From a virus, in IMG/VR virus record IMGVR_UViG_3300046736_000176, positions 1 through 47,993 of that record: a stretch of DNA of 47,993 nt; one strand, given 5' to 3'. This document shows positions 1-47,993 of the stretch, piece by piece. Made by a program: the position numbers and the translations under genes. A model generated the notes under the pieces. That model searched no databases. It saw only the letters and a list, made by a program, of their open reading frames with translations, and was not told the origin of the DNA. The number at the start of each line of letters is the position of its first letter. Position 1 is the stretch's first letter.

Positions 1-545
1 CAAGTTGTTCTGGTATAGTCGAATTTACTACCATTCCATGTGCGATATCGCCACATACATACTTTTTGAGTTGCAGGGCGTCTTGGAACTTGATCGCCCC
101 AGAGGTCCAACCCGGTACTCAACTGCCATTCGATAATGCCGGTTGATGTGTTGTGCTTGGTTTTTTGCTGGATCATGTAGATATCGGGCGGATAGTAGCT
201 GTCGTAGGGGAAGCTTCCGTTGTCGAGGTTGTCTTCGTAGACCTGCCAGCGGGTCACCCTGGAGCGGCGCAGGTCGTCCAGGGCGATGACGCTGGCGATG
301 ATGAGTTGGGTGGCGGGCATGGAGAGGGTGGGTGTCGGCTGCTCTCCCCGGCCATTCTTCTCGAAGCCGGTGGCGCTGATTGGAAGGGGCTCGTAGGTGG
401 TGCCTTTCCAGATCGGCTTGCGGCTTCCGAGGACGCCGGGGGTGAAATGGTATATGCCTCCCCCGACCTCCGCCATGTTGATATCGAACAACTCGATCAG
501 GGTGCCGGGCGTGAGCTGTTGTGATCTACCGAGTGGGGCGACCAT
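1..545 (-). CDS. Minor tail protein L (lambda gpL-like), 3' end off the left edge
   Basis: This is a tail-tip protein of the lambda gpL family, which acts near the distal end of a siphophage tail. The frame opens at ATG 545 and is still open at base 1, so 181 residues are visible and the C-terminus is missing. Family-like features are the segment around residues 48-60 (WKGTTYEPLPISATGFE), the VTRWQVYEDNLDNG stretch, and PPDIYMIQQKTKHN followed by a conserved LDLWGDQVPRR and a Cys in VCMWRYR. In the family the later C-terminal part carries further cysteines that bind an iron-sulfur cluster; those would lie outside the window. It follows the gpM-like gene by 28 bases, the H-M-L order of lambda. 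Identification rests on motif pattern and gene order. Confidence 0.8.
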   Translation of the reverse strand, partial: MVAPLGRSQQLTPGTLIELFDINMAEVGGGIYHFTPGVLGSRKPIWKGTTYEPLPISATGFEKNGRGEQPTPTLSMPATQLIIASVIALDDLRRSRVTRWQVYEDNLDNGSFPYDSYYPPDIYMIQQKTKHNTSTGIIEWQLSTGLDLWGDQVPRRPATQKVCMWRYRTWNGSKFDYTRTT

Positions 546-573
546 TTTTGAAACTCATTCTTTGCTTCGGATA

Positions 574-933
574 TCAGCCGACAATGTCGACCACTTCTTG
601 GAACGACAAGGACATCTTGTCGTAGTGCTTAGATCCGTTGACCGGTTCACGGGACCATCTCTTGCAGATAAATTTTTTTGCTACGGTTTGGCGGGGCGGA
701 ATCCACCAAAACCAGTCAACGCCGCCATGGGCCGTGAGGAAGCCTTCGACGACATTTGCGTTGGCGACGGAGATTACATTGATCGGGACTTCCCACTGCT
801 GAAGGTCCGCGTTCAGGCCACGTCTCATCCGAAGCTCGTATCCTTGGTCATCGAACTTGACGGAGGTGACGCGCGGCTCCCTGGTTTCGGACGGGGAGTA
901 AGAGACTTCCGCGACATTGAAGGTCTGGGCCAT
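574..933 (-). CDS. Minor tail protein M (lambda gpM-like)
   Basis: A 119-residue protein resembling the lambda gpM family, a tail-tip component placed between tape measure and gpL. Visible family features are the N-terminal SYSPSETREPRVTSVKFDDQ, a basic LRMRRGLNADLQQWEV stretch, the aromatic VDWFWWIPPRQ and the terminal FICKRWSREP with a Cys-x-x-Trp pattern. Length matches the family (about 110-120). It starts 3 bases after the tape measure stop, so it is probably translationally coupled, and it is followed by gpL. The role in tail-tip assembly is inferred from family and order. Confidence 0.8.
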   Translation of the reverse strand: MAQTFNVAEVSYSPSETREPRVTSVKFDDQGYELRMRRGLNADLQQWEVPINVISVANANVVEGFLTAHGGVDWFWWIPPRQTVAKKFICKRWSREPVNGSKHYDKMSLSFQEVVDIVG

Positions 934-936
934 TTG

Positions 937-3900
937 TTACATTCCGGACTGATTGCGAATACCACCGGGACGGTAGGCGTGGCCTATCCTGTCATCGACC
1001 ATTTGCTGCATCTGCCGCACGATTGCCTTGCCAAAAGTTTGGCCTTCTGCGTCCGTCGCCCCTTTGGGCTGGGTGACCTGGATTACCGGGGAGAAGACGC
1101 TGGTGGTGCCGCCACCGGCCGGGCCGAGGCTCGCCATTTGGGCGGGCGTGAAAACGCCTTCGTTGCGGTTCAGGATCGTTGGCACTTCGCCGCCACCGAT
1201 GCCTGGCATCTTGCCGGAGTGGTAGCGCTGCGCTTTGGGGATGGAACCCGGCATCATTCGGGGTCCGGTGCTTTCCTTGCCGACGATGCCGCCGCCGTGC
1301 ATCATGGGCATGCCCATCCCGAGCATACCGGCAAGCGGAATGGTGATGGCTTGCCGGACGGCCATGCGCGCCAAGTCGTTGGCGACCGCCTTGGCCATGT
1401 CGTGAAAGGCTTCCTTGACGCTTTTGGTCCCGGTGATCAGGGAGACCAGCGCATCTTCCATGTGCATCAGGCCGTCGTAGCTCAGCGAGCGCATCTGCTG
1501 CGTCGTGGTCAGGCCAGAGTTGGCCAGATCGTAGAGAGCGTCCTTTTGCCTCTCCAAAGCCTCCTGGGCGACAGCGGCATCGCCGGCCTGCCGGACCAGG
1601 GCCTGTCCCAGCGCGTCGGTAGACGACATCGCGGCGTTCTCGAGTTCGATCATCTTGGCGATCTCGGCGTTGCGCCGGATATGGGCATCCCCATTCAGAT
1701 TCATAGCTTCTGAATAGAGGCCGATTGCTGCAATTTCTTTCTTAGTGTCCTCGAACTGCGCTTGTCCTTTGTTCCTGTTCTCGGCCAGAGCACCCTCTCC
1801 GGCAGCCTTGAGCCGCTCCTGCGCGAGTGCGGTGTTGAGCGGGATATTCTCAGAGATCATCTTGGCTTCTTCTTCCAGGGTAGCCATCACGACGGCGCGT
1901 TTTTCCCCGAGAAGGGAGAGGGCTTCCGTCTCCTTGTTAGTGGCTTCCGTGGATTGGTTGATGACCTTGATTGCCTCGGCGTTGACCGACTCCCGGTTGG
2001 CCCTGGCCTGTGCCCTGTACAGGTCCGTGAGGGAGGCAACCCGTGCCTCATCGTGGGTGATTCCCAGGGAGATTGCCGCATTGCGAGCGTTGATCCTGGC
2101 CTCTTCGTCGATCATGGCCTCGGAGCTACCCTGGGTACCATGCGCCAGGGCCATGGTAGCGTCGGTGAGGGCAATGGTCTGGGACCGGGCCTCATCCATG
2201 CCGGAGACGGCTTCATTGAACTTGGTGGCCTGCTCCGCGTCGTAGAGAGCGGAGATTAGGTTCTCGAGTTCCCGCACCTGGGCCTTGGAGTATTTTGGAT
2301 TGAGCGCCTGAACCTTGTTCAGGATATCCATGGAGCGGATTTGCTTCTCGACCGCATCGGTCCCGAGGGCGTAACTGCTGGCAAGGGCGGTCTGACCGGC
2401 GACGCTTTCCGTCAGTTCCTTTTTCTGCTGGGCGAACTTTTCCCCGATGTTTTCACCGGTGACCTTCTGCGCGGGCGGGATCTTGACCGGCTGGACCGTG
2501 GCGGCACCCTTCGAGGTCCCGGCACTCGGCGAGCCACGTGTCCGCTTGCCTTCAGGCGTTTTTCCCTCGAGGACATTGGTTGTACTCGTGACGACATCCT
2601 GCGCCGCTTTCAGGCTTTGATTAAGCGCGCCCTCGTCCTGGAGGCCGTAAGCGGCGGTCTGGTCCTGCATCGGCCCGAAGGCGGACATAGGCCCGCCGGG
2701 GTTCGCCTGCTGTTCCAGCGCCAGCAGTTCCTTGCGCTTGTCGATCTGCTCCTGGATGGCCACGACAGCGGCCTTGGCCTCGTCCCGGAGAGCGGTGATC
2801 TTGTCCTTGATCGCCTGGCGCTCGTCACCCTGGGCTATCTTGAGCTGATCGTGAAGCTGTTGGATCGTCCGCATCTTGACGGCATGGTCCGCCCATGCGG
2901 CACTGCCGTCCTGGACGCTCTTGTTCATCAGGATGAGCGCCGTGATGCCCCCGGCCAGGAGCAGCGGCAGGCCGACCAGGGCGCTGCCGAGGATCGTGGC
3001 ACCAAGCAGCTTGAAGGTCAGGATCATCTGGGCCAGCGCAGAGACGACGCCGAGGATCCAGCCGCCGATCTTGATCCCGATCAGGACCTTGAACGCCGTC
3101 TTGACGGTATCGACGTTCTCGACCAGCCACTGGAAGCCTTGGATCAGCAGGTCCACCGCGTCCTTCAGCACGACGCCGAGTTCTGTTGCGAGCTTCTTGC
3201 CGTCGACGCTGTTTAGGAACTGGGCCAGCCGGTCCGCCCCTTCCGCCGCCGCTTGCAGGAAACCGCCGTCCGCGACCACGCGCTTGGCCTTGTCCATCGC
3301 GTTCTGGAAGCGCATGAACGAGGCGCTGGCGGTCTCGATCCGGTCAACCGGGAATTTATTGCGGAGCGCGTCATTGAAGACGTTGAATAAGTCCTGGGCG
3401 CTAACCTTGCCCTTCTCCATCGCCTTGTTCAACTCATCCGATGTCATGCCGAGGGCTTTGGCCGCCAAGGCAAATGCACCAGGTAGCTGTTCTGCGAGCT
3501 GACCCTTCAATTCTTCGGATTGTATTTGGCCCTTACTGGCGAATTGTTCTAGCGCCTTGAAAGCCCTTTGTGCACCCTCCGGTGATCTCCCGAGCAAGGC
3601 CATTGCCTGGGCGACACCGAAGAAGGTTTCCTTCGCCTTTTCGACATTGACCGTGCTACCGGTCACGGCGGCGACGAAGTTGACGTATTCCTTGCCGGTT
3701 CCCAGCGTTGACAGGCCGAGACGGTCGGTTTCCGCACTCAGCCTCTTGAACTCTTCCCTGCCCTGGATGGCGGAACCGGTCGCGACCTCCAGTCCTTTGT
3801 CCAGGTTCTGGAAAGACATGCCGGTTTGCAGGATGTCCTTCGCCACGAAGCCGACGCCAAGGCTGGTGAGTACGCCTTGGACCGACATGACGGAGCCTTC

Positions 3901-5064
3901 CAGCCGCTTGAAGCTTTCGGACAGCGCGGAGACGCTGCGGCTGGCCGCACTGAAGTCAGGCATCTTCGGGGTCAGGCCAAGGCCGGGCCTTTGGTTTGAC
4001 CCAAACGTGATCCTTCTGTTCGCAACCGCCGGCAGGCCGGGCATCTGGGCATTCTGGAGCTGCTGACGTCTAGCTTGTTCCGCGGCGAGACGCTGGCGGT
4101 CGGCCGGTGTTTCCATCCTCGGCCCCACGAAGGCTGGGGACGAGGGACCGATGATGGACTCCTGCCTGGATTTCTTCTCCGCCTTGGCTCGCCGTTCTGC
4201 ATCCCGGATAGCACTGTCGTAGGCTCTTTTGTTGTTCCTCTCGAAATCCCGGATATCCCTGGCGCGGTTGTTCGCCAGTTCTCGATCGACCTTGTCCTGC
4301 GCCCGCTGCATGCGCTGGATGTCGGCCATCGTTTCCTGGCGCGGACCGATCACCTGGGAGGCCGGGACTTTCGACTCCCTGGCTTCGCGGCGCGCCTGTC
4401 TCTCCAGCCTGTCCTGGGCCTGTCGGGCTTCCGTGGCCGCCCGGCGGGCTTCCCGGTCCATCTTGGCCTGTTCGTTGGCGGCTTCCCGCTTGACGCGTGC
4501 CAGGTCCCGAGCTTCCTTGGCCTCTGCCCGATACTGACGCTGGATATCGGCCATCGTCTCGACGCGCGGACCGATCATCTGGGAGGCCGGGATCTTGGCT
4601 TCCGTCGTCGTCCTTGTCGCGGCGGCAGCAACCCTGTCAGTCGCCGCCTTGCGATTGGCGACAGCCTTTTCTTCCCTTTCCCTCTGGGCGTTCATCCGGT
4701 TGCGGAACGCCATCGTCGCGTTGACCGAGTCCATCTCGACCTTCGCGGCGGCTCGCGTCATGCGAATGCGGCTGTCCTGGTAGGACTGCTCCCGCCGCAA
4801 CCGGGCAATGATCTCCTTGCCCTTAGCCGAGGTGACGTCCTTTTCCGCCTGGACCAGCGGGGCCGTGGCGGCAGACGCCTGGGACTGAGTGACTCTCGGG
4901 ATGCCGCCAGCACCGCCGCGGCGCGCGCCCAGCTTGTTGAGAGACCCCTGGACAGCATCCGCCTTGTTGGCAAGCTTCGCCAGGGCCTCTTCCATGGCTT
5001 TGATGGCCTTCAGGCCACTGGAGCCATCGACCAGAAGCTGAAGATGGGCGTTGCGCTCGGTCAT
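937..5064 (-). CDS. Tape measure protein
   Basis: A 1375-residue tail length tape measure protein. Residues 1-400 are highly charged and probably helical, rich in Arg/Ala/Gln/Lys. About residues 415-600 form the conserved tape-measure N-terminal domain (ILQTGMSFQNLDKGLEVATG, QIQSEELKGQLAEQLPGAFA). Around residues 665-720 lies a long hydrophobic stretch (GGWILGVVSALAQMILTFKL followed by a second segment) typical of proteins ejected with the DNA. The C-terminus has the glycine-rich GGGIVGKESTGP and GGGEVPTILNRNEGVF pattern usual for phage tape measures. At roughly 1.4 kaa a tail of some 200 nm would be expected from the usual rule of about 0.15 nm per residue. The ATG overlaps the stop of the frameshifted chaperone (ATGA), so translation is coupled. 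Confidence 0.93.
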   Translation of the reverse strand: MTERNAHLQLLVDGSSGLKAIKAMEEALAKLANKADAVQGSLNKLGARRGGAGGIPRVTQSQASAATAPLVQAEKDVTSAKGKEIIARLRREQSYQDSRIRMTRAAAKVEMDSVNATMAFRNRMNAQREREEKAVANRKAATDRVAAAATRTTTEAKIPASQMIGPRVETMADIQRQYRAEAKEARDLARVKREAANEQAKMDREARRAATEARQAQDRLERQARREARESKVPASQVIGPRQETMADIQRMQRAQDKVDRELANNRARDIRDFERNNKRAYDSAIRDAERRAKAEKKSRQESIIGPSSPAFVGPRMETPADRQRLAAEQARRQQLQNAQMPGLPAVANRRITFGSNQRPGLGLTPKMPDFSAASRSVSALSESFKRLEGSVMSVQGVLTSLGVGFVAKDILQTGMSFQNLDKGLEVATGSAIQGREEFKRLSAETDRLGLSTLGTGKEYVNFVAAVTGSTVNVEKAKETFFGVAQAMALLGRSPEGAQRAFKALEQFASKGQIQSEELKGQLAEQLPGAFALAAKALGMTSDELNKAMEKGKVSAQDLFNVFNDALRNKFPVDRIETASASFMRFQNAMDKAKRVVADGGFLQAAAEGADRLAQFLNSVDGKKLATELGVVLKDAVDLLIQGFQWLVENVDTVKTAFKVLIGIKIGGWILGVVSALAQMILTFKLLGATILGSALVGLPLLLAGGITALILMNKSVQDGSAAWADHAVKMRTIQQLHDQLKIAQGDERQAIKDKITALRDEAKAAVVAIQEQIDKRKELLALEQQANPGGPMSAFGPMQDQTAAYGLQDEGALNQSLKAAQDVVTSTTNVLEGKTPEGKRTRGSPSAGTSKGAATVQPVKIPPAQKVTGENIGEKFAQQKKELTESVAGQTALASSYALGTDAVEKQIRSMDILNKVQALNPKYSKAQVRELENLISALYDAEQATKFNEAVSGMDEARSQTIALTDATMALAHGTQGSSEAMIDEEARINARNAAISLGITHDEARVASLTDLYRAQARANRESVNAEAIKVINQSTEATNKETEALSLLGEKRAVVMATLEEEAKMISENIPLNTALAQERLKAAGEGALAENRNKGQAQFEDTKKEIAAIGLYSEAMNLNGDAHIRRNAEIAKMIELENAAMSSTDALGQALVRQAGDAAVAQEALERQKDALYDLANSGLTTTQQMRSLSYDGLMHMEDALVSLITGTKSVKEAFHDMAKAVANDLARMAVRQAITIPLAGMLGMGMPMMHGGGIVGKESTGPRMMPGSIPKAQRYHSGKMPGIGGGEVPTILNRNEGVFTPAQMASLGPAGGGTTSVFSPVIQVTQPKGATDAEGQTFGKAIVRQMQQMVDDRIGHAYRPGGIRNQSGM
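4090..4593 (-). repeat. Three dispersed copies of an IGPR-ETMADIQR motif in the tape measure N-terminus
   Basis: Within the charged N-terminal region of the tape measure, a motif of about 20 residues recurs three times: ASQMIGPRVETMADIQR (near 4533-4593), ASQVIGPRQETMADIQR (near 4314-4374) and a diverged FVGPRMETPADRQR (near 4090-4147). The copies are about 220 bases apart, which looks like a decayed tandem duplication of a helical segment of about 70 residues. Confidence 0.75.
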
Positions 5065-5779
5065 GCGGGAGGAGCCTCGGCCGGTGGAGGTTTGCTGCGT
5101 TCTCCGGGGACGGTCCCGGCGGGGAACTGAAGCAGGGCGTTCATGAGATTGCGGCTCATGTTCGGATCACGGTCGGGAGCGGTAGGTGTCGTCTTGTCCT
5201 TCGGCTTCAGGCCCTTACGGTAAGGCGCCAGGACCTCGGACAGATTGGGCAGGCGGTTGACGCGGCCGAAATAGCCGATGTGCCAGGCTGTGTGAATAAA
5301 TCTCTCATCCTCGTCTAGCTTGAGGAGATTGTGCGCCTCAATGCACAGGCGTGTTTCGAAGGGGGTTTGGTTCCAGAACTCCGCGGTCTTGATATCCGCC
5401 CGAAAAGCGGTCTTGATGACGGCGATCAGACCTTTTTCGCCGTCTTCTTCGGAGGGTTTTCCTCCGCCTCCGGGGCCTTGACCTCAGGCGGTTCCTTGGT
5501 CCCGAACCACGCATAGTTGATCATGTCGCTCACCTTCTCGATCGACGGCTCGATCGGAGGTGCCCGATCCATCACCCACTCGGCGCTGACATCCTTCTGA
5601 TCCGGCAGGCAGATCGCCATGATGGTGGCCAGGGTCTTCATGTCCATCAGATCGTAGCCATCCGGATAAAGCTCCCTGATCTGGGCCACACCGTGCCATG
5701 TCAGGCGCATGATGTAGGTGACGCCGTCGATCTCAATCGGTACGGTGCCGCGAACCGGGTTCGCAGTTTGATCGCTCAA
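5061..5779 (-). CDS. Tail assembly chaperone, long form made by probable -1 frameshift (gpGT-like)
   Basis: In siphophages the gene before the tape measure usually makes a short chaperone (G) and a longer frameshift form (GT). Here the short frame ends at 5426, while the -1 frame is open from the slip region (5432-5438) to a TGA at 5063-5061 that overlaps the tape measure ATG. The extension is about 123 residues and begins GLIAVIKTAFRADIKTAEFW; it contains TRLCIEAHNLLKLDEDERF and ends AEAPPA. It has no ATG until deep inside, consistent with access only by frameshifting. The full GT product would be about 239 residues. The chaperone coats the tape measure while the tube is built. Frameshifting is inferred from architecture; the slip site is not an ideal heptamer. 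Confidence 0.72.
5426..5779 (-). CDS. Tail assembly chaperone, short form (gpG-like)
   Basis: A 117-residue protein in the position of the siphophage tail assembly chaperone, directly before the frameshift extension and the tape measure. Visible features: an N-terminal beta-type segment (VPIEIDGVTYIMRLTWHGVA), a helical middle (DLMDMKTLATIMAICLPD) and a Lys/Pro-rich tail ending KKTAKKV, where ribosomes would slip. Its ATG overlaps the stop of the upstream small gene (5776-5779). The product binds the tape measure during tail assembly and is not expected in the mature virion. Alternative: an unrelated tail protein, but gene order argues strongly for the chaperone. Confidence 0.78.
   Translation of the reverse strand: MSDQTANPVRGTVPIEIDGVTYIMRLTWHGVAQIRELYPDGYDLMDMKTLATIMAICLPDQKDVSAEWVMDRAPPIEPSIEKVSDMINYAWFGTKEPPEVKAPEAEENPPKKTAKKV
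5432..5438 (-). other. Candidate -1 ribosomal slip site (GAAAAAG)
   Basis: On the minus strand the 0-frame reads GCG AAA AAG GTC TGA. A -1 slip on G-AAA-AAG gives GAA AAA GGT CTG and joins the 123-codon open extension. The heptamer departs from X-XXY-YYZ at the first base, so slipping would rely mainly on the AAA/AAG run. Confidence 0.55.
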
Positions 5780-6009
5780 GGGATACTCTCTGGTGGGGGT
5801 GGGGGTTGGTGACAGCGCATGCGCCGGCGAAGGGCGGCGCGAAGCTGGCCGTGCAGGTGCGCTCGCACCCGCTTCGGTAGGGAAACCCAGCGCTCGGCGA
5901 GCAGCCCGGATTCAGGGTAGCATGCCGCTGTGAGGATCAGCGCCTCGTCAATCGCCTCCCAAAGTTCAGGATAGTCGACGTCGGTGAGCCACTTGTTGGC
6001 AGTTGCCAT
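5776..6009 (-). CDS. Hypothetical protein between tail tube and chaperone genes
   Basis: A 77-residue protein of unknown function. It has an acidic helical N-terminal half (DVDYPELWEAIDEALILTAA), a basic middle (LPKRVRAHLHGQLRAALRRR) and a proline run near the end (PPPPPE). It overlaps the chaperone start by four bases (ATGA) and starts about 10 bases after the preceding gene, so it belongs to the tail operon. The position suggests a small tail-assembly factor, but nothing in the sequence proves it. Confidence 0.6.
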   Translation of the reverse strand: MATANKWLTDVDYPELWEAIDEALILTAACYPESGLLAERWVSLPKRVRAHLHGQLRAALRRRMRCHQPPPPPESIP

Positions 6010-6018
6010 GGAACGACC

Positions 6019-6417
6019 TCAGCGGGCGTATGAGTAAAGCTTCCAGGCCGGCAGAACGAAGAGGTAATTGTGTTCAACCCCGCTGAAGCACTCGACCGGA
6101 TCCTGGTCGCACAGCACGCGCAGGACGGCGTCTCTGGGGTCCGCCGGATTGGTCTCCGCGATCTTGTCCGTGACCACACAGCTCCGGCCGAAATATGTCA
6201 CGCGCTGGCCAACCTCGTACGGCAGGATCGGAATGGATGGGCTCAGGTCCGGGCCGGTGGACATGGCCATGATGCGCTGGCCGTCCTCGCCGCGCTGATC
6301 CATCAAAACCTGGTACGAGAAATCAACCGGCCCGCCAATGACACCGTGGATGGTCCCAATCCCGTTGGGATACCCCTCATTGACCACGACGCGCTGTCCC
6401 AGGAGGAAAGCCGCCAT
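6019..6417 (-). CDS. Hypothetical tail-region protein
   Basis: A 132-residue protein with no family I recognise. It looks beta-rich: the opening LLGQRVVVNEGYPNGIGTIH and the later LPYEVGQRVTYFGRSC each resemble a small barrel strand pair (VGQRV..Y.G), suggesting two similar SH3-like halves. It contains three Cys and ends in an aromatic stretch (FVLPAWKLYSYA). It follows the small zinc-finger gene by 2 bases and precedes the next gene by 9, so it is co-transcribed with tail genes. Confidence 0.65.
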   Translation of the reverse strand: MAAFLLGQRVVVNEGYPNGIGTIHGVIGGPVDFSYQVLMDQRGEDGQRIMAMSTGPDLSPSIPILPYEVGQRVTYFGRSCVVTDKIAETNPADPRDAVLRVLCDQDPVECFSGVEHNYLFVLPAWKLYSYAR

Positions 6418-6419
6418 GG

Positions 6420-6596
6420 CTACTTGCCTTCCGGAGCAGAGACGGCATCCTCGGGAACACGGTCCTCAAGGCGGGAGACCGGGACGGGCACGTGGCCGTG
6501 TCCCGGTGCCCCGGTGCAAAGGTATTCATGGGCAGGGGTGATAAGCCCGACCACTTCCCTGCCGCAGGTCGGGCAGGTGTACACGGCGCCGCTCAT
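6420..6596 (-). CDS. Small putative zinc-binding protein
   Basis: A 58-residue protein starting at ATG 6596, which overlaps the stop of the Acb2-like gene (ATGA). It opens with a CPTCG knuckle at residues 8-12 and has a downstream HEYLC, so one metal site of Cys-x2-Cys plus His/Cys type is plausible. The rest is Pro/Val/Glu-rich (HVPVPVSRLEDRVPEDA) and probably unstructured. Frame and start were set by the stop-start overlap. Function unknown; small zinc proteins of this kind are common beside phage tail genes. Confidence 0.6.
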   Translation of the reverse strand: MSGAVYTCPTCGREVVGLITPAHEYLCTGAPGHGHVPVPVSRLEDRVPEDAVSAPEGK

Positions 6597-6832
6597 AGGG
6601 TCCTCTCCTGTTTCTGCTGTTCCGCACGCTGGTTCACGACGTTCCGATAAAGACTGCACCGGACGATGCAGTCCTTCGCTTCCATCAGTTTCCTCAGGCC
6701 AGCCGTCCGCTCCGGGTTGGACGGCAGCGTTTCGACGATGTGCTGGGCCATGTCGTGGAACGGCTTGCTGATCTTCTGAAGATGCTCCGGCAGGTGCGAG
6801 TAGCCAAAGAATTGCATCATCGGATCTGTCAT
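6593..6832 (-). CDS. acb2: Acb2-like cyclic-nucleotide sponge (anti-CBASS)
   Basis: A 79-residue protein whose first 60 residues closely match the pattern I know for Acb2 (Vs.4-related) phage proteins: FFGYSHLPEHLQKISKPF, then VETLPSNPERTAGLRKLMEA and KDCIVR. Family members form hexamers that sequester cyclic di- and trinucleotides (and some related signals), blocking CBASS and in some cases Thoeris immunity. The helical hairpin with Tyr11, a Lys near residue 23 and the PERT-x3-RKL-x-EAKD motif are all present; no key residue appears missing. It sits between tail tube and tail chaperone genes, a position where small accessory genes are often tolerated, and would be expressed late unless read from another promoter. 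Assignment is from remembered motif pattern, not a search. Confidence 0.8.
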   Translation of the reverse strand: MTDPMMQFFGYSHLPEHLQKISKPFHDMAQHIVETLPSNPERTAGLRKLMEAKDCIVRCSLYRNVVNQRAEQQKQERTL

Positions 6833-6870
6833 GAGAGCGTTCTCTCAGGTTGCTTTAATGCGATGATATA

Positions 6871-7299
6871 CTACGCTGGGTTGAAATCCCATACTACCGC
6901 ACCCGTCACTTCAAGTGTAACCGTCGCCGTCGTCAGCGCATCAACGCCGCCGCCGACCGTGAAGCCCATGACGTAGGCAGCGAAGGTGCCGGTCGCGTTA
7001 TTAACGTCTGAGAAGGTGATCTTGAAGTTCTTTCTGATCTGCGCTGCACGGTCTGCGAGCAAAGCTTGCTGCCCGGTATCTCCTGGCACGAAATTTAATT
7101 CGAGCGTCAATTGGCCCTCATCCATCAGACCCATGACTTTCTCCTTACCCGTGCTAAGGAGCGTCGTAGCGTCGATAATCGCGGCGCTACCGCCAGGGCC
7201 GGAGAAGGAACGAACTTCAGCGATGGAGACGAACGTTCCGGGGGTTGAGCCCTCACGACCAATAATGGTCCCTTGGGCGTTGAAAGCCGAGGTTGCGAT
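6871..7299 (-). CDS. Tail tube (major tail) protein with apparent ATC start
   Basis: A 142-residue tail tube protein. The N-terminal part reads IATSAFNAQGTIIGREGSTP, then FSGPGGSAAIID and KEKVMGLMDEGQLTLELNFV; the C-terminal part has VPGDTGQ, KITFSDVNNATGTFAAYVMG and VTLEVTGAVVWDFNP. This is the usual layout of siphophage tube subunits, and the length is normal only if translation begins near 7299. In that frame there is no ATG, GTG or TTG upstream of Met48; a TAG precedes by four codons. A strong AGGAGG sits five bases before an ATC codon at 7299-7297, so I place the start there. A start at the internal ATG (7158) or 7134 would remove a third of the domain and leave the Shine-Dalgarno unused. 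Confidence 0.82.
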   Translation of the reverse strand: MATSAFNAQGTIIGREGSTPGTFVSIAEVRSFSGPGGSAAIIDATTLLSTGKEKVMGLMDEGQLTLELNFVPGDTGQQALLADRAAQIRKNFKITFSDVNNATGTFAAYVMGFTVGGGVDALTTATVTLEVTGAVVWDFNPA

Positions 7300-7338
7300 A
7301 GTAGCCTCCTATACAACTTAGGGGTTGAAACAGGCAAC

Positions 7339-7362
7339 AAAAAACCCCGCCGGAGCGGGGTT
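7339..7362 (-). terminator. Rho-independent terminator after the HNH gene
   Basis: Minus strand: eight-base-pair stem AACCCCGC / GCGGGGTT with a TCCG tetraloop followed by a T tract. It lies 27 bases past the HNH stop and just before the tail-tube Shine-Dalgarno. Confidence 0.88.
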
Positions 7363-7388
7363 CCTGATGTCTGCCTATGGGCGGGGGT

Positions 7389-8213
7389 TTAGGGAATGTG
7401 TTTCCATCTCTGGTTCTTGCGGATGCCTTGGATCAGGCTATGACTAACGCCGTATCTGGCCGCCATCTCTCGATCTGAGTACAATCCGGCATCACGCCGA
7501 ATTTCTCTTATTTGATCTTCAGTAAGCTTCGCCAGAGCTTTCTCTTCTCCAACTATCTGCCTGCCCTTACCCGTCATGTCATCCATGTTTTCTTGATGGG
7601 TTCCCAGGAACAGATGGTCAGGACGGCAGCACGGCGGATAGTCGCACTCATGGAGAACGAACTGTCCATCCAGAATGGGTCCGTTCTCCAACTCCCATGA
7701 GAAGACATGCGCGGTAACGACATCCGACGTTTTACTGTCAGACTGGTTGATCATCCCGTACCCGAACTTGTGCTTAGCTCCGGTAAACACCCAGCAATCA
7801 CCCTTGGGGCCACGCCCAGGTGTCGTGTCAACCTTGCTGTAAAGCTTGCAGCGGTTGGAACAGTACTTTGGACGTGACGCCCGCACCGCCCCAGGCTTCA
7901 GCACCGGTGCCGGAATTGGTGTCTGGCAGTGCGGGCACAGAACAACCCGTCCCTGACGCTTCTTCTCAACGCGCTGATCTCTTGTCGCGTTGTTGCTTTT
8001 CGTCCAGGTGGCCCTTGCCCGATCAGGATCCGCGTTCCGCCACTTTGCGGCATTTTCATTGGCGCACTCAAGGCATGCGCTGGAACTCACGTTGCGTTCC
8101 GAGATATGACCACGGGAGCATGCTTCACCTGTGAAGTATCTCTTCTCACCGGAGGCTATCGCCTGCTCCTTGGTGACAACGGGACGATTTTCGGGTATCA
8201 GTTGGGAAGCCAT
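7389..8213 (-). CDS. Free-standing HNH endonuclease
   Basis: A 274-residue HNH nuclease. The N-terminus has a CSRGH...CLECANENAAKWR finger common in phage HNH proteins; a second finger has CPHC and CSNRC. The catalytic core is VLHECDYPPCCRPDHLFLGT, with the His-Glu pair, metal-binding cysteines and the Asn/His part (HLFLGTHQENMDD). The C-terminus is a helix-turn-helix (LTEDQIREIRRD, then SDREMAARYGVSHSLIQGIR) probably used for site recognition. Start at 8213 is supported by AGGA six bases upstream. It is flanked by its own extended -10 promoter and a terminator, and separates tail genes, so it looks like a mobile homing-type gene, not a virion component. Target site unknown. Confidence 0.9.
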   Translation of the reverse strand: MASQLIPENRPVVTKEQAIASGEKRYFTGEACSRGHISERNVSSSACLECANENAAKWRNADPDRARATWTKSNNATRDQRVEKKRQGRVVLCPHCQTPIPAPVLKPGAVRASRPKYCSNRCKLYSKVDTTPGRGPKGDCWVFTGAKHKFGYGMINQSDSKTSDVVTAHVFSWELENGPILDGQFVLHECDYPPCCRPDHLFLGTHQENMDDMTGKGRQIVGEEKALAKLTEDQIREIRRDAGLYSDREMAARYGVSHSLIQGIRKNQRWKHIP

Positions 8214-8293
8214 TTTGTCCTGCTTGCATCAGGTTGGTGGTTAGGTCCGGAAGGGTGTAGTAAGCACCCTCCCGGCCCGTCTTGCGCCCCGGC

Positions 8294-8302
8294 ATTATAC
8301 CA
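8294..8302 (-). promoter_or_regulatory. Extended -10 promoter for the HNH gene
   Basis: Minus strand TGGTATAAT (TGn plus a perfect -10) lies about 80 bases before the HNH start. The expected -35 position reads roughly GGGAAC, which is poor, so activity would depend on the extended -10. Confidence 0.5.
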
Positions 8303-8356
8303 TCTTCCGTGTTCAAGTTCCCGTTTTTAGTGATACTTTTTGCCGTCATTTAGCGG

Positions 8357-8581
8357 TCAGCTTGCCGCCACGGCGACGCCGGGAACGATGCGCAGCCAGG
8401 ACGTCCCGTTGGAGATCGCGGCACAGGCGACACCGGAGTTGCCATTGCTCACCCAGATCAGCCTGTTTGGATGGGCCGCGGCGCTTGGCAGGGTGGCGAC
8501 GGTGTAGGTGGGCAGGGTCATCGCGGCGTTGAGGGATGTGCTGCCGGTGCGTCCGAGGGCGATATCGTTGCTGAGTGCCAT
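8357..8581 (-). CDS. Small structural-type hypothetical protein
   Basis: A 74-residue protein rich in Ala, Thr and Ser (LPTYTVATLPSAAAHPNRLI, VSNGNSGVACAA). The LPTYTVATLPSA...RLIWVSNG pattern recurs in phage tail-fibre-associated proteins that form short beta strands, so a small fibre or decoration subunit is plausible. It has a terminator just upstream and the HNH cassette just downstream, so it is transcribed by readthrough or from an unseen promoter. Function not established. Confidence 0.65.
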   Translation of the reverse strand: MALSNDIALGRTGSTSLNAAMTLPTYTVATLPSAAAHPNRLIWVSNGNSGVACAAISNGTSWLRIVPGVAVAAS

Positions 8582-8610
8582 GGCTGGTGTTTCCTGTGGT
8601 TCGGGGGCAA

Positions 8611-8641
8611 CAAAAAAGCCGCCCCCGATAAGGAGCGGCTT
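8611..8641 (-). terminator. Rho-independent terminator
   Basis: Minus strand stem AAGCCGC / GCGGCTT with inner TCC/GGG pairs, followed by TTTT. It lies between the gene ending at 8675 and the one starting at 8581. Confidence 0.8.
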
Positions 8642-8674
8642 GGGGTCGTGTCGTGTCTTGGCTTGGTTCAGGCG

Positions 8675-9049
8675 TTACGGGTTATGCCGGTAGGCTTGGG
8701 TATTGGGAATCCAGGGACCGATGGGATCCCCGCCGTTATACTGGACGGTATCCAGGTAAATTTCTGGCAGATCGTCGATGCCCTCATAGTAGGGCACGAC
8801 CTGGAACGGGATGGTCAGGATCTGGGTGACCAGATGGTCGGTACCGTTGGCGGTGTAAGAGAAGTTGGTCTGGGCTTCGTGTTGTTTCGGGGATCGGCAG
8901 AAAACGCGCAGCCATCCCTCGTCGTCGTCGAACTCGCTGACAGCGGCGATCCGGCTGCCGGTGGTTGGATCGAGGACGCGCCACGGACACGTGTGGGATG
9001 GTTTTTGCGGGTCCTGGGCGTCCATCCAGTCACTGACCTTGAAGTGCAT
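8675..9049 (-). CDS. Hypothetical protein of the tail-completion region
   Basis: A 124-residue acidic protein I do not recognise. Distinct stretches are WMDAQDPQKPSHTCPWRVLD, an acidic EFDDDEGWLRVFCRSP and a C-terminal YYEGIDDLPEIYLDTVQYN. It starts two bases after the tail-terminator-like gene, so it is in the same operon, and it is the last gene before a terminator. Position suggests a tail-completion or tube-related protein. Confidence 0.65.
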   Translation of the reverse strand: MHFKVSDWMDAQDPQKPSHTCPWRVLDPTTGSRIAAVSEFDDDEGWLRVFCRSPKQHEAQTNFSYTANGTDHLVTQILTIPFQVVPYYEGIDDLPEIYLDTVQYNGGDPIGPWIPNTQAYRHNP

Positions 9050-9051
9050 CT

Positions 9052-9456
9052 CTACAGCGCCTTTTGCTCGTCGTAGGCAAAGGTAATGCGGACCTGTGTC
9101 TGGTCCTTAGCGTCGTCACCCTGGCCCACTTCCAGCATGCTCGCGGCTCCGGTGGTCAGGACACCGAAGGTCTTGCCCTCCAGGATGTTCATCACCATCA
9201 GGGAGAGGTCTGAGGCGGACCGGGTGCCGCTGCCGAGCGGCACGAAGATCTGGACGAAGATGATGCCGCGCCGATCGTAGTTGCCCACATTGCCGGACCA
9301 GGAGCGCAACTCAGAGTCTGCGTGGATGATCGTGAAACGAACCCAGTTGGCATCCGGCATTGGCGGGGTCGTGTTGCCCCAGGCAATCGGCGTCGTATTG
9401 CCCCAGGCTGTCTTGAAGGCGGTCTCCAGGATGGCCTTGGCTTCGGAGGGAGTCAC
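9052..9456 (-). CDS. Tail terminator-like protein (DUF4128-like)
   Basis: A 134-residue protein beginning at GTG 9456, which overlaps the stop of the preceding gene (GTGA). It has the layout of phage tail terminator-like proteins: an N-terminal helix (SEAKAILETAFKTAWG), a central PDANWVRFTIIHADS strand, the conserved RRGIIFVQIFVPLGSGTRSA (a ring-forming segment) and a C-terminal QTQVRITFAYDE. Such proteins cap the tail tube so that it can join the head. The start was chosen from the overlap because an upstream ATG in frame would run antisensically through the gp10-like gene. An in-frame 24-base duplication gives WGNTTP twice. Confidence 0.72.
   Translation of the reverse strand: MTPSEAKAILETAFKTAWGNTTPIAWGNTTPPMPDANWVRFTIIHADSELRSWSGNVGNYDRRGIIFVQIFVPLGSGTRSASDLSLMVMNILEGKTFGVLTTGAASMLEVGQGDDAKDQTQVRITFAYDEQKAL
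9368..9409 (-). repeat. 24-base tandem duplication inside the tail terminator gene
   Basis: Two near-identical 24-base units encode AWGNTTPI and AWGNTTPP in tandem. The reading frame is preserved; the second copy is incomplete at its end. Confidence 0.8.
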
Positions 9457-9872
9457 TTCTTCATCTCTTGGACAGCGGCATCGATGGCAAAGCTCATCAT
9501 GCCGCCCGGAGCCTGGCGGCTGGTGCCGTCTTCCAGGGACTCGATGTAGGGAACGTTGTTGCGAATAAAGAGTTTCCTGCCGAAGGTGTAGGCCCCGGCG
9601 ACTTCGCGGATATTGCCTTCGTTGATCTGGATGGCTTCTGAGGCGGTGCTGCCCTTGCTGCCCGGCGTGTAGTCTGGTTCTCCCATGAAGGGGGAGTCGA
9701 GACTGGCGGTCCAGCCGCTTCTGGCGCGGGATGTGTCGATGGGCGTGTGGCGGTAGGCTGCCCGGTGGGCGGCGGCGGCGACGCGCTTGACCCAGCGCAT
9801 GTGTTCGAACTTGGCGTCCCGGATGTAGTTGTTGAGCTGGCTCCGGAAGGCGCGGGCGCTGTTCTCGGCCAT
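9453..9872 (-). CDS. HK97 gp10-like tail completion protein
   Basis: A 139-residue protein with the layout of the HK97 gp10 / neck-completion family: a helical N-terminus (AENSARAFRSQLNNYIRDAK), the DTSRARSGWTASLDSP turn near residue 47 (a 'P-x-DTG-x-L' type motif), then NNVPYIESLEDGTSRQAPGG, a hallmark-like VPYIxxLExGtSxQAP segment, and a C-terminal helix. These proteins act in head-tail joining. It overlaps the upstream gene by one base (TGATG) and the downstream GTG by four, so expression is coupled. Confidence 0.82.
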   Translation of the reverse strand: MAENSARAFRSQLNNYIRDAKFEHMRWVKRVAAAAHRAAYRHTPIDTSRARSGWTASLDSPFMGEPDYTPGSKGSTASEAIQINEGNIREVAGAYTFGRKLFIRNNVPYIESLEDGTSRQAPGGMMSFAIDAAVQEMKK

Positions 9873-10081
9873 CAGGCACCGCCCCGGCGGCCCGCCTCTG
9901 CGCGGTCCCTGTCATTGGCCTCGTCGAGCATTTGGAGACAGGCCGTCCACGGTGAGATCAGCAGGCTGATCCAGATGTAGGCGTAGCCCCGGACGAGCGT
10001 GACGGGGTCGGTAAAGGTGGTCGTCATTTGGGATGTCACCGGCACTGGGGCGGCGCGCGGCTTGAACTGAAGAACGGTCAT
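9872..10081 (-). CDS. Hypothetical small protein with one hydrophobic segment
   Basis: A 69-residue protein starting at ATG 10081, preceded by GGAGG eight bases upstream. The middle (RGYAYIWISLLISPWTACLQ) is hydrophobic and could be a membrane or buried helix, followed by a charged RDRAEAGRRGG tail. Stop overlaps the start of the gp10-like gene. I do not recognise a family. Alternative start at 10099 has no better ribosome site. Confidence 0.55.
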   Translation of the reverse strand: MTVLQFKPRAAPVPVTSQMTTTFTDPVTLVRGYAYIWISLLISPWTACLQMLDEANDRDRAEAGRRGGA

Positions 10082-10202
10082 GGGGGAAACCTCCACCAAG
10101 CGGAAAGAGGGGGAACTCCCTGGAGTTTGATCCGTGTTCTGGGCACGGAATGACGCGAAACGGGACTTGCCCGACAGGGGAAACGGCCTATCTGAGCCGA
10201 AA

Positions 10203-10230
10203 TTGACCCACCTGTGCGGGGTGATATATA
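10203..10230 (+). promoter_or_regulatory. Candidate sigma70-type promoter on the plus strand
   Basis: Plus strand TTGACC (10203-10208), a 16-base spacer and TATATA (10225-10230). It points rightward into the 3' end of the connector gene 10257-10625, antisense to it. The surrounding 175-base gap (10082-10256) has no gene. Confidence 0.35.
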
Positions 10231-10256
10231 CCGTAAAGAATATGCCTAGTCCAGAT

Positions 10257-10625
10257 TTATCGGCGGAGCATCAGTTCGTGATAGATCGGCGGCGAATACA
10301 GATCGCCCGTGGCCCGCATTACCCGCCAGACCTGTCCATTCGGCAAGGTCACGCTGTCCCCCTGTTCGGGCCGAAAGTCGATGTCCTTTCCCCGAATAAT
10401 GCATTGCAGGTCCCCGACCCGGATATCGGTGCCGTCAATGAGATCAGCTTTGTAGCCGCTGAGGATGCAGAGCGGCGTCGCGGTCACGACGTTGTCCGTG
10501 GTGGTCCCGGTGGCGGGGTTGTAGACACCGCGCGTGATCCGCCTGATCGTGACCACCTGCTTAAGATCTCCCAGGGAAGTCCATGCAGTATCTAGGCCGT
10601 CCCGGATCGTGTCGAGGACACCCAT
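10257..10625 (-). CDS. Putative head-tail connector / stopper protein
   Basis: A 122-residue protein starting at ATG 10625, one base after the previous stop (TGACATG). It is mostly beta: VVTIRRITRGVYNPATGTTT, LCILSGYKADLIDG, then VGDLQCIIRGKDIDF and SVTLPNGQVWRVMRA. The pattern of a duplicated barrel with 'VGD' and 'G..WRV' near the end is the one seen in phage stopper-type connectors that follow the adaptor gene. Upstream in-frame ATG at 10742 would overlap the preceding gene by more than 100 bases and was not used. Assignment from position and pattern. Confidence 0.62.
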   Translation of the reverse strand: MGVLDTIRDGLDTAWTSLGDLKQVVTIRRITRGVYNPATGTTTDNVVTATPLCILSGYKADLIDGTDIRVGDLQCIIRGKDIDFRPEQGDSVTLPNGQVWRVMRATGDLYSPPIYHELMLRR

Positions 10626-10626
10626 G

Positions 10627-10905
10627 TCAGTTTCCCCCGATGCGGCAGAGCAGGGTGGCGGCTCCGGATACGAGCCGGTGATGGTTGGGGCCGCCGCCGT
10701 TGCACCAGCCGGTTGAGACCGTGCCCGTGGAACTGACCGCAACCATCGCCATGGCGGAGACGTTGCCGGACCGAGCGCGGCTCAGCAGATCGACCAGCAT
10801 GTCGATAACCTCCGGCTCTCCGTTGCGCGGCGTATCCAGCACGCGCATTTCTCCGCCGGACTTGAACCGGATTCGACCGATCCGGCATCCTCTGTTGCCG
10901 CTCAT
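10627..10905 (-). CDS. Conserved hypothetical phage protein (connector region)
   Basis: A 92-residue protein whose ATG (10905) overlaps the stop of the adaptor-like gene (ATGA). The middle NGEPEVIDMLVDLLSRARSG, followed by AMAMVAVSSTGTVSTGW, resembles a family of small proteins found in phages and prophages whose N-terminal helix pair (EPEVVxxLEDLLxRARxG) precedes a hydrophobic beta segment. The role is unknown. It is followed one base later by the stopper-like gene, so it belongs to the head-tail joining block. Confidence 0.62.
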   Translation of the reverse strand: MSGNRGCRIGRIRFKSGGEMRVLDTPRNGEPEVIDMLVDLLSRARSGNVSAMAMVAVSSTGTVSTGWCNGGGPNHHRLVSGAATLLCRIGGN

Positions 10906-11471
10906 CGGACGAGCCTGGCGCTGCCATATCCGAAGCGCGGGATGCTGTAGTCCAGCAGCCAGGCAACGACAGATCGTGGAATCACCGGAACGGTCGTGGC
11001 GGTGGTGCCGGTAGTCGAGCCGGACGAAGTACTGGACGAATTGGCCATGGTCAACTCGATCGGCCCGACCACGATCTTCTCCACGTTTCCGGCGGAGGCT
11101 GAGCCAGACGCGGTATCCGTGGCGCTGCCGCCGGCATCGAACCTTCCTCCCAGGATGCGGGCCAGTTCGGCGGTGGCGCATTTGAGGAAGTTCGGCAGCG
11201 GAGCGGCGGGGATGATGAAGCCATCCCGGTCTCTCAGACCCCAGCGCGGGAACTCCAGTCCCTGAAGCCTGGATACACGGTGGCCGAAGAAATCGAACGA
11301 GGTATCGATCATGCGGGTCGCCGTGATGATGCGGATCTGTTTGTCTGGCAGGTCAACATCGGCCCAGTCCTGGCCGTCGACGTTGGAGGCAGAAAATCCG
11401 TCAGCAAATTCGACCGTGACGTATGACGTTGCCCCTTCAAGCCCCACACCCGTTTCGACGATGAACGCCAT
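10902..11471 (-). CDS. Head-tail adaptor, DnaT-like fold family
   Basis: A 189-residue protein starting at ATG 11471. Its first half fits the phage family annotated as DnaT-like: AFIVETGVGLEGATSYVTVE, then DLPDKQIRIITATRMIDT, FFGHRVSRLQGLEFPRWGLR and LPNFLKCATAELARIL. In phages this family sits where the connector that docks under the portal is found, so I infer a head-tail adaptor. The C-terminal 60 residues are Ser/Thr/Gly-rich (SSSTSSGSTTGTTATT) followed by a short ordered end. An alternative start two codons upstream (MEMAF) is possible. A terminator precedes the gene. Confidence 0.72.
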   Translation of the reverse strand: MAFIVETGVGLEGATSYVTVEFADGFSASNVDGQDWADVDLPDKQIRIITATRMIDTSFDFFGHRVSRLQGLEFPRWGLRDRDGFIIPAAPLPNFLKCATAELARILGGRFDAGGSATDTASGSASAGNVEKIVVGPIELTMANSSSTSSGSTTGTTATTVPVIPRSVVAWLLDYSIPRFGYGSARLVR

Positions 11472-11482
11472 TTCCATATCCT

Positions 11483-11513
11483 CAAAAAGAAGGCCGGTCC
11501 CGCGAGGAACCGC
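11483..11513 (-). terminator. Rho-independent terminator
   Basis: Minus strand CGGTTCC-TCGC-GGGACCG stem (one G-T pair) followed by GCCTTCTTTTT. It sits between the small membrane protein gene and the adaptor gene, so it separates the spike block from the connector block. Confidence 0.7.
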
Positions 11514-11579
11514 CCTTTCCAAAAGCCAACCCCGCGCGCTCCAGGCAAGAGATCGGAGATGGTTTTCAGACATCAAGCT

Positions 11580-11777
11580 TCAGTCGAGCCTGGTGCTCCC
11601 GACATTGCCGATACCTGTTTCTCCCAGGAATGTGACGAGCAACCAGAGCAAGACGAAAATCACGACGGCAACGTTGAGAATGTTTTTTATCTTCGGATCC
11701 ATCGGCACGTAGCTGTTGATCAGGTACATAGCAACGCCGACGACGACCAGAACGACGATCAGGGTGATCAGGTTCAT
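11580..11777 (-). CDS. Small membrane protein, Thivi_2564-like
   Basis: A 65-residue protein with two membrane helices, about residues 2-22 (NLITLIVVLVVVGVAMYLIN) and 35-56 (ILNVAVVIFVLLWLLVTFLG), joined by the short YVPMDPKIKN loop. This hairpin with a PMDxKIKNILN loop is the pattern of the Thivi_2564 family of bacterial membrane proteins. The start at 11777 is set by AAGGAA ten bases upstream; longer in-frame starts would overlap the preceding gene. In a phage late region two-helix proteins of this size are often holins, but no endolysin gene adjoins it. Function unresolved. Confidence 0.72.
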   Translation of the reverse strand: MNLITLIVVLVVVGVAMYLINSYVPMDPKIKNILNVAVVIFVLLWLLVTFLGETGIGNVGSTRLD

Positions 11778-11790
11778 GACCTGGGGTTCC

Positions 11791-12144
11791 TTAGGTAGGG
11801 GGTTTGATGAGGGCTTTTTTGATCTCGAACTCTCCGGTGAAGACCGTGGCCACGTCTCCGCTGGCATCGATTGCCTCGAGTTCGTGGTAAAATAAACCGC
11901 TGAGGTTCACCGTATCTTCCGGTTCGAGAACGACGGTCACGAGACCGCCGGTCTCGTCGTCGATCTGGATGCCGTCGGTTTCGGTTTTCTGGAGGACGGG
12001 AGTCGAGGAAAATACGCCGGTGGCCTTAAGCTTGGACGCCTGCCATCGCAGCGTGGCGCCGGTCAGTTCGAGGGCTGTTCCGTCGTCCCGCTTCAGGGAG
12101 AAGTGAAGGCGCTTGGTGTCTCCCTGATAGAGCGTGAAATCCAT
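11791..12144 (-). CDS. BppU-like N-terminal domain protein (baseplate/fibre attachment)
   Basis: A 117-residue protein with a single beta-sandwich domain like the N-terminal domain of phage BppU-type proteins: FTLYQGDTKRLHFSLKRDDG, then ELTGATLRWQASKLKATG and LVTVVLEPEDTVNLSGLFYH. The opening 'QGDT...F.L...DG...LTGA' is typical. In known phages this domain anchors receptor-binding proteins or decorates the tail tip, so it may connect the preceding spike proteins to the virion. It starts 19 bases after the repeat protein and is followed 13 bases later by the membrane protein. Confidence 0.7.
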   Translation of the reverse strand: MDFTLYQGDTKRLHFSLKRDDGTALELTGATLRWQASKLKATGVFSSTPVLQKTETDGIQIDDETGGLVTVVLEPEDTVNLSGLFYHELEAIDASGDVATVFTGEFEIKKALIKPPT

Positions 12145-12163
12145 CGGATGGTCCTTACTCGAA

Positions 12164-15100
12164 TTACTGGGGGGCCGCGGAAACGGTGGCGATCAGGTAA
12201 ACGTCCGGAGACTTCCCGCCGCCCATGTCCACCTCGACGGATGCCGCTCCCGACAGAGATGCGTCCGGAGCCAGCGTACCGCCCTCCATTTGCACTTCCC
12301 AGACAAGGTCGATAGCGCCCGGAACGACGAATCTCCCCGCCGCCTGATGATGGGGGAAGGGCAGGGTAACGGAGCTGGTCGCGTCCCGGAGCGGCAGGGA
12401 AGTAATGCCTTCCGCGCTATGGGTTGGACGACGCAGGACAACCTGGCTGACGCCGTTCCTGATCGGAAGGATGGTGGCGCCGTCCGCGACGTGAGCCGGG
12501 AGAGAAAGGGAAAGAGCAGACGTGCCGGTTATGCCGGGTGGAAACGGTTGTCCCTGTCCGCTGGAGCGCAGGAAGGGCAGGACGCCGGAGATTGATCCCG
12601 TCCGCTGCGGGATCGTCCTGGACCCGTCAGAACTGGTGCGGAAGGTCGGGAACCTGACAGAGCCGGTGGCAACCCTGGACGGGATTGAGCGGGTCCCGGC
12701 CGCACTTCCGGTGAGGGTCGGCAGGGTGACGGAACTGTCCGCGTAGATGCCGGGCAGCAATGCCTCTCCGGCTGCCGCATGGCCCAACCTGGGCAGCGTG
12801 ACGGCGGAAGTGCCGACGGCTGCCGGGGCGATCCGGATGCCCAGGGAGGAGACCAGCGGGAACGGCAGGATGGTGGCCGACGTTCCCGTCCGCGCCGGGA
12901 TCGTCCTGGACCCCGTGCCGGTGCCGGTCGGTTTCGGGAACCGGGTGCTGCTGAGGCCATCGAGTCCACCGATACCGCGCTGTCCAGTGGCGGAGTGGCT
13001 CAGTTTGGAGACCGTGGAGCTTGAACTTCCGGTTCGGATGGGGATCGTGCGGGAGCCCGCTCCGGCCGCTGTCATGGTGGGCAGCGTCACGGTACTGGTG
13101 ACGACGGCTGCTGGGGGCTGTCGTGAGCCGATCGCGACCACGGTCGGCTTGGGAAGCGTGACGGCGGAGACCGCAATGGCCTCGGGAGGCTGCCTGGCCC
13201 CGGTCGCCGACGATGTCGGCATAGGCAGCGTGACGCCTGAACTGGCGATGCGCTCCGGCGGGCTTCTTTGACCGGCGGCGCCGTGAGTGGGAAATGGCAG
13301 CGCCCCAAGCGACGTAGCGGTCAGCATCGGAGGAGTGCGGGAGCCGGCTGCCGCTGTCTGTGGAAAGCGCAGGATCGAAATGCTTGTGCCGGATCTGGTC
13401 GGGATAGATCTCCCTCCTGAGCCAAGACCGGCCAGCTTAACCCACGTCACGGCGCTGTTCCCGGAGAGGGCGGGGACGGTCCGTGAGCCGGTCCCGGCCC
13501 CTGCCAGGGACGACAACCTGACAGCACTGCCGCCGGTTCGGTCGGGCAGGGTCCGGAACGCGGTGGCGGTGCTCGTCGCTTTCGGCAACGTCACGGAGAT
13601 GGTGCCGGAACGCACCGGGATGGTCCGGGAGGCGACGGTTACCGTCGTCAGTTTGGGCCATGTGGCGGTGCCGGAGCCGGTTCTCTGGGGGATCGTCCTG
13701 GTCCCGGCAGAGGTGCCGGTCAGTGCAGACAGGACGACGGCGCTTCCGCCTGTGCGTGCCGGTACTGTTCTGATGCCTGCTGCGGTGCCTGTCAGGATTG
13801 GCAGGATGATAGCCGAGGCGCCTGTGTTGCCGGGCAGGGATCTCCCGCCCAGAGCGCTGTGACCAAGCAACGGCAGCGTTACAGCGCTGGTGCCAGTCCT
13901 GGCCGGCGATGTCCGGGAACCGGCACCGCTGCCCGTTGCCTTTGGCACCGTGGATGCGCTGATGCCGATAACCGTCGGGGCCAGACGACTTCCCGTCGCC
14001 GTCTGGGAAAGGGCAACCAAGGTCGCAGAGGATGTCCCTGTCCGATTTGGGATCGTCCTGGCTCCGGCCGCAGCCGCCGTCGCCTTGGGCAGTATTCCGC
14101 TGGAGGTGGCTGTCCTGTTTGGGATGGTTCTGGAACCTGCCGCCACGCCGGTAAGCTTCGGCCAAGTCACGGCTGAGATTGCGATCCTGTCCGGGATGGT
14201 CCGGCTGGCGCTGGAAGCCGTGGTCAGCTTTGTCCATGTGACGGCACCGCTGGCGATCCTGTCCGGGATGCTTCTGCCGCCGGTCGCGGTCGTGGTGGCT
14301 TTTGGAAGAGTTGAGACCGACGTGCCGCTTAGTGCGTCGATGGTCTGAACGGTGAACTCACTGGAGAATTCGTAGGAGAACTCGTTTCCAGCATAGTGTT
14401 GGACGTTGGCGACGTGGAGGACAGGGAATAGGGATACGGCGCTGGTACCTATCCTGTCTGGGATCGTCCTTGAAGCGGTTGCGGTGCCGGTAAGCTTCGG
14501 CGATATAACGGCGCTGGTGCCGGTCCTGTCCGGGATGGTCCTTGAACCGGACGCGGCTCCAATAAGCTTTGGCGATGTGACGGCGCTGGTGCCTGCCCTG
14601 TCTGGAATTGTCCTTGAAGCCGTCGCGGTACCGGTAAGCTTTGGAGAGATGACAGCGCTGGTGCCGGTCCTACTTGGGATCGTCCTTGAAGCGGTTGCGG
14701 TGCCGGTAAGCTTAGGCGATGTGACGGCGCTTGTGCCGGTTCGGTCCGGAATGGTCCTTGAACCGGACGCGGTACCGGTAAGCTTTGGAGAGATGACAGC
14801 GCTGGTGCCGCTGATTTCAACAACCGCTCGCCGCGCGTCCAGTCCATTCGTGTAAATGGATAGAATCTGATCGTCCGTGAGAGCGCTGTCGAAGACGAAA
14901 AGCTCGGCAAGCGCACCGTCAAAATTACTTTTGAAGGTTGCGTTACCGACGAACATATCGGTAGTCCAGGTATTGCGGGTGGAGACGGTATCCACCCTCG
15001 ACTGCTTGACGCCATTGACAAAAAGCTCGACGGCACCGGTTGCCGCCGTCCAGCGGCCGACATAGTGTTTCCACGTCCCGTAGGACATCCCCGCGTCATC

Positions 15101-15592
15101 GTAGGAATAGCCAGTGGCACCGTTTCCGCTGGAGAAAATCCGGAAGATCACCGGGCCTTCGACAACGAACTGAAAGTTCGTGTCCTTCGACCAAATGCCG
15201 CCGTCACCGCTGGTTTCGCTGTCGACGCGCATCCAGCCGCCCATCGTGAAGTCGCCGTTCGTCAGGCCGTTCTTGCCTGGGAAGGTCGACGACATACTGG
15301 CATCGGCAAGATTGAACTGCTGGGACGATGCCTTGACGAACTCGGCTGAGTAATAGTCGTGCGGCCCGGTACCGCGAGTCGGTGCGCTGGCGCTGGGGAC
15401 CAGGACATCGCTGGATCCGGCAGAACTGGCTCTGTTGCCGGAAGTCTCGCTGAAATACCACCACGCGACCGGCTTTACCCCCGTGCCATCCGTAAAGTTT
15501 TCCGCTGGAGGCGGCGGCTCTTGCTGTAAAAGTGAATCGTCTTCGGCGAGGAGGGTATCCCCGCTCTCCATCAGGATCAGGATTTCACCCAT
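12164..15592 (-). CDS. Giant LamG plus 24-residue-repeat fibre protein
   Basis: A 1142-residue protein. After a short N-terminus, residues about 33-255 form a LamG/concanavalin-like lectin domain (VAWWYFSETSGNRASSAG, SAEFVKASSQQFNLADASM, GTWKHYVGRWTAATG, FDGALAELFVFDSALTDDQI). Residues 262-1094 are a tandem array of 33 exactly 24-residue units of consensus GTSAVTLPKLTGTATGSRTIPDRT, with one 41-residue interruption near the start containing NEFSYEFSSEF. The last 48 residues are a short end domain. I infer a long beta-structured shaft with a carbohydrate-binding head. No catalytic motif is visible. Its LamG domain is a paralogue of that in the 17293-20595 protein. The ATG overlaps a 25-codon frame by eight bases. 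Confidence 0.85.
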   Translation of the reverse strand: MGEILILMESGDTLLAEDDSLLQQEPPPPAENFTDGTGVKPVAWWYFSETSGNRASSAGSSDVLVPSASAPTRGTGPHDYYSAEFVKASSQQFNLADASMSSTFPGKNGLTNGDFTMGGWMRVDSETSGDGGIWSKDTNFQFVVEGPVIFRIFSSGNGATGYSYDDAGMSYGTWKHYVGRWTAATGAVELFVNGVKQSRVDTVSTRNTWTTDMFVGNATFKSNFDGALAELFVFDSALTDDQILSIYTNGLDARRAVVEISGTSAVISPKLTGTASGSRTIPDRTGTSAVTSPKLTGTATASRTIPSRTGTSAVISPKLTGTATASRTIPDRAGTSAVTSPKLIGAASGSRTIPDRTGTSAVISPKLTGTATASRTIPDRIGTSAVSLFPVLHVANVQHYAGNEFSYEFSSEFTVQTIDALSGTSVSTLPKATTTATGGRSIPDRIASGAVTWTKLTTASSASRTIPDRIAISAVTWPKLTGVAAGSRTIPNRTATSSGILPKATAAAAGARTIPNRTGTSSATLVALSQTATGSRLAPTVIGISASTVPKATGSGAGSRTSPARTGTSAVTLPLLGHSALGGRSLPGNTGASAIILPILTGTAAGIRTVPARTGGSAVVLSALTGTSAGTRTIPQRTGSGTATWPKLTTVTVASRTIPVRSGTISVTLPKATSTATAFRTLPDRTGGSAVRLSSLAGAGTGSRTVPALSGNSAVTWVKLAGLGSGGRSIPTRSGTSISILRFPQTAAAGSRTPPMLTATSLGALPFPTHGAAGQRSPPERIASSGVTLPMPTSSATGARQPPEAIAVSAVTLPKPTVVAIGSRQPPAAVVTSTVTLPTMTAAGAGSRTIPIRTGSSSSTVSKLSHSATGQRGIGGLDGLSSTRFPKPTGTGTGSRTIPARTGTSATILPFPLVSSLGIRIAPAAVGTSAVTLPRLGHAAAGEALLPGIYADSSVTLPTLTGSAAGTRSIPSRVATGSVRFPTFRTSSDGSRTIPQRTGSISGVLPFLRSSGQGQPFPPGITGTSALSLSLPAHVADGATILPIRNGVSQVVLRRPTHSAEGITSLPLRDATSSVTLPFPHHQAAGRFVVPGAIDLVWEVQMEGGTLAPDASLSGAASVEVDMGGGKSPDVYLIATVSAAPQ
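12311..14809 (-). repeat. Tandem array of 33 units of 72 bp (24 codons)
   Basis: The array is 2499 bases: 33 x 72 plus one 123-base interruption (41 codons) after the fifth unit. The first five units (highest coordinates) are almost identical in DNA; later ones diverge strongly but keep exactly 24 codons, with Gly/Ala-Thr-Ser at the start, a Leu-Pro near position 7-8 and Arg-x-Ile-Pro near position 18-21. Confidence 0.95.
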
Positions 15593-15662
15593 GGAAGACG
15601 GTCCCGGTCGCGGATCTCCGGCAGAGGGGGTGCCGCATCTCTAGGATATGGACATCGGCCAT
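15585..15662 (-). CDS. 25-codon micro-frame upstream of the repeat protein
   Basis: ATG 15662 with GGGAG nine bases upstream; encodes 25 residues (MADVHILEMRHPLCRRSATG...). Its stop lies inside the start of the repeat protein (ATGGGTGA, eight-base overlap), and that large gene has no clear ribosome site of its own, so the micro-frame may deliver ribosomes to it. It could also be chance. Confidence 0.3.
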   Translation of the reverse strand: MADVHILEMRHPLCRRSATGTVFHG

Positions 15663-15687
15663 GGGCGCGGCTCCCGGATGGGGACGG

Positions 15688-16662
15688 TCAGACATCGGAA
15701 TCGATATAGATTTTATTCAGTTGAAGATTCTGGTTCGCTCCAGCGGTGCCGACGCGGGTCTGGACGTGGAAGTTCAAGAACGCCGTATTGGTCGGCAGGT
15801 CGGTGGTGTAGGCGACGTTGTCCAGAACGACCGTCTGGGTGCTCTGATTGTAGACCCGGACCCCGATGAACGATGCGTTGGCCGGGGCGTAGAGGGAGAG
15901 ATCAAGGACTGTGCTGGTGTCTCTGGGAGCAGAGGATCCGAGGGATACCTTCGTTGCGGCACCCGTGGCGTCGTTCCGCATGAGCTGCCAGCCGTTCACG
16001 ATGGCATCCGCTCCGTCATAGCCGATACCGATCATGTCGGTCAGCGCCGATGGGTCCCCGCCCAGAACCGCCGTGGACACCGCCAGTCCGACGAATGTCT
16101 GGTGTCCCAACAGATTGGTATTCTGGCTGAAGCGAAAAAATGCATGAAATCCGCCGAGGTTCGCGGCATTGCCGCGCCAAATCTGTGGGACGTTTCCGCG
16201 TATCCCGCAGGTGGTAGCAGCCGTTGTCGCCGTAGTGACCCAGTTGGTGCGACGCATCGCCGTTTGTATATTGGTTGAAGCAAGAACCGGATGACTCGCC
16301 GTCCCCACGGACGTGAATGTGTTCCCCAGGATCGTGCCGGCGACGGTTCCCACGGACGGCTGCCACAGCATGAGGTTGTTGTTGATCAAGGATGGCTGAA
16401 GGAAGCAATCAACTCCGGTTTCGCTGACAAACTCGGGCATGATGCGCCCGGAATAGGATCTGGCGAACATCTTGATCGTATTCGTCTCAGACGCGGTTAC
16501 GCTGCCGGTCGCCTGCGCGGTCATCACAAACGGCTCGGGCGTGTTCCGGAGATCTGCCGCCGTCGTGACTTTGGTGGCCCCGCCCTGGACGATGGGGATT
16601 TTGGCTGTTCCGGCGACAGGGGTGGTCGCGACGGGCAGCGCGGAGATCTTTGTATTTACCAT
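15688..16662 (-). CDS. Tail fibre / virion surface protein
   Basis: A 324-residue protein. The N-terminus (VNTKISALPVATTPVAGTAK, then IPIVQGGATKVTTAADLRNT) is the widespread 'KISxLPxATxP...IPIVQGGxTxK' opening of phage fibre proteins that attaches to the virion. The remaining 270 residues are beta-rich (MFARSYSGRIMPEFVSETGV, FHAFFRFSQNTNLLGHQTFV, GIGYDGADAIVNGWQLMRND, VRVYNQSTQTVVLDN) and resemble a trimeric fibre-tip domain. Role in host recognition is inferred. Confidence 0.75.
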   Translation of the reverse strand: MVNTKISALPVATTPVAGTAKIPIVQGGATKVTTAADLRNTPEPFVMTAQATGSVTASETNTIKMFARSYSGRIMPEFVSETGVDCFLQPSLINNNLMLWQPSVGTVAGTILGNTFTSVGTASHPVLASTNIQTAMRRTNWVTTATTAATTCGIRGNVPQIWRGNAANLGGFHAFFRFSQNTNLLGHQTFVGLAVSTAVLGGDPSALTDMIGIGYDGADAIVNGWQLMRNDATGAATKVSLGSSAPRDTSTVLDLSLYAPANASFIGVRVYNQSTQTVVLDNVAYTTDLPTNTAFLNFHVQTRVGTAGANQNLQLNKIYIDSDV

Positions 16663-16689
16663 GGGGCCAAGCCTCTTCCGGATTCCCTG

Positions 16690-16944
16690 TTACGGCGTGA
16701 CGGCAGGAACCTCTATCAGGGTTTGAAGGACACCACCCTCGTTGAGCGGCTGGGCCAAGGGATAATTCACCCTGACTCCCTGCAAAATTTTCTGTTCGAC
16801 CGTCAAGAGCAGTGCTTGCACGCCTCTCCACTGAGGAATCTGGGACATGGTCGATTCACTGATGGTCGTCGGATTGGCGTAGACAATCTCAATGTCCGGG
16901 TACAGCAGGGCGAACAGGGTGGCGACATCCATGGTATTTGCCAT
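16690..16944 (-). CDS. Small hypothetical protein, paralogue of the next gene
   Basis: An 84-residue protein with the pattern MDVATLFALLYPDIEIVYAN, a central QIPQWRGVQALLLTV and EQKILQGVRVNYPLAQP. The same framework appears in the 94-residue gene just upstream (ALFEMLYPDIPVQY, QIPQWQGVRAIL, YPPTQP), so the two are tandem duplicates. Helical with a strand pair; no known function. Located between two fibre genes, it may be a chaperone or small subunit for one of them. Confidence 0.65.
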   Translation of the reverse strand: MANTMDVATLFALLYPDIEIVYANPTTISESTMSQIPQWRGVQALLLTVEQKILQGVRVNYPLAQPLNEGGVLQTLIEVPAVTP

Positions 16945-16965
16945 TGTCTTATCTTTCCTGATTAG

Positions 16966-17250
16966 TTAAGGAAGATTGGAAAAGTCACCAACAGTCACAT
17001 TAACCCCCCGTGCAGCATTAGTTATAACCTCTTCGTCACACGGCTGTGTTGGAGGGTAGATGGTTTTAACACCAGCCGTAATTTTGAATTCCATAGTATC
17101 CAGTATAGCTCTGACTCCCTGCCATTGAGGAATTTGCTCCATTGCCATTACATCTACTTGCTCCCACGTTGGTGATGGAACAGTATACTGCACAGGAATA
17201 TCTGGATACAGCATTTCAAACAACGCTATTACGTCATAGAGAACGGCCAT
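16966..17250 (-). CDS. Small hypothetical protein, AT-richer paralogue
   Basis: A 94-residue protein with the same framework as the gene at 16690-16944 (LYPDIPVQY, EQIPQWQGVRAILDTM, YPPTQP). Codon use is visibly richer in A and T than in its neighbours, so this copy may have been acquired separately. The C-terminus (ARGVNVTVGDFSNLP) is longer than in the paralogue. Function unknown. Confidence 0.65.
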   Translation of the reverse strand: MAVLYDVIALFEMLYPDIPVQYTVPSPTWEQVDVMAMEQIPQWQGVRAILDTMEFKITAGVKTIYPPTQPCDEEVITNAARGVNVTVGDFSNLP

Positions 17251-17292
17251 AATGTCATCTTCCTTTCAGGGTCTTGTGATTGGTGGATACTG

Positions 17293-20200
17293 TCACTGGC
17301 CGAGTTGCTTGATCTGGATGGCCACGTCCCGCTCGAAGCGCTGGCCGTCCGTGACGTCGATGGTGCAAGTCAGGGTGTGGGTTTCTCCATCTCCGTTCCA
17401 GTTGGGCCGCGTTCTGTCCGTAGCATTGACCTCCAGCCAAAGCGTGACGTTGGTCAAGTCGTTGCTCATCGCCCGGATGCGGAGCCCCGCCAGCACGGCC
17501 AGGCCGGACAGGGCAACGTTGACGATCTCGATCCGGTTTTCCCCGGCAAGTTCCGTGCCACAGTTGATGGTGTAGGCTTTCTTCTCTCCCGGATCGAGGG
17601 CGGAACGCCAGGACACCCGCGCGCTGCCGTCGCCAAAGTCAGCGGTTCTCCAGGCCGGAGCATTGATATGGGGAACAATGTCGAAGCCGCCCGGAACCGT
17701 CCGCAGTCCGAGTGCGGCATGGACGAACTTCAGCCACCTGATGGCGCTGGTGCCAATCCTGTTGGGGACCGTCCTGGTGCCGTTCCCGAGGCCACGCAGC
17801 GCCACCAAGCGAACGATAGAAACGCCGATCCTGGAGGTTGGGTTTCCGGCTGTCCCGAGAGCGGAGACGGACAGCTTGGGCCAGACGACGGCCGAGGTAC
17901 CGGTGCGCGTCGGAATGGCCCTGGCGCCAATGGCGGTTCCGCGCAGGGCGGTCAGGCGCACGGCAGAGGCACCGATCCTGGCGGACGTCGTGCCGGTCGT
18001 CCCGAGGGCCAGCGTGGAAAGGTTCGGCCATCTGGAGGCGGAGGTCCCGGTCCGCGCCGGGATCGTCCGGGCACCGGTGGCGGTGCCGCGCAACGCGGTC
18101 AGGAAAACGGCGGAGACGCCAATCCTGAAGGTCGGCAGGCTCGCGGTCCCCGTCGCAGTTCCGCGCAGGGCGGTCAAGCGCACGGCGGAGGTGGCATCTT
18201 TCGCCGGTATCGTCCGGGTGCCGAAACCGGTTCCGGTCAGGGAGATCAAGCGCACGGCGGACGTGGCGACCAGGGCGGGAAGAACGCGGGTTCCAACGCC
18301 GGCCCCTCTCAGGGCGGAGAGACGGACCGCAGAGGTTCCAAGGATCGTAGTCGCGGACGACAGCTCCAGCGCCCCGACGCTGGGGGTGCCGGAGAACTCC
18401 GTCTTGACGAAATCCAGCGTCCCCGCCGGCAAGGCGGCACCGGCGCTCCGGCCGGACGATCCAACCGCAAGATGGTAATCCCCAGCGGCGGCGTTGACAA
18501 AGGTCGGGTTTACTTGGATCGAATTGCTCGCGCCATCCAGGGCCTGCTCCCAGGCCGCATAGCTGGAGTAGTCGTCGTTCCAGTAGATGAAGTTGGTTCT
18601 GGCCGGTCCAAAGAGGTTTTTGTTGAAGGAAACATTCGCGGCGGTATTGACCCCGGTATCCGCCAGGATGACACGGCCTGTCGTTTGGCTGACGATGTTG
18701 TTGAAGATCTGGTTCCCGGCGAAGTGAGATCCGCCGCCACCATTGGAGAAGTTGAACCCCCCTTGGCAGTTAACCAGTGTATTATTATAAACGAGATTAT
18801 TGTCACAGTTCCTGATGATGGCTATGCCTGGGTAATAAACGGTTCCAACGACAACGTTTGAGTGTGCTTTAACGGAATTACAGTCCTCGATCTGGATGCC
18901 CCAGGATGACGTTCTCTCAACACGATTGCGCCTGGCAATACAGTTCAATCCTACGGTATCGAACCATATACCGCAGCCGTGGGAATAGTTGCCATCTATA
19001 CCCTCGTCGTGAACGTAGTTATCCTCGATGATGCAGTCGTTTATCTCCCTGCCGATCGGCCGGATGCCACCGGTAAAGGAAAACTCGTCATTTTCTTTTC
19101 GTCTCGGCTGCCAGCAGTTGCCGTATGTTTCATTGTTGCGGATGCGAATGCCAGCCATGGATATCGCGTTTTGTCCGGCAACCGTGATCCCACAGGCGCC
19201 GTTCGCATAGCACACGTTGTTGCTGACTTCGAACCCCTGTGTGCTGAGGTTCGTGTGGGTATAGATGTGGACGCCGTTTTCGGAAGCGTGGGTGAGTATG
19301 CATCGGCGGACGATGCCGTCGTTGTTCGTGTCTGCGAAAATATTTGCCTTGTAGGCTCCTCTGACCCAGATATCCTCGATCGTCCAGTGATCCGTCCCCT
19401 GGATACGCATGGGATAGGTTCTTATCCCGATTTCCATGGTGTGGCCGGAAGGGGCGTCATCACCGGCAAGACGGACATACTGCCTGAAGTTGACCGGATC
19501 CCACCATTCGTTGCCGAGGCCCATGTCCGCCTTGAGGTCAACGAGCCTGAGCGGATTGCCGTCGCTGAAGACGCCGCCGGGTTTCGATGTAAAGGGCTTG
19601 TAGTAGTAGGTCGGTCCGACCTGCGTTCTGGAGCCATTCAGCCCGCTGTTATAGATGGAGGCGATCTGGGCATCGGTCAGGGCCGTATTGAAAACGAACA
19701 GTTCGGTCAGGGCGCCGTCGAAATTAGACTTGAAGGTGGCGTTGCCGACTTGGAAGGCCCCAGTCGAGGTATTCCTGGTGGTAATCGTCGCGGGGGTCTT
19801 CTTGACGCCGTTGACGAACAGGACGGTCTCGCCGGTACCCGCCGTCCAGCGCCCGACATAATGCCTCCAGGTTCCCGCGCTGTAGGTCGTGCTATCCCCG
19901 GAGGCCGCCGCCCCGGCGTTGTTCGCCCCGAATACCCGGAACTGGACAACGCTGCCCTCGATCATGATCTGGTAGTTGGTGTCCTTGGAAAGGATCCCGC
20001 CGTCGCCGGCCGTCTCAGCGTCGACCCGGACCCAGCCCCCGACCGTGACCGATGCGTTCGGCACAGTTGACCGACCGGGAAAATCGGCCGTCATGGAGGT
20101 TTCCGCCAGAGTGAACTGCTGGGAGGACGCCTTGACGAACTCCGCGGAGAACTGACCGTGGGGGCCAGTCCCGCGCGTCGGCGAATTTGTGCTCGGGACG

Positions 20201-20595
20201 AGTCCGTTCCCGGTTCCCGCCGTGCTGGCCCGCGTGCCGGTGGTTTCCGAAAATCCCCACCAGGCAATGGGCCGGGAACCGCTGGTGTCGGTAAAGTCCT
20301 CTCCGGATGAACCGCCGGATGGAGACTCCATCGTCCAGCCGGTGATGATGTCTGAGCCGTCGATGATCGGCGCTGTGCCGGTGCCATAGGCTCCGAAGGT
20401 AAGGCGGGAGGACACACTGCTCCCGCCCTTGTAACAGACAAACTCCTCTCTCCAACGACTGCCGCGCTTGAACAGCACGGAGTCCCCGGCCCCGATATTG
20501 GCTCCGGCGGCTTTGCCAAGGGATGCCCACGCAGTGGCATCCGACAGACCGTCGGCGCTGTCGTTGCCACCGTTCTTGACGTAGTAGGTCGTCAT
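17293..20595 (-). CDS. Tail spike: LamG, right-handed beta-helix, repeat array and C-terminal domain
   Basis: An 1100-residue spike. Residues 1-95 open as TYYVKNGGNDSADGLSDATA, the start typical of pectate-lyase-like beta-helix proteins. Residues about 100-330 are an inserted LamG-like domain (SAEFVKASSQQFTLAETSM, WRHYVGRWTAGTGE). Residues about 360-720 return to a right-handed beta-helix with Asn-rich turns (VSNNVCYANGACGITVAG, IEDNYVHDEGIDGN, NNLVYNNTLVNCQGGFNF). Residues 753-970 are nine 23-25-residue repeats of the family seen in the 12164-15592 protein. Residues 976-1100 (PAWRTADFGDGSARVSW, SALDPGEKKAYTINCGTEL) form a domain shared with the 21429-21902 protein. Likely binds and perhaps cleaves a host polysaccharide; catalytic residues cannot be assigned. 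Confidence 0.85.
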   Translation of the reverse strand: MTTYYVKNGGNDSADGLSDATAWASLGKAAGANIGAGDSVLFKRGSRWREEFVCYKGGSSVSSRLTFGAYGTGTAPIIDGSDIITGWTMESPSGGSSGEDFTDTSGSRPIAWWGFSETTGTRASTAGTGNGLVPSTNSPTRGTGPHGQFSAEFVKASSQQFTLAETSMTADFPGRSTVPNASVTVGGWVRVDAETAGDGGILSKDTNYQIMIEGSVVQFRVFGANNAGAAASGDSTTYSAGTWRHYVGRWTAGTGETVLFVNGVKKTPATITTRNTSTGAFQVGNATFKSNFDGALTELFVFNTALTDAQIASIYNSGLNGSRTQVGPTYYYKPFTSKPGGVFSDGNPLRLVDLKADMGLGNEWWDPVNFRQYVRLAGDDAPSGHTMEIGIRTYPMRIQGTDHWTIEDIWVRGAYKANIFADTNNDGIVRRCILTHASENGVHIYTHTNLSTQGFEVSNNVCYANGACGITVAGQNAISMAGIRIRNNETYGNCWQPRRKENDEFSFTGGIRPIGREINDCIIEDNYVHDEGIDGNYSHGCGIWFDTVGLNCIARRNRVERTSSWGIQIEDCNSVKAHSNVVVGTVYYPGIAIIRNCDNNLVYNNTLVNCQGGFNFSNGGGGSHFAGNQIFNNIVSQTTGRVILADTGVNTAANVSFNKNLFGPARTNFIYWNDDYSSYAAWEQALDGASNSIQVNPTFVNAAAGDYHLAVGSSGRSAGAALPAGTLDFVKTEFSGTPSVGALELSSATTILGTSAVRLSALRGAGVGTRVLPALVATSAVRLISLTGTGFGTRTIPAKDATSAVRLTALRGTATGTASLPTFRIGVSAVFLTALRGTATGARTIPARTGTSASRWPNLSTLALGTTGTTSARIGASAVRLTALRGTAIGARAIPTRTGTSAVVWPKLSVSALGTAGNPTSRIGVSIVRLVALRGLGNGTRTVPNRIGTSAIRWLKFVHAALGLRTVPGGFDIVPHINAPAWRTADFGDGSARVSWRSALDPGEKKAYTINCGTELAGENRIEIVNVALSGLAVLAGLRIRAMSNDLTNVTLWLEVNATDRTRPNWNGDGETHTLTCTIDVTDGQRFERDVAIQIKQLGQ
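17686..18339 (-). repeat. Nine tandem repeats of 23-25 codons
   Basis: Units such as ATSAVRLISLTGTGFGTRTI and GTSAVVWPKLSVSALGTAGN alternate between 24 and 25 codons (lengths 24,24,25,24,25,24,25,24,23). Same consensus as the array at 12311-14809. Confidence 0.9.
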
Positions 20596-20599
20596 TGGG

Positions 20600-20620
20600 T
20601 TTCCCCCATGTCAGGGGAAA
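20600..20620 (-). promoter_or_regulatory. Hairpin covering the ribosome site of the spike gene
   Basis: Minus strand TTTCCCC-TGACATG-GGGGAAA. The 3' arm contains the GGGGGAAA ribosome site of the gene at 20595; the 5' arm begins two bases after the stop of the preceding gene, so a terminating ribosome could open it and couple translation. Confidence 0.5.
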
Positions 20621-20622
20621 TG

Positions 20623-21036
20623 TTAGGCCGTCGGCAGGGTGATCGATAGGGAAGAGACGCTGACGACGCCGCCGGCAACGATGTTGGTTGCCGTCAGGTT
20701 GAGCTGCTGGCCGCTGGTGCCGACCGTTCCCTGGTATATCGTGGTTGTCCCGGCGGTGTTGGTGGCGCGGAAGAAAGTCGCGGTGCCATCTGCATCTGCG
20801 CTGCTATCCTGTGTAATCGCATTGGCGGTAATGATGCGGTCCGCTCCCGAAGCCGTCGCGGCGGCGAAGGCGGTCGCCCCGAATGTGAGCTGGGCGAGAA
20901 GGGTATTGCCGGACAAGGCCGTGTCGGCGGTGGCCGGTTCTGTCCCGGAATAAATCCGAAGAAGGCCGGAGTTGAGCGATGTCGCCAGGGTGGTGAGCAT
21001 CGAATCCGCGGTGCCGGTCGTGATCTTTAGGGCCAT
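20623..21036 (-). CDS. Small virion protein of the fibre region
   Basis: A 137-residue beta-rich protein: ALKITTGTADSMLTTLATSL, then LRIYSGTEPATADTALSG, LLAQLTFGATAFAAATASG and ADGTATFFRATNTAGTTTIY. This pattern (RIYSGTxPATADxAL..NxLLAxLTFGxxAF) is common in phage genomes near tail fibres, usually annotated as a structural or hypothetical protein. It probably folds as a beta sandwich. A strong terminator lies just upstream of its start. Confidence 0.72.
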   Translation of the reverse strand: MALKITTGTADSMLTTLATSLNSGLLRIYSGTEPATADTALSGNTLLAQLTFGATAFAAATASGADRIITANAITQDSSADADGTATFFRATNTAGTTTIYQGTVGTSGQQLNLTATNIVAGGVVSVSSLSITLPTA

Positions 21037-21053
21037 GTCAGAACTCCGATCAT

Positions 21054-21086
21054 GAAAAAGCCCGCCTCGGATTTCTCCGGGCGGGC
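21054..21086 (-). terminator. Rho-independent terminator with GAAA tetraloop
   Basis: Minus strand GCCCGCC-CGGA-GAAA-TCCG-A-GGCGGGC followed by TTTTT. Lies after the gene ending at 21109 and 18 bases before the next start. Confidence 0.92.
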
Positions 21087-21108
21087 GGGACGTTGGGGTG
21101 GATGGCTT

Positions 21109-21420
21109 CTAGTCGGGGGCCACGGCAGTGGATATCAATCTTAAGTAGCGCCCGCGCATGACCGGATCCGATATCTTGGGATCTGTAACCTTGATGACGC
21201 GGTAGTCGCGACCGTCAAAGTTTATTACCTGTCCCTGGAGTTGTTGGTTTGGAACTCCAGGCAACTTCTCGACGAAAATCTCGTGGGAAGCTCTGAGCGC
21301 GTTGGCGTCGGCTTCCTTCAGCTTCACGAGACTAGCCAGGACGGTGCGTCCAAGCAGGACGATTTCTCTGCGACCCGTGTCCTTGTAGCGTTCCTGCTGC
21401 TGGGGAACCTCGAAGACCAT
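21109..21420 (-). CDS. Hypothetical protein, fibre region
   Basis: A 103-residue protein starting at ATG 21420 (AGGTAG nine bases upstream), eight bases after the preceding stop. N-terminal half helical and charged (VFEVPQQQERYKDTGRREIV, LASLVKLKEADANALRAS), C-terminal half beta (LQGQVINFDGRDYRVIKVTD, VMRGRYLRLIS). The 'GxVINFDGRDYRVIKVTDP' part looks like a small barrel. Not recognised. It is the last gene before a terminator. Longer upstream extension in this frame would run through the next gene and was rejected. Confidence 0.65.
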   Translation of the reverse strand: MVFEVPQQQERYKDTGRREIVLLGRTVLASLVKLKEADANALRASHEIFVEKLPGVPNQQLQGQVINFDGRDYRVIKVTDPKISDPVMRGRYLRLISTAVAPD

Positions 21421-21428
21421 GGCGCTAC

Positions 21429-21902
21429 CTATAGCTGGAGAATCCTGAGGCTGATGTCTCTCTGGAAGATGTGACCACCCATCGATGTGATGGTGACCGT
21501 GACAAGATGGGTCTCTCCGGGAGATGCCCAACCCGGCCGAGCCCGGTCCGCCGGGTTGATCTCGAACCAGATGCTGACCTGGGTCAGGTCGTTGGTAACA
21601 CCGTAGATCCTGAGGCCGACCAGAGCCGCCAGGCCGGAGAGTTCGACGTTGACGGAACTGATCGTGTCGTTGATGCCGTTGAGTTCTGTGGCAGCGTTGA
21701 CGGTGTAGATCTTGCGTTCTGATGGATCCAGGGCGGAGGTCCAGGAGACGATGGTGGTGCCGTCCCCGAAGTTGGCTGTCCGCCATGGCGGGGCTAGGGC
21801 ATGGAACACGGCTCCAGGATCTCCTTTCAGCAGTATCTTGCCCGAGGCGGAACCGCCGGTTTGCAGTTGCAGGTAGCTTCCGTTCTGGAGGAGCAGGGCC
21901 AT
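21429..21902 (-). CDS. Virion protein sharing the C-terminal domain of the beta-helix spike
   Basis: A 157-residue protein. Residues 1-30 (LLLQNGSYLQLQTGGSASGK) resemble short fibre N-termini. Residues about 38-157 are a paralogue of residues 976-1100 of the 17293-20595 spike: PPWRTANFGDGTTIVSW, SALDPSERKIYTVNAATELN, LSGLAALVGLRIYGVTNDLT, WFEINPADRARPGW. The shared domain looks like an immunoglobulin-like beta sandwich, so it may be a binding or trimerisation module exchanged between spikes. Confidence 0.75.
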   Translation of the reverse strand: MALLLQNGSYLQLQTGGSASGKILLKGDPGAVFHALAPPWRTANFGDGTTIVSWTSALDPSERKIYTVNAATELNGINDTISSVNVELSGLAALVGLRIYGVTNDLTQVSIWFEINPADRARPGWASPGETHLVTVTITSMGGHIFQRDISLRILQL

Positions 21903-21914
21903 GTCGTCGCTCCT

Positions 21915-23069
21915 TCAGGTGATGATGACGTCGAGCTGCGGCGGAACGACGGTAGCGGTGACGTTGAGAACCGGCCCGACGACGGAAACGATCGATCCGT
22001 AGGTGCTGTTCGAAACGAGGGGTGCGGCAGTGTCTATCAGGCTTGGCTCCGTTGTGGCTCCCAACATGGGCCAGTGATAGAGGGTGGCTCCGGTCGGAGC
22101 GGCAAGGCCAGGAACTTCGGCTGGCGGCGTTCCTCCCGCCAGGAGGTTGATCTGGACATCGGACGGGATCCAGTTTGAGGCCCAAATCCAGTTGCTGAAA
22201 TTGCACGGAGAGAAACTGCTCCTGGGATTGACGACCTTGGCACCGAACTGAAGAACGCGGCACACGTCACTCACCGAGACGGTGGGGACGATGGTCCCAA
22301 TGTAACTTGAGCCTTTCTCCGTCCCCACCCTGACGAGGACATCCGCGTTGGTGAGCGCCGTCATCCCGATGTAGTACCAGGTGTCGAGTGCAAGGGTTTT
22401 AATGAGATAGTTTTCCCGGTAGATCGTCGCGGCACTGTCCGATGAGGAGCATGAGATCTTGTCCTGGTCGACGTCGTAAAAAAGTCGAACCCGGCCTGCG
22501 CCGCCGGACGGAGACGAGGGATCCAGCCTGCCGAAATCCATAAAGTATACACCGGCGATCGGCATGTAGTTGAACGACACGAACCCACCGATATACCAAT
22601 TCGCATTGGACAGCCTAAGCGCAGACAGTTGAGCATCGATGCTGAGATACTGGTTCTTGCCGTTCAGCCGGCGCGCGCTGCTGGCGCCGGCTGGGATCTC
22701 CCGGAGAAGCAGGGATGAAATCGTGACGGATGCGGCGGTGGTTCTCTGGAAGCTGACCCAGGTGGTGGTGGTGGTCGCGACGAACTCGATCTTGTTGTCC
22801 CCGATGGCGGAGACGTTGGCCGCCCGGATGTCCCCCAATCCCTCCGCCGTGCCAATCTGCCGAAACATCAGGGTGGTCGTGTCGTTGCTCCAGGTCAGTT
22901 GGTAGGTCTTGTTGACCTGGGTCGTGACGCCACGGCGCGCATATACCAGGCCGGTGCCATCCGCGACGATCGTCATCTGGCCGTTTACGCTGCCGATCGT
23001 TACCGTGCCGGGGCCGCCGGTAATCCAGGCCCCTCCGGGACGGAGCAGGTTGACATAGGTATCAACCAA
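21915..23069 (-). CDS. LamG-like lectin / fibre protein with TTG start
   Basis: A 384-residue protein. Residues about 20-125 form a beta-sandwich (MTIVADGTGLVYARRGVTTQ, KIEFVATTTTTWVSFQRTT) similar to repeats in the 32518-33276 protein. Residues about 130-330 form a LamG-like domain (RLNGKNQYLSIDAQLSALRL, WYIGGFVSFNYMPIAGVYFM, LALDTWYYIGMTALTN). The start is TTG 23069; a TAA three codons upstream in frame excludes anything longer, and the next ATG would cut the first domain. Its start overlaps a 27-codon micro-frame by eight bases. Probably a carbohydrate-binding fibre component. Confidence 0.75.
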   Translation of the reverse strand: MVDTYVNLLRPGGAWITGGPGTVTIGSVNGQMTIVADGTGLVYARRGVTTQVNKTYQLTWSNDTTTLMFRQIGTAEGLGDIRAANVSAIGDNKIEFVATTTTTWVSFQRTTAASVTISSLLLREIPAGASSARRLNGKNQYLSIDAQLSALRLSNANWYIGGFVSFNYMPIAGVYFMDFGRLDPSSPSGGAGRVRLFYDVDQDKISCSSSDSAATIYRENYLIKTLALDTWYYIGMTALTNADVLVRVGTEKGSSYIGTIVPTVSVSDVCRVLQFGAKVVNPRSSFSPCNFSNWIWASNWIPSDVQINLLAGGTPPAEVPGLAAPTGATLYHWPMLGATTEPSLIDTAAPLVSNSTYGSIVSVVGPVLNVTATVVPPQLDVIIT

Positions 23070-23145
23070 GATCCGTTATCCCGGCACCGGCGACGGGGAT
23101 GTCTCTTGCCCCGTCCTGGATCTGTTTCGGGGTGGTTTGGGTCAT
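23062..23145 (-). CDS. 27-codon micro-frame upstream of the LamG protein
   Basis: ATG 23145, encodes 27 residues (MTQTTPKQIQDGARDIPVAG...). Stop lies inside the start of the next gene (TTGGTTGA, eight-base overlap). It could feed ribosomes to the weak TTG start. The ribosome site is poor, so this may be chance. Confidence 0.3.
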   Translation of the reverse strand: MTQTTPKQIQDGARDIPVAGAGITDLG

Positions 23146-23165
23146 CTTCTGTCCGATCTTGGCGG

Positions 23166-26126
23166 TCAGGGAAGGGTCAAGGGCACGGTAACCTTACCCC
23201 TCTCGTCCCAGGCGTTGGGAGCCGCGGACGTATTTTTTAAGTTGAAGAGTTTTTGGCGGGCCAACAGCACGCGCTGGTTCGTGGGCGCGACGTAGTGCTG
23301 ATACATCGACAAGGCCGCGTAGACTTGGATCAGGTAGTTGTTGGCATCGACGGATACGTGGGCGCCGGTGCTCAGCGGATGCAGTCCACCGACCGCCGTT
23401 CGGACGCAGGCGCCGACGATATCGACGCCGGAGGTGTTGAAGGTGACCGGGCTGCCGCCGGGAGACAGCGAGATCTTGCAGGTCAGGCCGGAGCTTTGGA
23501 CGGCGTAGTAGGGGATGTTGCGCGTCAGGAGCCCCGGCATCTTCGTCATGTCTGCGACCCAGAACGGCTCGTTGGCCTCCCGAACGCCGGTGATCGTGAT
23601 GATCATGCCATCCATCATCTCGGTCGTGCCCTGCATCGGACCGGCCCAGGACAGCGTCTGGTTGTCGGCCTTATAGGTCGTCGCCGTCACGACGCTCTTC
23701 CACTGGCCGTAAAGCCAGTACCGCCGATCCTCGATCGTCGAGGTCCCGATCACGCCGTTTCCAGGGGACGACATGCAGACGTCGGAATAGTCCGCTGCCG
23801 CCAGTGGGTCCGGCTTCATAACGTAGGACTCGGGCGTGGTGTCGTTGTGCCAGCCACCCGCCATCACGGTCGGGCAGTGCGCCCACCACTCGGCGCGGGA
23901 CTTGAGGCGCGGGTACTCACTGATACCAAAGGCGTATGCAGTTGCGTGTAATCCAAAAGTATGCATCCAAACTTTATAGGTTGGCTCGTTGTTCGGCCAC
24001 AGCAGTTTCAAATCTGAAAAGCGCCGACCGTCCGTTTTTGCCAGGCCGCCGCGCCACGCGTCTTCCTCGAGCGGCAGTTCCTCGGTCATCTCCGCCCAGT
24101 GGTCGAGCATGTCTCGAATCATGACCCAATGCGGATCCGCCGGGTTGCCGGCGCCCAGCGCATTGCCAATGGGACGGGCGGTATGTCCGACGCCGCGGAT
24201 CTGACCGCGCCAGACGATTCCCCCGAACGGGATCTTCAGCCTGTCCGATGTTCCATAGAAACCATAGGCCGCCGTCTCGTTCAGCCCCGGCAACGTCGCC
24301 TCGTGATACATCAGGTCGAGCCAGTGCTGGTCTCCCTCGGAGATATACGGCCACAGGGCAAGCTGCGGCATATGAGCGCTGTCGAGATGCTCTATCTCCG
24401 CCCTGGTGGTATCGGCACTCGCGGGATTGCCGAACCGCAGGGATTCCGGGGCTTGCGCCGGTTTGGTACCGTTCCAGACGGAAGCCCCGATGACCGCTTG
24501 GTTGGTTGATTTCACCGGTGGCAGGTAACAGGCGATCTTCCGAGTCGTCCGGTTGAACGAGACGTTGGTCATCGCTCCCATGCCGAAACCAGCGACGCGG
24601 GCCAGCCGCTGGTGGTCAGAGACCTGCTGTGCCGTGGCGCGGGCATGTGCGGCAATGCACCAGGCCATCGGCTTGGCGGTGGTCCAGCAGAGCATTGCGG
24701 AATCAGAAACATCGTCCTGGGTCTGGCGGAGCGGACCGCGCCGTCCCGGCAGGTAGGTATGGACCGCCGGTGTCATGGGAAACGATGGATTACTGGTATC
24801 GAACGGCGGCACGAACTTTGCACTGACGCCATACGGAATATCGTGGCGGTAGATCAACCTCGGCGGCGTCACGAAGGCGTTGGTCGCGACGTCGAACCAG
24901 TCCATTTTTCCTTCAGACCCGGCACTGACGACGAATCCCCCCTTCCAGCCGTTGACGGCACCCCATCCCGTCGTCCCAATGGCGGCTCCCCGGATCACGG
25001 TTCCATTGACGGACAGGTTGAGATCGACCCGGATGCCCTGCTCGTCAGCCGCGACGTCGGTCGTCCAGCCATAGATCGATCGGTAGAAGAACTGGATTCT
25101 TTTCGGATTGTTGACGGTGCCGCCCCAGGCCCGCGCGTAGAGGAAGGCCCCGAGGTTCTCGGTCGCGGAGCGGACCCCGGCAGCATCGGTCGCCATGTCG
25201 CTGGCCCGCCATTCGGTGCACACCGGCCCGGCCACGATGCGCTCGACCCAGGCGGAGTTACCGGAGCCCAACATGTCTGCCGACTTGAAGTTTTTTGGCC
25301 CCCGCTCGGCGGTCAGCACAGCCGCCGCCGTCCTGCCCTTGAACGAGGTGAAGGCATAGTTGAGGGAGACCTTCGACGTTATCGCCGTGGTCTGGGTATG
25401 GAAGGGGGCATCGGTCGTGGTCCAGGATCCGTCGATTGCCTGCCATGTCACCGTCTTGATTCCGGCTGCGGCGACCACCGGCATCAGGAAGCGGACCTGC
25501 GCCAGCTTGAGGCTGCCGTCGAGCCAGTAGGTCCGGTTGGAAAGCTGCTGCGGCACGCGGATGCCATCGACGGAAAGAACGGCGATGCGGCCCGGCTTGA
25601 CGTCTCCCGGAGCGAACCACTGGCCAATTGACATTTCCTGGTCAGACCAGGAAGGCACGGTGTCGTGGTTCTCGACCTTGGCGGTAAACAGGACCTCGTC
25701 CACCGTTGCCGTTGAGGTGACCGTCAGGGTGATGGTGAAGGTCTCCGGGAAGCCGCTGACCTGGATCGTGATCGGGTAGGTTCCGGCAGCCATGGCGGTT
25801 AATCCGGCGACCAGCTTGTATCCCTGGTCCCAGTTTCCGGTCAGGGCAACGCGCCCGCCGGCATTCCCGGTCAGGGTCGCGGTGTAGGAGACTCCGGAGA
25901 ACTCGTTGGTGAACTCATAGGTGAAGGGATTGACGTCGGACACCGGGAAGCCGGAGAAGATGAGATCCGCTATCGCCGTCCCGGAGGAAACGCTGGTGTC
26001 CACCGTCAGGGTCGTCGGCAGCATGGTGCGATCCGCCACGGGAGCGACGAAGGTCCCAGCCTTGACCGCCTTTCCGCCGGGGCTTCTGAGGTAGCGACCT
26101 GCCGGACTCTTGAAATACCCCGCCAT
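23166..26126 (-). CDS. Tail spike with YetA/PcRGLX-like lyase architecture
   Basis: A 986-residue protein starting at ATG 26126, one base after the previous stop. Residues about 35-150 are Ig-like (VDTSVSSGTAIADLIFSGFP, GTYPITIQVSGFPETFTITL) and include TYEFTNEFSG. From residue about 155, VENHDTVPSWSDQEMSIGQW, GRIAVLSVDGIRVPQQLSNR and WLDGSLKLAQVRFLMPVVAA resemble the N-terminal barrel of exo-rhamnogalacturonan lyase PcRGLX/YetA-like proteins. Residues about 560-760 look like an alpha/alpha toroid (MPQLALWPYISEGDQHWLDL, HWVMIRDMLDHWAEMTE, VWMHTFGLHATAYAFGI). The remainder is beta. I infer a spike that degrades host polysaccharide. Catalytic residues cannot be named from sequence alone. Confidence 0.72.
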   Translation of the reverse strand: MAGYFKSPAGRYLRSPGGKAVKAGTFVAPVADRTMLPTTLTVDTSVSSGTAIADLIFSGFPVSDVNPFTYEFTNEFSGVSYTATLTGNAGGRVALTGNWDQGYKLVAGLTAMAAGTYPITIQVSGFPETFTITLTVTSTATVDEVLFTAKVENHDTVPSWSDQEMSIGQWFAPGDVKPGRIAVLSVDGIRVPQQLSNRTYWLDGSLKLAQVRFLMPVVAAAGIKTVTWQAIDGSWTTTDAPFHTQTTAITSKVSLNYAFTSFKGRTAAAVLTAERGPKNFKSADMLGSGNSAWVERIVAGPVCTEWRASDMATDAAGVRSATENLGAFLYARAWGGTVNNPKRIQFFYRSIYGWTTDVAADEQGIRVDLNLSVNGTVIRGAAIGTTGWGAVNGWKGGFVVSAGSEGKMDWFDVATNAFVTPPRLIYRHDIPYGVSAKFVPPFDTSNPSFPMTPAVHTYLPGRRGPLRQTQDDVSDSAMLCWTTAKPMAWCIAAHARATAQQVSDHQRLARVAGFGMGAMTNVSFNRTTRKIACYLPPVKSTNQAVIGASVWNGTKPAQAPESLRFGNPASADTTRAEIEHLDSAHMPQLALWPYISEGDQHWLDLMYHEATLPGLNETAAYGFYGTSDRLKIPFGGIVWRGQIRGVGHTARPIGNALGAGNPADPHWVMIRDMLDHWAEMTEELPLEEDAWRGGLAKTDGRRFSDLKLLWPNNEPTYKVWMHTFGLHATAYAFGISEYPRLKSRAEWWAHCPTVMAGGWHNDTTPESYVMKPDPLAAADYSDVCMSSPGNGVIGTSTIEDRRYWLYGQWKSVVTATTYKADNQTLSWAGPMQGTTEMMDGMIITITGVREANEPFWVADMTKMPGLLTRNIPYYAVQSSGLTCKISLSPGGSPVTFNTSGVDIVGACVRTAVGGLHPLSTGAHVSVDANNYLIQVYAALSMYQHYVAPTNQRVLLARQKLFNLKNTSAAPNAWDERGKVTVPLTLP

Positions 26127-26127
26127 G

Positions 26128-29100
26128 TCAGATCTCGTTCCCGACCAAGGTGATTTGAGCGCCCTTGGCTCCGGCTCCGGCGACATCGATGTCGAAGTCG
26201 ACCAGCGTGTTGACGGCGAGCGTTCCCGTACTCAGGGCCGTGAAGTTGCTGGACGTGGTGGACTGGGTGTTGGCGGCGACGGAGACGGGTGCGTTGAGGA
26301 TCGACACGCCATTTGCGTTGACGTCCATCGTCGTCGCCGTCGTTCCGGCAGAGACGATGTAGAAGCGGACTTCCGTCAATTTCATCGAGAACGGCATCAT
26401 GATGCGGCGTACCTGGGTGCCGGTGGTAACCTGGATGTATTCGCCGATCAGCGGGATCGTGATTGTTCGGGTCAGCTTGACCGCCGCGGCGTTGCCGGAG
26501 GCGTCGAACCCTAGGACCTGGCCGGCGACGCCGGTAATCTCGTTGGCCGTCGCCATCGCGTTGAACGCTTCCTTGGTCCGGGCCGGGTTCATGACGGTCG
26601 TCGTGCTGGTTCCGGTGATCGCCTCAGCCGTGGTGGCGTAGACGACGGTGGCGCCGCCACCGCCGCCGGTCGAGAGGGAACCGGGAACCTGCACGAAGTT
26701 CGTGCCATCGAAGACCAGGATGACAGACTGGTTCGCCGCAAGGCCGACGATCGAGGAACCGTTGTGGTTGGCCACCGTCAACAGGGAAGAGCCGGTCGAA
26801 ACGGCGGTCCGGGTAATTCGGAAGGTGGCGCCCCGCACGGTCCTCGGGGCAGTGTAGGCGCCACTGGCATAGCTCCGGTCGATGTAGCGGGACAGGGTGA
26901 CGGTCCGCTCGGCGGTCAGGGCGGTATTGCACTGGACATGCCGGCCCTGGACGCCGGGATAGACCGTCAGGGACTCGTCTCCGATCGTGAAGAGGGAGCC
27001 GGTGACGTCTCCCAGCACGCTGTTGTAAGCCAGCAACGGGCCGACCAGGGAGTCACTTGTCGGATCCACCGTGGCGATGGAAAGGTCGTCCATGAGATGC
27101 GGACTGGCCTGGGTCGTATCGAGCCGGATCTGTTGGAAGGTCCCGCTCACGTTCTTGGCGGCGGCGCTGCTGGTATGCCCGAGCAGGGAAAACCGCGTGG
27201 CCCCGTCCTTGATGGTGCCGGTCAGCGTCATGCTGGCGACCAGGAACGAGGCGCCATCCTCACCGGCGAACAGCACGGCGTCCGCCATCGATTGGCTGGC
27301 CGTCGAGAGCGTCGTGTTGGCGACATGGACGCCGGTTATCTGGACCACCGCGCCGAGGGAGGCGCTGACCAGCGTTCCGAAGCCGACCGTGGCGCGGGGG
27401 CTGATCCGGTTGAACACGGCGCCCGTGATCGTCGCGGCGCGGACACCGGAGAAGGACAGCGGCCGTAACGCGCTGAGGCTTTCACACACGAGGTTCGTGA
27501 AGGTGACCTGATCCGCGGAACCAACGTGGACGCCACCGGAAACCGTTTGGCTCGACAATCCGCCCGTTACCCGAAGGTTGATGAAATTGTTGGCGTTGCC
27601 GGTCTTGTGGACGAGACCCCAGGACTGCCCGGTGGACATGTTGACCCGGCAGTTGGTGAAGGTGTTGGAGAAGGAACCGGCGCCACCCGACAGCCCGATG
27701 CCGACCCAGCCGTTGACCGTGTCGATGTCGCTGAAGCGGCAGTTTGAAACGGCATTGAGGCGGAGTGCCGCGAGGTAGGTTTCCCCGATGACCGGATCCG
27801 CGCCGGTCGTCTGGTTGCTCTGGTAGGCCAGAAGCAAGCCGCTCATCGTGATCTGGGAAGCATTGGTGATGGCGATGTTCGAGACGGAGCTTTGGAACTG
27901 TCGGATGGTTGCCCAGTCGCCTTCGATCCGCAAGGTCGTGGTATTGGACAGGTTCAGGGTTCCGTAGATTTCCCAGGTGCCGCCTCCCATGTCGACGCGG
28001 CCCTTGACGATCGATGCCTGGGTCCAGCAGGTGTTGATCGCGGACGTGTTGGATTCCCGCTGGGCCTGGGTCAAGCCGGAGCCCCGGATGGCGCCATAGC
28101 TCTCTGGACGAAAGGAATTGTCGGTGCCGCTGGAGCCGCCGCTGACAGACGCGGTGCCGTCCGCCGCGATCTCGATGCCCGGCCCCTGCTTGATGCCACC
28201 CAGGACATTGACCCCGGCAGCCGGCAGGACGTAGGGCGTCGGGTTGGCGTTGGCCAGGATGTCCCCGGTAACCGTGAGGCCGGTCCCGACCCGGACACCG
28301 CCGCGAACGGTGTCCGTCGCGGCGGGCAGGACGTAGGACGTCCCGGTCGGCACGACGGACAGGATGCCGGTGATTTCGTCATAGGTAAAGCCATTGCCGA
28401 TCCGGATGCCGCCGAGCCGGGTAGCGGTCGCGGTCAGCAGGGTGAAGGACGAGGTCGACAGAAGAGAAAGCTTGACACGCCGGAGCAGACCGCTCGACGC
28501 ATCGTGGGTCATCACATAGTCCGCGCCAAGGTCCGGTGTCAGGTCCTCGCTCTGGCCGGCGATGTCGACGGCGAGGCTGCGGTTTGCGGTCAGGTTGCCG
28601 CCACCCGTCATCCCAGCGCCGGCACTGATGGAGATCGTGCTCGAGGCCAGACCAGTCAAGAGCCAGCGGACCGTCTTGGTTGCCGGGTCGGTCTGAATCT
28701 GGATGTTGGAGCCGGCGACGAAATTGACGGTTTCAGACGGGGCCACCGCCGAGACCGAGGTCTGGCCGGGAGAGGCGATCACCGCGAAATCCGGCGTGCT
28801 GGCTGTGGTTCCGGTGCCGGTTCCGGCGATCCGGGTCATCCGGACCTTGCGCGGCAGGCCGGTCGAGGTGTCGTGGCTGAGCACGAAGTCGGACGTAAGA
28901 TCGGGCGCCAGATCCTCTACCAGGCCGTCGACGTCGAGTTCGTGGGTCCTGTTGGCGGTACCGTCGCCACCGCCCTTGATGCCATTGATGGTGGCGACGA
29001 GACGGGTTGCCGGGATCCTGGACGAGAGCGCCACCGCGAGCTTCATGCGGATCGAGTTGCCATTCCGGGTGGCGTAGAGGTTGTCCGTTTCTTCCGAGCT

Positions 29101-29139
29101 GGGGCTTTCGGTAAGCTGGTCGAGGGTTTGGTCTGGCAT
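26128..29139 (-). CDS. Tail spike with right-handed beta-helix
   Basis: A 1003-residue protein. The N-terminus (PDQTLDQLTESPSSEETDNL, YATRNGNSIRMKLAVALSS) is the virion-binding 'LxxLTExxxPxxxDxLYxxxxG' opening of phage spikes. Residues about 55-340 contain repeated GGGDGTANRTHELDV and GGVRVGTGLTVTGDI type stalk segments. Residues about 345-640 are a beta-helix (YGAIRGSGLTQAQRESNTSA, VDMGGGTWEIYGTLNLSNTT, NFINLRVTGGLSSQTVSGG). The C-terminal 300 residues include GGGGGATVVYATTAEAITGT, a fibre motif also common in tail collar proteins, and a beta-sandwich end. Probably binds or cleaves surface glycan. Confidence 0.82.
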   Translation of the reverse strand: MPDQTLDQLTESPSSEETDNLYATRNGNSIRMKLAVALSSRIPATRLVATINGIKGGGDGTANRTHELDVDGLVEDLAPDLTSDFVLSHDTSTGLPRKVRMTRIAGTGTGTTASTPDFAVIASPGQTSVSAVAPSETVNFVAGSNIQIQTDPATKTVRWLLTGLASSTISISAGAGMTGGGNLTANRSLAVDIAGQSEDLTPDLGADYVMTHDASSGLLRRVKLSLLSTSSFTLLTATATRLGGIRIGNGFTYDEITGILSVVPTGTSYVLPAATDTVRGGVRVGTGLTVTGDILANANPTPYVLPAAGVNVLGGIKQGPGIEIAADGTASVSGGSSGTDNSFRPESYGAIRGSGLTQAQRESNTSAINTCWTQASIVKGRVDMGGGTWEIYGTLNLSNTTTLRIEGDWATIRQFQSSVSNIAITNASQITMSGLLLAYQSNQTTGADPVIGETYLAALRLNAVSNCRFSDIDTVNGWVGIGLSGGAGSFSNTFTNCRVNMSTGQSWGLVHKTGNANNFINLRVTGGLSSQTVSGGVHVGSADQVTFTNLVCESLSALRPLSFSGVRAATITGAVFNRISPRATVGFGTLVSASLGAVVQITGVHVANTTLSTASQSMADAVLFAGEDGASFLVASMTLTGTIKDGATRFSLLGHTSSAAAKNVSGTFQQIRLDTTQASPHLMDDLSIATVDPTSDSLVGPLLAYNSVLGDVTGSLFTIGDESLTVYPGVQGRHVQCNTALTAERTVTLSRYIDRSYASGAYTAPRTVRGATFRITRTAVSTGSSLLTVANHNGSSIVGLAANQSVILVFDGTNFVQVPGSLSTGGGGGATVVYATTAEAITGTSTTTVMNPARTKEAFNAMATANEITGVAGQVLGFDASGNAAAVKLTRTITIPLIGEYIQVTTGTQVRRIMMPFSMKLTEVRFYIVSAGTTATTMDVNANGVSILNAPVSVAANTQSTTSSNFTALSTGTLAVNTLVDFDIDVAGAGAKGAQITLVGNEI

Positions 29140-29157
29140 GGTGGTTCTCCCGGCGAC

Positions 29158-31992
29158 CTAGGCGTTGGGCGTGAAGTTGGGGCCGGGGACGACGACCGCC
29201 GGACCACCGCTCAGGGTCGCGGTATTGCCGTTGCCGCTCAGGTCTGTGAGGGTGGTCGCGGCACTGGTGAACTTATGGTACCAGGTCGGCGCAAGGCTCA
29301 ACCGGGTCACCATGTCCCTCCCCCGCGCGATGTCCTGGGTCTGGAACTGGCTCAGGATGCCGTTCATCTGAAACGCCAGGTGCAGGCGTCCGCCGAAGTA
29401 GCGGCCCGCCGGAGCCGCCCCAGACCACCGTCCACCGATCGTCGAGACCGCAGCCGGCGCGTTGAGCACGCCGACCGCAGCACTCAGCGTGTGGGAATGG
29501 AACAGGACGCGGACACCGTTGATCGGCGTGTAGTAGAAGTTGATCTTTCCCAGGGTACTGTCTTTTTCGAAAGTCCAGAGATAGTACGAGCCGTTGACGG
29601 TCGGCGTGACGGAGCTGGTGCTGGTGACCTGGAGATCGATCGACGTCGCGTTGTCGTCCAGGCACAGGGTTATCTTTTCAGGCGTGAGAGTGCTGCTGGC
29701 CTCCCAGAACAGGATGTTGATCGAGTGTGGATCCCCGTAGCCGCCGGTGCTCCAGATATACTGCGCCGCCGTCCCGGCGTTGTCGTCCATCGCCAGCATG
29801 AACCCGAGCGTCCAGTCGCCGCTCGGCAGGGTCATGCTGGCACTGTCCGGCATCGTGTAGGCCATGGCGGTTTCGTTGAACTGGACGGCATTGGAGGGAA
29901 CTTCGAACACCGGCCCTTCCGTCGTCGTGACGCCGCCGATGACGGACGCAGAGGCATTGGCAGCGGTGCCGCTGTTGGGAATCGGGGTCGTCAGGGTGTT
30001 GAGCCTGGTCAGGATGGCCGGACTTTTGTTGAGGTTCGTGATCAGGTCATTGCCGCCGACCAGACCTTCCATGTTCGCCTGGGTCAGCAGGCCGTCCAGT
30101 TTGAAGACGCTGTGCAGGCTGCCGTTGAGCCAGCGGTCGTTCGCCGCGATCGGGGGAGCCCTGGTCGAAAGTGCCGTCAGGACGGGGGGCGTGATCGATC
30201 CCAGCCCGGCGACGCTCAGAGACTTGTAAAGCGTCCGGGTACCGTTGATGGGCAGGATGTAGATGTTGATCAGCTCGGTCGCCTTGACGCGTTCGACGAT
30301 CCACAGCTTCCAGGCGGTGTCGAGGTTAGACGCGAGCACAGGTCCGGTGACGATGGACCCGGTTCCGCTGCCCCGGACGGCGCATTCCACGACGCTGCCG
30401 TTGCCCGAGGACGATGTTTCATAGACAAGGAGATTGAAGGTTTGCAGCCCGTTGTAGGATCCGCTCGAGATGATGTACTGGGAGGCGGTCCCGGCCGGGT
30501 TCTTGATGGAAACCCAGGCGCCGACGGTCCAGTCCGCGTCCGGGAAGTTCCAGCCGGTGGTGGCGGGGTAACGGATGAGCCCGGTCTCCCCGTCGAAGGT
30601 AAGGGCGGGATTGACAAAGCCGCCGACCTCGACCGCGCTCTGGACCGGCAGCATCAGCGGCTGCATCGCGTTTCCGGTCGTGAGTTCCTGGAAGGTCGTG
30701 TTGTCATAGACGGTGGATGTCTGGTCGAACCGGCCCCACTGATAATAGACATCAACAGCGCTTGAGGGATCAGCCGCCAGGGCGATGTCGATCGTGTTGG
30801 TGTTCAGGACAATGCTGGAGATCGCCAGGGCCGTGGCGTCGCTCTGGAGCGCGCCGCGCGGGTAGACCTGGAAGCCGGTCGCCTGGGTCCCCGCGTTGAT
30901 CTTGAGGGCAGTGCCGGAGCGGTGCTGGACGGCCAGGGTGACGGTCGGCCCTGCCCGCGTGACACCAGTGATGATCGGCCCAAGGCTGTTGGTATTGACC
31001 TCTCCCATGGAAAATAGCAGGGAGTGGGCATAGGTCGTTCCGATCTGTTCAGACCCGGAGGCGGTCTGATGGACATCGTCGGCCATCGAGATGTCCGGAC
31101 GCCATCCCAGGTTTACGGTTCCTGGATTTTCCGCGATATATTCGTAGTGCGCCTGCCTGATCTCCTGGATCTGGGCATCGGTGTCGGCGGCGGTGGTCTG
31201 GTGCATCAGCGGATAGACCGCGAACCGCTGGATCGCCGCGGCGGACTGCAAGCCGGATTTCAGCGCCGCCAGCCGGGTTTTGTAATTGGCCTTGGTTGTG
31301 ACGCCGACGTCTGAGGTTCCCTGGTGCCACAAGACTCCGGCGATTTCCCCGACGCTGGTCAGACGGGAGATCGCCGTGGTGTAGGCCGCGTCGGACACTT
31401 CCCAGTCAGAGATCGCCGTTCCCTCAACACTGACCTGGATGCAGGCCTGCGGCACGGTCGTGGTGGCTCTCATGCGATTGAGAAAGGTGATGGCGCCGTT
31501 GCCGTTCGTGCCGGCGGTGACGCCGGGGACGGTCCAGGTGGTCCCGGAGATGAAATAGACGGTTCGGGTATCCGGGGTGGGTGGGAAACTGGAGAGGGTA
31601 GACATGCGGGCTTGCTGGGACTGCCCGGCGAACATCCAGATATCACCGACGCCGAACTGGTTGACGGCGGTGTAAATGGCGGTCGTCTCCGCCGCGAGGC
31701 GATACTGGATCCTGTACCAGCCGCCCTGCGGCACGCTGAGGGTGCCCGACCAGGTATTGCCGGTTGGAGCGGCGGCGACGGTCGTCCAGGTCTTGGCCTC
31801 GACACTGGTGACGGCGTCGATCACGCGAGCGGATACGGCGCTGGCCGCACCGGTATAGGTGCCGGACAGGGGAACGAGGGAGACGCCGGAGGATCTTTGG
31901 TAGACCCGGTTGGCCGGAAGCTCGGCCGCCGCCACCCGCACGATCGCGGCGGTTTGCCGTCGGCGGGCGGCGACGGCGCCTCCGAGCATCAT
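29158..31992 (-). CDS. Tail spike with sialate O-acetylesterase-like SGNH domain and two lectin domains
   Basis: A 944-residue protein. Residues about 105-330 fit the sialate O-acetylesterase-like carbohydrate esterase fold: VGDIWMFAGQSQQARM with Ser125 as nucleophile in GQS, VEGTAISDWEVS, GVLWHQGTSDVG, and a SMADDVHQTASGSEQIG segment supplying the D-x-x-H pair (Asp306, His309). Residues about 460-650 and 710-925 are two LamG-like lectin domains (WTVGAWVSIKNPAGTASQYI; WTLGFMLAMDDNAGTAAQYI) that resemble each other. It probably removes O-acetyl groups from host O-antigen or capsule while the lectins hold the sugar. The ATG overlaps the stop of the preceding 138-residue gene. Confidence 0.85.
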   Translation of the reverse strand: MMLGGAVAARRRQTAAIVRVAAAELPANRVYQRSSGVSLVPLSGTYTGAASAVSARVIDAVTSVEAKTWTTVAAAPTGNTWSGTLSVPQGGWYRIQYRLAAETTAIYTAVNQFGVGDIWMFAGQSQQARMSTLSSFPPTPDTRTVYFISGTTWTVPGVTAGTNGNGAITFLNRMRATTTVPQACIQVSVEGTAISDWEVSDAAYTTAISRLTSVGEIAGVLWHQGTSDVGVTTKANYKTRLAALKSGLQSAAAIQRFAVYPLMHQTTAADTDAQIQEIRQAHYEYIAENPGTVNLGWRPDISMADDVHQTASGSEQIGTTYAHSLLFSMGEVNTNSLGPIITGVTRAGPTVTLAVQHRSGTALKINAGTQATGFQVYPRGALQSDATALAISSIVLNTNTIDIALAADPSSAVDVYYQWGRFDQTSTVYDNTTFQELTTGNAMQPLMLPVQSAVEVGGFVNPALTFDGETGLIRYPATTGWNFPDADWTVGAWVSIKNPAGTASQYIISSGSYNGLQTFNLLVYETSSSGNGSVVECAVRGSGTGSIVTGPVLASNLDTAWKLWIVERVKATELINIYILPINGTRTLYKSLSVAGLGSITPPVLTALSTRAPPIAANDRWLNGSLHSVFKLDGLLTQANMEGLVGGNDLITNLNKSPAILTRLNTLTTPIPNSGTAANASASVIGGVTTTEGPVFEVPSNAVQFNETAMAYTMPDSASMTLPSGDWTLGFMLAMDDNAGTAAQYIWSTGGYGDPHSINILFWEASSTLTPEKITLCLDDNATSIDLQVTSTSSVTPTVNGSYYLWTFEKDSTLGKINFYYTPINGVRVLFHSHTLSAAVGVLNAPAAVSTIGGRWSGAAPAGRYFGGRLHLAFQMNGILSQFQTQDIARGRDMVTRLSLAPTWYHKFTSAATTLTDLSGNGNTATLSGGPAVVVPGPNFTPNA

Positions 31993-32405
31993 GGTGCGGT
32001 ATCGCCGGTCAGGATGACCTGGGGAGCGGTCCCGGCGTTGGAAACGCAGAACAGATACGCGACGGCGTTCTGTCCGGCGGTGCGGGTGTGGTTGTCCCTG
32101 GACAGGACGGTGCCGCCGGTGGCGGCGACGACGGCGGCGCCAAGGCCGGTCTGGACGACCATCAGCTCGAAGCCGGCCGGAGTGTTGGAGGGGAGGGTAA
32201 CGGTCACGGCGGCGGCGGCACTGACGACGACCTTGCGCCGGTTGTCCAGCAGGGAGACGCTATAGGCGGCGGTGACCGGAATGAGGGACTGTGTGGTTCT
32301 ATCCTCGAAGGTATCTATCAAGTCGTGGATATCTGAGACCGAGGTGCCGGAGGCTGTCGCCAGCGGCATCTTGGCCTTTAGCCCGGCAATGGTATCGATC
32401 GCCAT
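31989..32405 (-). CDS. 138-residue fibre-associated protein, copy B
   Basis: A 138-residue protein nearly colinear with the gene at 33273-33689: both open MAIDTIAGLKAKMP, then a D-I-x-D-L-I-D-T segment, DNRR, VTLPxxxPxGxE and a closing AxAYLFxxxNxGxAPxV. The first 45 residues are helical and may form a coiled stalk; the rest is a beta-sandwich that could cap a fibre. A GGAG ribosome site lies seven bases before the ATG. The stop overlaps the esterase spike start, so it may be a co-translated partner. Confidence 0.78.
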   Translation of the reverse strand: MAIDTIAGLKAKMPLATASGTSVSDIHDLIDTFEDRTTQSLIPVTAAYSVSLLDNRRKVVVSAAAAVTVTLPSNTPAGFELMVVQTGLGAAVVAATGGTVLSRDNHTRTAGQNAVAYLFCVSNAGTAPQVILTGDTAP

Positions 32406-32481
32406 CAGGAGACTCCGACTGATGCAAGGTGGGTCCGAGTCGCGACAAATGGATCGGAGACAGTTTTAAATAATAGAGGTG

Positions 32482-32487
32482 ATTATA
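32482..32487 (-). promoter_or_regulatory. Possible promoter in the AT-rich gap
   Basis: Minus strand TATAAT in an unusually AT-rich 112-base gap (32406-32517). A TTGACT lies 28 bases upstream, too far for a normal spacer, so the -35 is unresolved. Confidence 0.3.
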
Positions 32488-32517
32488 CTTTTTAAACGAG
32501 TCTTTTACTTGGAGAAG

Positions 32518-33276
32518 TCAAGCCGTGACCTGGAGGAATATGTTGGATACGACTGCCGTTCCGGCAGCGGACCGCTGGTATTGCAACCAGGTTGTCGTGT
32601 TGGTCGCCCGGAATTCGTAGGTTAGGCTTCCGATGGCGTCGCTGAAAGTCGCCGTCTTCATCTGGTTGCCGCCGCTCGTGCTACCGATGACGCACTGGGT
32701 CGAATTGCCGGTGTTGACCCATCTGACCCGGTAGAGGGTCCCGGCGACGGTGGTAAGCTGCTGGCGGGCGGAGATGTTCGTGCCGGTCGCCGCGATCGTG
32801 ATCGCCCCGGTGGTCCCGTCGACGGTGACACCGGCGCTGATATTCGTCCATCCGGCGGGTGTGACAGCCGCCGTGTCGACCCAGGTGACGCCCTGAATGG
32901 TCTGGGCGACGATATTCGAGACGACGGTCGTCCCGGCGGAAGGGCGGGAGAATGTGATGTAAAGAACCGGCGCGGTGGCGGTCACGTCGAAGAAACTGTC
33001 TCCGGCAACCGCATGGCGATACTGGATGTTGCCGACGCTCGTGCCGAAATAGGCCTGGGTCCCGGTGGCTCCACTGTATGTCCAGGAGATGCGGTAGCGA
33101 TTTCCGATGATGGTTGGATGGCTTCCCCGGATATTGGTTGCCGTCGTGCCATAGGCGACGGAAATGGTCCTGGCATCCGGATCGAAGCTGTAGGCGCCGT
33201 CTCCGCCGCCGGTATTGAAGGTAGAGACATTGACCGGTGGATCGTTGGTGGCGATAAGCGCGCATCCCGGCATCAT
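32518..33276 (-). CDS. Beta-sandwich fibre protein with duplicated domain
   Basis: A 252-residue protein starting at ATG 33276, which overlaps the previous stop (TGATG). It has two similar halves, each ending in a strand pair: ISWTYSGATGTQAYFGTSVG ... ITFSRPSAGTTVVSNIVAQT and VRWVNTGNSTQCVIGSTSGG ... LQYQRSAAGTAVVSNIFLQV. Each half resembles a carbohydrate-binding-type jelly roll, and the second matches the N-terminal domain of the 21915-23069 protein. Likely a binding component of the fibre apparatus. A longer in-frame start at 33456 would run over the upstream gene. Confidence 0.75.
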   Translation of the reverse strand: MMPGCALIATNDPPVNVSTFNTGGGDGAYSFDPDARTISVAYGTTATNIRGSHPTIIGNRYRISWTYSGATGTQAYFGTSVGNIQYRHAVAGDSFFDVTATAPVLYITFSRPSAGTTVVSNIVAQTIQGVTWVDTAAVTPAGWTNISAGVTVDGTTGAITIAATGTNISARQQLTTVAGTLYRVRWVNTGNSTQCVIGSTSGGNQMKTATFSDAIGSLTYEFRATNTTTWLQYQRSAAGTAVVSNIFLQVTA

Positions 33277-33689
33277 GTCGAGGTCTGCCCGGAGAACGCG
33301 ACTTCCGGTGCCGATCCGGGATTGGCGTAGACGAACAGATAGGCCTGGGCATAGAGCCCGCCGGTCTTGACGTGGGTGTTCAGGTGGCGAAGATTTCCGC
33401 CGGTCACGGCTACCGTCACGGCCCCGGCGCCGAGCTGCATGATGACGCATTCCCAACCGACCGGCACGGAGTTGGGCAGGGTCAGAGTGACGGCGGTCGC
33501 GGAATTGAAGGTGATGCGGCGGCGATTGTCGGCCAAGGCTGCGGTATAGCTCGCCGTCTTGGCGAGAACCTGCTGGGAGGTCAGGTCCTCCATCGTGTCG
33601 ATCAGATCGTAGATATCGGCGACCGTGGTGCCGCCCGGCGTTGCGACCGGCATCTTGGCCTTAAGACCGGCGATGGTATCAATGGCCAT
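33273..33689 (-). CDS. 138-residue fibre-associated protein, copy A
   Basis: Paralogue of the 31989-32405 gene with the same length and plan: MAIDTIAGLKAKMPVATPGG, DIYDLIDTMEDLTSQQ, DNRRRITFNSATAVTLTLPN, then YLFVYANPGSAPEVAFSG. Its start overlaps the previous stop by one base and its stop overlaps the next ATG, so it is tightly coupled with its neighbours. Confidence 0.78.
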   Translation of the reverse strand: MAIDTIAGLKAKMPVATPGGTTVADIYDLIDTMEDLTSQQVLAKTASYTAALADNRRRITFNSATAVTLTLPNSVPVGWECVIMQLGAGAVTVAVTGGNLRHLNTHVKTGGLYAQAYLFVYANPGSAPEVAFSGQTST

Positions 33690-33889
33690 CAGATGAACTC
33701 CGTGGAAAACTCGGAAGAAAAGCTTGAAGGGCTGCCCGGCTCAACGTCTGCGGCCTGGCTGTCCACGTGGGGATAGGCTTCCCCCGGCTGCCATCCGGCG
33801 CGGCGCAGGCGGTTCCCTCTCGCTTCCCGGCTCGACTCTGCCGCCGCTGCGTAGCGGCTTCCGGCTGACGAAGTCCGTCGGGCAACCAT
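33689..33889 (-). CDS. Small basic protein ending in an EFS-EF motif
   Basis: A 66-residue protein rich in Arg, Ala and Ser (RRTSSAGSRYAAAAESSREA), ending SPSSFSSEFSTEFI. Both ends overlap neighbours by one base (TGATG at each side), good evidence that it is translated. The closing motif is shared with two of the large spike proteins. No known family. Confidence 0.6.
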   Translation of the reverse strand: MVARRTSSAGSRYAAAAESSREARGNRLRRAGWQPGEAYPHVDSQAADVEPGSPSSFSSEFSTEFI

Positions 33890-34296
33890 CAGGGGGTTTC
33901 TGAGGGCTGGTCGGCAGGCTCCACGGACTCTGAGAGCGGGACGACATCCTCGTCGGTCGGACCTTCTTCGGGCGCATCGTCCTTGGAGATCGCGGTGCCA
34001 GCATTGAGCGTAACAATGCGGGCTTCGCCCCCGGCAACTTCGATATCGAGGATACCGATGATCAGTTTTTCAGAAGCGCCGGGCAAGGCGTCTGCGATGG
34101 CGCGAACCTGAACCTGCCCGATCGGCCCGACTGTGATGACCTCGGCCGACATGGCGTCTTCCGCGGGCTTGACGACGACGATGCCGTCGACGCTGGTTTC
34201 CCAGGTCGGCTGGCCGTCGATCGGGGCGGTGTTGCCGTACTTGTCCGTATAGACGGCGGTCAGCGTGACCTGCTGGTCTGCTGTCAAAACGAGCAT
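33889..34296 (-). CDS. Ig-like virion protein
   Basis: A 135-residue protein. Residues about 5-95 look like a single bacterial Ig-like domain: LTADQQVTLTAVYTDKYGNT, PTWETSVDGIVVVKPAEDA, EVITVGPIGQVQVRAIADAL. The 'PxWxTSxxxIVVV' motif is typical of phage Ig-like surface domains that weakly bind carbohydrate. The acidic tail (APEEGPTDEDVVPLSESVEP) is probably disordered. It may decorate the capsid or tail surface. Stop overlaps the next start. Confidence 0.72.
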   Translation of the reverse strand: MLVLTADQQVTLTAVYTDKYGNTAPIDGQPTWETSVDGIVVVKPAEDAMSAEVITVGPIGQVQVRAIADALPGASEKLIIGILDIEVAGGEARIVTLNAGTAISKDDAPEEGPTDEDVVPLSESVEPADQPSETP

Positions 34297-34302
34297 GGGG
34301 TG

Positions 34303-34461
34303 CTATTCCTTGGGGGAAACCGGTCCGATCCTAAAGGTGCAGACCGGTTCCGTATCGGGGGACGGCGGGGCTTTGGATTTTAGAACGACCGTTACGCTGG
34401 CGCTCTCGATCTCACTTGACTCGATCAGCCGAGCCAGCATTCGACTGAGATCCTCCGACAT
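34303..34461 (-). CDS. 52-residue hypothetical protein
   Basis: ATG 34461 to TAG 34303; encodes MSEDLSRMLARLIESSEIES then ASVTVVLKSKAPPSPDTEPV and ends SPKE. A helix followed by a short strand. It fills the gap between two genes (11 bases from the previous stop, 6 to the next start) and has GAGG upstream, so it is likely real although short. Function unknown. Confidence 0.5.
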   Translation of the reverse strand: MSEDLSRMLARLIESSEIESASVTVVLKSKAPPSPDTEPVCTFRIGPVSPKE

Positions 34462-34472
34462 TGGCGACAGCC

Positions 34473-34838
34473 TCAGCTTTCTGGGCCGGCACCGTCACTC
34501 TTGGTCTTGCCCTTGACCGTGCGCTTGGCCGGATTGCTCGTGGTCGTGGTCCGTTCCGCCGTACCCTCATCGATGAGGACCGGCCGGTTGAAGGCGGGGG
34601 CGTTGGGATCCCGGTTGTAAACGGTGTCCCCGGTGTTGAGGACCTGCCCGGCAAGAACGGCGGGATGGTCGCTCAGGTCATGGACACCGCCGACGGTGCG
34701 CTGCGGCGCCTGGGGCGGCGTCACGATGGGCGGCGGCGGGCTGGGTTCCGTACGGGTCGGCTCCGGCTGTGGCTCCGGCTCCGGCTCCGGCTGGGGCTCC
34801 GGTACTGCCGGTTCGTTGTCAGGATCGGCCATCATCAC
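34473..34838 (-). CDS. Pro/Glu-rich low-complexity protein
   Basis: A 121-residue protein with a repetitive EPQPEPEPEPQPEPTRTEP region near its start, a proline run, then a short ordered segment (VHDLSDHPAVLAGQVLNTGD) and a basic tail (NPAKRTVKGKTKSDG). Its start overlaps the previous stop (ATGA). Probably an extended linker or surface protein of the virion; no enzymatic motif. Confidence 0.6.
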   Translation of the reverse strand: MMMADPDNEPAVPEPQPEPEPEPQPEPTRTEPSPPPPIVTPPQAPQRTVGGVHDLSDHPAVLAGQVLNTGDTVYNRDPNAPAFNRPVLIDEGTAERTTTTSNPAKRTVKGKTKSDGAGPES

Positions 34839-35680
34839 TTATCCTTCGATACGGTGCCGGGGACCGGAGTCGGCTGCGCCTTGGGTGCATCGACTGGCTT
34901 GGTCGCCGCCTCCTTGTTGGCTTCCGACGCGCTGGCCGCCACCTTTGGAGTTTCAACCGGCTTCGGTTCCGGCTTGGATTCCGACCGGGCGTCTGTCTTG
35001 GACTCAGACTTGGATGGCGGGCTGGAAGCGGCCTTCTCGGCCTTGCGGGCCTTGGCGTTCTCTTCCGTCGCCTCGAATGTCTCCGCCGTCGGCACGATCC
35101 GGCTCTCGTGCTTGTCCGCGATCTTGCCGACCGTCTCCGGCTTGTCGTCCTCCACCAGCTTGGTCGGCTTGGTGCGGGAGTTTTTCGAGACGCTGGTATC
35201 TGCGTCCGGACGGTCCTCGTAGGGTTCCGTGGCGCGGATACGGCCGTCGTGCTGGGGTGCCCGCGGATCCTCGTAGTCCTTGTACGCTTCCTCCTGGAGA
35301 GACTTCATGCCCTCGGTGGAGCGGTCCTGACCGGCCTCGTCGTGGTCGGGGATGGCCTTGACCTTGTCGTCCCGGAGATGGGCGTTCTGCAACTCGTTGC
35401 GGGCGGCATCTGAGAGAACACGAAGTTTGTTAAGTTCCGATTCCTTTGCGGCGGCGATTTCCCGCTCCCGGTCCGAACCGGACGGGATATTGACCAGCTT
35501 GCGGATATCCGGATAGGGCGGCGACGCCATGTCCGGAAGCTGATCCCTGGCAAAGGCGTTCAGTTCCTCGACGCTCATTTTCTGATTGAGCGGCTTGTTC
35601 TGGGCCTCGTCGTCCCTGGCCTTGGCGTCTGACAGCGCCTCAGCCTGACGGCGGGCGCGGTTAAAGCTGGTCGCACTCAT
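34835..35680 (-). CDS. Charged low-complexity protein downstream of capsid
   Basis: A 281-residue, highly charged protein: helical N-terminal half (SFNRARRQAEALSDAKARDD, NKLRVLSDAARNELQNAHLR) and a disordered Lys/Glu/Pro/Ala-rich C-terminal half (KAEKAASSPPSKSESKTDAR, KPEPKPVETPKVAASASEAN). It follows the major capsid gene by 68 bases. Could be a capsid-associated or internal protein; the family is not recognised. Confidence 0.65.
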   Translation of the reverse strand: MSATSFNRARRQAEALSDAKARDDEAQNKPLNQKMSVEELNAFARDQLPDMASPPYPDIRKLVNIPSGSDREREIAAAKESELNKLRVLSDAARNELQNAHLRDDKVKAIPDHDEAGQDRSTEGMKSLQEEAYKDYEDPRAPQHDGRIRATEPYEDRPDADTSVSKNSRTKPTKLVEDDKPETVGKIADKHESRIVPTAETFEATEENAKARKAEKAASSPPSKSESKTDARSESKPEPKPVETPKVAASASEANKEAATKPVDAPKAQPTPVPGTVSKDK

Positions 35681-35748
35681 GGTAGTGATCTCCTGACCGG
35701 CTGGATGGAAGGAAGCAGGGCCGGGGGATCCCAGCGCTGCCGCAACCC

Positions 35749-36732
35749 TTACGATGCCGCGCTGGTCAACCTATGGCGGTACAGCACCATCCTGATCGCC
35801 TTATTTTCATAGACACGGCTCCACGAAGCGCCAGTTGCGAGCACCGTGTTATCTGGACCGCCGCCAATGGCCGCACCGATGTAGCGAACGCCACGGGGGT
35901 GCAACACGAAGTGTCTCCTGTTGATGACATAATCCTCTCCTGCGAGTGAATCCCTGTCAGTTTCAACTTCTGTTAGCTTCGTGCCGGTCCCATCGGCATA
36001 TCCAATTGCACCTTCTCCGAAGAGGATCGTATCATATACGGCTGTGGCGCCACTTCCGGTTACAGTGACGCCATCGTCCACAATCACGCGCTTGCCCATC
36101 AGGAACGGCACCCGGACGGCGCTGTCCGAGAAGGTGACGTAGTCGATCATGTTGAGCTTGGCAAGTTGATTTTCTACCGCTGAGTGCAGGAGGACGGCAG
36201 CGACGCGATCCTTGGCGTCACCGAGCTTTTGGATGGCATCGAGGTAGCCAACGGCGGTAATGGCCTGACCGTTAGCAACCCCAGAGACATCATGCACGTT
36301 GCCAGACATCGACGCGGCTGCAAAAACCCCGGTCAAAATCGACTTGAGGGTCAACTGCATGTCCCGTGCCCACCATGCGGCAACAAGATCCCCGATCACA
36401 GAGGCCGGATCACTACCGCTGAGGGCGGCGGCCAACTCGTTTACGCCCCATGCCTTACCACGGGCCATGACGACGGACTGGTCCTGGGCGCTGGTGATCG
36501 GATTGACGCTCAGGGCGGCGCCGGTGGCGGACAGCACTTCCGACTGACCGGAGAGGTCCTGCCAGAACGGCATGTTGAGTGTATTGCCGCCGTCGCTGAC
36601 GAAACCGTTCAGGTCCGTGACGGGCTGCACAATACCGGAAGTCCACAATTGCGAGAGTTCAGCGGTCCTCTGTACAACGTAGGGGACCCAGCGCTCCGGC
36701 ACAATTATGTTCGATAGTCTCGTCGATGCCAT
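35749..36732 (-). CDS. Major capsid protein
   Basis: A 327-residue protein with the plan of HK97-fold phage coat proteins: STRLSNIIVPERWVPYVVQR and TAELSQLWTSGIVQPV at the N-terminus, then MARGKAWGVNELAAALSGSD (spine helix region), GYLDAIQKLGDAKDRVAAVL, VPFLMGKRVIVDDGVTVTG, the E-loop/A-domain style ILFGEGAIGYADG and a C-terminal VETDRDSLAGEDYVINRRHF. The 'R..W.VPY...RT.ELS.LW.SGI' opening is that of coat proteins assembled with a separate scaffold. GAGGA lies eight bases upstream. It follows the scaffold gene, with a highly structured gap between them. Confidence 0.9.
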   Translation of the reverse strand: MASTRLSNIIVPERWVPYVVQRTAELSQLWTSGIVQPVTDLNGFVSDGGNTLNMPFWQDLSGQSEVLSATGAALSVNPITSAQDQSVVMARGKAWGVNELAAALSGSDPASVIGDLVAAWWARDMQLTLKSILTGVFAAASMSGNVHDVSGVANGQAITAVGYLDAIQKLGDAKDRVAAVLLHSAVENQLAKLNMIDYVTFSDSAVRVPFLMGKRVIVDDGVTVTGSGATAVYDTILFGEGAIGYADGTGTKLTEVETDRDSLAGEDYVINRRHFVLHPRGVRYIGAAIGGGPDNTVLATGASWSRVYENKAIRMVLYRHRLTSAAS

Positions 36733-36804
36733 CTCGATTCCTCGGTGGGATGATCTGTGACTCGGACCAGGCGTCTGCTGGCCGACGGGAAATGCGGTGG
36801 AATA

Positions 36805-36894
36805 CAGCCCACCGGGCTGCTGCCCGGCGCCTCCGGCGCCGGGCCTCGAAGAGACGGCTCACTGGTTACCGCCCAGCCATGGTGGCTGCGGCGG
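36805..36894 (-). promoter_or_regulatory. Cluster of hairpins between scaffold and capsid genes
   Basis: The 208-base gap holds several perfect stems: 36805-36819 (CAGCCC-ACC-GGGCTG), 36822-36844 (ten-pair GCCCGGCGCC / GGCGCCGGGC with three-base loop) and 36869-36894 (CCGCC..AGCCA-TGG-TGGCT..GGCGG). An alternative stem, 36812-36827 (CCGGGC-TGCT-GCCCGG), is incompatible with the first two. No T tract follows, so this is not a simple terminator. Confidence 0.6.
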
Positions 36895-36940
36895 GCCATC
36901 GATCCGTGGGGAACGTTTGGTTGCTCGTCAGAAAGAAGGA

Positions 36941-37813
36941 TTAGGCGGACTTCGGGGGATGGATCGCGTGAACGGTGGAACCGGCGCCGTTCGCCATCAT
37001 CTCGGCTTTCGCCATGCCTTCCTTCATGATGTACTTGGACTGTTCCGTGATGTTCCAGTTGTCCTTTGTCCAGGGATTGATGGTTCCGCCCGAAGTGTTC
37101 GAACCGGTAGCCGCAGTCCCGGACGCCTGGTTGAAGAACCAGGGCGCCATATCGCGAAGGGAACGGGTGGCCCATTCTTTGGGCGTCAAGGGATCAACCC
37201 CGTTTTCTCCAAACACCTGAGTCCCGTTCCTCATCATGATCGGTAATTTTTTATCGCTCAGCACCCACCCCTCTCGAATTGAGCGATCCAGGATATCCGG
37301 GATCGCGCCGGGAACGGCACCGGCGGCCAGGGCCGCATCGGTAATTGCCCTGGAGATGATGATCTGTTCGTTTTCCTTGATGGCTCCATCCCGTTCCGCG
37401 ATGGTTCGATTGAGCGCTTCGGAAAGAGCCCGTATCTGGCCTTCGCTGGCGGACTTCATTTCCGAGGTTCTCATCTCGACCGCCTTCTCGAAGTCGGTCT
37501 GGGCGATCAGATCCTTGTCCTTGACCCGCTGGCGAAGCTTGCCGAGTTCCTCATATTCCTGGCGGAGCTTGTCGGCGTCTTCGTTGATCGTCCGGTAGAC
37601 GGTCATCTGCCGCTCAAGTTCAGCCTTTTCCTTATTCAGGTTCGTGTTGTTGGTCCTGAATTCCTGGAAGGTTTCCTTGGGCACGACATCGTTGACCATG
37701 AGACGGAAACTCTTTCCGTCATCCTGTTCAGCGTAATAGTCTCTAAGGGATTCCGGGATCTTGTCCAGTTCTTCGGTGACGTAGGGAAGGGGACGCGGAT
37801 TATCTACAGCCAT
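36941..37813 (-). CDS. Capsid scaffolding protein
   Basis: A 290-residue protein starting at ATG 37813 (GGAGG nine bases upstream). Residues about 60-190 are a long charged coiled coil (EFRTNNTNLNKEKAELERQM, DADKLRQEYEELGKLRQRVK). Then VPGAIPDILDRSIREGWVLS and EWATRSLRDMAPWFFNQASG lead to a Gly/Ser/Thr-rich tail. This is the usual layout of internal head scaffolds placed immediately before the coat gene. A longer in-frame start at 37954 would begin inside GC-rich leader sequence without ribosome site. Probably removed from the head before DNA packaging. Confidence 0.85.
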   Translation of the reverse strand: MAVDNPRPLPYVTEELDKIPESLRDYYAEQDDGKSFRLMVNDVVPKETFQEFRTNNTNLNKEKAELERQMTVYRTINEDADKLRQEYEELGKLRQRVKDKDLIAQTDFEKAVEMRTSEMKSASEGQIRALSEALNRTIAERDGAIKENEQIIISRAITDAALAAGAVPGAIPDILDRSIREGWVLSDKKLPIMMRNGTQVFGENGVDPLTPKEWATRSLRDMAPWFFNQASGTAATGSNTSGGTINPWTKDNWNITEQSKYIMKEGMAKAEMMANGAGSTVHAIHPPKSA

Positions 37814-37964
37814 GGGAAACGACCTCCGGTCGTCGCCAGCCACCCGGCTCATGCTAGGCTCTGCTTCGCGGCGCGGATGCTGGACTCTTGGGGGTGGGGT
37901 ATCGGCCCGTGGGCCGCTGGTTCCAGCGCCGTTCTTCGGCCGGACCTCTGTCAAGGCGCGGGCA

Positions 37965-38026
37965 CAAAAAAAGCCCCGTCGCCCGATGCCGGTGAGCCAA
38001 GGGCTCTGTCCGGATGGGCTGGGGCT
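37965..38026 (-). terminator. Long rho-independent terminator before the scaffold gene
   Basis: Minus strand AGCCCC...GGGGCT outer stem, inner GCCC/GGGC and CCGG/CCGG pairs and a perfect GAGCC-CTT-GGCTC core, followed by seven T. It ends the unit coming from the deacetylase. The rest of the 274-base gap (37814-38087) holds no gene. Confidence 0.85.
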
Positions 38027-38087
38027 GGAACGGCGGTGCTAGGTTTCCGTTCGACGATCTGTTTTGAACGGAGCTATACGGGGTGTT

Positions 38088-39188
38088 CTATACCGTCATA
38101 TTGCTTTCGGTGCAAGGACTTTCCCTCAAGGCGATCTCATTTGAGCGGAATTGACACGGAAGATCTGACTTTCGCGGTTCTGCGCCATCTCTTTTACCCA
38201 TGGCCTGCTCGAAGACACGCGGAGGGGGATCGAACGCGTGGCGGAACTCCGTCAACGTCACACCGGTGAACAGGGTGCTTGCGCGCTCGAACAGCGCTTC
38301 CAGGTCGCCGTAGAGCCTCTCGATAGATTCCGAATCTGGGAAGGTCGGACTACCGGCCGGTAAGAACTCGGACGAATGAAGCATAAACTCGACATGGGAC
38401 GCTCCAGCCGCCGCCGCTTCCTCCACCTGGGAAATCATGGCGGCACGGTTGCAGCCGTTGGGTCTCAGCCACTGGTTTCTCAGTATCCGGCTGATCACGG
38501 TGCGCGCCATCCCGGAGCGGGACAGGATGGCTCGGACCAGCGGCCGGAATGAGATAGGACAGCGCTTCGAAATCGTCATGGGCACTTCCAGCAAGGAGGA
38601 ACTGCCAGGACGGCTGATGTCTTCCGGATCGATGAAATAGGGTTCTGTCGGGAAGTCCCGATAGTCGCTGCCGCCAGAAGAGACCGGGTCTCCCAGCGTC
38701 CTGCGCCAATCCACATACGGGGTGACGGAACAGTCCGTCAGGTAGCCATATTCCATGAGCGTGCGGGCATACTGCGCGTTCATGGCCCAGCGCCCAGAGC
38801 GATGGCTGGTGATTTGGGTTCCGAAGACATCGGCCAGCAGCTTGGTCATGAAATCGACCTTGGCCCGCAGCGCCTTTGCCGGATATTCGATCAGGAATGG
38901 TTTGTGCTGGTTGTCATCGCCCGTCAGCCTCTCTATGGGCGGGGAGTTCCAGGCATGCAGGTGCATGCCGATCTCTCCCTTGCCGCGGGCCTGAACGTCT
39001 CTCCCGAATTCGACGAAAGCCGGGGAGATCGCCATCTCATAGTTGACGAGATAGGTCGGCCTCAGGGAGAAGCGCTCACAAAGTCGCTGGAACCGGGGAA
39101 GGTAGAGGGCATTCCGCGTCGTGATTTCCCTGGGGCCGCTCCAGAGGTCGTCCCCTTCGGTGTCAATGGTGACGATGAAGCTCCCCAT
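38088..39188 (-). CDS. NodB-like polysaccharide deacetylase
   Basis: A 366-residue protein with polysaccharide deacetylase motifs: FIVTIDTEGDD at the N-terminus (catalytic base / metal Asp), GKGEIGMHLHAWNSPP (the H-x-H metal site), TSHRSGRWAMN (Arg motif) and a C-terminal EFMLHSSEFLP. In such enzymes a metal-bound water removes N- or O-acetyl groups from sugars. It has no signal peptide, so it would act in the cytoplasm, perhaps on lipid-linked sugar precursors or on a virion component. AGGGGA precedes the ATG. It lies between the head morphogenesis and scaffold genes, an unusual place for an enzyme of this kind, and ends at a strong terminator. Confidence 0.8.
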   Translation of the reverse strand: MGSFIVTIDTEGDDLWSGPREITTRNALYLPRFQRLCERFSLRPTYLVNYEMAISPAFVEFGRDVQARGKGEIGMHLHAWNSPPIERLTGDDNQHKPFLIEYPAKALRAKVDFMTKLLADVFGTQITSHRSGRWAMNAQYARTLMEYGYLTDCSVTPYVDWRRTLGDPVSSGGSDYRDFPTEPYFIDPEDISRPGSSSLLEVPMTISKRCPISFRPLVRAILSRSGMARTVISRILRNQWLRPNGCNRAAMISQVEEAAAAGASHVEFMLHSSEFLPAGSPTFPDSESIERLYGDLEALFERASTLFTGVTLTEFRHAFDPPPRVFEQAMGKRDGAEPRKSDLPCQFRSNEIALRESPCTESNMTV

Positions 39189-39227
39189 CGAATTTCCCCT
39201 GGGCCAACAAAGTGTTCGACCATAGGC

Positions 39228-39569
39228 TCATTCCCCGTCCCGAGCCAGGTCTGAGATGTGATAGTGCAGCAAGCCGAGGTATTCCATGTTAGTCCCCCCA
39301 GCGCAGTAATGGTAGATTTTCTGCCTATCCCCGGCATCCTCGGACACACAGATATACATCACGGTCGGGTTTCTCTTTCCTTCCCTGATATCCCTGAGAA
39401 GTTTTTCCGCCGCTTCTTTTGGAGACCACAGGGTCGAATTGCCGGTGCGGATGGCCCTGACCTCGTTAAGGTTGACGACCGTCTGCTCTGTCAAATCCTG
39501 GCGTCCTTCCGCCGGCTGTTGTTGGGAAAGCGGGCTGGTCGCATAGCCGCTCATGTGGTCGTCACTCAT
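39228..39569 (-). CDS. Hypothetical protein of the head region
   Basis: A 113-residue protein. Residues 1-45 are probably disordered; residues about 50-113 look ordered (WSPKEAAEKLLRDIREGKRN, TVMYICVSEDAGDRQKIYHY, YLGLLHYHISDLARDG). The second part resembles small phage and prophage proteins that present a strand-helix unit and end with 'LGLLxxxxxDL'. Ribosome site GGAG nine bases upstream of ATG 39569. Function unknown. Confidence 0.68.
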   Translation of the reverse strand: MSDDHMSGYATSPLSQQQPAEGRQDLTEQTVVNLNEVRAIRTGNSTLWSPKEAAEKLLRDIREGKRNPTVMYICVSEDAGDRQKIYHYCAGGTNMEYLGLLHYHISDLARDGE

Positions 39570-39627
39570 GAAGAAAACTCCGGTGGCAGAAACGATAGGA
39601 ACGAAAACGATCCTTTTGCTTCAGGAA

Positions 39628-39882
39628 TCACTCTTTACCCTCGAGCACGTCGAGGCAGTACTGGACAATCTCGGATTCCAGGTCATCCATCATGGCAAGA
39701 TCATTCTCAGAGGGTTCCTCTCCGGGATCGAGCATAGTGAGGATGTTGCTGAGCAGGGATTGGGCACCGGCGTAGAACGCTCTCTTACTCCCGATCACTT
39801 GACTTTCGTGGGCGTCGGACGGAATGACGCGTTCCCGGTATTCATTCCACCCCTCGGCTATCAGCATCGCTTTTTTTCTCAT
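39628..39882 (-). CDS. Conserved small helical protein
   Basis: An 84-residue protein: EGWNEYRERVIPSDAHESQV, RAFYAGAQSLLSNILTMLDP, GEEPSENDLAMMDDLESEIV. The pattern W-x2-Y-x4-P-x2-A followed by RRAFYAGAQxLL and a C-terminal E/D-rich helix is found in many phages and prophages near head genes, usually of unknown function. AGGAAAGG lies just upstream of the start. Confidence 0.72.
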   Translation of the reverse strand: MRKKAMLIAEGWNEYRERVIPSDAHESQVIGSKRAFYAGAQSLLSNILTMLDPGEEPSENDLAMMDDLESEIVQYCLDVLEGKE

Positions 39883-39913
39883 GGCCTTTCCTGCCCAGGT
39901 TAAGGGATCAACC

Positions 39914-40906
39914 TTATAGGCCTAACTCCTTTCGAGCACCTGAATAGTCTGTGGGACCTTGGTCCCGTTCTCTCCTTCTCTGTTCTAACCATTTTTTGAG
40001 GTCAGGGCTATCCGCTGTCCGACCGTCGAAGTCATCCGGATCGATCCGACGCTGAAGACGCGGCGGGAAATCCTTGAAAGCGTGTAGCACTGGTATGATA
40101 TGCGACCTGCAATTGTAATGGAGAGGAGGAAGAATAAAAACCTTGCTATGGCCAATCGGAGTTCCGTCCAGGGTCCACAGCAGCCCGGACCTAGACCGAC
40201 AAATATCGGAAGTATTTATGTCAAGTACAGATAGATGTGCCAGGGCGCGAAACAATTCCGGATGGCGGATCGCCGTCTCGAAACGAACCCGGTTGGCGAC
40301 CGCGTGATGGGCGCTGCGGATCAGTCCCTCGGCGTTGCGCGGCGCTGCGGTGAACAGGCTTCCGGGACCGGTATCCCGAATGGCATTGACCAGGTCTCCT
40401 GTCCCAGGCTCCTTGCCGATCTGGGACAGGCGCATCGCGTCTTGCAGGGCGCGCGCTGTCCTGAACTGCATGTCGACGCTCTGGCGCTGCCACCAGTCCT
40501 CGATGGAAGCACCGGACACCAGCGTATCCCGGCGCGCGGCGGCAAGGGCGTCATCGTCCAGTTTGCGGGACAGCCCCTTGATCAGGAGCAGCAGGGCCAG
40601 CAACTCGGACAGGCTGTCCTGGGAAAGTTCGGCCACGTCGTCCAAATCGCCGGAGACCTGGGACTCGATCTCGTCGTAGGCTTCTGAGATCACCCGGTTG
40701 GCCTGATCTACCAGGATTTCCAGGCGAGCGCGTCGGTTGGCATCCCGGATCACAGCGGTCGGGTCGAGCTTGACCACCAGCATGGCAAGGTCGTCGCTTA
40801 GTTGCATCAGCCGGTCCATCACGATGCCGAAGCTGTTTTGAGCCAGAGCATCCAGGACGAGACCTAATTTTATAGCCTCGTCCCGGAGATCGGAATTGGC
40901 GGTCAT
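39914..40906 (-). CDS. Head morphogenesis protein, SPP1 gp7 / Mu F-like
   Basis: A 330-residue minor head protein. The N-terminal 180 residues are helical (LDALAQNSFGIVMDRLMQLS, ELLALLLLIKGLSRKLDDDA). The C-terminal part has the family signature: LSVLDINTSDICRSRSGLLW, the GTPIGH turn and PPLHYNCRSHIIPVLHAF, i.e. D-x2-T-x-x-C ... P-P-x-H-x-x-CRS. These proteins bind the portal and enter the procapsid in small numbers. Start and stop overlap neighbours (40906 shared with the methyltransferase gene). The C-terminal signature region is visibly AT-richer than the N-terminal part. Confidence 0.88.
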   Translation of the reverse strand: MTANSDLRDEAIKLGLVLDALAQNSFGIVMDRLMQLSDDLAMLVVKLDPTAVIRDANRRARLEILVDQANRVISEAYDEIESQVSGDLDDVAELSQDSLSELLALLLLIKGLSRKLDDDALAAARRDTLVSGASIEDWWQRQSVDMQFRTARALQDAMRLSQIGKEPGTGDLVNAIRDTGPGSLFTAAPRNAEGLIRSAHHAVANRVRFETAIRHPELFRALAHLSVLDINTSDICRSRSGLLWTLDGTPIGHSKVFILPPLHYNCRSHIIPVLHAFKDFPPRLQRRIDPDDFDGRTADSPDLKKWLEQRRRERDQGPTDYSGARKELGL

Positions 40907-41724
40907 CAGGCCGGCAGTGTTCTGGTCATCAGGAACACCATGGAATTTTCAGAATAGGGCTCGAGCGGCTCGCTCTTGAAGTCTGGGTTTTCTTCCATGA
41001 ACTCGTCGAACGCTTTCTTCTCCCCGAGGTTTCTTTCGTCCAGGCCGCCGCATTTCCAGTCATCGAACATGATGATGGAATGGGAGGCCAGCAGCGGGGC
41101 CACGAAAGTGAGCGCCTGCTTGGCAGAGATGTACAGATCGCTGTCGATCATGACGATTCCGACGTTGCCGATCCTGAATTGCCAGACCAGATCCTTGGTC
41201 AGGGTTTGGGAAAACCATCCCCGGATCAGGAACGTCCGTTTCCAATCCACCCCACGCCGGGTCATCAGTTGGCTGGCGAACTCTATCGGAGAGGCGAGCT
41301 GGCCGGGAGTCCACAGGTCGCCGTCCTGGCCGGAAGCTTCTTCCGGCAGTCCCTCGAAGCTGTCGAAGCCGAACAACCTGACGGCGCTCTCTCCGGTTTC
41401 CGTCAAGGCATCGTGCATGCAGGCCATCGAAGACCCGAAACAGACCCCGAACTCCAGGTAGTCCCCGATGTACTTGTCCGTGCCTGGAACGTCCGTCCTC
41501 AGTCTCCGCAGCACCTCGATCGCGTTGATCATGCATCTCGTCAGTTCCTTTTCCGGCACGAGGCCCTTGCGATCGACCAGGGCGCAGCGATGCATCCGGC
41601 GAAGGTAGCGGCGGCGGGATATCCGGCGCAGGGGTTCAAGCAGGTGGAGACGATCGAGCACCCGATAGACCTGCTCGGACGCTTTCGTTCCAAGGCTTCC
41701 GGAACCCTGGATTTGCTTGAACAT
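40906..41724 (-). CDS. TylF/MycF-like methyltransferase, copy 2
   Basis: A 272-residue class I SAM-dependent methyltransferase of the macrocin O-methyltransferase (TylF/MycF) type. SAM-binding motif I is GDYLEFGVCFGSSM; then LFGFDSFEGLPEE, FLIRGWFSQT, VGIVMIDSDLYISAKQALTF (the metal-binding Asp pair) and HSIIMFDDWKCGG. The ATG (41724) overlaps the previous stop as TGATG. It is a clear duplicate of the upstream gene. TylF enzymes methylate sugar hydroxyls, so a glycan or nucleotide-sugar substrate is expected. All expected motifs are intact. Confidence 0.85.
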   Translation of the reverse strand: MFKQIQGSGSLGTKASEQVYRVLDRLHLLEPLRRISRRRYLRRMHRCALVDRKGLVPEKELTRCMINAIEVLRRLRTDVPGTDKYIGDYLEFGVCFGSSMACMHDALTETGESAVRLFGFDSFEGLPEEASGQDGDLWTPGQLASPIEFASQLMTRRGVDWKRTFLIRGWFSQTLTKDLVWQFRIGNVGIVMIDSDLYISAKQALTFVAPLLASHSIIMFDDWKCGGLDERNLGEKKAFDEFMEENPDFKSEPLEPYSENSMVFLMTRTLPA

Positions 41725-42614
41725 CAGGAGGCATCCTTTCCCTGTCGATCTGCGGTTCCTGGAGACCCTATCCTTTTCATCAGGAACACGGCAGAACTGG
41801 GATAGAGGGATGGCAGTTGATCTGCCTCGAAGCGGCTTTTGTTTTCTTCCATGAACTCGAGGAACGCTTTCTTCTCCCCGAGGTTCTTGGCCGCCAGGTC
41901 CCCGGAGTTCCAGTCGTCGAAGACGATGACGGACCATTCCGCCAGGAGCGGCCCCGCGAAATCCAAGGCTTCCTTGGCCGCCGTGTAGATATCGCAGTCT
42001 ATCATCACGATGCCGACCTTGCGGATGTGGCATTCCCGAGCCATGGCCGGCGTGCAGGTATCTTTGAACCATCCCTCGATCAGGAACGTCTCTTTCCAGT
42101 CGATGCCGCGTTGGTTCAGCAGGTTTCTGGTGAACCTGACGTCGCTGTCGAATTGGCCTTCGCTGAAAAAGCCGAGGTCCTGGTGGTCCGCTTCCGGCGG
42201 CAGACCCTGGAAGCTATCGAACCCAAACTTCCTGGTCATCTCGGTTCCGGTTAGGATCAGGGCGTCGTGCATGCAAGCCATGCTGGATCCATGGCACACG
42301 CCGAATTCGAGATAATCTCCTATCCTGGGACCGAGTTTTTCCCTCAGGATCGTGATGGCTTCGACATAGGTTGCCGTGAGGTGCTGCTCCGGAACGAGGC
42401 CCCGGCCACGCAAGGCCTGCCGCTGTTTCCGGAACCGGTAGACGCGGCGGGATACGGCGCGAAGGGACCGGAACAGGCCCAGCGCATGGAGCGTCCGGTA
42501 CAGGGAGGTATTCAAATGCTGTGGCAGGGAAGAACTGGGAAGGCTTGCTGAAGCGCTGTGAGGGGGGCTGTGGGGGCTTCTGTCAGAGGTGTTGTGAGAG
42601 TCTTGGGTGATCAT
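41724..42614 (-). CDS. TylF/MycF-like methyltransferase, copy 1
   Basis: A 296-residue paralogue of the next gene. Residues 1-36 are Ser/Pro/His-rich and probably disordered. From residue about 95: GDYLEFGVCHGSSM (SAM site), FGFDSFQGLPPEADHQD, FLIEGWFKDT, VGIVMIDCDIYTAAKEALDF and WSVIVFDDWNSGD. The metal-site Asp residues are conserved. The pair lies between the portal-side regulator and the minor head protein, so both are carried inside the head operon. They may methylate host surface sugars or a virion glycan. Confidence 0.85.
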   Translation of the reverse strand: MITQDSHNTSDRSPHSPPHSASASLPSSSLPQHLNTSLYRTLHALGLFRSLRAVSRRVYRFRKQRQALRGRGLVPEQHLTATYVEAITILREKLGPRIGDYLEFGVCHGSSMACMHDALILTGTEMTRKFGFDSFQGLPPEADHQDLGFFSEGQFDSDVRFTRNLLNQRGIDWKETFLIEGWFKDTCTPAMARECHIRKVGIVMIDCDIYTAAKEALDFAGPLLAEWSVIVFDDWNSGDLAAKNLGEKKAFLEFMEENKSRFEADQLPSLYPSSAVFLMKRIGSPGTADRQGKDAS

Positions 42615-42720
42615 CAGTGGTTGTCTCCGGTTGTTGTTTTCTTTCCCGAACCGGATGAAACAGGATAAGTGCTGGCCTGTCCATCTTCACGCTGGCATGC
42701 AGGCCGGATTTTCCGGCGGC

Positions 42721-42963
42721 TTAGCCTTCCATCCGCCGGTTGACGATGTAGAGCCGGATGGCGAGGCCGAGATTGCCGTGGCTGCCGGACCGAATCCGGC
42801 TGACGAGCTGATTGGCGCTGATCCTGTCCCTGGACGCCACGGCCCTCAGTTCAGCCCACATCGCATCGGAGATGGCAATGCTGGTTGGTTTGCCGAGAAC
42901 GGAGAGGGAGCGCTTGCGCGCCCCCTTTTGTCTGACTTCGTCGTCAGAATACATCGCGGTCAA
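42721..42963 (-). CDS. Ribbon-helix-helix DNA-binding protein (RHH_4-like)
   Basis: An 80-residue protein with a strand followed by two helices: KPTSIAISDAMWAELRAVAS, then RDRISANQLVSRIRSGSHGN and LGLAIRLYIVNRR. This fits the RHH_4 family common in alphaproteobacteria (strand 'TSIAISDAMWAELR', 'LSxNxLVxxI', 'NLxxAIRLYIV'). It may repress or tune late transcription, although it lacks a neighbouring operator that I can recognise. The ATG overlaps the portal stop by four bases. A short GCCGGA/TCCGGC hairpin follows its stop. Confidence 0.8.
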   Translation of the reverse strand: MTAMYSDDEVRQKGARKRSLSVLGKPTSIAISDAMWAELRAVASRDRISANQLVSRIRSGSHGNLGLAIRLYIVNRRMEG

Positions 42964-44504
42964 CCCCGCTGGTTGTCTCTGCGGGGAGCCTTGACGCCGG
43001 TCTGGACGCCCCCCGGCTGTCTCATCATCGGTTTGTTGGCTCCAGGAGACGCATTCGGTTTTCCCGCCCCGCCGACGGTCTGGCCGGCCGCCGTCTGACC
43101 AGTGGCCGTCGCCGTTCCGGGCAGGCCGATAAGCATGGGCTTCTCCTTCTCCAGGGCATCGACCAGTTCCTCAAGGCTGCGGCCCGGCTGGACCAACTCG
43201 CCGCGCATCAGGTTCCAGGCATAGTCCTCCATGGTAAGCAGGCCCTCTCTCTTGGCCGTCACCAGTCCGAGGAGATCCTGGCTGGTCATGCCGCCCGCCT
43301 CGAAGTCCGTGTTGAGGGTGCATTGGAATTTCTCCGGATCCTCATCGACCAGGGTCGCCATGATCCGAAGGGCGTTGGTGTAGGCTTCAGAGCACGACAT
43401 GGCGATATCTGCCAGGGACGCCGTCTCCCCGCTGGAGCGCGTGTTGAGGGCTTCCGCCGTTTCCGTGGCCTTCTTCTTATCTTCCAGCATTTGGGCGCCG
43501 AGTTTGCCCATGTGCCGGTCCGTGCGGTCGAGGGCGCGCTCCAGTGCCCCCAGCCCGTCGCCGTGGAACTCCAGGTATTCGGCGCTGGCTCCAGCCGGGA
43601 GAAGCCAGATGATGCTTTCCGAGATGACGAACTTGTGTTGGTCGTCTGCATCGACACCCTGGATCCAAGGCACCGGAAAGGCCGTTTTATGAAGGCCCGC
43701 GTTGACATCTACACTGAAGCGCCAATGGGCGACATTGGCCTCCGCCATGGCGAGCATCGGCGGCTGCTCCGGTTCCGGCCGCTGGTTGCGCGGCCCCATG
43801 AAGATGAACGGGATGTACCTGATCGGTTTGCCGCCGATCCTGAGCGGTGGTCGCACGGCGCCGCCCATCTGGACGAACATGCCGGCGCCGTTGTTGCCAA
43901 AGAAGCGAACGGAGTAGTAGCCCTCCGAGTCGAGTTCGAGAACCCGGAAGCGCGGTTTGAAGATGGAGCCGAAGCCATCCGGGGCCGGATAGTCGACCGA
44001 CTCCTCCAGGATGACCTGATCGAGGACACGGCTGCCGTTGACCAAGCGGAAGCGCCAGTTGCGGATCGACTCGGCGGAATACCCGGCGATGAACGGGATC
44101 GGCGTCCGGGTGCGGTCTCCGGCGTCTTCCTCGACATCGATCAACATGCCGTAGCGCCCCTTCGTCAGAACGTCGAAGGTGGCGTTCTTGGTGAAGGTGT
44201 GGATGGAGTCGCCGGTATTGGTGATGTTCTCCTCCCTCGCCTGCAAGCGTCCGGCCAGAGTCACGATCGGGACCTTTCTGTAGATCTGACCGATGAAAGC
44301 GGTGGCCGTCTTGGCGAGAGCGCCATACCAGCTCCCGCGGTTCAGGTAATCCCGGTACTCGATCTCGTTCTTGTGGCCGGTCAGTTTCGGCACATAACTC
44401 TCACCGGCGCGAATCATGGCCCGTCGGCCGCCGAGGCAATCCGTGATCATCTGCCACTCGATCTGTCTTTCGATGTAAGACGGATGCAAATCCGTTATAG
44501 GCAT
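42960..44504 (-). CDS. Portal protein, DUF4055-like
   Basis: A 514-residue protein starting at ATG 44504 (AGGA seven bases upstream). The first part is PITDLHPSYIERQIEWQMIT, then MIRAGESYVPKLTGHKNEIE, the opening of the phage DUF4055 family that serves as portal. The middle has RGSWYGALAKTATAFIGQIY and YRKVPIVTLAGRL; then LTKGRYGMLIDVEEDAGDRT and FRVLELDSEGYYSVRFFGNN. The helical EYLEFHGDGLGALERALDRT and KKKATETAEALNTRSSGETA follow, and a Gly/Gln-rich tail closes it. A portal is the dodecameric DNA gate where the terminase docks. An in-frame ATG at 44645 would read through a terminator and was rejected. Confidence 0.85.
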   Translation of the reverse strand: MPITDLHPSYIERQIEWQMITDCLGGRRAMIRAGESYVPKLTGHKNEIEYRDYLNRGSWYGALAKTATAFIGQIYRKVPIVTLAGRLQAREENITNTGDSIHTFTKNATFDVLTKGRYGMLIDVEEDAGDRTRTPIPFIAGYSAESIRNWRFRLVNGSRVLDQVILEESVDYPAPDGFGSIFKPRFRVLELDSEGYYSVRFFGNNGAGMFVQMGGAVRPPLRIGGKPIRYIPFIFMGPRNQRPEPEQPPMLAMAEANVAHWRFSVDVNAGLHKTAFPVPWIQGVDADDQHKFVISESIIWLLPAGASAEYLEFHGDGLGALERALDRTDRHMGKLGAQMLEDKKKATETAEALNTRSSGETASLADIAMSCSEAYTNALRIMATLVDEDPEKFQCTLNTDFEAGGMTSQDLLGLVTAKREGLLTMEDYAWNLMRGELVQPGRSLEELVDALEKEKPMLIGLPGTATATGQTAAGQTVGGAGKPNASPGANKPMMRQPGGVQTGVKAPRRDNQRG

Positions 44505-44541
44505 GGTTCTTCCTGCTGCGCCCGAGCAAATCAGGCACATC

Positions 44542-44570
44542 AAAAGGCCCCGCGGGATAACCGAGGGGCC
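44542..44570 (-). terminator. Rho-independent terminator before the portal gene
   Basis: Minus strand GGCCCC-T-CGG-TTATC-CCG-C-GGGGCC followed by TTTT. It separates the terminase block from the head block. Confidence 0.82.
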
Positions 44571-44610
44571 GGTGGGGTGGTGGGGCGGTGGCGTCAAACG
44601 GGGTCGGGAA

Positions 44611-44814
44611 TCACAGGCGGGTTTGGATCGCGAGAAGGACGGCATCCTTCAGCCGGCCGTCGAACTCTTTCCAGGCAGCCGTTCGTACCTGCCGGGAAAC
44701 CGTGAGCTTGTAGGAGGGCGCGCTGAACACGTAGTAGCCGCCCTCGAAGGCGTAGGTGATGGGAACCTTGTACTCGCGGCCCTGGACCACGACGGTTCTG
44801 TTGAGCATGGCCAT
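44611..44814 (-). CDS. Small beta-rich hypothetical protein
   Basis: A 67-residue protein: LNRTVVVQGREYKVPITYAF, GGYYVFSAPSYKLTVSRQVR, then WKEFDGRLKDAVLLAIQTRL. Two or three strands followed by a helix. It starts three bases after the preceding stop, so it is co-translated with the terminase-like gene. Not recognised. An internal start two codons later is equally possible. Confidence 0.6.
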   Translation of the reverse strand: MAMLNRTVVVQGREYKVPITYAFEGGYYVFSAPSYKLTVSRQVRTAAWKEFDGRLKDAVLLAIQTRL

Positions 44815-44817
44815 GGG

Positions 44818-45321
44818 TCAGGCTAGGGACCGGGTGATGGCAGAATAGTCGATCTCCCTGGGAGCAACGCCGTCGTCAAACTGTGGCGTTGGCACGGAGT
44901 CCGGATTAAGCGGGCTGCCGACCGTGACAAGGGTCATCCTGGTCCGGAAGCGAGGCTTGAGCCGAGTGGTCAGGAAACGCAGGAACCGAGGCTCTATCCA
45001 CGACATGGGATCGTCTATGATGACGAAAGGCCAGGTCTCTACCATCCCTGCGGCTTCCTGGAGATCCTTGACCACATGAATGGACAGACTGGCGTTTGAG
45101 GCCAGCCGGTAGGTGATCGGGCCATGGAAGATACGGGTTCTCTCGTGAGCGGGCAGGACGGCGTTGGCCCGGACCAGGTAATCGTCACGCTGCTTTTCCG
45201 TGGGGCAGAAGACGGCTCCAGACCCGTGCGTGCCACCGCAGGTAACCGCCTCGTTGAGCCACATGCGCAACGCACAATCGATGGTCGACACCGTGATCAG
45301 GCTTTTCCTTGAGGCAATCAT
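44818..45321 (-). CDS. Degenerate terminase-ATPase-like protein
   Basis: A 167-residue protein. Its order of motifs is that of the middle of a terminase motor domain: GAVFCPTEKQRDDYLVRANA, YRLASNASLSIHVVKDLQEA, then a Walker-B-like PFVIIDDPMSW and a following TLVTVGSPLNPDS resembling the coupling motif of terminase ATPases. The Walker A loop is absent: the N-terminus has only RKSLITVSTID. It is therefore either a relic or a non-hydrolysing partner. Its ATG overlaps the previous stop (45318-45321) and its C-terminus (REIDYSAITRSL) resembles that of the upstream gene. The function is not established; the motor-domain link is my inference. Confidence 0.55.
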   Translation of the reverse strand: MIASRKSLITVSTIDCALRMWLNEAVTCGGTHGSGAVFCPTEKQRDDYLVRANAVLPAHERTRIFHGPITYRLASNASLSIHVVKDLQEAAGMVETWPFVIIDDPMSWIEPRFLRFLTTRLKPRFRTRMTLVTVGSPLNPDSVPTPQFDDGVAPREIDYSAITRSLA

Positions 45322-45695
45322 GACATAGACCCTGTGCTGATCTGCTTGGTGATTTCCGCGTAGTCTACTTTCTTGACAATATGCGGGAGATCCGTTTCCC
45401 GGTTGTCGTCCCAGGCCCCGATAAAGGTGCCGAGCATGGTGCTTCCCGAGACCTCCCCGAAAACGTCAGGGACGAACGAAGCTTCGAAGTCGACGAAGAA
45501 ATCCTCCCTCTCTCCAGCAAGCAGGGTAACTTCGACGGCTTGGCGGCTTTTCCGGAAAAGACAGCAGATGATGCTGTCGCTGAAGCGGCTGAAGGTCAGG
45601 GTCGAGACATGGGGCGGGACGGCGAACAGATAGGTCGTGGTCCTGCCGCACGCGCTTTTGATGTATCCGATCTGCTCAAGATCCACGGTGATCAT
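45318..45695 (-). CDS. Hypothetical protein next to the terminase
   Basis: A 125-residue protein I do not recognise. It is beta-rich: LEQIGYIKSACGRTTTYLFA, STLTFSRFSDSIICCLFRKS, EVTLLAGEREDFFVDFEASF. The C-terminus (KKVDYAEITKQISTG) matches in pattern the C-terminus of the next gene (REIDYSAITRSLA). A strong GGAGG lies six bases before ATG 45695. It is likely a packaging or head accessory protein by position. Confidence 0.65.
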   Translation of the reverse strand: MITVDLEQIGYIKSACGRTTTYLFAVPPHVSTLTFSRFSDSIICCLFRKSRQAVEVTLLAGEREDFFVDFEASFVPDVFGEVSGSTMLGTFIGAWDDNRETDLPHIVKKVDYAEITKQISTGSMS

Positions 45696-45773
45696 GATGT
45701 CCTCCGGGTTTTCGGTCGAGAAATCATAGACCTAGTCTTCTTCCACTGGCGACCTGAAGATCTTCCCGGATCG

Positions 45774-45790
45774 GAACTTGTCCCAAGTTC
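45774..45790 (-). other. Hairpin just after the terminase stop
   Basis: Seven-pair stem CAAGTTC / GAACTTG with a three-base loop, four bases past the terminase TGA. No T tract follows, so it is an mRNA structure, not a canonical terminator. Confidence 0.45.
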
Positions 45791-45794
45791 GGAC

Positions 45795-47495
45795 TCATCT
45801 CCCGACCAGATCCCCTATCTTTAGCGTCCTTGAGCCAGTCATGCACGCGTAACGGGTGCCATCAGCGCAGTGATCTTCCTGGGTTGTATCAAGCTCGTCG
45901 AAATCATTGTCAGATCTCTGCATGACGGGCACCGTTCTCAACCAATGAACGCAACTCTCGAATACCCACAGGCCAGGACGTTCCGGCCTCTCTTGACTGG
46001 AACTCTCCAGCATGTCGCGCATCTTCTGCCAACCGGCGACTCTGTTGTTGTCTGCCGGAGCCATGATCAGGTTGTGACCGGCCTCTTTGGCGCCCTTGCG
46101 CATCTCGTCGTAGATGCTTTCTCTACCGAGCTTTGAGTAAATCGATGGATCTGCGACACATCCAGAGAACCGATGGCCCAGGGAACGCTCCGCGATACCC
46201 TTCCCCAGCGCGAGATTGGTCAGGCGCAGGCCGTCGTTGGGGATGATGTCTCCAGACTTGGTCTTGGCACAGGTATACCACTCCTTGACCAGGATCAGGG
46301 AGCCCCTGGGAAACACGAAACCATCCAGTTGAGAGACTGGGTTGCCGTCCGACACGGCCCATATCCCAAGCCATGCCGGGGCGGCGCTGCCCCAGTCGAA
46401 CGAGCGGCGCCAGCTCCATCCCGCCGGGATGGAGAAGGGCTGGAGGAAGTGTCTGCTCGGGATGATCAAATCGTCGAAGAATCCGCCGGCAACGATATCC
46501 CAGTCGCCATTCAGCCAGGCGTTGACCAGAGTTGCCGATCCCGTCCCGCGCAGCCGGTTGGCGTAGGTCGGGTCGTTCTTCATCATCGCGGAATTGTCCG
46601 TCAGCCTGGACGGGATATAGATCCGAAACTCCCCGGTTTCCTCGTCCTTGATCGGCGTCCAGCCCTGGGGCGCGGGAGAGATGTATCTCGCCTTGACCCA
46701 GGAGTTCCCACTGACCCAGACCGAACCGTCTTGCTGAAGAATGAAGCTGTGCGTTTCCTGGACCCCGATGCAGTAGACATCCCCCTCGTAGTCATACGTC
46801 TCCAGGGCAGCGGTGGTGAGTTCCAGGTCATCCCTGAGATATTGGTCCATCTTGAGACGGGTGCCATCGAAGAACAGGCTCCTGGGAATCGTGAACTCAT
46901 CCGGCATCTCATTGAAGGCAACGAGAGAGATCTTCCCGTCCGGCCCAACAACCGCGATCTTGTGGTTGGGCGTGAACACCATGCTCATGTCGTCCTGGGC
47001 AAGGGTCATCATCGGACCGCTGTAATGCCGCTTGTGGGTCTGGCTGACACGGGAGGCCTTGATCTCGCCGTACGGGGTCACCGTCATTACGGCATCTCCG
47101 ACCTTCAAGTCCTTGATATCCGTCCAGCCGGTGGGCGTCCGGACAAGGCCATACGGAACGCAGTGTCCACTGCCGCCAGGATTTCCGGTCATGATAAGCT
47201 CCGGCGTCACTCCCGCGCTGGATCGGAGAGTGCCGCGCAGCCTGTTGATGGCATCGGGGGTACTCCAGTTGGTCACCTCCTCGAAACATAGGAATGAATT
47301 CTTGTTTAGCAACCCTGTTTCTGTGATATAGTGATTTGCGTCTCTCACAGTCAAATCATAGACAGGGCAACTACCACATGGCGTCAATCGGACAGAACCC
47401 CATTCCACTGGAACTACTGCATGCCGCCGCTCTCTGGTATAGGGGTGGATATATTGCGAATTCTCCAGGTGGGTATCTTCGAGAGTACAATCCAT
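45795..47495 (-). CDS. terL: Large terminase, C-terminal fragment carrying two intein segments
   Basis: Extein parts are terminase: SFLCFEEVTNWSTPDAINRL (Walker B) to TGNPGGSGH (coupling motif), then SWVKARYISPAPQGW and the nuclease domain with acidic residues in FDWGSAAPAW, VADPSIYSKLG and DHCADGTRYA. It cuts and pumps genomic DNA. Between GH and SWVK lies a complete 153-residue mini-intein (46704-47162). Before SFLCFEE lies the C-terminal end of another intein. No Walker A domain is in view; it must lie right of 47993. The minus frame stays open to the window edge, but beyond about 47430 it looks like the antisense of an HNH gene, so I begin this fragment at ATG 47495, the first Met before the intein end. 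That start is uncertain, and a continuous reading to the right cannot be excluded. Confidence 0.82.
   Translation of the reverse strand: MDCTLEDTHLENSQYIHPYTRERRHAVVPVEWGSVRLTPCGSCPVYDLTVRDANHYITETGLLNKNSFLCFEEVTNWSTPDAINRLRGTLRSSAGVTPELIMTGNPGGSGHCVPYGLVRTPTGWTDIKDLKVGDAVMTVTPYGEIKASRVSQTHKRHYSGPMMTLAQDDMSMVFTPNHKIAVVGPDGKISLVAFNEMPDEFTIPRSLFFDGTRLKMDQYLRDDLELTTAALETYDYEGDVYCIGVQETHSFILQQDGSVWVSGNSWVKARYISPAPQGWTPIKDEETGEFRIYIPSRLTDNSAMMKNDPTYANRLRGTGSATLVNAWLNGDWDIVAGGFFDDLIIPSRHFLQPFSIPAGWSWRRSFDWGSAAPAWLGIWAVSDGNPVSQLDGFVFPRGSLILVKEWYTCAKTKSGDIIPNDGLRLTNLALGKGIAERSLGHRFSGCVADPSIYSKLGRESIYDEMRKGAKEAGHNLIMAPADNNRVAGWQKMRDMLESSSQERPERPGLWVFESCVHWLRTVPVMQRSDNDFDELDTTQEDHCADGTRYACMTGSRTLKIGDLVGR
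46704..47162 (-). other. Complete mini-intein in the terminase coupling motif
   Basis: 153 codons from Cys1 (47162) to Asn153 (46704). Block A: CVPYGLVRTPTGWTDIKDLK with VGDAVMTV; block B: MVFTPNHKIAVVG (T-x-x-H); block F: DVYCIGVQETHSFILQQD; end VSGN before Ser+1. It has no LAGLIDADG or HNH domain. Removal restores TGNPGGSGH-SWVKARYI, which is the normal terminase sequence. The penultimate residue is Gly where most inteins have His. Confidence 0.9.
47298..47495 (-). other. C-terminal segment of a second intein upstream of Walker B
   Basis: The part nearest the extein, GSCPVYDLTVRDANHYITET then GLLNKN, has intein block F (VYDLTV-x4-HYI) and ends with Asn at 47298 before Ser+1 of SFLCFEE. VVPVEWGSVRLTP just before it also fits an intein strand. 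The penultimate residue is Lys. The N-terminal half of this intein is not in the window; the right-hand boundary given (47495) is only the first Met. Confidence 0.75.
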
Positions 47496-47993
47496 TCCAT
47501 CCGGCAGGCTCCAGGCGCGGACTTGTTCTTCAGCATAGACTGGTAATGGAGCGGAAGCTAGGTCGCCTTCTCTCTGAAGAAGAAGTTGTTCATCATGAGG
47601 ACGAGGATAAAACAAACAACGATCCTGAGAACCTTGTCCTCTTTCCGAACCAGAAAGCTCACGCGCACTACCATCGTCTCCAGGACGCGGCATGTCATGA
47701 TACAACCATGATAGAGAAGGTTCGGCAAGCCGCCGCAGATCCGAAAGCAAAGCTGACTGATCTTGGTATCTCTGAGCCGACGATCCGGAAGATATGCCGG
47801 ATGTACGGGATATTCTGGAAGCGTGCGGATAAGGCGGACCTGACCGAAGATCAGGTACGTGAAACACTACAGGGCAGGACAACGGAGGAAGCGGCAGCAC
47901 TTCTCGATGTCCATCCCCAGACACTCTACAATCGCTTCGATCATCTTCTGGATAAGCGGAATGCCCCAGGCTTCCTCGATGAGCATCGAGAAG
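47378..47993 (+). CDS. HNH endonuclease on the plus strand, runs off the right edge
   Basis: ATG 47378 opens a frame of at least 205 codons that is unbroken at 47993. It contains a textbook HNH motif: GGYIANSPGGYLREYNPFHP, GLVLQHRLVMERKLGRLLSE, then EEVVHHEDEDKTNNDPENLV and NQKAHAHYHRL (His-His-Glu, Asn-Asn, terminal His residues). Further on LTDLGISEPTIRKICRMYGI and GRTTEEAAALLDVHPQTLYN look like helix-turn-helix units for DNA contact. It is the only protein on the plus strand that I accept. Its first 40 codons overlap the intein C-terminal segment of the terminase on the other strand. A weak AGGG lies upstream. Likely the homing nuclease linked to the second intein. Confidence 0.82.
   Translation, partial: MASIGQNPIPLELLHAAALWYRGGYIANSPGGYLREYNPFHPAGSRRGLVLQHRLVMERKLGRLLSEEEVVHHEDEDKTNNDPENLVLFPNQKAHAHYHRLQDAACHDTTMIEKVRQAAADPKAKLTDLGISEPTIRKICRMYGIFWKRADKADLTEDQVRETLQGRTTEEAAALLDVHPQTLYNRFDHLLDKRNAPGFLDEHRE

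What the first reader, a model, noticed from the sequence alone, without database searches (positions are those of the whole stretch)
47298..47993. Large terminase broken at an intein, with an HNH nuclease gene on the opposite strand in the gap
Directly visible: terminase Walker B is preceded by an intein C-terminal end (VYDLTV...HYITETGLLNKN before S), and immediately beyond that lies a strong HNH gene on the other strand. Known: inteins normally carry their nuclease in frame and on the same strand; 'fractured' genes with split inteins and a separate nuclease gene between the halves have been described. Inference: this terminase is either made from two genes joined by trans-splicing, or has a continuous frame whose nuclease domain was replaced by an antisense HNH gene. 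Either would be unusual for a packaging motor.
Basis: partly seen in the sequence, partly recalled or inferred. Interest (0 to 1): 0.82.

Follow-up and report, generated by a model that had tools for sequence, protein, structure and literature searches.

The report
Terminase intein with antisense endonuclease gene
A phage DNA-packaging gene carries a self-splicing protein insert (an intein) whose DNA is read on both strands: one strand gives the unbroken intein and the other a separate DNA-cutting enzyme that probably spreads the insert, an arrangement found here in about 75 different phage sequences but not described in the papers I could search.

Summary
An intein C-terminus (NHYITETGLLNKN^S) ends just before Walker B of TerL. 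A strong HNH gene (47378 to the record end, + strand) lies opposite it. The TerL/intein frame on the minus strand stays open through the whole HNH gene (45795-47993). The window is the entire IMG/VR record, so its TerL N-half is missing, but relatives show the complete picture: TerL-N, Cys1 and N-blocks, read-through of the antisense HNH, C-blocks and TerL-C in ONE frame. I found about 77 non-redundant cases, always in the same antisense register, with zero sense stops where synonymous shuffling expects about 322. A search with the intein instead of the HNH gave the same: 52 of 55 carry the antisense HNH. It occurs at two TerL sites (Walker A and B) and in isolated phages (Pectobacterium phage Ymer and relatives, Pseudoalteromonas phage PHS3). 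Close relatives have the empty site; others have HNH-truncated or HNH-less mini-inteins. AlphaFold gives a Hint fold with a disordered spacer opposite the HNH core. Trans-splicing is refuted. Best reading: a cis-splicing intein whose homing endonuclease is encoded antisense, overlapping its own splicing domain. Splicing and cleavage are inferred.

The parts
45795..47993 (-). Continuous TerL/intein reading frame (732 aa, 5' end cut by the record end), open through the antisense HNH gene
   Evidence: PHROG terminase large subunit hits
47298..47993 (-). Intein b (Walker B site), C-terminal part; N-blocks lie beyond the record end
   Evidence: intein_Cterm hit; full-length relatives; Hint fold of the L018 relative
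47859..47873 (-). PVVFH: sense motif inside the HNH overlap, conserved in relatives; the matching stretch forms a predicted Hint strand in the L018 model
47436..47447 (-). HPYT: sense motif inside the HNH overlap, H and Y invariant in 52/52 relatives, kept in the HNH-less mini-intein
47298..47363 (-). Intein b C-terminal splicing blocks VYDLTVRDANHYITETGLLNKN, followed by Ser+1
47378..47992 (+). Antisense HNH endonuclease gene (205 aa from ATG 47378; runs off the record end), nested in intein b
47531..47659 (+). HNH_3 domain
   Evidence: Pfam HNH_3 E 3.7e-11, residues 66-108 of the ORF starting at 47336
47879..47932 (+). Helix-turn-helix of the HNH protein
   Evidence: several HTH families, residues 182-199, below their curated cut-offs; helices in the model
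47163..47297 (-). TerL segment with Walker B (SFLCFEE) between inteins b and c
   Evidence: empty-site homologues L100, L101
46704..47162 (-). Mini-intein c (153 aa), GSGH^CVPYG...VSGN^S
   Evidence: Pfam Intein_splicing (below cut-off); same insertion in L002, L100, L101
45798..46703 (-). TerL C-terminal part (nuclease domain), ends ...DHCADGTRYACMTGSRTLKIGDLVGR
42960..44645 (-). Portal protein gene downstream (context)
   Evidence: phrog_145 E 4e-107

Best explanation
It is a contiguous (cis) intein in the large terminase. It is translated in full as part of TerL and splices itself out, restoring the Walker B strand (inferred from intact catalytic residues and fold). Its mobility enzyme is not an in-frame domain: it is a separate HNH plus helix-turn-helix gene on the opposite strand, nested entirely inside the intein-coding DNA and overlapping the splicing domain at both ends. 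The HNH protein would cut intein-less terminase genes near the insertion site, and repair from the donor would copy the whole intein with its antisense gene (homing; inferred). The two frames are kept compatible by a fixed register and by placing the HNH catalytic core opposite a disordered, freely variable spacer of the intein. Shown here: arrangement, register, open frame, constraint on both frames, and empty, truncated, mini and full states. Inferred: splicing, DNA cleavage, homing, antisense expression.
For: Nine relatives from the first scan: one open TerL frame through a fully nested antisense HNH, same register. 64 non-redundant HNH genes: 0 stops in the sense frame vs 322.6 expected from synonymous shuffles, other registers near expectation. 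Independent retrieval by intein motif: 55/55 without sense stop, 52/55 with antisense HNH in that register. HNH under protein selection: codon-position differences 44/37/81, 71% identity vs 48% for the sense reading of the same DNA; conserved HNH residues. Sense frame under protein selection inside the overlap: HPY 52/47/52 of 52, z 23-33, retained in the HNH-less mini-intein. AlphaFold: Hint halves confident, middle disordered; PDB matches are inteins. HNH model pLDDT 91, weak best match I-HmuI. Cys1 in nearly all complete relatives, mostly C-terminal Asn with C/S/T+1. Empty site in close relatives. Shine-Dalgarno-like sites before HNH starts above null. Isolated phages Ymer and PHS3.
Against: No splicing, cleavage or expression was measured. 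The window's own intein N-blocks and TerL-N lie outside the record. The penultimate residue is Lys, not the usual His, and block B lacks the usual Thr in many members. The window's own HNH ribosome site and promoter-like site are ordinary. The family grouping selects on openness (answered).
Confidence: 0.87

Rival explanations
1. Fractured gene: TerL is made from two genes with a split intein and joined by trans-splicing, the HNH being a free-standing gene between the halves.
For: In the window alone the N-half is absent and an HNH gene follows the intein C-terminus. Fractured genes with a nuclease gene between the halves are known (Dassa et al. 2009, not held; own knowledge).
Against: Complete relatives have one frame; there is no reason to keep about 200-300 codons free of stops and in frame if the halves were separate. 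Ymer and PHS3 also have single frames.
Confidence: 0.02
2. The antisense HNH is no homing enzyme but a packaging-associated nuclease of the phage (as HNH proteins next to terminases can be), kept inside the intein for another reason.
For: HNH proteins such as HK97 gp74 work with terminase (own knowledge; title cited in PMC6293099). The gene sits in the terminase.
Against: The closest relatives L100 and L101 lack both intein b and its HNH; mini-inteins and truncated HNHs exist in other phages; the gene follows the intein, not a fixed place beside the terminase.
Confidence: 0.06
3. The HNH was once a homing enzyme but in most members only the reading frames survive; the element is now inherited vertically.
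For: Mini and truncated forms exist. HNH and TerL identities correlate positively (Spearman 0.30).
Against: HNH core residues are invariant across members and differences concentrate at third codon positions, which needs ongoing selection; presence and absence among close relatives.
Confidence: 0.04
4. The plus-strand HNH is a chance shadow of the sense frame, which itself encodes the nuclease domain.
For: Long overlapping open frames can arise by chance in GC-rich DNA (general knowledge).
Against: HNH profiles hit the antisense frame; no nuclease hit on the sense middle in the Pfam and NCBIfam scans, and it is predicted disordered; GC of the loci goes down to 37-40%; codon-position pattern favours HNH.
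Confidence: 0.01

Closest known systems
Phage terminase inteins with an in-frame homing endonuclease domain (mycobacteriophage TerL1-a to -e, PMC5050341)
   Same: Inteins in TerL at Walker A and Walker B; splicing shown for several and specific cleavage of the intein-less allele for two in that paper; close relatives with empty sites
   Different: There the nuclease is a domain of the intein protein; here it is a separate gene on the opposite strand
HNH_3 intein of cyanophage CL131 dCTP deaminase (PMC6293099)
   Same: Phage intein with an HNH_3 nuclease
   Different: HNH_3 lies in frame on the same strand (aa 259-304 of the precursor)
Fractured genes with split inteins and a nuclease gene between the halves (Dassa et al. 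2009; own knowledge, paper not held)
   Same: Intein plus a nuclease encoded as a separate gene
   Different: Here the intein frame is continuous through the antisense nuclease gene; no split
Group I introns with antisense homing endonuclease genes (Didymium and Diderma rDNA, PMC9548176)
   Same: Self-splicing element carrying its endonuclease gene in antisense
   Different: The intron is removed as RNA, so no sense reading frame must be kept; here both strands are protein-coding
I-HmuI-type HNH homing endonucleases
   Same: HNH core and a helix-turn-helix; best but weak structural match (E 0.2; sequence profile E 0.046)
   Different: I-HmuI is intron-encoded; similarity is remote

Membership tests
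Intein (cis-splicing, class 1) | N-terminal nucleophile (Cys1) at the splice junction | tested here: met
   Cys1 in nearly all complete relatives; not visible in the window itself because the record ends first
Intein (cis-splicing, class 1) | C-terminal Asn (or known substitute Gln) followed by Cys, Ser or Thr | tested here: met
   NKN^S in the window; C, S or T at +1 in relatives; a small group ends in Gln. The usual penultimate His is Lys here, which is typical but not required
Intein (cis-splicing, class 1) | Hint fold formed by N- and C-terminal blocks of one chain | tested here: met
   AlphaFold of the L018 relative; Mtu RecA mini-intein aligned across both halves with TMt 0.73, 6bs8 and others
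Intein (cis-splicing, class 1) | Precise in-frame insertion with an uninterrupted homologue | tested here: met
   L100, L101 and RcRudolph have the empty site
Intein (cis-splicing, class 1) | Self-excision with ligation of exteins | not testable with these tools
   Needs expression assay
Bifunctional intein with endonuclease domain | Endonuclease is part of the intein polypeptide, same strand and frame | tested here: not met
   HNH is on the opposite strand in all members; so it is not filed here
Split intein / fractured gene | Intein halves in two separate genes | tested here: not met
   One continuous frame in all complete relatives
HNH homing endonuclease | HNH domain with conserved catalytic residues | tested here: met
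   Pfam HNH_3 E 3.7e-11; invariant H72 H73 N81 N85 H95 in 27 relatives
HNH homing endonuclease | Cleaves the element-less allele and drives copying | not testable with these tools
   Empty, truncated, mini and full states were seen; activity not measurable here

The most novel reading that the evidence does not exclude
A class of mobile inteins is built as double-coding DNA: the C-terminal splicing block is at once protein code and, on the other strand, promoter-like sequence and ribosome-binding site of the endonuclease. Making the endonuclease (antisense transcript) and making terminase (sense transcript) could then exclude each other, timing homing to early infection. The antisense architecture would have arisen at least twice (Walker A and Walker B inteins, with differently built HNH proteins), and a third configuration (HNH in the +1 frame on the same strand) occurs in intein d of L101.
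Probability: 0.3. Interest if true: 0.92.

Novelty: new variant of a known kind. Interest (0 to 1): 0.86.

Why it matters
In the inteins described in the papers I could read, the endonuclease is a domain inside the intein protein. Here it is a separate gene read from the other strand of the same DNA, overlapping the splicing domain, so about 200-300 codons must work in both directions. This gives a large natural data set of dual-coding genes with recognisable function on both strands, explains mis-annotated terminases (Ymer: 'hypothetical protein'; PHS3: truncated terminase), and makes testable how an endonuclease is expressed from within an intein without being part of it. Cultivated phages carry it, so it can be tested now.

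Tried and rejected
I first took TerL's end CMTGSRTLKIGDLVGR for the start of a third intein: rejected, it is the normal TerL C-terminus, since L002 shows the same end after its intein d. tblastn of the window HNH against phage and plasmid records: nothing at 1e-5; site-A HNH queries did find the isolated phages. Other phage HNH hits inspected (PSTNGR2lys, ctXG6705, phiH) are in other contexts. Intein b of L022 against GenBank phages: no match. Antisense promoter: the best sigma-70-like site in 110 bp scores above the synonymous null (9.51 vs 8.86; none of 200 resamplings reached it), with perfect TTGACA-16-TATAAT in L018, L019 and L089. At the fixed block position only the -10 is enriched (P 0.013), the -35 is not (P 0.33), and the window's own site is ordinary: suggestive only. 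HNH and TerL identities correlate only loosely (Spearman 0.30); no tree was built, so movement between phage groups is not shown beyond the empty sites. The genome collection gave one more case in a Verrucomicrobiota MAG (L095). Dassa et al. 2009 could not be read.

Full report
OBSERVATION. The window is the entire virus record (47993 bp). At its right end, on the minus strand, lies a 732-aa open frame (45795-47993) with PHROG terminase large subunit hits and two intein C-terminal signatures. The first ends NHYITETGLLNKN^S directly before FLCFEE (Walker B). On the plus strand an ORF from ATG 47378 to the record end is an HNH_3 endonuclease with a helix-turn-helix. But nothing is broken: the minus frame is open through the entire HNH gene. 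Zero stops compares with 4.5 expected from synonymous shuffles of this HNH (P 0.0008).

RELATIVES SHOW THE MISSING HALF. A viral scan with the HNH gave 15 loci; in the relatives of 45-67% identity, the HNH lies antisense inside a terminase whose single frame contains (where the contig is long enough) TerL-N with Walker A, Cys1 and intein N-blocks (CVAxGTxVLMADGS...GDxVxTLEGP), the sense read-through of the HNH, the C-blocks, and TerL-C with Walker B. In all of them the register is the same: HNH codon position 1 pairs with sense position 1, 2 with 3, 3 with 2.

STATISTICS. A profile scan gave 80 viral and 2 genome loci. Of the non-redundant HNH genes, 64 have zero stops in that antisense register over 11,223 codons against 322.6 expected from synonymous shuffles; the other two antisense registers of the same genes show 369 and 563 stops against 369 and 518. 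The nine other relatives have 1-5 stops each. Two of the 64 (short matches L077, L096) are not inside a terminase and are not counted below. Because this grouping selects on openness, I repeated the search with the intein instead: 55 loci found by a sense-strand splicing motif. All 55 have no sense stop; 52 carry the antisense HNH in the same register, two (identical) have a 151-aa mini-intein without HNH and one is only partly matched. The union is about 77 non-redundant cases.

BOTH FRAMES ARE UNDER SELECTION. Between window and L002, differences at HNH codon positions are 44/37/81, and the HNH is 71% identical while the sense translation of the same DNA is 48% identical: over most of the overlap, HNH is the more constrained protein. 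Yet the sense frame is not free. Against a null that shuffles synonymous HNH codons, the sense motif H-P-Y is conserved in 52, 47 and 52 of 52 sequences (z 23-33) although the HNH residues at those columns vary (Y, C, S, R; G, D, S); a second peak is PVVLH; elsewhere the excess is small. The HNH-less mini-intein L165 keeps HPYT, so it is an intein element.

FOLD. AlphaFold of the L018 intein gives confident Hint halves at residues 1-110 and 281-338, plus the strand 143-149 that corresponds to the PVVLH-type motif; 153-279 is disordered. From the coordinates, the HNH gene covers intein residues of about 39-309, and its catalytic core lies opposite about 214-283, mostly the disordered part. The PDB matches listed are mainly inteins and other Hint proteins, with the Mtu RecA mini-intein aligned across both halves (TMt 0.72-0.73). 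The HNH model is confident (pLDDT 91), and its first PDB match is the HNH homing endonuclease I-HmuI, though weakly (E 0.2; sequence profile E 0.046).

MOBILITY. Among the window's closest relatives (about 79-80% identical TerL), L002 has intein b with the antisense HNH, while L100 and L101 have the bare site EEYQGHNY|SWLCFEELTNW; phage RcRudolph is also empty. L153 and L154 have truncated HNHs, L165 a mini-intein. Empty, full, eroding and mini forms are the states of the homing cycle described for ordinary inteins (PMC3229294).

SECOND SITE AND CULTIVATED PHAGES. Nine non-redundant loci (L061-L065, L069, L070, L073, L090) have the same arrangement at Walker A (for example GRG^C...HN^[STC]GKT) in other terminase families (Pfam Terminase_6N, Terminase_3; TIGR01547), where the Pfam Intein_splicing match spans the antisense HNH. 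In the one pair compared, a Walker A HNH (L061) shares only the core with a Walker B HNH (49% over 95 aa) and carries it near the other end, which suggests independent assembly (inference). Eight isolated Pectobacterium/Dickeya phages (Ymer, Abuela, Sabo, Koroua, Amona, Taid, Pappous, Setonix) and Pseudoalteromonas phage PHS3 carry this HNH. I checked Ymer and PHS3 in detail: frames of 771 and 708 aa are open across HNHs of 232 and 236 aa, with 0 stops against 5.2 and 8.0 expected. Ymer's gene is deposited as one 'hypothetical protein' without the HNH, and the Ymer paper mentions neither intein nor HNH. PHS3's was deposited as a short terminase plus an HNH gene.

EXPRESSION OF THE HNH. Ribosome-binding-site matches upstream of HNH starts exceed a null that resamples synonymous sense codons (mean best match 3.93 vs 3.26, none of 400 resamplings reached it; 11 vs 2.1 strong sites). 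Sigma-70-like sites over the C-terminal splicing block are also in excess, with three perfect TTGACA-16-TATAAT, but a position-specific test is only weakly positive. I treat the promoter as a hypothesis.

KNOWN OR NEW. The open-access searches turned up antisense homing endonuclease genes inside self-splicing elements only for group I introns (PMC9548176), where no sense frame has to be kept. Terminase inteins of mycobacteriophages are described with the nuclease domain inside the intein (PMC5050341). I found no report of an intein with an antisense endonuclease. The library is limited; the fractured-gene paper of Dassa et al. is not held. By membership it is an intein and, separately, an HNH endonuclease; it is neither a bifunctional intein nor a split intein. 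I rate it a new variant of a known kind, with high interest.

Noticed in passing
window 46704-47162 (-): A second, complete mini-intein (153 aa; GSGH^CVPYG...VSGN^S) in the same TerL, shared by L002, L100 and L101.
   Followed up: partly
L002:4049-8425 (-), same contig as L017: One terminase frame of 1459 aa with four inteins (Walker A, Walker B with antisense HNH, GSGH site, DH^C site near the C-terminus).
   Followed up: partly
L101:7043-7750 (+), inside the TerL frame 4744-7920 (+): Intein d holds an HNH_3 gene (E 4e-13) on the SAME strand in the +1 frame while the TerL frame stays open (0 stops vs 7.2 expected): another overlapping arrangement.
   Followed up: partly
L002, L048, L059, L100: Walker A of TerL: Walker A inteins that begin with Ala or Leu instead of Cys/Ser and end HN^T, as expected of class 3 inteins (class judged from own knowledge).
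   Followed up: no
L025, L029, L034, L035, L036: A group of Walker B antisense-HNH inteins that appears to end in Gln instead of Asn (SSQ^T, NAQ^S, QAQ^T).
   Followed up: no
window 44818-45321 (-), similar ORF downstream of TerL in L002: Small ORF after TerL that weakly resembles the TerL ATPase domain without its Walker motifs (21% over 129 aa, E 0.003 in a single pairwise comparison): possibly a degenerate terminase copy.
   Followed up: partly
window 38088-39188, 40906-42072, 41724-42614 (-): Inside the structural gene cluster, an ORF that looks like a polysaccharide deacetylase and two similar, neighbouring ORFs that look like sugar or macrocin-type methyltransferases (by eye, not searched).
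   Followed up: no
L172 (Pectobacterium phage Ymer) and L173 (Pseudoalteromonas phage PHS3): Deposited annotations hide the element: the large terminase is a 'hypothetical protein' in Ymer and is cut short in PHS3.
   Followed up: yes
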